NCBI GenBank assembly: GCA_001768195.1 | Contig: MENI01000083.1 | Coordinates: 1 to 37,536 of the forward strand | DNA: 37,536 nt | DNA from: Bacteroidetes bacterium GWA2_40_15 | GTDB taxonomy: Bacteria; Bacteroidota; Bacteroidia; Bacteroidales; VadinHA17 | Direction: 5' to 3' | Part shown: piece after piece, positions 1-37,536 of the stretch | Layout of the letters: every line of letters starts with the position of its first letter | How positions within the stretch are numbered: the first letter of the stretch is position 1 | The notes under the pieces: generated by a model | Seen by the model: only the letters and a program-made list of their open reading frames with translations | Told to the model about the DNA's origin: nothing | Database searches by the model: none | Position numbers and translations under genes: made by a program

Positions 1-70
1 TTCATGATCAACAGCATCATATGAAATTCAATTCACAAAATTAAATTGTAAAAATTAATTACATTCTGCC

Positions 71-3000
71 ATGCTTAAAAAGAATTTACTGCTCTTATTG
101 CTGATTATACCTCAGCTTCTGACAGGACAAAAAGCTTCTATAACACTGGAGAAGAGAGATATCCTGACCTATCCCTACAACGATCCCAATCCGGTTCCTA
201 TACTTACCGACCGGAGGGATGAGATCTATCCTTATCACTCATTTAACGGGTATTCAATACACGGCAAGATCCAGAAATGGGATGTCGTAAAGCTCGAGAA
301 TGATTATGTTCAGGTATGGGTAATGCCATCAGACGGAGGTAAAGTATGGGGTGCAATAGAGAAGTCGACAGGCAGGGAGTTTGTCTATCGTAATGAAGTA
401 ATGAAATACAGGAATATTTCCATGCGTGGTCCATGGACCTCCGGCGGCATTGAAATGAACTTCGGTTTTATCGGTCACAACCCGTCAACTTGTGTTCCTG
501 TCGATTACAAGATGGTTGAAAATGCCGATGGAAGCGTCAGCTGCATCGTTGGCAACTACGATCTTCCTTCACGTACGAAATGGCATGTTGAAGTGAGGCT
601 CCCAAAGGATAAGGCATATTTCGAAACCTATGCCATGTGGATCAATCCCACTCTTCTCAACCAGACATATTATAACTGGATGACAGGGGCAGCAGTAGTT
701 ACAGAGGACCTTGAGTTCCAGTATCCCGGATCGGCTGAGATAGGTCACGGAGGAGAGTTCGGACTATGGCCCGTGAATGAAGATGGCCGCGATGTGTCGT
801 GGTATAAAAACAATAAATTCGGATCGAGCAAATCGTACCATGTTGTTGGTGAGTTCAACGATTTTATGGGTGGATATTATCATAATTCAAACTTCGGCTA
901 CGGCCACTGGGCACTGTATGATGAGATGCCGGGTCATAAACTCTGGCTATGGTCACTTGCCAGAGATGGCGGTATATGGGAAGACCTTCTTACCGACAGC
1001 GACGGACAGTATATGGAACACCAGGCCGGACGTATGCATAACCAGTATGGTGGTACTTCTGCATTCAAGACTCCGATCTCGCAGACTCCTTTCAATCCTG
1101 GTCTTACCGACCGCTGGCACGAAATATGGTTTCCGGTTAAGGAGATTGGAGGGATGACAGAAGTATCTCCGTCAGGTGTACTGCATGTTGACGCAAAGGA
1201 TGGAAGACTCCAGGTGGGAGTGAACTCTCTGACTTTCGTAACAGGAAAGACTGTGGTCAGATCAGAAGGCAAAGTCGTCTTTACCGAGGAGAAGAGCTTT
1301 AAACCTATGGATGTATTCAAAACAGTTGTATCATTAAATACAAATGCAGATTATGAAGTTGTTGTTGAGGGAATGGATCTGCAGTACAACCCTTTAAAAA
1401 GGAAAGTCCTCAAGCGTCCGTTTGTTTCTACAATGCCGAAAGATATTATAACTGCTGCCTCTCTTTACCAGGAAGGTAATGAGCTCAAGGAGGCCAGGAA
1501 TTATGTAAAGGCTGAGGAGATACTTAAGAAATGTATCGGGAAAGATCCTCTCTATATTGATGCATATGCATCGCTTGCTGAGGTCCTTTACCGTTCAATG
1601 CGCTATGACTCGGCTCTCTATTATGCCAATAATGCACTTATGCTCGATACTTATCATCCTGCTGCAAACTTTTTTGCCGGCATTACTTACCTGGCAAAAG
1701 GCAATCTCACCGATGCACATGAGAGCCTGGGCTGGGCAGCGCGTTCACCTGAATACCGATCAGTAGCATATGCTCAGATGGCAGCTATCGAGTTTCTTCA
1801 GAACAATAAGCCTCTCACCGGGCATTATGCAAACCAGGCTCTGGATTACAACAGATACAACTTCAACGCTCTGCAGGTTCTGGCTGTCCTTTACAGAAAG
1901 TCGGACGAAAAGGCTAAGGCCGAAAAGATAATTCAGACTATTTTGAGTGTTGATCAGCTGAGCCATTTTGCCGATTTTGAAAACTATCTACTGAATCCTA
2001 CTGCTGATAACCTGAAACGATTCACTTCAACAATTACCAATGAGATGGCATACCAGACCTATCTCGAGCTGGCAATGACTTATTATGGTCTTGGACTGAA
2101 GGATGATGCTTTTGCAGTTCTTGAGAAAGCCCCTGTTCACCCGATGGTGACATTGTGGAAAGCTTATCTGAAGAATGATAATGCCTTGCTGAATGAAGTA
2201 GCGTTAGCATCACCGGCATTTGTTTTTCCTTACCGTACCGAAGATATTGCTGTTGTTGAATGGGCTGTTTCGAAGAATAACAGCTGGAAGTTCAGGTACT
2301 ATCTTGCTCTGAACAAGATCGCAATTCAGCGCAGAGCAGAAGGCCTGCAGCTTCTCCGCGACTGCGGCAATGAACCTGATTATGCCCCATTCTACCTGAC
2401 AAGAGCAGCTTTAATGGTTCCAAAGGATGAAGCAGGACAGCTTGCCGATCTGCAGACAGCCACGAAACTTGCTCCGAACGACTGGCGGGCATCAAACGAG
2501 CTTATCAAATACTACTCCGACAGGAAAGACTATAAGACAATGCTGACACTTACTACTGCCGCATCTAAAAAATTCAAAGGTAATCAGGCAATTGAAGTAC
2601 AGCATATTCTGGCACTTATCAATAACGGTCAGTATGCAAACAGCCTGAAACTGCTTGATGCAATGACAATTTTGCCCGGAGAGGGTGCCAGTGAAGGGAA
2701 AGTGATTTTTGAGCAGGCATCACTGCTTATGTCAATGGATCTCATTGCCAAAAAGAAATATTCCGATGCTATTAAGATGATCGAAAAATCAAAGCAATAT
2801 CCCGAGCATCTGGGTGTAGGCAAACCCTATGTTGTTGATACAAGGATTCAGGATTATCTTAATATATACTGTCTTGAGAAGCTTAACCGTAAAGCTGAAA
2901 CCGAACCGCTGAAGAAATCTATTTCGGAATATACAGGTCGCCGAAGGGGACCTTCATACAGCAATATTCTTACTGTGAACGTGCTTAACAGTATGGGAAA

Positions 3001-3175
3001 TAAGGCAGCTGCGGATGAAATGATTAAGAAATCAGAGGAATCGGACAGTCCTGCACAGAAGTGGGTTGCCGCAACTGCAAAGAATGATCAGGCAGCTGCA
3101 ACAGAGCTTGAAAAGGGATTTGGTTCGGATGTCAATTTCCAGATAATCAAAAAAGTACTGGAAGTAACTAAATAG
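71..3175 (+). CDS. Secreted DUF5107 domain protein with TPR repeats
   Basis: The protein has 1034 residues and begins with a signal peptide (a poly-Leu core at residues 5-17, ending near LLTGQ). Residues about 25-430 match the DUF5107 type: an aromatic-rich beta-sandwich resembling aldose-1-epimerase/galactose-mutarotase folds, with blocks such as GPWTSGGIEMNFG, YYNWMTGAAVV and GFGYGHW-like segments. Residues about 450-640, and again about 720-960, are helical TPR-type repeats (for example AEEILKKCIGKDPLYIDAY and SALYYANNALMLD). DUF5107-TPR proteins are frequent in Bacteroidota near glycan-degradation genes, and their biochemical role is not settled. A periplasmic or outer-membrane sugar-binding or epimerase-like role is inference. 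It lies upstream of the rest of the locus and is separated from it by a pseudogene and repeats, so membership in the same regulon is uncertain. The first 70 bases of the window show no other gene. Confidence 0.8.
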   Translation: MLKKNLLLLLLIIPQLLTGQKASITLEKRDILTYPYNDPNPVPILTDRRDEIYPYHSFNGYSIHGKIQKWDVVKLENDYVQVWVMPSDGGKVWGAIEKSTGREFVYRNEVMKYRNISMRGPWTSGGIEMNFGFIGHNPSTCVPVDYKMVENADGSVSCIVGNYDLPSRTKWHVEVRLPKDKAYFETYAMWINPTLLNQTYYNWMTGAAVVTEDLEFQYPGSAEIGHGGEFGLWPVNEDGRDVSWYKNNKFGSSKSYHVVGEFNDFMGGYYHNSNFGYGHWALYDEMPGHKLWLWSLARDGGIWEDLLTDSDGQYMEHQAGRMHNQYGGTSAFKTPISQTPFNPGLTDRWHEIWFPVKEIGGMTEVSPSGVLHVDAKDGRLQVGVNSLTFVTGKTVVRSEGKVVFTEEKSFKPMDVFKTVVSLNTNADYEVVVEGMDLQYNPLKRKVLKRPFVSTMPKDIITAASLYQEGNELKEARNYVKAEEILKKCIGKDPLYIDAYASLAEVLYRSMRYDSALYYANNALMLDTYHPAANFFAGITYLAKGNLTDAHESLGWAARSPEYRSVAYAQMAAIEFLQNNKPLTGHYANQALDYNRYNFNALQVLAVLYRKSDEKAKAEKIIQTILSVDQLSHFADFENYLLNPTADNLKRFTSTITNEMAYQTYLELAMTYYGLGLKDDAFAVLEKAPVHPMVTLWKAYLKNDNALLNEVALASPAFVFPYRTEDIAVVEWAVSKNNSWKFRYYLALNKIAIQRRAEGLQLLRDCGNEPDYAPFYLTRAALMVPKDEAGQLADLQTATKLAPNDWRASNELIKYYSDRKDYKTMLTLTTAASKKFKGNQAIEVQHILALINNGQYANSLKLLDAMTILPGEGASEGKVIFEQASLLMSMDLIAKKKYSDAIKMIEKSKQYPEHLGVGKPYVVDTRIQDYLNIYCLEKLNRKAETEPLKKSISEYTGRRRGPSYSNILTVNVLNSMGNKAAADEMIKKSEESDSPAQKWVAATAKNDQAAATELEKGFGSDVNFQIIKKVLEVTK

Positions 3176-3180
3176 AATAC

Positions 3181-3214
3181 CTCACCCCAAACCCCTCTCC
3201 CGCAGAAGAGGGGC
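3181..3214. repeat. G/C-rich intergenic repeat, copy 1, hairpin-forming
   Basis: The sequence starts CTCACCCC and contains CCCCTCT...AGAGGGG arms that can form a hairpin. A related copy in inverted orientation lies at 3805-3844, just after the nitrilase pseudogene. It follows the stop codon of the DUF5107 gene directly, so it could also act as a transcript 3' end, but no T-run follows. Confidence 0.6.
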
Positions 3215-3295
3215 TATTTAAATGATAATCATTTGTTTACACTCTATATCCATTTGGAGTAGTGGTCAGGTGATGAGGACTTTAAAATATCAGGA

Positions 3296-3797
3296 ATGGC
3301 ATATTTATTAAAGTTGATTGCATTATTTAATCTGATATTAATAGCCATACCTATGACAGCCCAGAATCAAACCAGAGAGTTTAAGCTTGCTTTAGTTCAG
3401 ATGTATGTTACCCCCGGCGATTTGCTGAAAAACCTCTCTCATGCGACACAACTTATTACTGAAGCAGCAGCCGGAGGAGCAAATGTTGTTCTGCTGCCTG
3501 AGGTAATAGACCTTGGCTGGACTCATCCCTCTGCAAAGGAACTGGCAGGGATCATCCCCGGTGGAAAGGCATTCAATACACTGGCAAATGCTGCAAAAAA
3601 ACAATGTCAGGATCTGCTGGAAATGCATCGGTTGTTCACTTATCATCGGTCCCGAAGGAAAGGAAGAATTAATGGGTCCTTATGGAGATAAAGCTGAAAA
3701 AATTATGTTTTATAACATAAATCCTGTTCCGCGTCCGGCACCCCTGTCCCCGTTGGCTTCGCCGATCCCGCAAGCGGGATTCAAAGGGGAAATCTAA
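3296..3797 (+). pseudogene. Decayed carbon-nitrogen hydrolase (nitrilase family)
   Basis: Frame 2 starts with a hydrophobic signal-like segment and then reads like a nitrilase-superfamily N-terminus: FKLALVQMYVT, then GGANVVLLPEV, which holds the family's catalytic Glu. At the A7 run at 3595-3601 the reading shifts: frame 3 continues as NNVRIC, as expected after AAK. Reading then jumps straight to a C-terminal block, SLIIGPEGKEELMGPYG followed by VPRPA. The region between, which in this family carries the catalytic Lys and Cys, is missing, and the tail after VPRPA is replaced by palindromic repeat sequence. About 165 codons remain against roughly 300 in the family. At least two lesions are present (a homopolymer shift and an internal deletion), so I call it a pseudogene. 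The weaker alternative is an assembly error. Confidence 0.75.
3765..3780. repeat. Short perfect palindrome ATCCCGC-AA-GCGGGAT
   Basis: Seven-base arms around an AA loop lie inside a larger CCCC...GGGG frame (about 3748-3790). This replaces the expected C-terminal coding sequence of the nitrilase remnant, suggesting that a repeat element entered or replaced the gene end. Confidence 0.6.
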
Positions 3798-3804
3798 TAA
3801 AGTC

Positions 3805-3844
3805 GCCCCCTCTTTGCGAAGCAGAGAGGGGGATGGGGGGTGAG
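3805..3844. repeat. G/C-rich intergenic repeat, copy 2, inverted relative to 3181
   Basis: CCCCCTCT...AGAGGGGG arms are followed by GGGGGGTGAG, the reverse complement of the CTCACCCC start of copy 1. Together the two copies bracket the nitrilase remnant. The sequence also sits just downstream of the minus-strand DUF5009 gene that ends at 3864 and may serve as its 3' hairpin. Confidence 0.6.
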
Positions 3845-3863
3845 TTCATGAGTCGCCTGTCGC

Positions 3864-4964
3864 CTACAGCCTTATAAATATCTTCTTCTTATACAGGTAG
3901 TAACACATATACCACACCATTGCCACAACAACGATTGTCAGCATTACATCTTTACCCGCATCACTCATCCAGAAAAAGATCCTCGATATGAAAGGATCAG
4001 CTGCACCGCGAAGGAGGTTCTTACCACCGAGGTTGGAGAAAAGGTAGATGAATATGGCATTCATACCAACTATGGCAAAGAACATAAGTGTCCGGGTATA
4101 TTTCATCATATCTATCAGCCAGTACGAGAATGCCATTGCAACAAGACAATAACCTCCGCTGGTTATTACGAATGAGCTGGTGCATATACGTTTGATTATC
4201 GGAATACAGGGATCCATCAGATAGCCGGCAGCGATCGTAATAATACCAGGAATTAGCATCGTAAGTAATTTCTTTTTATATGAAAAGTCTTTCATAAGCA
4301 GCATCCCGACAAGTACGCCCCATATTGTATGGGCTGTAGTTGGTATCGCATTGAAAGAGACCCAGTGCCCTGTACTCAGGTGTCCGGATATCAGCAAGTC
4401 GACCCAGGCACCAAAGTTCTTATCAGGAGTAAATGGCTGGTTGAATCCATCTACCGGAAATACCCTGTAGATAACATCCGAGAGGATTATCATTGCAAAT
4501 GATATTGCAATCTGGATCTTAAAATCTGTCCTCATTATCAGGAAAGCTACCAGGTAAGTGAATGAGAGCTGTGCCAGAACATTCTGGAAAGCATAGGAAT
4601 CGCGATCCGACCCAAGCATGAAACCTAAGGCAAGAAGCCAGAATGATCTTGAGAGTGCATGCAGAAATGCTTTTTTCCAGCTGTCGCCCCTTGCCAGTCT
4701 CTTTGACAGGGAGAAAGGCATTGCCACTCCTACAATGAACATGAAGAATGGCTGGACCAGGTCCCATGCATAAAGGCCCTGCCATTCAGCATGTTCAAAC
4801 TGCCGGCTAAGGAGTGCAATAACAGAGCCTCCCATGTCGTTTTTTGCCAGTTCATGAAATATATTTGTTACACCTGTAACAAGCATGAACATTGTAAAAC
4901 CTCTGAAAAAATCGACCGATAGTACACGATCCGGTGCCTTTTCTGCCTGAATTGGAGTGCTCAT
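3864..4964 (-). CDS. DUF5009 / HGSNAT-NagX-like membrane acyltransferase, copy B
   Basis: This is a 366-residue integral membrane protein with around ten hydrophobic segments. The N-terminal signature RVLSVDFFRGFTM, then HAEWQGLYAWDLVQPFFMF, matches the DUF5009/heparan-alpha-glucosaminide N-acetyltransferase-like group. In the human enzyme the His before the W-(N/Q)-G-L block lies in the active-site region, and here it is His in HAEW. The known family reaction moves acetyl from cytosolic acetyl-CoA to the amino group of a terminal glucosamine on the other side of the membrane. Activity of the bacterial DUF5009 proteins is inferred, and the acyl acceptor here is unknown. It is the last gene of the minus-strand cluster, 89 bases after its paralogue (5054-6169), with which it shares near-identical blocks (VLAQLS.TYLVAFLIM, Y.YK.KIFI). 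A tandem duplication is likely. Confidence 0.8.
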   Translation of the reverse strand: MSTPIQAEKAPDRVLSVDFFRGFTMFMLVTGVTNIFHELAKNDMGGSVIALLSRQFEHAEWQGLYAWDLVQPFFMFIVGVAMPFSLSKRLARGDSWKKAFLHALSRSFWLLALGFMLGSDRDSYAFQNVLAQLSFTYLVAFLIMRTDFKIQIAISFAMIILSDVIYRVFPVDGFNQPFTPDKNFGAWVDLLISGHLSTGHWVSFNAIPTTAHTIWGVLVGMLLMKDFSYKKKLLTMLIPGIITIAAGYLMDPCIPIIKRICTSSFVITSGGYCLVAMAFSYWLIDMMKYTRTLMFFAIVGMNAIFIYLFSNLGGKNLLRGAADPFISRIFFWMSDAGKDVMLTIVVVAMVWYMCYYLYKKKIFIRL

Positions 4965-4980
4965 AGTTATTGGTATTAGG

Positions 4981-5041
4981 GCTCACGACTCAGGGCTCAC
5001 GACGCAGGGCTTCCTGTCGCCTGTCGCCTGTCGCCTGTCGC
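4981..5041. repeat. Short tandem repeats between the two DUF5009 genes
   Basis: A 14-base unit GCTCACGACNCAGG occurs twice (4981-4994, 4995-5008), followed by four copies of the heptamer CTGTCGC (5014-5041). A shorter stretch of the same kind (GTCGCCTGTCGCC, near 3851-3864) lies at the 3' end of the other DUF5009 gene. The gene duplication may therefore have carried its 3' flank with it. Confidence 0.7.
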
Positions 5042-5053
5042 CGGTTACCGGAT

Positions 5054-6169
5054 TTATATCTTTATGAATATCTTGTTCTTATACAACCAGTAACACATAT
5101 ACCACTGAGCTGCCCAAACAATAAGGCTTGTGGCAATTCCAACCGTCAGGATGCCTGCCCAGGTCAGCAACGAAGTGGTGAATGGAGTGAAGATCTTATA
5201 TAAAAGAGCTGCTCCACCGACTTCAAAGAAAACGTAGATGGCAATACAGTTCATACCTACAATCAGGAATGGTTTTGCTCCTTCAATAAACTTCTTTTTA
5301 ACATCTATCAGCCAGTAAGAGAAACAGAGTGCAAGGAGTGTCCAGCCTGCACTCGCAAACACGAACGATGATGTGGCTATCTTCTTGATTATTGGTGTTA
5401 TGCCGAGCCAGTCAAGGCCAAATCCGACAGCGAGGCAGATAATACCTGCAATGATAAGAGTCTTTATTCTTTCACTTGCCGGTTTATCGCTCATCAGCAG
5501 TTTCCCTGCAAGTACACCCCACACTGTATGAGCAGTTGTTGATACAAAGTTGAGAGTTGCCCAGATACTCGTTTTGTCAGTTCCCTCAACCATCTGGTTG
5601 AACCATGCTCCAAGATTTTTATATGGAACCCATGCCTGGTTGAACCCTTCAACAGGGAAGAAGCGGTAGGCAAGATCAATCAGGAGAAGAATGATAAGTG
5701 TGAAAGAGATCTGGAATTTTGCACTTTTGTTCATTATCAGGAATGCAACCAGGTAAGTTACAGATAGCTGCGCCAGTACATCCTGAAATCTCCATACTAT
5801 TTTACCTGGTCCGATGCAATAGATGGCCCATCCTAAAAAGAGGAGGAGCGCAGAACGTTTCAGAGCATGAAGAAGTATTTTTCTGTCGGAATCACCTTTT
5901 TTCTTCCTGTTGGTTACGGCAAAAGGTATAGCCACACCAACAATGAACATAAAGAATGGCTGGATCAGATCCCAGAAGCGGAGGCCGTTCCATTCGTGAT
6001 GGCTCAGCTGTGTTGCAAAAAAGTGAATTACTCCTGTTCCTCCGAACTCATGCAGATGCTCGTAAAGCAATGTGCTTTCGCCTATAAGCAGGAACATTGT
6101 AAAACCGCGAAAGAAATCGACAGAGAGAACTCTCTCTTTGGGTTGAATGAACTGGTCGGGTGTTGTCAT
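5054..6169 (-). CDS. DUF5009 / HGSNAT-NagX-like membrane acyltransferase, copy A
   Basis: This is a 371-residue polytopic membrane protein. Key blocks are RVLSVDFFRGFTMFLL near the N-terminus, then HHEWNGLRFWDLIQPFFMF with the family's conserved His, and a C-terminal MCYWLYKNKIFIKI. Its blocks match those of the adjacent copy ending at 3864 throughout. Its start lies only 12 bases after the stop of the DUF4091 gene (6182-8020), so the two are almost certainly co-transcribed. The likely role is transfer of an acyl, probably acetyl, group to an amino sugar or sugar hydroxyl outside the cytoplasm. Family membership is well supported, but the substrate is not. Sequence drift between the two copies in the first loop (TLLYEHLHEFGG versus NIFHELAKNDMGG) may mean different acceptors. 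Confidence 0.8.
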   Translation of the reverse strand: MTTPDQFIQPKERVLSVDFFRGFTMFLLIGESTLLYEHLHEFGGTGVIHFFATQLSHHEWNGLRFWDLIQPFFMFIVGVAIPFAVTNRKKKGDSDRKILLHALKRSALLLFLGWAIYCIGPGKIVWRFQDVLAQLSVTYLVAFLIMNKSAKFQISFTLIILLLIDLAYRFFPVEGFNQAWVPYKNLGAWFNQMVEGTDKTSIWATLNFVSTTAHTVWGVLAGKLLMSDKPASERIKTLIIAGIICLAVGFGLDWLGITPIIKKIATSSFVFASAGWTLLALCFSYWLIDVKKKFIEGAKPFLIVGMNCIAIYVFFEVGGAALLYKIFTPFTTSLLTWAGILTVGIATSLIVWAAQWYMCYWLYKNKIFIKI

Positions 6170-6181
6170 ACTTAAGAATAT

Positions 6182-8020
6182 TTATTTCAATAATTGCAAT
6201 AGCTCATCCCTTACCTGATCATAGTCGATGCTGCTTTCTGACCATTGAACTTTATCGGTCATTTTCACCTCACTCATTGCTTTTGGCACTATCCTGTTGA
6301 TCATCTTCTTTACTGTTTCCCTGCCAGCCTTCTGTTCAGCCATTTTCATTAATACAGCATCCTGCTGGCCCCGTCGCAGATTTTTTAATCTTATCGATGG
6401 CATAAGCTGATTCAGTCCCCTGTCCTCATCGGGATAGAAAGGCATTCTTCCCGGATAAAAGAGGATTCCGTCGCCGTTTCCGAATTCCATGCTGTTGTTT
6501 ATGAATGTAAGTGGATTTGAAAATATGTTCTGGTGTAATCGTCCCTTTGGTCCCTGGGAATTATGCTGCCAGTGTGTGGTCTCCCATATGAACCACTGGT
6601 TAATTCCGTATTTATATAATATCCACGGATTGACCCTGTAGTCTATTCCGGCTCCTTCAAGAATCACTGAACCTATACGAGGCCTGTTACCGTTATAGAA
6701 CCAGTAATCTCCTCCTTTTGCCCGGAGTGAGGGAAGCATTTTCAGCTCGATACCGTCATAAGCGGCCCAGATATCTATGCTGCCTGAAAGTTCTTCCCTG
6801 TAGTGCGATGTTGTGAAAACAGGGAGCGATTTCCCAATCCCGGGATTACTTTTTACCAGGGCAGCCTTCTCTTTTACCAGTTCGAAAACCGGAGGGGTTG
6901 GTTCATCAATAATATACCAGAAATAAGTTATTTCCGGTGCATTTTTCTTAAACCATTCAACCCAGAGATCAGACTGTTTCCAGACCTCTTCACTGTTATT
7001 TCCCAGCACATTACTTCCATACATACCGATTGGAAAAAGGGATTCCCCTGTACCTTCGCCCGGGCCATTGTAACCATTGGCCGGAGTGAATGCACTTCCA
7101 TCTAAATATGTCTTATATCTCTCCATCTTTTCAATGTTGAAAGGAGAACGGTTAACATCAAAGCCCCCTGACATATTAATTCTGTGCCTGTGAGCTTCGA
7201 ATTTGATCATTTTGTCGAGATTCTCCTGTGACAAACCCGGAAAGTATTCCCCTATATCTCCGTTGAAAGCCCATATATTGGTTGCGTTATCCTCTGACAG
7301 ATAGAATGGTGACAATTCAACTTCCAGAGGCAGTTCTTTAATTACTTTTCCTGCTTCCAGCACTTTTACAAAGCCATAATAAACACCGGCAGGAAAGCTT
7401 TCCTGGTCACGGGGCAGATGAATATCCACCCAGAAACCCTGGTTCTGAAAAGATCGCCCCATAAAGTGTTTGTCTCTGTCATTAACTGCAGGAATATTGA
7501 GTGGAAATCCGCCCCGCCCCGGCATTGCATTGGAAGGGATAAGTGCATCGGGGATCCAGCCTGTCATCTTTTTCGGTGCAGAGGCGGCTGATCCGTAAAA
7601 CCAGTTTGGATGTGTTGAATCGACTACATGAAGATAATGCTGGCTGAATACCTCTACAGTACCTGCAGGTCCATATTTAAGAGTGTTACCGCCTATAACC
7701 CTTCCGGAGCCTTTTTCAACCGGTGACTCAACTGATATTTCAATTGCCCCTGCTCCCTTTTTATCAACTTCAACTATTACCTGGAATGCAAGTACTTCAT
7801 TATAAAGGCCTTTCAATCTTATTCTATTTCCATCCCAGATGAAACTAGACTCCCTTGCGGAATGGTTATCATCATTGCGGAATACTTTCTCCCCGTCTCC
7901 CACAGCCCAGGCGTTTTTTACCTGGCTGTAACCTGGTGAATAAAAAAGAAACAGAATGGCTATTATTATCAGTATTCTTACAGCAAAACTGCTGTTAACT
8001 CCTGATTTGTAAGATCTCAT
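6182..8020 (-). CDS. DUF4091 (GH123-like) glycosidase, intact
   Basis: The protein has 612 residues with a hydrophobic export segment (residues 13-32). Residues about 36-245 form an N-terminal beta-rich domain (starts KNAWAVGDGEKVFR; contains GFWVDIHLPRDQESFPAGVYYG). A TIM-barrel-like catalytic domain follows. D372-E373 in YIIDEP correspond to the Asp-Glu pair that drives substrate-assisted hydrolysis in GH123. The C-terminal DUF4091 blocks are present (YRVNPWILYKYGINQWFIW; NGDGILFYPG; SIRLKNLRRGQQD). In the last block the usual DG(I/M).DYEY reads GQQDAVL, a small departure. GH123 enzymes remove beta-linked GalNAc, but DUF4091 is broader than GH123, so the substrate is inferred. It lies 12 bases before the DUF5009 gene and 38 bases after the TIM-barrel gene, so it is part of the minus-strand operon. 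Confidence 0.8.
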   Translation of the reverse strand: MRSYKSGVNSSFAVRILIIIAILFLFYSPGYSQVKNAWAVGDGEKVFRNDDNHSARESSFIWDGNRIRLKGLYNEVLAFQVIVEVDKKGAGAIEISVESPVEKGSGRVIGGNTLKYGPAGTVEVFSQHYLHVVDSTHPNWFYGSAASAPKKMTGWIPDALIPSNAMPGRGGFPLNIPAVNDRDKHFMGRSFQNQGFWVDIHLPRDQESFPAGVYYGFVKVLEAGKVIKELPLEVELSPFYLSEDNATNIWAFNGDIGEYFPGLSQENLDKMIKFEAHRHRINMSGGFDVNRSPFNIEKMERYKTYLDGSAFTPANGYNGPGEGTGESLFPIGMYGSNVLGNNSEEVWKQSDLWVEWFKKNAPEITYFWYIIDEPTPPVFELVKEKAALVKSNPGIGKSLPVFTTSHYREELSGSIDIWAAYDGIELKMLPSLRAKGGDYWFYNGNRPRIGSVILEGAGIDYRVNPWILYKYGINQWFIWETTHWQHNSQGPKGRLHQNIFSNPLTFINNSMEFGNGDGILFYPGRMPFYPDEDRGLNQLMPSIRLKNLRRGQQDAVLMKMAEQKAGRETVKKMINRIVPKAMSEVKMTDKVQWSESSIDYDQVRDELLQLLK

Positions 8021-8058
8021 ATTGCCAGGTATAGATTTATAAATTCAGAACTATATCA

Positions 8059-9009
8059 TTAACAGAATTTTATTCCGATGGATGCTCCGGTCTTTCTGAC
8101 GCTTGCTGCTGCCTGATCATACTCATCTGCTGTTTTAAGATGTTCGAGCATGAGAGGGATATTCTTTAATTTACTCAGTTCAGTGAGAAATATCTTGTAG
8201 TCGAGCCCTCCTGTTCCTATCAGAACTTCGTCGAGGTGTACTGTTAGATTTGTACCCAGGCGTATATCCTTTGCATGGCAGTTTTTTATATAGGGCCCCA
8301 GTTTCTCAAAGCACTCTTTGATGAAAGCCCCGTTCCTGTAATATCTTTCAGGTGAATTGATCATATTCACAGGATCGAGATGTACTGCAAATTGCTTTCT
8401 GTCAATCGCCTTTATAAGTTGCAGGTATGAATCAGGAGAATCGGGGTATGCCCATGGCATTGTTTCAAGGGTGAAGAAGGTCCTGACAGGCTTTATTTCA
8501 TCAATGATCTCCCTGGTTGTCTGTACAATAATATCGAATGTCTCTTTCGTAAGATTTTCGGGGTCAGGTCCATCCCACTTTTCTCCGCGTGAGCCGCTAA
8601 TGTTCACACAGCATCCTGCTCCTATAAGATCGGCCAGGGCAAGGGCCTCTTTGCATTTTTTTAAAGCTTCATTTCTCTCCTTATCATTTTTGCTGATTGG
8701 ATTGCTCCATGCTCCCACTTCAGAAATGGTAATATCAGCATCCTTTGCTGCTTTTTCAAATGCTTTTACAGTAGCCTGATCAGTACCGGGAGACACCGGG
8801 CAGTATGCAGCGGCATAACCTTTTGCCTTAACTGCCTTTGCCCATACCTGAGGATCTTTCAGTTCTCCGAAAACAGGTCCTCCCAGGCGGATACATCCCG
8901 TTCCTTTCTGGAGATCTGAATGCATACCAAAACCTTTAAGTGCCAGCATTGATGCACTTCCTGCAAGTGTCAGTCTGGCAAAATTTCGACGGGAGATTGA
9001 TCTATTCAT
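8059..9009 (-). CDS. Tat-exported sugar phosphate isomerase/epimerase-like TIM barrel
   Basis: The protein has 316 residues. The N-terminus carries a twin-arginine signal (SRRNFARLTLAGSAS, residues 6-20). The body is an AP-endonuclease-2/xylose-isomerase-like TIM barrel. Residues E182 (LETMPW), H210-D212 (VHLDPVN), H245 (NCHAKD) and E289 (LEHLKT) are in the right order to be the metal ligands and catalytic acids. Proteins of this type in glycan loci are usually annotated as sugar isomerases or 3-ketosugar-processing enzymes. Export suggests it acts in the periplasm, and the true substrate cannot be read from sequence. It sits between the redoxin and the DUF4091 gene (38-base gap) on the minus strand. 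Confidence 0.8.
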   Translation of the reverse strand: MNRSISRRNFARLTLAGSASMLALKGFGMHSDLQKGTGCIRLGGPVFGELKDPQVWAKAVKAKGYAAAYCPVSPGTDQATVKAFEKAAKDADITISEVGAWSNPISKNDKERNEALKKCKEALALADLIGAGCCVNISGSRGEKWDGPDPENLTKETFDIIVQTTREIIDEIKPVRTFFTLETMPWAYPDSPDSYLQLIKAIDRKQFAVHLDPVNMINSPERYYRNGAFIKECFEKLGPYIKNCHAKDIRLGTNLTVHLDEVLIGTGGLDYKIFLTELSKLKNIPLMLEHLKTADEYDQAAASVRKTGASIGIKFC

Positions 9010-9058
9010 CTTCTGATATAATCATTTAGAATTTTGTAATTCAAATCATTAATGAAGT

Positions 9059-9140
9059 AAGAATATTTGAACAAACGAAATCAGAATTCAGAACTGATCT
9101 CTTTAACTTCTTAATTCGCTGTTCGTTGTTCTTCATTCTT
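9059..9140. repeat. Imperfect inverted repeat in the gap 9010-9174
   Basis: The arm at 9059-9079 (AAGAATATTTGAACAAACGA...) pairs imperfectly with 9122-9140 (TTCGTTGTTCTTCATTCTT). It lies between the redoxin and TIM-barrel genes, so it could end or process the operon transcript. The rest of this gap is A/T-rich with no gene. Confidence 0.45.
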
Positions 9141-9174
9141 AATTCAAAAGACCCGCTCAGGGGGGTGGCAGTAC

Positions 9175-10305
9175 TCAATCATCAGCAAAGAACCTTCCTA
9201 TTTTCTGCATTATCTCTTTTCTGACCTCCAACGGATCAATCACTCCATTATGTGAATAGACAACTTCTCCTCCCGGGGCAACAAGCAGTGTGTATGGAAG
9301 CGACCCTGACCAGTTTTTGTCGACAGCCTCAATAAGAGGGTATTTGTTATCTGCTGAATAGAGATAGTTCTTAACAGCCGAATTCTTATCTTTCAGGAAC
9401 TCAAGTACCTTATCTTTTTTCTTCAATCCGTCGGTGCTGATGGAGACAAACTCAAAGTCGCGGGCTCCGTACATACGCTGCATTGTTACAAACTCAGGAT
9501 ATTCTATAACGCACGGTCCGCACCATGTGGCCCATACATTTATGAGACGGTATTTATTCGATTTATTTGCAAGCACCTCTTTGATACCATTAAGATCTGC
9601 CTCAATAACTTCAACCGGCTTTTTCTTCCAGTCGGCATCGTATTTGGCCCTCCATTCTGCCTTGTTTGCCCACTTGATTGAACAGCCAAATGTTTTTGTC
9701 TTTTCAACAGGTACCTGTTTTCCTTCGAGAAGGGCAACAATGGCATTCCTGGTATCATGTTCCTTTGCTTCAACATATGGATTTTCCATCTCGTCGATTC
9801 GTCCGCAGAAACGTAGTTTGCGTTTTGAATCAAAGATAAAGACATGAGGAGTGGTGGTCGGGCCATAGGCTGTTGCCATCTCCTGTTTGTCTCCATCATA
9901 GATGTATGGCATCGGGTATTTCATGTCCTTTGCCCGGATCTTCATCTCCTCAAAGGTGTCTCCGAGATCTGTATAGCCTAATTCCTCGAGGCATACAGCC
10001 TGGGGATGGTTTGGAGAAACAAGCAAGAATCCAACCCCTTTGGGTTTAAATTCCCGGTAAAGCTTGTCTACTCTGTCTTCATAAGCCTGGGCTGTCGGGC
10101 AATGGTTTGCAGTAAAGATTATTACAAGGATCTTGTCTTTACTGAAGCTGCCCAGGGTATAGATCTTCCCGTCTGTTCCGGGCAATGAGAAAGCAGGTGC
10201 AGCTGCTCCGATCTCAAGGGTTTTGGGATCTTCGGCATATAGTGCATAATTCCGGCAAATGAATATTGTAAACACAGTCAGAAGTGTCAAAATGTTCTTT
10301 TTCAT
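9175..10305 (-). CDS. Two-domain redoxin: peroxiredoxin-like + TlpA-type thioredoxin
   Basis: The protein has 376 residues with a signal peptide (residues about 4-24). Domain 1 (residues about 30-195) is an AhpC/TSA-like redoxin with a single Cys69 in FTANHCPTAQ where thioredoxins have CxxC. It also contains GPTTTPHVFIFD with the expected cis-Pro. Domain 2 (residues about 235-370) is a TlpA-like thioredoxin with the canonical WCGPC (residues 261-265) in NVWATWCGPCVIEYPEF and cis-Pro in SLPYTLLV. The protein probably acts as a periplasmic thiol-disulfide reductant. What it reduces is not visible, although cysteine-containing exported neighbours are possible clients. It lies between the truncated DUF4091 gene (113-base gap) and the TIM-barrel gene (165-base gap). 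Its presence inside a glycan operon is less usual than that of the other genes. Confidence 0.85.
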   Translation of the reverse strand: MKKNILTLLTVFTIFICRNYALYAEDPKTLEIGAAAPAFSLPGTDGKIYTLGSFSKDKILVIIFTANHCPTAQAYEDRVDKLYREFKPKGVGFLLVSPNHPQAVCLEELGYTDLGDTFEEMKIRAKDMKYPMPYIYDGDKQEMATAYGPTTTPHVFIFDSKRKLRFCGRIDEMENPYVEAKEHDTRNAIVALLEGKQVPVEKTKTFGCSIKWANKAEWRAKYDADWKKKPVEVIEADLNGIKEVLANKSNKYRLINVWATWCGPCVIEYPEFVTMQRMYGARDFEFVSISTDGLKKKDKVLEFLKDKNSAVKNYLYSADNKYPLIEAVDKNWSGSLPYTLLVAPGGEVVYSHNGVIDPLEVRKEIMQKIGRFFADD

Positions 10306-10418
10306 GTTTTTAAATTAATTAATATCAATATTTCAGTTGATATAGATCATTAAATCAAATATTCTGATAATATATGAATTATTTCCAATATTAAAGATAT
10401 ATCGCCTGATGATAGTAT

Positions 10419-11783
10419 TCAGTTTTTCTCAGGTGCTGAAGATATAAGTTCTGCAAGCTGTTTACGGTACTCCTCGAATTTAAATCCTCGATCCGACCAG
10501 CTGATGTCATTCTGATCTTTTGCTTCCCATACTGCAGTTGGGATACAGTTATTTACAATTGTTTGCACTTCAGCTTCCAGACTCATTATTTTTGCAAGCC
10601 ATAAGTATTCAAAGTCCTGGGCGCCCCTTCTCCAGTTTTTAGCTCTTATTGAGGAGAGTGGACCTTCCAGGTTTCTGCTTTCCTCAGGGAAAAGGTTATC
10701 CTGACCAGGATACAGGAATGTTCCATCGCCATTGATCCTGTCTTCATAGGTAAGAGGATTCACAAAGACATTCAGATTTGTCCAGAATGTTGTGGACCAG
10801 TAAAAATACTGGTCAATGTCATATTTCCAGACGATCCAGGGCATTACCCTGAACTCAACAGCATCGGCATCACTCACCACAGCACCCATCCCTGGTCTGT
10901 AACCGTTATAATAACTGTTCAAATCATCAAGATTATCTACCCCTGTAACCAGGTCAAATCTATGACGATGGGCCATCTGTTGATACTTCAGGTCAAGAGC
11001 ATAGTATGCTTCGCTGTCGCTTTCAACACCATGTCTTTGGGCTATGAAACGAGGGTAATAACCGAACATATTGCTGATATGTGTCGAGTCGGGAAGGGTG
11101 AAGTCATATACCTTTATATATATAGGTATCTTTTTAAACACACTCTCTGCAACAGATATAATTGCCATACCTGAATAATCTCCTGCAGTCGCGTCTTCCG
11201 GGATCAGAATGTCGACCCATACACCCTGGTTCTTCCCGGCTTCAATTGAGAAAGGGGCACCTCCATTACCGGGAGCAGCTGAAAATGGGATCAGGCAATC
11301 AGGCACCCATCCTGTATGATAGGCTGAAGGGAGAGCTGTTTCTGAAAAAAACCAGAGAGGAGGTGATCGTTTTTCCATATTAAGGTAGTGTTCAGTAAAG
11401 AGTTCTACAAACCTTCCCCTGTAGTCAAAAGGATCAGAAGGCCCTGAAGCTGATCCGGGAATAACGGATTCCCCGTTTACCAGATCGCTGACAGAGACAT
11501 TGACCTGTGAGGCCCCTTTATTATCTCCCTCAATAATCAGCTGAAAAGCAACAATTTCATTTCTGGCTCCAAACAGGTTGATTGTTCCGTTGGCCCAGAC
11601 AGCATTATCGGGATCGGTTGCCAGAGGATTGCTGATATCATCTTTTCTTATTTTTTCACCATCGTCAACAGCCCATATCCTTTTTATACCTGACTGTCCT
11701 GTGCATGACACAGCCAGGGCCACAATCGTTAAAAGCTTCAGATAACTGGTCATTGAGCGTATGGTTAAAGTGTTTTTGTTCAT
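10419..11783 (-). CDS. DUF4091 lipoprotein lacking the catalytic segment
   Basis: The protein has 454 residues. Lipobox ALAVSC puts a lipid-anchored Cys at 27. The N-terminal beta domain (KRIWAVDDGEKIRK to about residue 230) and the C-terminal DUF4091 blocks (FRVMPWIVWKYDIDQYFYW; NGDGTFLYPG; SIRAKNWRRGAQDFEYLW) are both well kept. Compared with the 612-residue paralogue, HRHR at residues 272-275 (279-280 there for its end) is followed after only 17 residues by YNGYRPG (Y292), where the paralogue has about 162. About 140 residues, including the Asp-Glu catalytic pair, are therefore missing in frame near 10910-10945. The frame is open throughout, so a product can be made, but hydrolysis is not expected. 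It could be a binding protein, a decaying gene, or an assembly deletion. It follows the AraC gene after 70 bases. Confidence 0.75.
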   Translation of the reverse strand: MNKNTLTIRSMTSYLKLLTIVALAVSCTGQSGIKRIWAVDDGEKIRKDDISNPLATDPDNAVWANGTINLFGARNEIVAFQLIIEGDNKGASQVNVSVSDLVNGESVIPGSASGPSDPFDYRGRFVELFTEHYLNMEKRSPPLWFFSETALPSAYHTGWVPDCLIPFSAAPGNGGAPFSIEAGKNQGVWVDILIPEDATAGDYSGMAIISVAESVFKKIPIYIKVYDFTLPDSTHISNMFGYYPRFIAQRHGVESDSEAYYALDLKYQQMAHRHRFDLVTGVDNLDDLNSYYNGYRPGMGAVVSDADAVEFRVMPWIVWKYDIDQYFYWSTTFWTNLNVFVNPLTYEDRINGDGTFLYPGQDNLFPEESRNLEGPLSSIRAKNWRRGAQDFEYLWLAKIMSLEAEVQTIVNNCIPTAVWEAKDQNDISWSDRGFKFEEYRKQLAELISSAPEKN

Positions 11784-11853
11784 AGGCTTTTTGTTAGTCG
11801 GGATGTTACTGATTTGAAAATATAAAATAGTATTAAAGCCGGTTAACTCTGTT

Positions 11854-12729
11854 TTAAGGATAGGTTTTAAGGCTTTCAGCCTGTTTACGGAAAGCAGAAG
11901 GTGTTACTGATTTCAGTTTCCTGAACTGGTGATTGAAATTTGACAGATTCTCAAATCCGCATCCCAATGCTATTTGAGAGATAGTCATGGAGCAGCTGGT
12001 CAGAAGCTTGCAGGCATAACCAATCCTTGTATTCAGCAGGTACTCCTTGAAAGTCATCCGGGTTATCCTCTTAAATGCCAAGCAGAATGTTGTGTTTGAC
12101 ATGTTTGTAATGTCAAGCATCTCCTTTACAGCGATATTCCTGTGAAAATTATGAAGTATGAAGTCGAGCGCCTTCTGTATGGGTTCATTGCCTTCTTTAT
12201 GGTAGGGCTCCATAAATCCGGTACTTGAAAGAAGCTGATAATCCCTTGTTTTAGACATCAGGTTGAAAAGTGTCATCATTAGAAGCAGCTGATCAGGTCC
12301 GTTGAGTTTATAACTATCCTTCATCAGTGAAATGATCTTTTCTTTCGTTTTCCCATTAAACTTTATTCCCCTTGAGGACTCTTCCAGCAGTTTCTTAAGA
12401 TTCCTGTTTTCCGGCATTTCAAAGAAGAGTGTGCCAAGACAATCGTAGCTGAACTGAATTACTATTGCTTCACCCTTAAATCCTTTGGGATGGGAATTAT
12501 ATTCATCATCGCATATCCATGCATGAGGAAGATTTGGACCCACCAGTATAAGATCACGTTGCCTGAACCGGTCGATATTGTCACCTACCAGTCTTTTGCC
12601 TTTACCTTTCATTATAAGGACCATTTCAAACTCAGGATGATGGTGCCAGCTGGAAAAAGACTTGGTTTCATGATGTATAATGAACGACCTGTCGGCATCC
12701 TTCAACAATATTCGATGTTCGACTGACAT
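11854..12729 (-). CDS. AraC-family transcriptional regulator with cupin sensor domain
   Basis: The protein has 291 residues. Residues about 10-95 form a cupin-type ligand domain (SSWHHHPEFEMVLIMKGKG; later GPNLPHAWI). Residues about 185-288 hold two helix-turn-helix motifs of the AraC type: IAVKEMLDITNMSNTTFCLAFKR, then MTISQIALGCGFENLSNFNHQFRK, ending with the family's TPSAFRK. It probably senses a sugar or sugar derivative and controls the minus-strand cluster it heads, and perhaps the divergent aminotransferase. No partner histidine kinase or hybrid two-component system is seen. Which operon it controls is inferred from position only. Confidence 0.9.
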   Translation of the reverse strand: MSVEHRILLKDADRSFIIHHETKSFSSWHHHPEFEMVLIMKGKGKRLVGDNIDRFRQRDLILVGPNLPHAWICDDEYNSHPKGFKGEAIVIQFSYDCLGTLFFEMPENRNLKKLLEESSRGIKFNGKTKEKIISLMKDSYKLNGPDQLLLMMTLFNLMSKTRDYQLLSSTGFMEPYHKEGNEPIQKALDFILHNFHRNIAVKEMLDITNMSNTTFCLAFKRITRMTFKEYLLNTRIGYACKLLTSCSMTISQIALGCGFENLSNFNHQFRKLKSVTPSAFRKQAESLKTYP

Positions 12730-12940
12730 AAGTTTTAATGGTAATGAAATTCTCCGATAATATTATAAATTATTTAGTATAATACCACTATATTCGGTAT
12801 AAAAGTATCATTAATACGGTTTTTAGTACAAATTTTATAATGCAGTTTGGAATATTTTTGATTTATGGTAATTGAATATCGAATATCTTACATAAATATT
12901 ATCAAGTAATAAGATTTAATTCTAAAAACCAGGAGCTGAT
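12730..12940. promoter_or_regulatory. Divergent regulatory region between AraC gene and aminotransferase gene
   Basis: This 211-base A/T-rich region must hold promoters for both directions. At 12853-12860 the sequence TATTTTTG fits the Bacteroidota -7 consensus TAnnTTTG on the plus strand, but no good -33 TTTG lies at normal spacing. Around 12775-12810 partly inverted elements TATAATACC and GGTATAAAA could be a regulator site (weak). The plus-strand gene has a clear AGGAG (12931-12935) five bases before its ATG, unusual for this sequence, where most starts lack one. Confidence 0.35.
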
Positions 12941-14215
12941 ATGAAGAAAAAAGAACCTGTCGTTATGAATGCTGCAGGGATTGTTGATCTCGGTTTCCCG
13001 ATGTGGCCCGTTTTTGCAGAAGAGACATTTAAAGATGTCCTTGAGCCACTAAGAACAGGGAAGGTAAATTACTGGACCGGGAAAAAAGGGATGGAGTTTG
13101 AAGAAAAATGGGCAAAGTGGAATGGTGCAAAATATGCTATATCCTGCACTAACGGAACTGCTGCCCTTCATATTGCCGTTGCAGGTCTTGGAATAGGTCC
13201 CGGTGATGAGATAATAGTTCCTTCATACTCATTTATAGCTTCATCATTTGCTGTTGTCCAGGCAGGAGCGATACCCGTATTCTGCGATACTACTGAAGAT
13301 CATACAATCGATCCGGCTCAGATAGAGGTGCTGATCACAAAGAGGACCAAGGGGATAATTGTGGTACATCTATATGGAGTTGTTGCCGATATGGGTCCCA
13401 TTCTTAAAATAGCAAAGAAGCATAAACTGAAGGTTATTGAGGATTGTGCCCAGTGTTTTGGTGGTGAATATAATGGGATTAAGGCTGGTGTAATCGGCGA
13501 TATTGGCTGTTTCAGCTTTTGTCAGAGCAAGCACTTTACAACGGGAGGGGAAGGAGGAATGGTTGTTACCAATGATGAGGACGTAGCATGGGAGTGCCGT
13601 TCATTCAGGGATCATGGTTATGATGTAAAGGAAAGGCTGAATATGCTTGCTCTTGAAGAGAAGCTTCCTTACATTCATAACAGGGTGGGATTTAACTTCA
13701 GGATGACTGAGATACAGTCAATTATTGGTCTTAATGAGTTGAAAAGGTTAGACTCATGGAACCTGAAGAGGCGGCATAAATATGCCAGGATGTACGATAA
13801 GGCATTTAAAAATCTTAAAGGAGTTAAAAAGCTACCTGTTAATACAGAAGAAAGAAAAAATGCTTACTGGTGGTATCCGATAGTTCTTGATACAGATACC
13901 CTGAATATTGATGCAACCGGAATGATAAATGAACTCCATGATCAGAATATACCATGTTACGGGATACAGTGGCCGGAGGCATATCTCGAAAAAGCTTACA
14001 GGGAACTCAACGGATTCGGATCAGATAAATTTCCTTTCCTGTCGAAAGAATATACAAGTAAGAGCAGCGTCAGATATGATAAGGTTTTCTGCAAAACAGC
14101 AAATGCTCTCCGGAAAAGCACTGTTTCATTGTTCCTGCATCCTTCGTGGGAGGATAAGCATATTCAAAGATGTATTGATGTATTTATAACAACCTGTAAA
14201 AAACATCTTAAGTAA
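12941..14215 (+). CDS. DegT/DnrJ/EryC1/StrS family PLP-dependent aminotransferase
   Basis: The protein has 424 residues, usual for the family. It shows the fold-type I PLP signature: CTNGTAALHIAVAGLGIGPGDEIIVPSYSF... near residues 68-100, the cofactor-ring Asp in VIEDCAQCFGGEY, and the Schiff-base Lys at K197 in SFCQSKHFTTGGEGGM. The family aminates keto sugars or cyclitols, usually on nucleotide-linked sugars for cell-surface glycans. Some members act on free cyclitols. No nucleotide-sugar epimerase, dehydratase or glycosyltransferase is next to it, so a catabolic or stand-alone role is possible. It has no signal peptide, so it is cytoplasmic. It is transcribed divergently from the AraC gene. 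The start is supported by AGGAG five bases upstream. Confidence 0.88.
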   Translation: MKKKEPVVMNAAGIVDLGFPMWPVFAEETFKDVLEPLRTGKVNYWTGKKGMEFEEKWAKWNGAKYAISCTNGTAALHIAVAGLGIGPGDEIIVPSYSFIASSFAVVQAGAIPVFCDTTEDHTIDPAQIEVLITKRTKGIIVVHLYGVVADMGPILKIAKKHKLKVIEDCAQCFGGEYNGIKAGVIGDIGCFSFCQSKHFTTGGEGGMVVTNDEDVAWECRSFRDHGYDVKERLNMLALEEKLPYIHNRVGFNFRMTEIQSIIGLNELKRLDSWNLKRRHKYARMYDKAFKNLKGVKKLPVNTEERKNAYWWYPIVLDTDTLNIDATGMINELHDQNIPCYGIQWPEAYLEKAYRELNGFGSDKFPFLSKEYTSKSSVRYDKVFCKTANALRKSTVSLFLHPSWEDKHIQRCIDVFITTCKKHLK

Positions 14216-14339
14216 TAACGCTGACATTTACCGGTATGAGTTTTCTAAAAGACTAAAATATATACGAAGGTAGTCATCAGTTTTGCTTGAATTTATATTA
14301 TTTTTACTAAAGGATAGTTACATCAGGTATATTTATAAT

Positions 14340-14512
14340 ATGACTATCGGTAATGATACATACAAAATCCAAAAACGCTTGAAAATCAATTTATTTACCC
14401 CAGCCCCGAGGGGAGTAAATTGATTTTCTTCGCTCCCCTTGGGGTCGGGGTAAACGAAGAAAATCATTGAAGTTATATGTATGATTCCTGATACTCATTA
14501 TTTATAATAAAT
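14340..14512. repeat. Nested inverted-repeat element (MITE-like or leader structure)
   Basis: The 378-base gap 14216-14593 holds this structured element and no gene. Outer arms 14340-14366 and 14473-14498 pair imperfectly. Inner arms 14394-14415 (TTTACCCCAGCCCCGAGG...) and 14433-14454 pair almost fully. There are two competing perfect pairings: 14381-14393 (GAAAATCAATTTA) with 14416-14428, and 14421-14432 (TGATTTTCTTCG) with 14455-14466. The element ends about 80 bases before the sigma-factor ATG. It may be a mobile palindromic repeat or a folded leader or terminator. Confidence 0.65.
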
Positions 14513-14593
14513 AATTTTTGGTAATTTGGTTTTTATTGTTTCATTATTTTGTACCATTTTCAGAATGGGGACTAAACTGTATTCAGAGATAAT

Positions 14594-15175
14594 ATGGAGT
14601 CTTCAAATCAGCAACTTATTGAGAACATCAGGAATGGTGATATTGCTGCTTTTGAATTACTTTATAGGAAGTACTATATCTACCTTTGTCTGATATCCGA
14701 GCATATTGTAAGGAATCCTTCTGATGCTGAAGAGATTGTATCCGATGTGTTTTTAAGGGTATGGAAAATCAGAGAAAAAGTTGAAATTACAGTATCTATT
14801 AAAGCTTATCTGATTAAAGCTGTTTATAATGCATCTTTAAACCATCTTGAGAGTAACAGGCTGAGAAATATGTTAACACAAAGTCTTTCCAATTCAGATT
14901 CTGAATTACTGATTTGGGATAATAATTACCCTCTCGGGCAGTTATTCGAGGATGAGATTTCAGAAGCTCTTGAACAGGCGATCAATGCTCTCCCCGATGC
15001 CTGTCGGCAAATATTCATACTTAGCCGTAATGATAATATGAAATATAGTGAAATTGCGAACAAGCAGGGGATTTCGGTAAATACCGTAAAGACTCAGATG
15101 AAAATTGCACTGGCGCGCCTGCGTGAAACTCTGAAGGATTATCTCACAGTAATAATTCTTTTTATTTTTATCTGA
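14594..15175 (+). CDS. FecI-type ECF RNA polymerase sigma factor
   Basis: The protein has 193 residues. Region 2 includes AFELLYRKYYIYL and DAEEIVSDVFLRVWK (residues about 18-65). Region 4 includes ALPDACRQIFILSRNDNMKYSEIANKQGISVNTVKTQM (residues about 134-172). It ends with a short hydrophobic tail (YLTVIILFIFI), seen in some Bacteroidota sigma factors of this class. It is 65 bases upstream of its anti-sigma gene and two genes upstream of a SusC with an STN domain, the usual trans-envelope signalling trio. It most likely drives the susCD genes and perhaps the operons downstream. Confidence 0.92.
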   Translation: MESSNQQLIENIRNGDIAAFELLYRKYYIYLCLISEHIVRNPSDAEEIVSDVFLRVWKIREKVEITVSIKAYLIKAVYNASLNHLESNRLRNMLTQSLSNSDSELLIWDNNYPLGQLFEDEISEALEQAINALPDACRQIFILSRNDNMKYSEIANKQGISVNTVKTQMKIALARLRETLKDYLTVIILFIFI

Positions 15176-15240
15176 TTTTTTTCAATTCTCTTTCACCCTT
15201 GGTTTGGTATTTCCTGTCTTTATAATCAGATCAATCTATT

Positions 15241-16398
15241 ATGAAAACAAACGAAAACAAAGAATCAGCAGAACTTTTAATTCATGGATATATTAATGGG
15301 GAATTAAGTGAACATGAGACAAGAGAGCTAATTGACTGGATTAAAGCAAATCCTGCCAATAAAAGATATTTTGATGAATATTGTGAAATATGGGTCACTG
15401 CCAAATCATCATTGAAAAATCCCGGATATAATTATCATGAGGGTTTCTGGAAATTCAAACATAAGATAAGCGAAGATGGGAATTCAGATAAATACTCTGA
15501 TAACATACGTATAATCAGACTGATCGCCAGGTATGCTGCAATAATTATTATTACTTTTTCTTTAAGTGGTCTCTTGTTTTATCGTTTAGGTAAGAATAAG
15601 ATTGATTATCCATTGGAGACTATTAGTGAATTAAGCGTTCCTATGGGTTCACATGCTCGCTTTTCACTGTCTGATGGAACAGTGGTAGACCTGAACGCAG
15701 GAAGCAATCTTAAATATGACAATCGTTTTGGCCTTAAAGAGAGAGTCGTCCACCTGGAAGGTGAGGGATATTTTACAGTGGCAAAAGATCCCCAAAAACC
15801 TTTTATAGTTAAAACTTCATTTTTAAATATTAGAGCACTCGGAACGGAATTTAATGTAAAAGCCTATTCCGATGACAATAAAATTGAGGCTACACTGATT
15901 GAAGGTTCCATTAAGGTTGAACCTGTAAGTGACATTTACAAAGCTGTTGATGTGATCCTTAAGCCTAACCAGAAACTTACATTCTATAAAAGTGATTCAT
16001 CACTGGTAGAAAAAACGGCAGTTGAAGGGGAAAAACCGGAAAGCAAGACTCAACCTGTTAGCACGCAAAAGATAAATAAAATTCCAAGGTTAGTCAGGGA
16101 AAATGTAGATGTAGAGCGGGTAATATCATGGAAAGAAAACCGATGGATCTTTGAAAAGGAGAGTCTTTCGCAAATAGCTGTGGAACTGGAGCGTAAATTC
16201 GATGTTGAGATACAGTTTGATTCGGAAAGATTAAAGAATTACAGGTTTACAGGAACCATAGTTGCTGAGCCTATTGAGCAGGTACTTGAGGTTATGAGTA
16301 TTTCAGCTCCTATCAGATACAAACTGGAAGGACGAGTTGTGACCTTATCAGAAAACAGACAATTTAAAGGGATTAAGAAAGATCTGTACAATAATTAA
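15241..16398 (+). CDS. FecR-family anti-sigma factor
   Basis: The protein has 385 residues. The N-terminal cytoplasmic part (residues 1-90) binds sigma in this family and contains LIHGYINGELSEHETRELIDWI. One membrane segment lies at about 94-114 (RYAAIIIITFSLSGLLFY). The periplasmic FecR domain (about 130-235) has SVPMGSHARFSLSDGTVVDLNAGS, VHLEGEGYFTVAKDPQKPFIVKT and ALGTEFNV. A C-terminal DUF4974 domain (about 298-370) includes FEKESLSQIAVELERKFDVEI. It receives the signal from the SusC STN domain and releases the sigma factor. Low-complexity sequence between residues 255 and 290 probably forms a linker. Confidence 0.93.
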   Translation: MKTNENKESAELLIHGYINGELSEHETRELIDWIKANPANKRYFDEYCEIWVTAKSSLKNPGYNYHEGFWKFKHKISEDGNSDKYSDNIRIIRLIARYAAIIIITFSLSGLLFYRLGKNKIDYPLETISELSVPMGSHARFSLSDGTVVDLNAGSNLKYDNRFGLKERVVHLEGEGYFTVAKDPQKPFIVKTSFLNIRALGTEFNVKAYSDDNKIEATLIEGSIKVEPVSDIYKAVDVILKPNQKLTFYKSDSSLVEKTAVEGEKPESKTQPVSTQKINKIPRLVRENVDVERVISWKENRWIFEKESLSQIAVELERKFDVEIQFDSERLKNYRFTGTIVAEPIEQVLEVMSISAPIRYKLEGRVVTLSENRQFKGIKKDLYNN

Positions 16399-16474
16399 GG
16401 TAACCTGAGAAATGAATATTTACCTAATAATGACTTTGCCTATGAAAGTATAATAAATTACCCTGAAGCTAAAA

Positions 16475-16508
16475 GCGCAGGATGCTGTAACATCCCGCGC
16501 CGGTTTTT
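16475..16508 (+). terminator. Hairpin plus T-run between fecR-like and susC-like genes
   Basis: GCGCAGGATG (16475-16484) pairs with CATCCCGCGC (16491-16500), with one A-C mismatch, around a 6-base loop, and a TTTTT run follows at 16504-16508. It lies about 70 bases before the susC ATG, within a 177-base gap. It may be an intrinsic terminator ending the sigma/anti-sigma transcript, or an attenuator that sets susCD expression. Confidence 0.6.
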
Positions 16509-16575
16509 AAAATCTCACCAATGCTGCCTTTTACATGAGAACATTGGATCGTTAAACTAAAAACATTGCAAAATT

Positions 16576-19500
16576 ATGAAAAAAAAACTACCTAACCTTA
16601 TTCCGATACCAATATCCGGGATAGAAAAACTCCTAATGATCATGAAACTAGCTCTGATTATCGTTTTTATAAGCGTTCTGCAGGTCAGTGCAAAAACTTA
16701 TTCCCAGGTTACTGTCAATCTGGATGTCCAGGATAAGTCCATTCGTGAAGTACTAAAATCCATTGAACAGCAAAGTCAGGTTCGGTTTTTCTACAGCGAC
16801 GACCTGATGGTTATGAATGAAAAGATTGATGTAACTGCAGAAAATAAAAATATTTTAAGTGTGCTGGATGAGATATTTTCAGATTCAAAACTGACTTATA
16901 AGACTTATGACAACGATCTGATTGTAATTGCTCCCAGGGAGTTTCTGCAACAGCAGGAAAGAGTCACCGGAACAATTACTGATGCAGAAACCTCTGAGCC
17001 TCTTGTCGGAGTAAATGTTGTCCTCGAAGGAACCACCATCGGGGTAATGACCGACATTAATGGTAAATTTACCCTTAATGTACCAAACCTCACCGGCACA
17101 CTAAAGGTCACCTACATAGGATATGTTGCGCAGGATATTCAAATTAACGGAAGGACCGTAATAGATTTTGCACTTGAGTCTGATTTAAAAGCTCTTGAGG
17201 AAGTTGTAGTAACAGGTTATGGAACTGTAAGAAGAAGCGATCTGACAGGATCTGTCAGTTCCATCAAAACAGAACAGCTCCTGCAGCTGCCCACACAACG
17301 CGTTGACCAGGCTATACAGGGCAGGGCAACAGGTGTATTTATCCTTAATACTGATGGTTCTCCCGGAGGTAACACACTGATCCGTATCAGGGGCAGTAAC
17401 TCGATAAACGGAGGAAATGACCCTCTTATAATTGTCGATGGATTACAGGGTGCTAATATCAATCAGCTGAATCCAAATGATATAGAATCTATGGAGATTT
17501 TAAAGGATGCTTCAGCCACAGCTATTTATGGCTCCAGGGGTGCAAACGGTGTCATACTGATAACGACAAAGTTAGGAAAGACAGGTAAGCCTGTTATTGA
17601 GGCAGGCTACAGTGTGGGGCTTCAAAAACTGGCCCTTAAGCTCCCTGTTATGGATGCAGCTTCATTTGCAAAGTATAATAACTTTGTCAATAGTTTTGGA
17701 ACACAAGATGGCCAGACTCCTAAGTACTACTTTACGGATGCTGATATTGCATATTATGAGAAAAACGGAGGAACCGACTGGCAGGATGAGATATATGATC
17801 TCGGTGTAATGCAGACCACCAATCTGGCTATAAGCGGAGCAACAGACAGACTTAAATACATGGTTTCAACCGGCTACCTCGATCATCAGGGAATATTGTT
17901 AAACTCAGGCTACAACAGGTTATCATTAAGGGCAAACCTGGCTGCTGACATCACTGACTGGGTTGACTTCGGCCTGAACTATTCATATACCAATGAAAGA
18001 TATAAATCGCCACCGTTCAATGCAAATTTATTTACCGCTGTAAACAATGCGCCCAGGTGGGCTCCTACCGAACCGGTATATGATCAGTTTGGCAACTACG
18101 CCAGGCACAGGCCAGGTTATGGCGCCTATGACACCTGGAATCCGGTTGCAACAGCTCTGGAGACATTGATTGAGAATCCGACATACCAGAATAACGTAAA
18201 CATGTTCCTGAATTTCAAGATTGCAAAGGGACTTACCCTGAAAATTATGGGTGGCGGAACATTTGCAAACGCATATAATAATAAATACGAAAATACAAAA
18301 ACCCGTAACGGTTATGCAATGAACGGAGTCGGGAGCGTCAATAACTCCTTCAGCAATCTTTACCAGAATACAAATATCCTTACTTACGATAAAACCGTTG
18401 GAATGCATCATATCGCAGTTACAGGAGTTGTTGAGGAAATAATAAGTAACTGGTTCGGCAATTCCATGTCCGGACAGAATTTCCTGGTTGACCAGCTTGG
18501 TACGGACAATATGGATGGAGCCAAATCAGTGTCAGTTGATTCCTGGCGCGGTGACAGGGCGCTGACCTCATTTATGGGACGTATAAATTATGGCCTTTTG
18601 GACAAATACCTGCTTACTGTAAGTTACAGGGCTGACGGCTCATCGGTTTTCGGAGAAAACAATAAATGGGGTTACTTCCCTTCAGGTTCGCTGGCATGGA
18701 GGATTTCACAGGAAGGCTTTCTTCAGGATTCAGAGGTTATCACTGACCTGAAACTGAGAGTCAGTTATGGTGTTACGGGTAACCAGGGAATAAACCCCTA
18801 TGGTTCCCTGGCAAGACTTGGATCAGGCAACTGGTACAGGTATCCTTATATTAACGGACAAAATCTTAATATCGGGTTCGGTATTTCAGGTATCGCCAAT
18901 CCTGATCTGAAATGGGAATCAACAGCCCAGAGCAATATAGGGATTGATATATCATTATTCAAAGGGAGACTTATCTCAACAATTGATGTTTACCGGAAAG
19001 TAACGGAAGATCTTCTTATGCCAAGGCAGTTGCCGGATTATGTAGGTGTTTCAAGTGTCATTGACAATATAGGATCTATCGAAAACAGAGGGCTCGAGAT
19101 AATGATAGGCGGTGATCCGATTGTAGGGAATTTCAGATGGAACACATCAGTCAATTTCACAATGAACCGCAATGAGGTACTTGACCTGGGACCCGGAATA
19201 AAAAGAATAGGCTATACCCCTACATCAGGAGGATATTCGCTTGGCTCTTCATATATGTTCCTCGAAGTTGGCCAGCCTTTTGGTCAGATGAAAGGATATA
19301 AGTTCCTTGGCTTATGGGGTGCTGATGAGGATGCTGCTGCAAGGGCTTACGGACAGCTCCCGGGTTTGCCTAAATATGCCGATCTGACCGGACCCGAGGG
19401 TAAACCTGACGGAGTGGTCAATGAACTTGATAAAACAACTATTGGCTATGGCTACCCTGATTTTACGATCGGTTGGTCCAACCTCTTTACCTACAGGAAC

Positions 19501-19983
19501 TTTGATCTGTCATTTCTTATTACAGGAGCCTATGGTGCTGATCTTTTTAATACTATAAGGATAAGAAGGGAAACCTATGAAGGTAATCATCCTGTACTAT
19601 TGGATTACTGGACTCCTCAAAATCAGGATACTGAAGTGCCTGCATTATATGACGGAGCGTGGGTTCAGTCTCAGAATCTGGTTAACAAATATCTTTTAGG
19701 GAATAGTTCCGGAGCCACTTCAAGATGGGTTGAGGATGCCTCATTTACAAGACTGAAAACTATAACTTTTGCGTATAATTTTCAGCCTTCCCTGCTTCAG
19801 AAAATCGGATTTTCAAAAGCAAGGTTATTTTTCACCGGAACAAACCTGATAACATTGACCGACTATTCGGGATACGATCCTGAAATAGCACAGTTCCCGA
19901 CTAATGATGCTACTATAGGGATTGATCAGAGTGTTTATCCGACTTCACGAATGTATACCTTTGGTGCTGACTTTACTTTCTAA
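16576..19983 (+). CDS. susC: SusC/RagA-family TonB-dependent outer-membrane transporter with STN domain
   Basis: The protein has 1135 residues. Signal segment about 20-42; STN signalling domain about 45-118 (VTVNLDVQDKSIREVLKSIE); carboxypeptidase-regulatory-like domain about 129-200 (VTGTITDAETSEPLVGVNV). The EEVVVTGYG junction at about 208-216 is typical of the family, and the plug domain is about 225-335 (GSPGGNTLIRIRGSNSI; ILKDASATAIYGSRGANG). A long beta-barrel ends in FTFGADFTF with a terminal Phe, as outer-membrane barrels require. It imports oligosaccharides bound by its SusD partner, powered by TonB. The STN domain plus the adjacent FecI/FecR pair indicates that import also induces the locus. 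SusC is a family name here; the substrate is not known. Confidence 0.95.
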   Translation: MKKKLPNLIPIPISGIEKLLMIMKLALIIVFISVLQVSAKTYSQVTVNLDVQDKSIREVLKSIEQQSQVRFFYSDDLMVMNEKIDVTAENKNILSVLDEIFSDSKLTYKTYDNDLIVIAPREFLQQQERVTGTITDAETSEPLVGVNVVLEGTTIGVMTDINGKFTLNVPNLTGTLKVTYIGYVAQDIQINGRTVIDFALESDLKALEEVVVTGYGTVRRSDLTGSVSSIKTEQLLQLPTQRVDQAIQGRATGVFILNTDGSPGGNTLIRIRGSNSINGGNDPLIIVDGLQGANINQLNPNDIESMEILKDASATAIYGSRGANGVILITTKLGKTGKPVIEAGYSVGLQKLALKLPVMDAASFAKYNNFVNSFGTQDGQTPKYYFTDADIAYYEKNGGTDWQDEIYDLGVMQTTNLAISGATDRLKYMVSTGYLDHQGILLNSGYNRLSLRANLAADITDWVDFGLNYSYTNERYKSPPFNANLFTAVNNAPRWAPTEPVYDQFGNYARHRPGYGAYDTWNPVATALETLIENPTYQNNVNMFLNFKIAKGLTLKIMGGGTFANAYNNKYENTKTRNGYAMNGVGSVNNSFSNLYQNTNILTYDKTVGMHHIAVTGVVEEIISNWFGNSMSGQNFLVDQLGTDNMDGAKSVSVDSWRGDRALTSFMGRINYGLLDKYLLTVSYRADGSSVFGENNKWGYFPSGSLAWRISQEGFLQDSEVITDLKLRVSYGVTGNQGINPYGSLARLGSGNWYRYPYINGQNLNIGFGISGIANPDLKWESTAQSNIGIDISLFKGRLISTIDVYRKVTEDLLMPRQLPDYVGVSSVIDNIGSIENRGLEIMIGGDPIVGNFRWNTSVNFTMNRNEVLDLGPGIKRIGYTPTSGGYSLGSSYMFLEVGQPFGQMKGYKFLGLWGADEDAAARAYGQLPGLPKYADLTGPEGKPDGVVNELDKTTIGYGYPDFTIGWSNLFTYRNFDLSFLITGAYGADLFNTIRIRRETYEGNHPVLLDYWTPQNQDTEVPALYDGAWVQSQNLVNKYLLGNSSGATSRWVEDASFTRLKTITFAYNFQPSLLQKIGFSKARLFFTGTNLITLTDYSGYDPEIAQFPTNDATIGIDQSVYPTSRMYTFGADFTF

Positions 19984-20002
19984 CAACATTAAATCTACGA
20001 TC

Positions 20003-21460
20003 ATGAATAGAAAAATATCGAAAATATCAAATCTGGTAATGTTGTCAGGAGTATTTCTCCTTCTTTTTACCGGATGTGAAAAACTTAAAGAGAAACCCAC
20101 CGACTTTGTCGGCCCTGACAACTTTTTTAAAACACCGGCACAGGTTGAATCGGCATTTGTCAGTTCAATGCAAAGACTATGGGGCGGATGGCAATTTTAC
20201 GACTGGATGGGCTATCCGGAATGGCCATCGCAGGATGATCAGTTGTATGGAGGCGATCTGGCTATAGGCGACAATGATGCCGCCGGCAGCTGGCAAAAAC
20301 ATTACCAGGCCATTGCTGATCTCAATCCCGCCATTAAAGCTCTGGCTGAAGATCAGTTAGGTGCAGGAGTGCCGCAGGAAACTAAAGACCAGCTAATGGC
20401 AGAGGCAAAATTCCTGAGAGCATTTAATTATTTCTGGCTTGTAAGGATTTATGGCGATGTGCCTCTTATACTTGAGGAAACGGACGTAATAAAAGGAGAT
20501 ATTGTCAGATCCCCGGTTGCTGATGTATATAACCAGATAGTGGAAGACATGCTTTTTGCCACACAAAATCTTCCCGATGTATGGCCAGGTGGTCAGAATG
20601 CACGCCCGACTGCCGATGTGGCCAGGGGAATACTTGCAAAAGTATATATAACCATGGCAACTGCTCCTTTGAACGCAACAACCAACTACGCCAAGGCCAG
20701 GGATATGGCAAAACAGGTTATGGATGGCGGCCGTTACAGTCTGGTTCCTGATGTGGCGGACGTATTTAATATGGATTATGATTTAGGTCCTGAATTTATG
20801 TGGGCCTTTCATAACTCGGAGGAGGAGTATGTAATTGAGCCTCAGATATGGCTGCCGGGCGACATGGCAGGAGGCTGGGGAGACGTAACAGCTGAAAAAA
20901 TCTGGGGCGAAGCTTTTCCTGAAGAACCCCGCAAGCATGCCTACCTGCTGCTTGAGGACCATTGGTTCGGAACAGGCACTACATACCTTGACTGGTGGAA
21001 ATCAGCTCCTTATATCAGAAAATACCTGTATGATACACCTGAAAATATGGAGAAAAATGTCTCATATCAGTCTCAACCAATATTAAGGTATGCAGATGTA
21101 TTGCTGCTTTTTGCCGAAGCGGATAATATGGTCAACGGACCCACACAGGCAGCCTGTGATGCAGTTAACCAGATCATCAACAGGGCAACCGGAGGGGTCC
21201 CGAATCCGGCAGATCCGCTGTTCACAACTGCAATGTCGAAAGGAGCGTTTGATGACGCTGTGATCAATCAGCGAAGTCTGGAACTCTGTTTTGAATATGA
21301 CCGGTGGTTCGACATCTGCCGTAAAAGGATACTGGATAAGGTTACAGATCCTGATTATCTGCCAAATTATTCCGAGAATGATTATCTTATGCCTATCCCG
21401 CAGAAAGACCTGAGGCTGAATAAGAGTCTTACTCAGAATCCGGGATATACCAGACCATAG
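20003..21460 (+). CDS. susD: SusD/RagB-family glycan-binding lipoprotein
   Basis: The protein has 485 residues from ATG 20003. An in-frame upstream ATG at 19922 lies within the susC end and was not used, because MNRKISKISN from 20003 gives a proper lipoprotein signal with lipobox LFTGC (Cys25). SusD blocks are LMAEAKFLRAFNYFWLVRIY and YGDVPLI, TPR-like helices, ILRYADVLLLFAEADNM, and near the C-terminus NQRSLELCFEYDRWFDICR. It binds the target glycan on the cell surface as a lid over the SusC barrel. It starts 19 bases after susC, so the two are co-transcribed, and a clear terminator follows. Confidence 0.95.
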   Translation: MNRKISKISNLVMLSGVFLLLFTGCEKLKEKPTDFVGPDNFFKTPAQVESAFVSSMQRLWGGWQFYDWMGYPEWPSQDDQLYGGDLAIGDNDAAGSWQKHYQAIADLNPAIKALAEDQLGAGVPQETKDQLMAEAKFLRAFNYFWLVRIYGDVPLILEETDVIKGDIVRSPVADVYNQIVEDMLFATQNLPDVWPGGQNARPTADVARGILAKVYITMATAPLNATTNYAKARDMAKQVMDGGRYSLVPDVADVFNMDYDLGPEFMWAFHNSEEEYVIEPQIWLPGDMAGGWGDVTAEKIWGEAFPEEPRKHAYLLLEDHWFGTGTTYLDWWKSAPYIRKYLYDTPENMEKNVSYQSQPILRYADVLLLFAEADNMVNGPTQAACDAVNQIINRATGGVPNPADPLFTTAMSKGAFDDAVINQRSLELCFEYDRWFDICRKRILDKVTDPDYLPNYSENDYLMPIPQKDLRLNKSLTQNPGYTRP

Positions 21461-21481
21461 GGGGTTAGTTTAGGTTGATTG

Positions 21482-21523
21482 AAAATTGCCACCTGATATT
21501 CATGTAGGGTGGCAATTTTTTTA
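21482..21523 (+). terminator. Intrinsic terminator after susD
   Basis: AAAATTGCCACC (21482-21493) pairs perfectly with GGTGGCAATTTT (21508-21519), followed by more T residues. It lies 22 bases after the susD stop codon and closes the sigma/FecR/susCD region. Confidence 0.9.
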
Positions 21524-21640
21524 AAATTATTCATTAATATTAAAAATGACAACCTTATATTGTAATATCATTAAGTGTTTGATGAAGATCGGATTATGAA
21601 TGATTCAATGGCAAATTTTTTTAATTTCGTCATAAACGTT

Positions 21641-21822
21641 GGAGATTCCTCATTTCTCCCGCTTCGCGGGATCATTCGGAATGACAGTTCACTTTTGTTT
21701 TATTGTGAGGGGGAGGTTAGCAGAGAGCGGGTACTTCCCGCTCTCTGCTAACCTCCCCCTCATTTGACTATAAAAGAAACTGTCATCCCGAACGAAGTGA
21801 GGGATCTCACCAGAATATTACA
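21641..21822. repeat. Nested inverted-repeat element with 26-base perfect stem
   Basis: The 476-base gap 21461-21936 contains the susD terminator and this element. Core arms 21706-21731 and 21737-21762 are perfectly complementary over 26 bases (start TGAGGGGGAGGTTAGC) with loop TACTT. Outside them, GAGATTCCTCA...GGAATGACAGTT (about 21642-21690) pairs imperfectly with AACTGTCATCCCGAAC...GATCTC (about 21779-21810). Such GAGAT(C/T)CCTCA...ATGACAG palindromes are common in Bacteroidota intergenic DNA. No coding potential is seen. From 21830 to 21936 the gap is A/T-rich leader sequence before the next gene. Confidence 0.75.
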
Positions 21823-21936
21823 AAGAGATCTTTCTATTACTATTTAGGGTAAAAAAACAACACTCATAATAGTTGTTCAGGTTAAAAAAAGAGTTTTTAG
21901 GAGTGAGTTTAAGCTTGGAATGACAAAAAGTGGTTC

Positions 21937-24900
21937 ATGAAGAATTTATCTTATAACAGGTTTATATACTATTTATTTTTTGTGGCAGGAATAATGACAG
22001 CCTGCCGGCATAGTGATCAAAACAGGGAATCATTGAATAATGTATTGTTCAGAAGTGTTCCCCCGGGGGGAAGTGGCATTAAATTTAAAAATCAGCTTCA
22101 GGAGACTGACAGTGCAAACTCAATCTTTTATGAGTATTACTATAACGGATCAGGCCTGGCTATCGGTGATCTGAATAATGACGGATTGAGTGACATTGTA
22201 TTTGGAGCAAATATGACACAGTGCAGGGTATATCTGAATAAAGGCAATCTGTCTTTCACTGATATTACCGGGGAGAGCGGTATAAACACATCCGGGAAAT
22301 GGATAACCGGCGTCAGCCTGGTTGATATTAACAGCGATGGGTGGCTCGACATATACTTATGCGCTGCAGGCAATATAAATTATGATTACCACAATCTGCT
22401 TTATATCAGCAGTGGAGACGGGGACAATCTGACTTTTACAGAGTGCGCGGCAAAAGTTGGGCTTGATGATGACGGGTATTCAACTCAGGCACTGTTTCTT
22501 GACTATGACCGTGACGGTGATCTGGATATGTACCTGGTAACCGCAGCCATGACTATTCCAAACAAAAATGCAATACGGCTCCGTAAAAATGACGGGTCAA
22601 TGATCAACACCGACAGGTTATACAGGAATGATGGCATTGATGCAGCTAATAACCTGCCCGTTTTTCGAAATGTTTCGAAACAGGCCGGTATAACATGGGA
22701 CGGTTTTGGACTGGGAGCTGCGGTGTGCGATATAAACAGGGATGGATGGCCCGATATTTTTGTCGGGAATGATTATATCTCAAATGATCTTCTGTATGTA
22801 AACCAGGGTGATGGTACATTCAGAGAGATGGTCAAAGATTACCTGGGGTACTTAAGTAATAGTACTATGGGAGTGGATATTTCAGATTTCAATAATGATG
22901 GATTGATCGACATCTTTGCCCTCGACATGCAGCCTGAAGATTATTTCAGGAAGAGAATAATGGCAGGTAACATGCGTACCTACAACAGGTATTTAAATGA
23001 GCTTAAGGCCGGCTATTCCCCACAGTATGTACGAAATATGCTTTATCTGAATAACGGAGAGATCGAGGGGCAATACCGGTTCAGTGAGATCGGACAAATG
23101 GCCGGTATTTTTGAAACTGACTGGAGCTGGGCCCCGCTCTTTGCAGACTTTGATAATGACGGATATAAAGACCTGTTCATAGGGAACGGAATAGGACACG
23201 ATATGACAAACATGGATTTTTCAACATTGTGGCTTACAAAGATCAAGGAGAGTCCAAAGATAGAATTCAGTGTGCTTTACAGACTTTTAAAGAATGACCT
23301 TGATAAGAGGGGAAACGTAAAAAAACCAAATGTGGTTTTCAGGAATTCAGGCGGGCTGATCTTCGAGAATCTTACCATTGAATGGGGCCTGGATCAGCCT
23401 TTGTATTCAACAGGATCTGCCTTTGCAGATCTTGATAACGATGGCGATCTTGACCTGGTATTGAATAATATAAATGACCTGGCTGCAGTTTATGAGAACA
23501 GGACCATTCACCCGGGATCTTCAGATCAGGGCAAGCATTTTCTCCTGGTCCATCTGTCGGGTGATTCATTGAACAAAGGAGGAATTGGAGCAAAAATTAA
23601 TATATTCTATAACAGCAGGCAGCAGTATTATGAACATTTCCCCGTGAGGGGATTCCAGGCAATGGTCGATCCGAAAATCCATTTTGGTCTGGGTGAAACC
23701 ACTATGATCGATTCGCTGCATATATGGTGGCCTGATGGGAAAGAACAGGTCTTAAACAATATTTCTGCAGATCAGTTAATAACTCTAAGCTATTCAAAGA
23801 CCTTATTTAAAACAAAACCTGAAATCAATACAAACAGTGTTGATAAATTATTCAGTTCCCTTCGCGGTAATACAACAATCGGGTATGCCCATAAAGAAAA
23901 ACTGTTTATTGATTTTGATTTCCAGCCACTTCTTCCGCATCAGTATTCCCAGGAAGGACCGGGGATTGCAGTAGGGGATGTAAATTCAGACGGATTGGAT
24001 GACTTCTTTATCGGAGGATCAACAGGTTATTCAGGGAGCATATTTGTTCAGGGAAGAACAGGCAGCTTTAGTTCCCATGCCCTGCCCGGGAATAATAATT
24101 ATGAGGATATGGGTGCTTTGTTCTTTGATGCAGACAGGGATGACGATGACGATCTGTACGTTGTAAGCGGGGGATCAGGCTTGCCTCCGGGAATGCCATT
24201 TTATGCCGACCGCCTGTACATTAATAATGGCAGTGGTGAATTTGAACTTTCTGAAAACGCATTGCCCGACATTCGGGTTTGCGGATCGATGGTTACTGCA
24301 TGTGATTTTGACAGGGATGGGGATCTTGATCTTTTTGTTTGCGGAAGGGTTGATCTTGAAAAATATCCCATGCCTCCGTTAAGCTACCTGCTTAGAAATG
24401 ACAGCAAGGGAGGAGTTGTGAAATTTACCGACGTCACAAGCCAGGTATGCCCTGATCTTGTAAGACCCGGATTGATAGCCGCAGCCCTTTGGACCGATTT
24501 CAATAATGATGGCTGGTCTGACCTGATACTTGCAGGAGAGTGGATGCCTCTTTCTTTTTATAAAAATGAGCAGGGGAAATTAATCAATATTTCTTCAAAC
24601 ACGGGATTAGCAAATTATACAGGCTGGTGGAACAGCCTTACCGCGGCAGATTTTGACAAGGATGGCGATATTGACTATGTTGCCGGGAACCTTGGACTGA
24701 ACACTCAGTATAAAGTATCACATGATCAGCCGATGCGGATTATTGCCAGGGATTTTGACAGGAACGGATCACTCGATCCGGTCTGCAGCTACTATGTGCA
24801 GGGGAAAAGTCATCCCATTTATCAGAGGAACCAGTTGCTTGCCCAGATACCCTCATTAAAAAACAGGTTCAAAACATATGACGATTATGCCAGAGCTTCA

Positions 24901-25539
24901 TTTGATGATATTTTTCCTGAAGATTCTTATAAAGACGCTTATATAAGAGACGCCAGGTTCTTTGAGTCGGCATACATTGAAAATCTTGGCGGGGGATCAT
25001 TTAAGATGAACTCTTTACCTTTGGAAGCACAGACGGCTCCATTATTCGGCATGTTGTCAGATGACTACGACTCTGACGGGAATCCTGATATTTTAATTGT
25101 TGGTAATTCTTATTCCACAACAGTCTCTGACGGACGTTATGATGCATCCATCGGATTATTTCTTGCCGGTAACGGGAAAGGCGGATTCTATCCGGTGCCC
25201 GGCAGGGAAAGCGGCTTTTTTGCTGATGGTGATGCAAAAGCAATGGCTGAACTTGTTTTGGAGGATGGCAGCTCTCTTATCCTGGTTGCCAGAAATTCCG
25301 ACAGTTTGAAGGTTATAAAGCCGGTTCACCGGTCAACACAAATCATAAAGCTAAAGAGTGATGATGTATCTGCTGAATTGATATATAATACGGGAGAGAA
25401 AGAGTACAGGGAGTTCTGTTATGCAAGTGGTTATCTGTCTCAGTCTTCGAGAGTTTGCAAGGTGCCTGAAGAAGTGGTTTCCGTAAGGATAACCAATTAT
25501 AAAGGTGAGAAACGTGAAATTTCATCAGGAAATAAATGA
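21937..25539 (+). CDS. FG-GAP/VCBS repeat lipoprotein with ASPIC/UnbV domain
   Basis: The protein has 1200 residues with a lipoprotein signal ending at Cys23 (GIMTAC). I count fourteen calcium-binding DxDxDG-like loops: seven before and seven after a central ASPIC/UnbV domain (residues about 540-615: GGIGAKINIFYN, HFPVRGFQAMVDPKIHFGLG, DSLHIWWPDGK). Examples are DLNNDGLSD, DYDRDGDLD, DFDKDGDID and DYDSDGNPD. The loops suggest two beta-propellers joined by ASPIC. Such proteins are widespread in Bacteroidota near susCD, and a surface glycan-binding or adhesion role is inferred. No catalytic motif is visible. It is the first gene of an operon with two DUF4091/GH123-type genes (17 and 47 base gaps), which argues for a role with those enzymes. 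Confidence 0.88.
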   Translation: MKNLSYNRFIYYLFFVAGIMTACRHSDQNRESLNNVLFRSVPPGGSGIKFKNQLQETDSANSIFYEYYYNGSGLAIGDLNNDGLSDIVFGANMTQCRVYLNKGNLSFTDITGESGINTSGKWITGVSLVDINSDGWLDIYLCAAGNINYDYHNLLYISSGDGDNLTFTECAAKVGLDDDGYSTQALFLDYDRDGDLDMYLVTAAMTIPNKNAIRLRKNDGSMINTDRLYRNDGIDAANNLPVFRNVSKQAGITWDGFGLGAAVCDINRDGWPDIFVGNDYISNDLLYVNQGDGTFREMVKDYLGYLSNSTMGVDISDFNNDGLIDIFALDMQPEDYFRKRIMAGNMRTYNRYLNELKAGYSPQYVRNMLYLNNGEIEGQYRFSEIGQMAGIFETDWSWAPLFADFDNDGYKDLFIGNGIGHDMTNMDFSTLWLTKIKESPKIEFSVLYRLLKNDLDKRGNVKKPNVVFRNSGGLIFENLTIEWGLDQPLYSTGSAFADLDNDGDLDLVLNNINDLAAVYENRTIHPGSSDQGKHFLLVHLSGDSLNKGGIGAKINIFYNSRQQYYEHFPVRGFQAMVDPKIHFGLGETTMIDSLHIWWPDGKEQVLNNISADQLITLSYSKTLFKTKPEINTNSVDKLFSSLRGNTTIGYAHKEKLFIDFDFQPLLPHQYSQEGPGIAVGDVNSDGLDDFFIGGSTGYSGSIFVQGRTGSFSSHALPGNNNYEDMGALFFDADRDDDDDLYVVSGGSGLPPGMPFYADRLYINNGSGEFELSENALPDIRVCGSMVTACDFDRDGDLDLFVCGRVDLEKYPMPPLSYLLRNDSKGGVVKFTDVTSQVCPDLVRPGLIAAALWTDFNNDGWSDLILAGEWMPLSFYKNEQGKLINISSNTGLANYTGWWNSLTAADFDKDGDIDYVAGNLGLNTQYKVSHDQPMRIIARDFDRNGSLDPVCSYYVQGKSHPIYQRNQLLAQIPSLKNRFKTYDDYARASFDDIFPEDSYKDAYIRDARFFESAYIENLGGGSFKMNSLPLEAQTAPLFGMLSDDYDSDGNPDILIVGNSYSTTVSDGRYDASIGLFLAGNGKGGFYPVPGRESGFFADGDAKAMAELVLEDGSSLILVARNSDSLKVIKPVHRSTQIIKLKSDDVSAELIYNTGEKEYREFCYASGYLSQSSRVCKVPEEVVSVRITNYKGEKREISSGNK

Positions 25540-25556
25540 CGAAATTATAACCAGTT

Positions 25557-27056
25557 ATGAGAAAGTTATTATTTTTTGCTATCCTGTTATCAGGCTGCTC
25601 TGCGGCAACACAGGATATGAGCTACAGCCTGCCCGGAAAAACTTTTTATGATGAGCTGCCAAATCCGGTAACTGCAAACATCACCCAATGGTCGGCGGTA
25701 AGGTCTGATGTAAATGTGAGTTTTGCCAGTGATAATGTGAGATATCCGAAGGAACAGGTCCCCCTGGTCTCTTCCGATGAATGGGCAACAATGGCATGGA
25801 AAGGGAAAAAAATTCATACACAAATACTTGTATGGACAAAAAAGGATATCCCTGCCGGTAAATACACAGGTTCGGTTACCGTTAATGCAGGAGAGGAATT
25901 TGTTCTCAGGATATCATTAGATGTAGCTGTTCATATACTTCCATCGTCTTCGGAGTGGAAATTCGACCTGGATCTCTGGCAGAACCCTGATCCCGTCGCA
26001 AAGGTGCATGGTGTTGAACTATGGAGTGATGAGCATTACAGACTTATGAGGCCATATTATGAAATGCTTGCCGGGGCAGGACAGAAAAGTATAACCGCAT
26101 TTATAATCGACCAGCCATGGGGACCTGACATTATTTATCACCGAAATCCGACATTTATAAAGTGGTCGAGGAAAAAGGATGGAAGCTGGTCGTATGACTA
26201 TACCGTATTTGACAAGTATGTTGAATTTGTAATGAGTTGCGGTATAGATCAGAGAATTAACTGCTATTCCATGATTACCTGGGATCTTAATTTCATCTAC
26301 TTTGATGAAGCGAAGGGAGATACAGTGTCTGTTTTCGCAAAGCCTGGCTCACAGGCTTATAATGAACTATGGGAACCAATGATCAGCAATTTTACAAACC
26401 ATCTTAAATCAAAAGGATGGTTTGAAAAGACAACCATAGCAATGGATGAACGCGATATGGAGGGTATGATAGCGGTTATGGCACTGCTCAAGAGAGTGGA
26501 TACTGAATGGAAAACAGCACTTGCCGGAGGTTATCACCGCGAGATAGCCATGGATATTTATGACTATTGCATAATAATCCATGACAAATTTGATGAAGAT
26601 ATTCTTGAAGCCCGCAGGGCTGCGGGACTGCCGACAACATTTTATACTGCATGCGGCGAGAGGCGGCCGAATGCTTTTACATTTTCGCCTCCTGCTGAAA
26701 ATGTATGGATAGGCTGGTACGCAGCAGCCGAAGGATTTACAGGATACCTCAGGTGGGCATATAATAACTGGACGGAAGATGTGTTGCGTGATACCCGTTA
26801 CAAGACATGGCCGGCCGGTGATTGCTATCAGATCTATCCGGGGCCGCGTACATCAATAAGATTTGAGAAACTTATTGAAGGCATTCAGGATTTTGAAAAG
26901 ATCCGTATTCTAAGGAATAAGTTCAGCAGTGAAGGAGATATTGTAAAACTGGATGAATTGAATATAGTTTTATCAAATTTCACACAGGAGAATCTTGAGA
27001 ATATACCGGCCGCTGAAATAGTAAAAAAGGGCAAGGAATTCATCAACAGATTTTGA
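25557..27056 (+). CDS. GH123-type (DUF4091) lipoprotein, putative beta-N-acetylgalactosaminidase
   Basis: The protein has 499 residues; lipobox LLSGC gives Cys14. A beta-sandwich N-domain (about 20-130) is followed by the catalytic barrel starting DLDLWQNPDPVAKV. Characteristic blocks are WSYDYTVFDKYVEFVM, INCYSMITWDLNFIYFD, HLKSKGWFEKTTIAMDERDMEGM with the Asp-Glu pair D297-E298, WIGWYAAAEGFTGYLRWAYNNW, and IYPGPRTSIRFEKLIEGIQDFEK. Of the five DUF4091-type proteins here, this most closely resembles characterised GH123 enzymes, which cleave beta-GalNAc through substrate-assisted catalysis using the 2-acetamido group. The substrate is inferred from family only. It starts 17 bases after the ASPIC gene stop. 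Confidence 0.85.
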   Translation: MRKLLFFAILLSGCSAATQDMSYSLPGKTFYDELPNPVTANITQWSAVRSDVNVSFASDNVRYPKEQVPLVSSDEWATMAWKGKKIHTQILVWTKKDIPAGKYTGSVTVNAGEEFVLRISLDVAVHILPSSSEWKFDLDLWQNPDPVAKVHGVELWSDEHYRLMRPYYEMLAGAGQKSITAFIIDQPWGPDIIYHRNPTFIKWSRKKDGSWSYDYTVFDKYVEFVMSCGIDQRINCYSMITWDLNFIYFDEAKGDTVSVFAKPGSQAYNELWEPMISNFTNHLKSKGWFEKTTIAMDERDMEGMIAVMALLKRVDTEWKTALAGGYHREIAMDIYDYCIIIHDKFDEDILEARRAAGLPTTFYTACGERRPNAFTFSPPAENVWIGWYAAAEGFTGYLRWAYNNWTEDVLRDTRYKTWPAGDCYQIYPGPRTSIRFEKLIEGIQDFEKIRILRNKFSSEGDIVKLDELNIVLSNFTQENLENIPAAEIVKKGKEFINRF

Positions 27057-27103
27057 GTCAGGATTTATTAAAGGGACTGTATTAAACATAAAATCGTTGA
27101 GAT

Positions 27104-28909
27104 ATGAAAACCTTAAAAGCTGTTTCCGGAATAATGCCGGATAATCTGAACTTGTGCAGAATGATCACCAGGATATTGGCTCTTGTGATTTTTATTTTCT
27201 GCATAGTATCTGCAAGAGCCCAGCAGGCTGATGTGAAAGAGGATGTGAAAGTATGGGCAGTGCCAGGCGAACAGAAAGTACGTCCGAATGACAGGGTTGA
27301 AACCAACAACCTTGTATGGTCCGGTGAAAAAAAGCGGATCAAAGTGGCAGGAGCAGGGAACGAACATGTTCCTTTTCAGGTAGTTATTACCACACCTGTC
27401 CCTCCGGGATGGAGACCAAAAGCCCCGGATGGGTTTTTTGTGATAGCTTCTGATCTGAAATCAGCTGAAGGTAAGATAATTCCACAGAAGCAGGTGAACC
27501 TCTTCCTTGAGCATTATATTCAGATATATGCAATCTCGAGTCCGGTTGGTGCCAAGGGCTTATGGCCCGATGCCCTTGCTCCGCTTAAAGTGCCATTCAG
27601 CATGCAGGCTCAGTATGCAGTGGTTGGCAACAGACCTGTTTGGGTTGATGTTTATATTCCTTCAGGTACACCGAAAGGTACTTACAGCGGATCCATTACC
27701 GTAACAAGGTTTGACAAGGTTATTGAGACCCTTGGTATTGAGGTTGAGGTTTATGGTTTCTCCCTCCCTGAGGAAACACATCTTATTACTTATGTGAATA
27801 TTTCAAAAGGCGAAATAGCCAGGTTCTATAACAAACTGGCATCATCACCTGAGATGGAGGAGCTTACTCAGAACTACTTCACTTTTCTTTATGAGCACCG
27901 GATGGAAACATGGTTCAACGATCCCCTTGTTCCTTCCATTACCATCAAGGGTGAAAAACTGGATGTAAAGTTCAACGATCAGAGATATGATCAGTATCTG
28001 AATAAGCAGAAAACCAAGAGAGTAATTCTTGAAACTGCTCCACATGAGATTATAAGTCAGGCCGGAGATGATCACTTCTCTGATGCAACAATTAAGATGG
28101 TTAAGCAATACCTGACTGCTGTTGAATCCTATTTCAGGAAAAACGGCTGGAGGGACCGGCTTGTTTTTAACAGTCCTATTGATGAGCCAAATACGAAAAA
28201 GGAATACGAGGATACCCGTAAATGGGCTCAGATTGTTAATGAAACAGTACCGGGTATACCTTTCCTGGCAACTGAATCTCCGGTAACGGATAATCCTGAA
28301 TGGGGAACGCTGCGCGGATATGTGAACAATTTCTGTGTTCATGGCAACTCACTGAATAATCCGGTGGTTAAACAGGCATTACGCGAAGAACAGTTAAAAG
28401 GAGGTGAAGCTACATGGTATATCTCTTGTGATCAGGCATATCCACAGCCAAATTATTTCATTGATGCACCTGCCCTTGATCCGGTAATGGTTCCCTGGAT
28501 TACGGAAAGGTATAAAATGAACGGGTTCCTCTACTGGGCAGCCAATTTCTGGAATCAGACACCCGATCCATGGCTCGATCCTGTAACATTTATTTCGGGT
28601 TTTGACTGCAGCGGAGGTTATGTTCTGAATGGTGAAGGATCGTTGATATACCCGGGGAACCATACAAAAAGATATACCGGACAACCGGATGTGAATGGCG
28701 CTGTTTCTTCTATCAGGTTTGAGCTTCTGCGCGACGGGATCGAAGACTATGAATATCTGTGGATGCTGAAAGGTAAGGGAGCGGCTGATTTCGCTGAGGA
28801 GCAGGTACGGAATATGGTGATCGATGTAAGTACCTTCTCGCGTAACCTTGAGGAGCTCTATTTAACCCGTAAGGCAATGGCAGGGAAACTGGAAGAATTA
28901 TCAAAATAA
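27104..28909 (+). CDS. DUF4091 (GH123-like) glycosidase
   Basis: The protein has 601 residues from 27104. The start is uncertain: ATG 27161 (Met20) would give a cleaner signal peptide (MITRILALVIFIFCIVSARA). The N-terminal beta domain (about 45-225) holds VPFQVVIT, NLFLEHYIQIY and PVWVDVYIPSGTPKGTYSG. The catalytic domain has FNSPIDEPNTKKEYED, with the Asp-Glu pair at 360-361. The C-terminal DUF4091 region has MNGFLYWAANFWNQ, NGEGSLIYPG and SSIRFELLRDGIEDYEYLWML. It is secreted or periplasmic. It is the last gene of the ASPIC operon (47-base gap). The probable activity is hydrolysis of a beta-hexosaminide, by family analogy. Confidence 0.83.
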   Translation: MKTLKAVSGIMPDNLNLCRMITRILALVIFIFCIVSARAQQADVKEDVKVWAVPGEQKVRPNDRVETNNLVWSGEKKRIKVAGAGNEHVPFQVVITTPVPPGWRPKAPDGFFVIASDLKSAEGKIIPQKQVNLFLEHYIQIYAISSPVGAKGLWPDALAPLKVPFSMQAQYAVVGNRPVWVDVYIPSGTPKGTYSGSITVTRFDKVIETLGIEVEVYGFSLPEETHLITYVNISKGEIARFYNKLASSPEMEELTQNYFTFLYEHRMETWFNDPLVPSITIKGEKLDVKFNDQRYDQYLNKQKTKRVILETAPHEIISQAGDDHFSDATIKMVKQYLTAVESYFRKNGWRDRLVFNSPIDEPNTKKEYEDTRKWAQIVNETVPGIPFLATESPVTDNPEWGTLRGYVNNFCVHGNSLNNPVVKQALREEQLKGGEATWYISCDQAYPQPNYFIDAPALDPVMVPWITERYKMNGFLYWAANFWNQTPDPWLDPVTFISGFDCSGGYVLNGEGSLIYPGNHTKRYTGQPDVNGAVSSIRFELLRDGIEDYEYLWMLKGKGAADFAEEQVRNMVIDVSTFSRNLEELYLTRKAMAGKLEELSK

Positions 28910-28989
28910 AATGAGGACGTCTTCAAGATTTGATATAATCCCCGTCAACCCCATGGCCGTCAACTTAAGACTGTTGTTTGTAAATAGAA

Positions 28990-29384
28990 TAGGGTAAAAA
29001 AAGTTTCCCCTCCTTTTGAAGGAGGGGTGGCCGGGGAAATTGATTATATGATATTTACAAAGTATGTTTCCCGGCCGGGGTGGTTGATTTAATTAACTTG
29101 ACAATGCACCATATACAGACTGAGATATACTATAAGTTATGGATTAAAATAATTGCAAGTGAGCGTTGGATTCACGATATTTTTATCTGAAAACAAACTT
29201 TTGTTCAGGGGTCATAAATAATTGAAAAGTCAGTTAGGAATAGTATTAAATAAAAGGAAATGTACCGATTTGATAGACTAATCAACCACCCCGTCCGCAT
29301 ACTAACTTTGCAATACATTTACTATCATTGTGTTGCGGCCACCCCTCCTTCAAAAGGAGGGGAAACTTATCCCGTTTTACCCTA
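28990..29384. repeat. Pair of inverted intergenic repeats with perfect 33-base arms
   Basis: The 625-base gap 28910-29534 has no gene. Arms 29001-29033 and 29336-29368 are perfect reverse complements over 33 bases (begin AAGTTTCCCCTCC), each itself containing a CCCCTCC/GGAGGGG hairpin. TAGGGTAAAA flanks them at 28990-28999 and, inverted, at 29375-29384. Each unit has a second end CGGGGTGGTTGAT (29076-29088; inverted at 29281-29293). Thus two copies of a roughly 90-base element face each other about 190 bases apart. The rest of the gap to 29534 holds another short G/C-rich palindromic stretch (about 29426-29490). Confidence 0.8.
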
Positions 29385-29534
29385 TAATAAAACAATGCTT
29401 AGGTTGATGGCTATGCCTTAGGGGGGCTAAATGAATCATTGGTTTTCAAAGTCCCTCCTGGGGGTTCCGATTGCTATTGGGATAGGGGTGAATTATAAAA
29501 ATAGACTTGTGAGTCATTTTCTAATAATTATATA

Positions 29535-31139
29535 ATGAAGAACACACTTTTTACTTTGCTGATGATCACGATTATTTCATCTGGAATGATCCAAAGCTGT
29601 AAACAAAACAGAGTTGATAGTACAAAACTGGAAATAGATATTACGGAAGATGAAAAATGGTGGGGAGGGGCTGTCCTCGATGGACGTAATTCACCTTTGA
29701 ATGATCAGCCATTTGCATATGATCAGTTCGGAAATTGCAAGGCCAACCAGGCAGCCCCGCTCTTCATATCAGACAAAGGCAGATATATCTGGAGTGAAAA
29801 CCCCTTGAATATAGAAATTACAAATGAACGGATAATTGTTGGTGCCAGGGGAGCTGAAGTTACTACCGGCAAAAATGGCGAAACACTTAAGGAAGCCTTT
29901 CTCCATGCAAGCAGGGAATTCTTCCCGCCTTCAGGCAAGACTCCCGATCCCTTGCTCTTCACCAGTCCACAGTACAATACATGGATAGAACTGCAGTACG
30001 ACCAGAATGAAAATGACATACTGAAATATGCTGAAGACATTATTAAAAACAGATTTCCGGTTGGTGTAATCATGATTGATGATAACTGGCAGGATCGCTA
30101 TGGCACATGGAAATTCGACTGTGAAAAATTCTCCGATCCCAAAGGCATGATCAGGAAGCTTAAAGCGATGGGCTTCAAAGTAATGCTCTGGGTTGTTCCT
30201 TTCATCAGTTCCGATTCCCCTGTTTACAGGGAGCTGGCAGAGAAGAGGCTTCTGGTATTTGCTGACAAGGAAAAAACAAGGCCTGCAAGTATAACCTGGT
30301 GGAACGGGGTCAGCGCACTGGTTGATCTTTCCAATCCTGAAGGAGAAAAATGGTTTAAGGACCAGATGAACAGTCTTGTCAGGGAGTATGGTGTTGATGG
30401 ATTTAAACTCGATGCAGGTGATCCTGAAGGATATCTTAACACCTTTTCCTTCGGTGATTTTGATCCGAATCAGCACTGTGAATCATATGCAAAACTGGGG
30501 CTTGATTTTCCTTTGAATGAGCTGCGGGCCTGCTGGAAAATGGCAGGACAGCCGCTGGTGCAGCGTTTAAGGGATAAAAGCCACACATGGAGTGATGTAC
30601 AGGTTCTGATCCCGGATATGATCGGATTGGGTTTGATAGGTCACCAGTTTGGCTGCCCCGATATGATCGGCGGCGGAGAGTGGACTTCGTTTCAGGATAC
30701 TTCAGTGCTTGACGAGGAACTCATCGTACGATCGGCACAGGTGAGTGCATTGATGCCAATGATGCAGTTCTCTGTGGCCCCCTGGAGGGTCCTGAGTAAG
30801 GAAAACCTATCCATCTGTAAGGATATGGCGAATCTTCATTTCAGGATGGGCAACGAAATCATGGAGATGGCCAGGGAATCAGCAATCTCCGGCGAACCGA
30901 TGGTGCGTAACCTGGAGTATGAATATCCAGGGAAAGGATACCATGGAATCAAGGATCAGTTCCTTTTGGGCAGCAAAATAATGGTTGCCCCATTAGCAGA
31001 AAAGGGTAAACGTTCACGACAGGTGGTTTTTCCTGAAGGAAAATGGATGGGTGATGACGGGGTAATAGTTGACGGACCTGTATCTCTGACAATAGACGTA
31101 CCGCTTGAAAGATTACCCTGGTATAGAAAAGTTAATTGA
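29535..31139 (+). CDS. Glycoside hydrolase family 31 lipoprotein
   Basis: The protein has 534 residues; lipobox GMIQSC gives Cys22. The GH31 barrel shows GVIMIDDNWQDRYGTW, MGFKVMLWVVPFIS and the nucleophile block GVDGFKLDAGDPEGY, with D293 as the predicted nucleophile. It also shows FGCPDMIGGGEW and MPMMQFSVAPWRVL. The KLDAGD form and short length place it near the MYORG/sulfoquinovosidase-like side of the family rather than the large alpha-xylosidases. GH31 covers alpha-glucosidase, alpha-xylosidase, alpha-galactosidase and alpha-GalNAc activities, so the exact substrate is open. I do not assign the acid/base residue. It is probably surface or periplasmic. A 625-base repeat-rich gap precedes it, so it likely has its own promoter. 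Confidence 0.87.
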   Translation: MKNTLFTLLMITIISSGMIQSCKQNRVDSTKLEIDITEDEKWWGGAVLDGRNSPLNDQPFAYDQFGNCKANQAAPLFISDKGRYIWSENPLNIEITNERIIVGARGAEVTTGKNGETLKEAFLHASREFFPPSGKTPDPLLFTSPQYNTWIELQYDQNENDILKYAEDIIKNRFPVGVIMIDDNWQDRYGTWKFDCEKFSDPKGMIRKLKAMGFKVMLWVVPFISSDSPVYRELAEKRLLVFADKEKTRPASITWWNGVSALVDLSNPEGEKWFKDQMNSLVREYGVDGFKLDAGDPEGYLNTFSFGDFDPNQHCESYAKLGLDFPLNELRACWKMAGQPLVQRLRDKSHTWSDVQVLIPDMIGLGLIGHQFGCPDMIGGGEWTSFQDTSVLDEELIVRSAQVSALMPMMQFSVAPWRVLSKENLSICKDMANLHFRMGNEIMEMARESAISGEPMVRNLEYEYPGKGYHGIKDQFLLGSKIMVAPLAEKGKRSRQVVFPEGKWMGDDGVIVDGPVSLTIDVPLERLPWYRKVN

Positions 31140-31154
31140 TTATAAAATGAAAAT

Positions 31155-31333
31155 ATGAGTCCACTCCGATAAAACCAAAAAATGAAATTGCCACGAAGAC
31201 ACAAAAACACAAAAACACCAATCCCGATAGTTATCGGGTTCACCAAGAGCTTATCTTTCAATGACTTATTCTTGGTGCAGCTTTGTGCCTTGGCGCCTTG
31301 GTGGCAAAAAAAATACTTTTCGGAGCAGACTCA
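31155..31333. repeat. Nested inverted-repeat element (CCAC-AAG-GCACAAAG type), copy 1
   Basis: The gap 31140-31359 is filled by this element. Outer arms TGAGTCNNCTCCGA (about 31155-31168) pair with the inverted sequence near 31316-31333. Next arms 31189-31212 (TGCCACGAAGACACAAAAAC...) pair with 31282-31305 (ending CGCCTTGGTGGCA). The centre holds ATCCCGATAGTTATCGGGTT and CACCAAGAG...TTCTTGGTG hairpins. Similar ends are found in copy 2 at 32322-32521. Confidence 0.7.
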
Positions 31334-31359
31334 AATATTAAAATTAATAAACTTAAATT

Positions 31360-32314
31360 ATGAAAAAGCAAATCCTGAGTTTCATGGCGTCAATATTTCT
31401 GTCTGCGAGCCTCTGTCTTGCAGATGCCCAGATTGTATATGATGCCCCTGAAAAGAAGTTGATTGATTTTAGTCAGCATTCTCCTTATATTCAATATTAT
31501 AAGGACCATTTAACCGATTATGAAAAAGAACCATTTGACGGCATAACGCTCAGGCTTACAAAGGAAGCCGGCAATGGAGATATATTTATGGTGGATAACT
31601 GGGCAAAGGTTACAGCTGAAGTCAAAGAGGCAGAATTAAAACTTGCTTCTTCTTTAAAAGCAAGTACAATGCTTACTGACAATCTTCTTGTGCTGTTCGG
31701 AGGTTCTCAGATGGACTGGTTTTCTGATGAAGACTGGGCAAAGACTGAAGAGCATATCCGATATGCTGTGGGAGTTGCCAGGGCAGCCAAATGTAAGGGC
31801 ATACTATGGGATCCTGAGCCATATAAACCCGGAAAGAATCCCTGGAAATGAAGAGGCATATTATTATACATCACCTCTTGAATATTTTAAAGTAAGGAGC
31901 ACACTTATTGACGATGCAAAAGCGCTTATCCCAATTGACTTGTGGTCAAAACATACCAGCTCATTCAGGATGGGCCATGCGATAGCTCCCGAGTATATCC
32001 AGGGAAACTGGCTGGGGTTGAGGCCATTCCCTTACAGGTTAAGCGGGCAGGGTGCTGTAATGTCAAAAGAAGAGAGAGTGAAATGGCTTGAGCATAATGC
32101 TTACTATGCATTACGTACTTCAGATAAGTATGCCTGGACCTGGGCTGAGAAGATCGACTGGTGGACCGGAAATAACCTGCCGGCAGGATTTACAGAAGCA
32201 CTTTTCAGGGCAAAAAAGAAAGTAGCAGCCGGACTACCTCTTGGTTTTGAAATTGAACAGATAATTGAAAATGCACAGAAAAAAGCTGAAGAATTTTACA
32301 AAGACATAAAGTAG
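31360..32314 (+). pseudogene. Broken secreted putative TIM-barrel glycosidase gene
   Basis: Frame 1 (31360-31851) begins with a signal peptide (MKKQILSFMASIFLSASLCL) and continues PFDGITLRLTKEAG, LFGGSQMDWFSDEDWAK and AAKCKGILWDPEPYKPGKNPW, then hits a stop. Frame 2 continues at once with GNEEAYYYTSP, VKWLEHNAYYALRTSDKYAWTWAEKIDWW and reads to 32314. The halves look like the start and end of one exported protein of a poorly characterised barrel-fold family, with the middle (my estimate is of the order of 80 residues) missing and the frame shifted. The junction near 31840-31850 contains GGAAATGAAG, where a short GGAAAT stretch could have been shared by both sides, as in a microhomology deletion. 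No domain name can be given with certainty. Confidence 0.7.
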
Positions 32315-32321
32315 CTTATTA

Positions 32322-32521
32322 TTAACCACAAAGGCAACAAAAGGATTACACAAAGTAACTCAAAGGAAATACAGTAAATGAATATAGAAAGAGTATTTAA
32401 AAAGGTTCAGATAGATCTTATCAGGTTCATACTGCACTTAGGCCGGGATAGATAAAAGAATTGTTTTATAATATTCCCTTTGTGCGCCTTCGTGATTTAC
32501 TTTGAGTGCCTTTGTGGTTAA
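32322..32521. repeat. Inverted-repeat element (CCACAAAGGCA type), copy 2
   Basis: TTAACCACAAAGGCA (32322-32336) is the perfect reverse complement of TGCCTTTGTGGTTAA (32507-32521). Inside, CACAAAGTAACTCAAAGG and CCCTTTGTGCGCCTTCGTG form further imperfect pairs. It fills most of the gap 32315-32564, and no gene is seen. It resembles copy 1 at 31155-31333, so the broken gene lies between two related elements. Confidence 0.7.
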
Positions 32522-32564
32522 ATAAATAATCTAACTCATAATTCACATTATAAATCAAATCATT

Positions 32565-33965
32565 ATGAAAATCAGGCAACTTATAATTGTTCTCCTTATC
32601 CTGTCAATCTCTTCCTGTAAGGAGAATAGTCCGACAAATCTACCCGGGGCAGAAGTACTAACAACCAAAACAGATGTTGCATTAACTCCGCCTATGGGAT
32701 GGAACAGCTACAACTGCTACGGAGCTACGGTTACAGAAAAAGAGATGATGGAGAATGCAATGATGATGTCGGTACATCTGAAGGAATACGGGTGGCAATA
32801 TGTGGTTGTCGATTATTGCTGGTTCTATCCCTTTCCCGGGGCAATGAATAATCCCCCTCAGGCAAGGGACTATAAACCAGCTCTTACAATGGATGTTAAC
32901 GGAAGGTTATTGCCCTCTGTTGAAAGATTCCCTGAATCTGCCGGAAATATGGGATTCAAACCTCTCGCAGATAATATTCATAGTCTGGGACTTAAATTTG
33001 GGATACATGTTATGCGCGGAGTTCCAAGGGAGGCTGTCGCAAAAAAACTCCCCGTTCTGAGGACCACAGTTACTGCAGATATGATTGCCAACACTTCTGA
33101 CACATGTAACTGGCTGAACTCCATGTATGGAATTGATATGACTAAAGAGGGGGCACAGGAGTATTACAATTCATTATTCGAACTCTATGCATCATGGGGA
33201 GTCGATTATGTAAAGGTTGATGATATTGCTACTCCATATCATGGGGCTGAGATTGAAGCGGTACGGCAAGCCATTGACAATTGCGGAAGGCCAATGGTGC
33301 TGAGTTTATCTCCGGGCGATGACATGCCTTCCGAACAGGCTGAACATGTAAAAAAATATGCCAATATGTGGAGAATATCAGCAGATTTCTGGGATAACTG
33401 GGAGAGCCTGAAAAGTCAGTTTGAACTGTGTAATAGGTGGTCTCATGTTTCCGGTCCGGGGCACTGGCCTGATGCCGATATGCTGCCACTCGGAAGGCTG
33501 AATCGCAGAGGCCCCAACCCCGCTCTTGAAAGGATTACATACTTCACAAGAGAAGAGCAGAAGACCATGATGACCCTATGGTCAATATTCAGATCTCCGC
33601 TTATGTTGGGAGGTGATCTTATCGTTCTTGATAATTATACCCGAACGTTGCTGACCAATGGTGAAGTAATTCAGGTTAACCAGAAGAGTGAGAATAACCG
33701 GCAGTTATTCCGTGATGGAGACAAGATCGCATGGATAGCTGATGTTCCGGGGAGTTTAGATAAATATCTTGCACTTTTCAACATCAGTGATAAAAAAAAT
33801 CCTGTCGAAATAGAAGCCAGCTGGGAACAATTGGGACTAACAGAACCGACTTATCATGTAAGAGATATCTGGGAAAGAAGGAACCTGGGTTTAAGTAAGG
33901 ATGGTCTGAAGTATGCCGTTAATTCTCATGGTGCAAGACTTTTTAGGATCTCAAAATCACAATAG
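32565..33965 (+). CDS. Glycoside hydrolase family 27 lipoprotein (alpha-galactosidase / alpha-GalNAc-ase type)
   Basis: The protein has 466 residues; lipobox SISSC gives Cys18. It has the canonical GH27 opening TPPMGWNSYNCYG, then YVVVDYCWF, LKFGIHVMRG, the nucleophile block DYVKVDDI (D219), SLSPGDD, the acid/base block RISADFWDNW (D274) and HWPDADMLPLG. A C-terminal beta domain with DKYLALFNISDKKNP follows. GH27 removes terminal alpha-galactose or alpha-N-acetylgalactosamine, with beta-L-arabinopyranosidase also known. Which one applies here cannot be told without structural comparison of the pocket residues. With GH31 nearby it probably trims alpha-linked caps from the glycan before GH123-type enzymes act. 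Confidence 0.92.
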   Translation: MKIRQLIIVLLILSISSCKENSPTNLPGAEVLTTKTDVALTPPMGWNSYNCYGATVTEKEMMENAMMMSVHLKEYGWQYVVVDYCWFYPFPGAMNNPPQARDYKPALTMDVNGRLLPSVERFPESAGNMGFKPLADNIHSLGLKFGIHVMRGVPREAVAKKLPVLRTTVTADMIANTSDTCNWLNSMYGIDMTKEGAQEYYNSLFELYASWGVDYVKVDDIATPYHGAEIEAVRQAIDNCGRPMVLSLSPGDDMPSEQAEHVKKYANMWRISADFWDNWESLKSQFELCNRWSHVSGPGHWPDADMLPLGRLNRRGPNPALERITYFTREEQKTMMTLWSIFRSPLMLGGDLIVLDNYTRTLLTNGEVIQVNQKSENNRQLFRDGDKIAWIADVPGSLDKYLALFNISDKKNPVEIEASWEQLGLTEPTYHVRDIWERRNLGLSKDGLKYAVNSHGARLFRISKSQ

Positions 33966-34081
33966 AAGTAAAAAACCTGCACATGCACTCATAAGAACAA
34001 ATGCAAAAAATTTAATGCAACCAGGCGGTTGGAATAATTGTAACATTAGAATATCGAGTTGTTTTAAAAAAACTATATAAG

Positions 34082-36994
34082 ATGAAAAGAAATGTATTTA
34101 TAACCAGGCTAAGCTTTCCTTTTCTTATATCCATCATCATTTCCTCGGTGGCAGAATCACAGATTAATCAGCCTCAGATCATGATTCCTTTTATAAAAGC
34201 CACACCGGTTATTGACGGTAACCTTTCAGATCCTTCATGGAAGCAGGCCTCGGAAATGACAGAATTTGTAAACTGGTCCCTGGACAGCTATGTTAAGGAT
34301 CCGGTGAGCGTATTAATGTATTTTGACGAGAAGAATCTCTATGTTGCCTTTCGCAACTATGATCCTGATGCTGAAAAGCTTAATAGAACTGTAAGTCCGA
34401 AAGGACCCAGAGACACATTTCTCTGGGGACGAAACCATGCAATGGTAGGTATAGGTTATAAGGGCACCAATGTACGGCTCATGGCAGACCCGAAAGGAAC
34501 GATGACCGACTGGAAAGACAATGATATTAAGTGGAACGGCAACTGGCAGTATAATGCTTTGATTAACCAGACGGACTGGATTGGGGAATTCTCTATCCCG
34601 CTAAGTGAAATAGGGATTGACGATATAAGCTCCGGTGCTGAACTTAATCTGACATTGTCAAGAAGCTATCCTCATGGTGAATCATCGGCCTGGAGTGGGA
34701 AATGCAATCTATCATCAAAAGGCAGTGCAAAGTGTGATATTGGAAAGTGGCCCGCGCCTGTACCGGGGAAGAATCTGATATCTTTCAGTGCACAGAATTC
34801 CGGAAAGGAAAATGTTAAAATCAGGTGTGAACTGGAGCTGATACCTCTGAACGGAACTCCCGAATTCATTAACCAGGCAGGGCAGGGACCTTCTTCAGAC
34901 CTTCAGTTAAAGATAAGTTCAGAACCATTAATTTACAGATCCGGATATACGATTCCCGGAGGAGGTAAAATCAGCGAAAATATTCCTTTTGATCTGCCTG
35001 TTGAAGGAAGCTATTATGCCTCAGTTATTGTAAAATCAATTGATGGTTCTGTAATCCGTCGTAGTTCCGATTTCTGGTTTACAATTGAACCAAACAGGGC
35101 GAAAGTTAAATCACTTAAAGAAAAAATAGGGGAATCTATATCTGCAATGAACAGGATATCAAATCCTGTCGCCAACACTCTTAAAACTGAGGCTGATAAA
35201 ATTTTTACTGATATTCAACAGCTTGAAGATTATGCAGACACAGCATGGAAATCAGGGAAGTGGGATGATTTTACAGCAAGGATCGCAAATAAGGAGATTG
35301 AGATTGCTCAACACCTTCATAAAGTAAAATGGACTTCATTTAACAACTGGAGTGCAAGCGGAGATTTTGGGATTGCACTTACTCATTCAGTTATTAAGCT
35401 AAGGAAGGATGCTCTGTTCCCTTTGCCTGTCACAGATCAGATTGAGATTTCTCTTGCCCGAAATGAATATGAATCATTTCAGCTGGCTGTTCTTCCTTTT
35501 GGAAAAGACCTGAAAAACCTGAAAGTGGAAGTAAGTGATCTCAGGAGTAAAGAGGACAGCATAATTCCAAAAAGCAGGATCGAAACATCATTGGTTGACT
35601 ATAATCTGATTGACTGGCAGGCAGCTTATGTTGCAGAATATAAAGGCTGGCACCCCGATCCGTTGATCCCGGTCACAAACACTATTAAGATTGATGGAAA
35701 AGATGTTTGCCGGCCATTGTGGATCACAATCTATGCACCCGAAGGAACGAAAGCAGGGGAATATAAAGGAACAATTTCATTAAGTGCTGATGGGATGAAA
35801 AAGGTTACAGCATATGTCAAATGCAGGGTATGGGATTTCGGGCTGCCTGTTGCAAGTCATCTGAAAACCCACTCATGGGATCAGATTGAATATATGGCAG
35901 ATTTTTATAACCTTGAAGAGTTACCTCTTGAATGGTATCAGAAGTTCTGTGAGCTTCTTTTAAAGAACCGGTTTAATCCGGGTTCTGCAGGAGTAAATTA
36001 TGTCAGTGAAAAGCCGGATAGCAAAGGAAATTATGATTTCAGCAAGGTGGAGAAGGTGTTGAAATATTGTATTGACCGCGGACTTGAACGTTTTTCAATC
36101 GTGCAGATGAAGAAAGGTCTTTACACTCCGGAAGAGGCTGAAGAGGTATACAGGTTTGTTGAAGCGTATACAAAATTCCTCAAGGAGAAAGGGTGGCTCG
36201 ACAAAGCCCTTGTTGAGCTATGGGATGAACCAACAGACCTGGAATATCCCTATATTAAGGAAAGGGCGGAAAGATTAAAAAAGATCGATCCCGATCTTCG
36301 CCTGCAGTTATTTGCCGAGGGTGGTCCGTATGACTTTTTTGACAGAAATACAGATCAGTATGGATTGAATGATCTTGTTGATATCTGGGCTCCGGTTAAC
36401 ATTATCGAGTCTCCTGAAACCCAGGCAAAAGGAGGGGAGATATGGACCTATTTCTGTACTCTTGCGCGGGAAAGCGCCCCGAACTTCTTTATTGACTGTC
36501 CGGCAATATACCAGCGAAGCATTGCATGGTATTGCTGGATGTACGGGGTTGATGGTTTTGAACACTGGAGTTCAAATTACTACTGGAGAAATGTTAAGAA
36601 AGGAAAGCCACTGGATGAGAAATGGCCGAATGTTCCCTGGGACTCACGCACATATTACTATTTCAACGGAGAGGGACAACTGGTATATCCTGGTCCTGAC
36701 GGAGCCACTTATTCATCAGTAAGACTGGAGAATTTCAGAGATGGGATGGATGACTACGAGTACCTGTACAGACTTAAAGAGCTTCTCTTAAAGTATGAAG
36801 GCAATAAAACAGACCCTGAACTGAACGCATACAGGCAGCTTTTATATCCTGAGGATTACCTTTTATTCAAATATCCCAGGAAAATTAAAGTAACCCTGGA
36901 AAATACACTGCGTTATCCTGAGCAGCCGGAAAAAATACTTGATACCAGGGAAAAGATTGCAATTGCTATTGAAAAGATTCAGTGGATGAAATAA
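34082..36994 (+). CDS. Large CBM9-like + DUF4091 (GH123-like) glycosidase
   Basis: The protein has 970 residues with a signal peptide (about 1-26). Residues about 33-205 form a CBM9-like domain (PVIDGNLSDPSWKQASEM, LYVAFRNYD, GEFSIPLSEIG). A beta domain about 230-335 and a long helical linker about 340-425 follow. The GH123-like part then begins (ISLARNEYESFQLAVLPF about 455), including LWITIYAPEGTKAGEYKG and the catalytic pair D715-E716 in VELWDEPTDLE. Its C-terminal DUF4091 signature is YYFNGEGQLVYPGPDG and SSVRLENFRDGMDDYEYLY. The carbohydrate-binding domain suggests action on polymeric or insoluble glycan outside the cell. It is the largest of five DUF4091-type proteins in the window. Its gene starts 116 bases after the GH27 gene. 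Confidence 0.85.
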   Translation: MKRNVFITRLSFPFLISIIISSVAESQINQPQIMIPFIKATPVIDGNLSDPSWKQASEMTEFVNWSLDSYVKDPVSVLMYFDEKNLYVAFRNYDPDAEKLNRTVSPKGPRDTFLWGRNHAMVGIGYKGTNVRLMADPKGTMTDWKDNDIKWNGNWQYNALINQTDWIGEFSIPLSEIGIDDISSGAELNLTLSRSYPHGESSAWSGKCNLSSKGSAKCDIGKWPAPVPGKNLISFSAQNSGKENVKIRCELELIPLNGTPEFINQAGQGPSSDLQLKISSEPLIYRSGYTIPGGGKISENIPFDLPVEGSYYASVIVKSIDGSVIRRSSDFWFTIEPNRAKVKSLKEKIGESISAMNRISNPVANTLKTEADKIFTDIQQLEDYADTAWKSGKWDDFTARIANKEIEIAQHLHKVKWTSFNNWSASGDFGIALTHSVIKLRKDALFPLPVTDQIEISLARNEYESFQLAVLPFGKDLKNLKVEVSDLRSKEDSIIPKSRIETSLVDYNLIDWQAAYVAEYKGWHPDPLIPVTNTIKIDGKDVCRPLWITIYAPEGTKAGEYKGTISLSADGMKKVTAYVKCRVWDFGLPVASHLKTHSWDQIEYMADFYNLEELPLEWYQKFCELLLKNRFNPGSAGVNYVSEKPDSKGNYDFSKVEKVLKYCIDRGLERFSIVQMKKGLYTPEEAEEVYRFVEAYTKFLKEKGWLDKALVELWDEPTDLEYPYIKERAERLKKIDPDLRLQLFAEGGPYDFFDRNTDQYGLNDLVDIWAPVNIIESPETQAKGGEIWTYFCTLARESAPNFFIDCPAIYQRSIAWYCWMYGVDGFEHWSSNYYWRNVKKGKPLDEKWPNVPWDSRTYYYFNGEGQLVYPGPDGATYSSVRLENFRDGMDDYEYLYRLKELLLKYEGNKTDPELNAYRQLLYPEDYLLFKYPRKIKVTLENTLRYPEQPEKILDTREKIAIAIEKIQWMK

Positions 36995-37224
36995 AAATTG
37001 CTGTTTTAATCCCTAATGCAATGAGGACGGATTTATTTCCGGCAGACTTTATTAGCAGGACAAAAATGATTCGATTATTGAAAATATTTAGTAATTTGAC
37101 TTTGATTTTATAAAATCGGTTAACGGGGTTTGCAGTTTTACTTGAATCAATAGTTTTAGAATGGGGTTTAAGCCGACATTATAGCATTATGTAACATTTA
37201 CTAACTAAATAAAGCAACAGGAAA

Positions 37225-37536
37225 ATGGAAAGTACTAATATTTCAAGAAGGAAATTTGTGAAAGGATTGGCAGGCAGCGCTGCCGGAGTTGCAACATTCG
37301 GCAGCAGTATGGGTATGTCAGCAATAAGTTATTCGCGAATTATCGGCGCGAATGAAAGGCTTAATATCGGTGTCATTGGTTGTGGTGGCATGGCTGTCAG
37401 CCACATGGAGGCTTTATTGAGCATGAAGCAATCAGACAATGTTGAGATTACTGCCGTATGTGATATATATACAAAGAGGCTGGAAAAGGCTAAAGAGCTT
37501 ACAAAAGCTCAGGCTTTTAAAAATTATCAGGATATT
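37225..37536 (+). CDS. Gfo/Idh/MocA-family oxidoreductase, Tat-exported (partial, runs off the end)
   Basis: The first 104 codons are present. The N-terminus has a twin-arginine signal (NISRRKFVKGLAGSAAG), followed by a Rossmann NAD(P)-binding start LNIGVIGCGGMAVSHMEAL and VEITAVCDIYTKRLEKA. The family interconverts sugars and keto sugars. One branch, GH109, uses NAD to cleave alpha-GalNAc, and the fragment is too short to tell whether this gene belongs to it. The gap 36995-37224 before it is A/T-rich, holds no visible gene, and probably carries its promoter. Confidence 0.85.
   Translation, partial: MESTNISRRKFVKGLAGSAAGVATFGSSMGMSAISYSRIIGANERLNIGVIGCGGMAVSHMEALLSMKQSDNVEITAVCDIYTKRLEKAKELTKAQAFKNYQDI

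Follow-up and report, generated by a model that had tools for sequence, protein, structure and literature searches.

Introduction

In human lysosomal heparan breakdown HGSNAT acts before NAGLU, and its modification of the chain end lets the next exo-enzyme act. A bacterial counterpart of HGSNAT has been suggested before: NagX of the SO_3504 type is a proposed periplasmic glucosamine transacetylase (PMC9007349), and DUF5009 (PF16401) has been judged orthologous to HGSNAT and placed in the same clade within the TmAT superfamily, with a function shown for no member (PMC12423673). In the DUF4091 enzymes studied, the Asp of the catalytic motif steadies the 2-acetamido group of the substrate and the Glu serves as acid-base, i.e. 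catalysis is substrate-assisted (PMC11087588).

Breakdown of the polymers Pel and galactosaminogalactan has been described for the PelA hydrolase, the DUF4832 protein SIR_1591, Sph3 and Ega3 (PMC12345266). Pel consists mainly of alternating GalN and GalNAc units (PMC9135694), and Gram-positive pel operons contain DUF4832 genes (PMC7112168). SIR_1591, in which DUF4832 is a binding-type C-terminal domain beside a TIM barrel, disrupts Pel-dependent aggregates, and deletion of its gene gave no phenotype (PMC12345266). A DUF4832 domain does not by itself establish that the substrate is Pel, because a cellulosomal protein also has it (PMC7480376).

The window analysed here is a stretch of 37,536 nucleotides, one complete contig (MENI01000083.1) of Bacteroidetes bacterium GWA2_40_15 (genome G000). 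The nearest named records, among the matches listed, are Bacteroidales metagenome-assembled genomes, two of them labelled 'fen'; very close genomes were perhaps omitted.

Results

The window is a polysaccharide utilisation locus with many GH123-type genes. Its plus strand carries, in order, genes for an ECF sigma factor, FecR, SusC and SusD (16576..21460, in the same locus as the NagX pair), an ASPIC/FG-GAP protein, GH123c and GH123d (25557..28909), a GH31-type alpha-galactosidase (29535..31139; 8j53, E 1e-166), GH27 and GH123e (34082..36994). On the minus strand follow one another a thioredoxin/AhpC-TSA-like protein (9175..10305), the xylose-isomerase-like TIM barrel XylIso (8059..9009; PF01261, with an RR motif in the N-terminus), GH123a (6182..8020), NagXa (5054..6169, 371 aa) and NagXb (3864..4964, 366 aa); the RR motif was judged by eye, as were all signal-peptide, lipobox and TAT-like starts. 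GH123a and NagXa share a direction and are 12 bases apart, while 89 bases separate NagXa from NagXb, confirming the layout on which the original prediction was built, a DUF5009-type gene closely following a GH123-like gene with a second copy adjoining. A DegT aminotransferase gene is also present in the window.

NagXa and NagXb (49% identical) are most likely TmAT-fold transmembrane acetyltransferases of the HGSNAT/NagX kind, acetyl transfer itself being predicted. That the DUF5009-type proteins are HGSNAT-like holds for both fold and catalytic histidine. NagXa has the TmAT membrane fold of HGSNAT type, in a comparison made with one aligner, and is 25% identical to human HGSNAT across a match that covers the C-terminal membrane part only. 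His57 of NagXa, a catalytic-type residue, aligns with His297 of HGSNAT and the histidine is also kept in NagXb. Judged by register only, the slot of the HGSNAT active-site Asn (TM1) has Glu at or near it in NagXa, Glu in 106 of 142 NagX proteins, and neither Asn nor Glu in NagXb. Both proteins fall short of the formal family thresholds: the NCBIfam NagX equivalog (NF046061, cut-off 480 bits) matches the window proteins at 140.5 (NagXb) and 136 bits, and DUF5009 (PF16401, cut-off 25 bits) gives 22.5 bits for NagXb and no match at E 0.01 for NagXa.

GH123a passes the PF13320 cut-off of 23.1 bits weakly (24.3 bits), and its N- and C-terminal stretches match an oligosaccharide-releasing beta-GalNAcase (PDB 8k2f, E 2.6e-9). 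Its catalytic-type IIDEP motif aligns with the DE motifs of GH123c, GH123d and GH123e, and GH123a thereby retains the Asp-Glu motif of enzymes using the 2-acetamido group (PMC11087588), in line with the original prediction. GH123c and GH123d are better matches (352 and 94 bits) and are conserved together with SusC/SusD in G002 and G015 at 73-80% identity; GH123e, with a DEPTD motif, scores 95 bits. GH123b (10419..11783, minus strand) is a GH123a paralog that aligns with it in two pieces (query 14-288 and 441-611) within one open frame, an in-frame internal loss having removed the catalytic DE region. G000 has eight GH123_cat matches, and any such match is found in 11 of 61 genomes at E 0.001 and in 9 of 247 phylum genomes at E 1e-10, G000 counted in each. 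At E 1e-25 or better, 392 further genomes sampled from the order gave a single GH123a ortholog (G043, 55%); its neighbours are GH20, ASPIC, SusC and SusD, and it is uninformative on pairing because its downstream side falls beyond the contig end.

The XylIso-NagXa-NagXb block was found in four genomes (G000, G015, G002 and G009), in all of which NagXb is paired with NagXa, and GH123a lies inside it in G000 only, as a variable insertion between XylIso and NagXa. NagXa directly follows XylIso in G002 and G009, where the slot is empty and the thioredoxin-like protein is conserved, so XylIso is a conserved neighbour of the NagX pair. XylIso is one gene from NagXa in G015, where a beta-agarase relative of 625 aa (4bq2, E 6e-66) fills the slot instead. 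The corresponding place in G002 also lacks GH123b, AraC and DegT, which therefore look like additions in the lineage of the window.

A wider survey covered 161 regions of at most about 21 kb, many ending at contig edges and some overlapping (L039 and L190, for example, are parts of one contig). These gave 142 NagX ORFs and, by phmmer with five window proteins, 27 GH123 ORFs. The two kinds co-occurred in a single region, L076 (G009:C61), where they face opposite ways at a distance of two genes. Of the 20 regions chosen for their GH123 genes, phmmer recovered GH123 in 18 and a wider profile in 19. The wider profile also added a 990-aa PF19543 'GH123_N' protein (L089, G002:C168), which shares its strand with a NagX gene two genes away and has no relatives in the other surveyed regions. 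GH123-related genes were thus present in 2 of 57 other NagX-centred regions of the genus and order (L038-L092, L096 and L097, five being other NagX loci of G000 itself), never adjacent, and in none of the 79 named NagX loci described below (best of at least 563 stretches). A conserved GH123a-NagXa pair was accordingly rejected, having been tested from both the NagX and the GH123 side. The NagX pair and GH123c/d lie about 13-17 kb apart, within one locus in G000 and on one contig in G002, so membership of a shared locus is better supported than pairing.

The genome collection contained at least 563 stretches encoding NagX relatives, of which the best 80 were kept as named loci and one (L131) was dropped because an ORF-level match was absent. 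Among these 79 loci (best of at least 563), GH109 genes lie within four genes of NagX in 11 (11 genes) and DUF4832 genes in eight (nine genes), all on the same strand as NagX and none farther away; NahK-like genes lie within this distance in six loci, four on the same and two on the opposite strand. PKD lipoproteins do so in six loci with one farther, a proximity for which the near-far Fisher test, which counts related loci as independent, gave p 0.25 over the 79 loci (best of at least 563). At least one of GH109, DUF4832 and NahK was near NagX in 14 of the 79 loci (best of at least 563) and two or more in eight, while 65 had none within four genes, many of them ending at contig edges.

GH109 was counted above 300 bits, generic Gfo/Idh proteins scoring 30-75 bits and those in named loci over 600. 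The 11 GH109 proteins all score as members of the Pfam family, and a profile built from them matches an alpha-N-acetylgalactosaminidase (2ixa, E 4.7e-187). The group is nevertheless mixed: L155, L161 and L176 have 270-292 bits and L143 has 143, a score band shared with the ordinary copies of the genus. The NahK-like protein of L176 matches N-acetylhexosamine 1-kinase (E 3.7e-66). The candidate locus type that recurs is SusC-SusD-PKD lipoprotein-NagX-DUF4874/DUF4832 hydrolase-NahK-GH109. Fuller examples add NagB/PIG-L, mutase and epimerase genes: L152 has a NagB/PIG-L protein with an epimerase, and L216 one with a sugar-phosphate mutase. The 554-aa neighbour of NagX in L076 is not of the DUF4832 family; the DUF4832-like gene there is weak (58 bits; PF16116 65.6 bits) and three genes from NagX.

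In the reverse direction, DUF4832 proved rare: at E 1e-20 it was matched 18 times across 14 of 296 genomes of the phylum, and not at all in G000. These 18 matches are covered by 16 regions, of which 12 lack NagX and four contain it (L216, L217, L219 and L220, found via the DUF4832 search and outside the 79 named loci). All four have SusC, SusD and a PKD protein; L219 and L220 also have GH109, and L216 and L217 NahK. In a FastTree phylogeny of 142 NagX proteins (140 scored for neighbours; L046/L111 and L073/L146 are each the same protein twice), a GH109 neighbour occurs in 15 of 140 with at least 11 changes and a DUF4832 neighbour in 12 of 140 with at least seven, so the association recurs in separate NagX branches. 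These include L119, L143, L219/L220 and a nine-member clade, a listing based on tree labels that predate the 300-bit GH109 cut applied in the change counts. The GH109 and DUF4832 traits were not significantly correlated on the NagX tree (median p 0.5, 8 independent pairs).

The window itself is not a locus of the SusC-SusD-PKD-NagX-DUF4832-NahK-GH109 type, as DUF4832, GH109 and a NahK-type kinase were absent at E 0.01 among the 20 window proteins scanned. Two genomes of the same genus, G011 and G001, carry SusC-SusD-PKD-NagXa with a NagXa 73% identical to that of the window, and in G011 each of these four genes has its homolog in the Pedobacter/Mucilaginibacter-type operon (best matches: SusC 46-48%, SusD 40-42%, PKD 29-32%, NagX 40-44%, and 52% to L119). 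A NagXa ortholog directly adjoins a GH109-type gene in G006 and G014. The window GH31 has three homologs at E 1e-8 across all surveyed regions (47-51%), all in DUF4832 loci: L119, L143 and L221, the last of which lacks NagX and was fetched because of its DUF4832. NagXa is itself a member of the wider NagX group found in SusC-SusD-PKD-NagX loci.

Discussion

The best explanation, which is favoured with modest confidence, is that NagXa and NagXb N-acetylate a periplasmic hexosamine in sugar-uptake loci, and that GH123a, an operon passenger specific to this lineage, may profit from that chemistry without being its dedicated partner. Acetyl groups would be moved from cytoplasmic acetyl-CoA across the membrane via the histidine of NagXa/NagXb to the amino group of periplasmic GalN or GlcN. 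A de-N-acetylated sugar, free or at an oligosaccharide end, would thereby regain its N-acetyl form, which would then be accepted by the N-acetylhexosamine enzymes of the locus and by downstream kinases. We infer every catalytic step, including acetyl transfer, the identity of the acceptor and the order of events. A bacterial HGSNAT counterpart had previously been proposed for free glucosamine (NagX, PMC9007349). The accompanying idea, that GalN is N-acetylated to let GalNAc enzymes work on partly deacetylated polymers, gains independent support from other loci, where the partners are GH109, DUF4832 and NahK instead of GH123; GalN is a candidate acceptor that NagX may re-acetylate for GalNAc-specific enzymes. 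Several observations weigh against the favoured explanation: DUF5009 proteins are not known to have any activity (PMC12423673), both window proteins score far under the NagX equivalog threshold, the slot of the active-site Asn differs (by register), and 65 of the 79 named loci (best of at least 563) have no GH109, DUF4832 or NahK gene close to NagX. In addition, a further branch of NagX adjoins 3-keto-disaccharide hydrolase genes, so acceptors may differ, all three partner families were absent among the 20 window proteins scanned, and DUF4832 is not confined to Pel systems.

A narrower form of the same explanation, in which NagXa and NagXb act only on free hexosamine monomers released by other enzymes and so serve GlcN/GalN catabolism and not cleavage, has a substantial though lesser chance of being correct. 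NagX fitness data were obtained with free glucosamine (PMC9007349), and L216 has kinase, mutase and NagB-type genes that would process the monomer once it is re-acetylated. Acetylation of chain ends, however, would agree just as well with the repeated presence of GH109, an exo-type GalNAcase family, and human HGSNAT works on terminal residues (PMC9007349). Acetylation of monomers and of termini cannot be told apart from genome context.

That NagXa and NagXb are O-acyltransferases or acyl carriers with another acceptor, e.g. keto- or amino-deoxy sugars, seems unlikely. The TmAT superfamily does take in O-acylating AT3 proteins (PMC12423673), a DegT aminotransferase adjoins NagX in G058 as well as occurring in the window, and another NagX branch adjoins 3-keto-disaccharide hydrolase genes.

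A dedicated GH123a-NagXa pair, in which a free amino sugar at a chain end would first receive acetyl from NagXa and then be cut by GH123a with 2-acetamido assistance, is improbable. The close spacing and shared direction would suit such a pair, as would the DE motif, given that tested DUF4091 enzymes use substrate-assisted catalysis (PMC11087588), the company of GH123c/d and the NagX pair in G000 and G002, and the GH123-related genes two genes from NagX in G009:C61 and G002:C168. However, the adjacency on which the original prediction depended is not conserved in relatives, being confined to one of the four genomes with the block; an agarase-like gene fills the same slot in G015, and GH123-related genes are rare in NagX-centred regions and absent from the 79 named loci (best of at least 563). 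Slightly less probable still is a role of NagXa and NagXb in sugar import, after the model of a distant NagX relative, the putative MurNAc transporter of T. forsythia (PMC9007349), since the catalytic-type histidine and HGSNAT fold are retained and that same paper argues against transport for NagX.

A broader and more tentative possibility is that several Bacteroidota lineages possess an uptake locus dedicated to alpha-GalNAc polymers that have lost part of their N-acetyl groups, for example Pel or the galactosaminogalactan of fungi, with a surface DUF4832 enzyme, NagX and an exported GH109 acting in sequence and the window as a GH123-rich offshoot. Working by itself, an exo-GalNAcase should halt wherever it meets GalN, a block that membrane re-acetylation with cytoplasmic acetyl-CoA would solve; acetylation of free GalN ahead of the kinase step is just as possible. 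The surface DUF4832 enzyme would cut the chain, NagX would re-acetylate periplasmic GalN ends with cytoplasmic acetyl-CoA as donor and the exported GH109 alpha-GalNAcase would remove GalNAc, so that an alternating GalN-GalNAc chain would no longer block exo-digestion. Such a scheme would parallel, in bacteria, what HGSNAT does in the lysosome. Because an HGSNAT-like protein recurs in one operon with a DUF4832 hydrolase, an N-acetylhexosamine-type kinase and an alpha-GalNAcase family, there is now a concrete class of substrates to assay, and the organisms concerned may be ones that feed on Pel, galactosaminogalactan and similar cationic biofilm polymers. No literature link of NagX-type proteins with GH109, DUF4832, NahK or Pel breakdown was found among the papers listed in a search that covered few subscription papers.

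Compared with known systems, the window proteins share with NagX of the SO_3504 type an HGSNAT catalytic domain standing alone (about 370 aa), the conserved histidine and an amino-sugar gene context, but they score far under the equivalog cut-off and sit in a SusC/SusD locus with glycosidases. They are of the same HGSNAT-like kind as DUF5009 (PF16401) yet miss the Pfam cut-off. GH123a has the same DE motif as the GH123/DUF4091 beta-N-acetylgalactosaminidases (PMC11087588; 8k2f), from which it is very remote. Set against the known enzymes of Pel and galactosaminogalactan breakdown, DUF4832 proteins here lie at most four genes from NagX in 8 of the 79 named loci (best of at least 563). Finally, the glycosidases neighbouring the presumed bacterial counterpart of human HGSNAT are GH123 in the window and GH109 in its relatives, with a periplasmic hexosamine as the probable acceptor of the window proteins.

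Paralogue and other genes of the window

GH123b (10419-11783, minus strand), the paralogue of the GH123-like glycosidase gene GH123a, is shortened internally with its reading frame kept, and in the alignment the region of the catalytic-type Asp-Glu motif is missing; its product is probably a decayed or binding-only protein. The gap between the two HGSNAT/NagX-like transmembrane acetyltransferase genes, NagXb and NagXa, contains short tandem repeats (4978-5042), i.e. a 14-base unit in 2.4 copies and the heptamer CCTGTCG in 4.3 copies. A carbon-nitrogen hydrolase ORF (3296-3691) matches the first 73 profile positions only and looks truncated, and a pair of overlapping ORFs in different frames (31360-32314) looks like a single broken gene. 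The closest match of the GH27 gene (32565-33965) is the beta-L-arabinopyranosidase 4nx0 (E 1e-136), with the putative alpha-N-acetylgalactosaminidase 3cc1 ranking shortly after it.

Gene neighbourhoods in other loci

 

The place of GH123a is taken in genome G015 by a beta-agarase-like gene (L038 821-2698; match 4bq2, E 6e-66). Weak matches to DUF4832, a domain of hydrolases that recurs near NagX relatives, were found in proteins encoded near GH123 genes in the window's own genome (G000:C33, L093 10489-11952) and in G009:C61 (L076 13518-14984).

In a different NagX branch, a same-strand gene of the 251-aa type immediately adjoins NagX in five loci (L071, L079, L085, L088 and L089); two of these five neighbours were examined and both are 3-keto-disaccharide hydrolases (PF06439). 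L089 also encodes a full-length PF19543 'GH123_N' protein (10634-13606, 1218 bits) two genes away from NagX, with a 3-keto-disaccharide hydrolase in between, and no second example of this protein was found in the surveyed regions.

Ten NagXa-type loci share an opposite-strand neighbour of NagXa encoding a protein of about 921 aa (L045 10075-12840 and nine alike), which, judged by eye, reads like an M1-type aminopeptidase. A DegT-type aminotransferase gene lies in the vicinity of the NagX pair in the window (12941-14215), and one is found immediately ahead of a NagX gene in G058 (L097 7636-8847).

Immediately after the NagXa orthologue of L058 lies a sulfatase gene whose product carries an SGSH-type C-terminal domain (10001-11437). 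In lysosomal heparan breakdown the SGSH step comes before that of HGSNAT and, given this order and the adjacency in L058, the pairing of sulfatase and acetyltransferase may merit attention.
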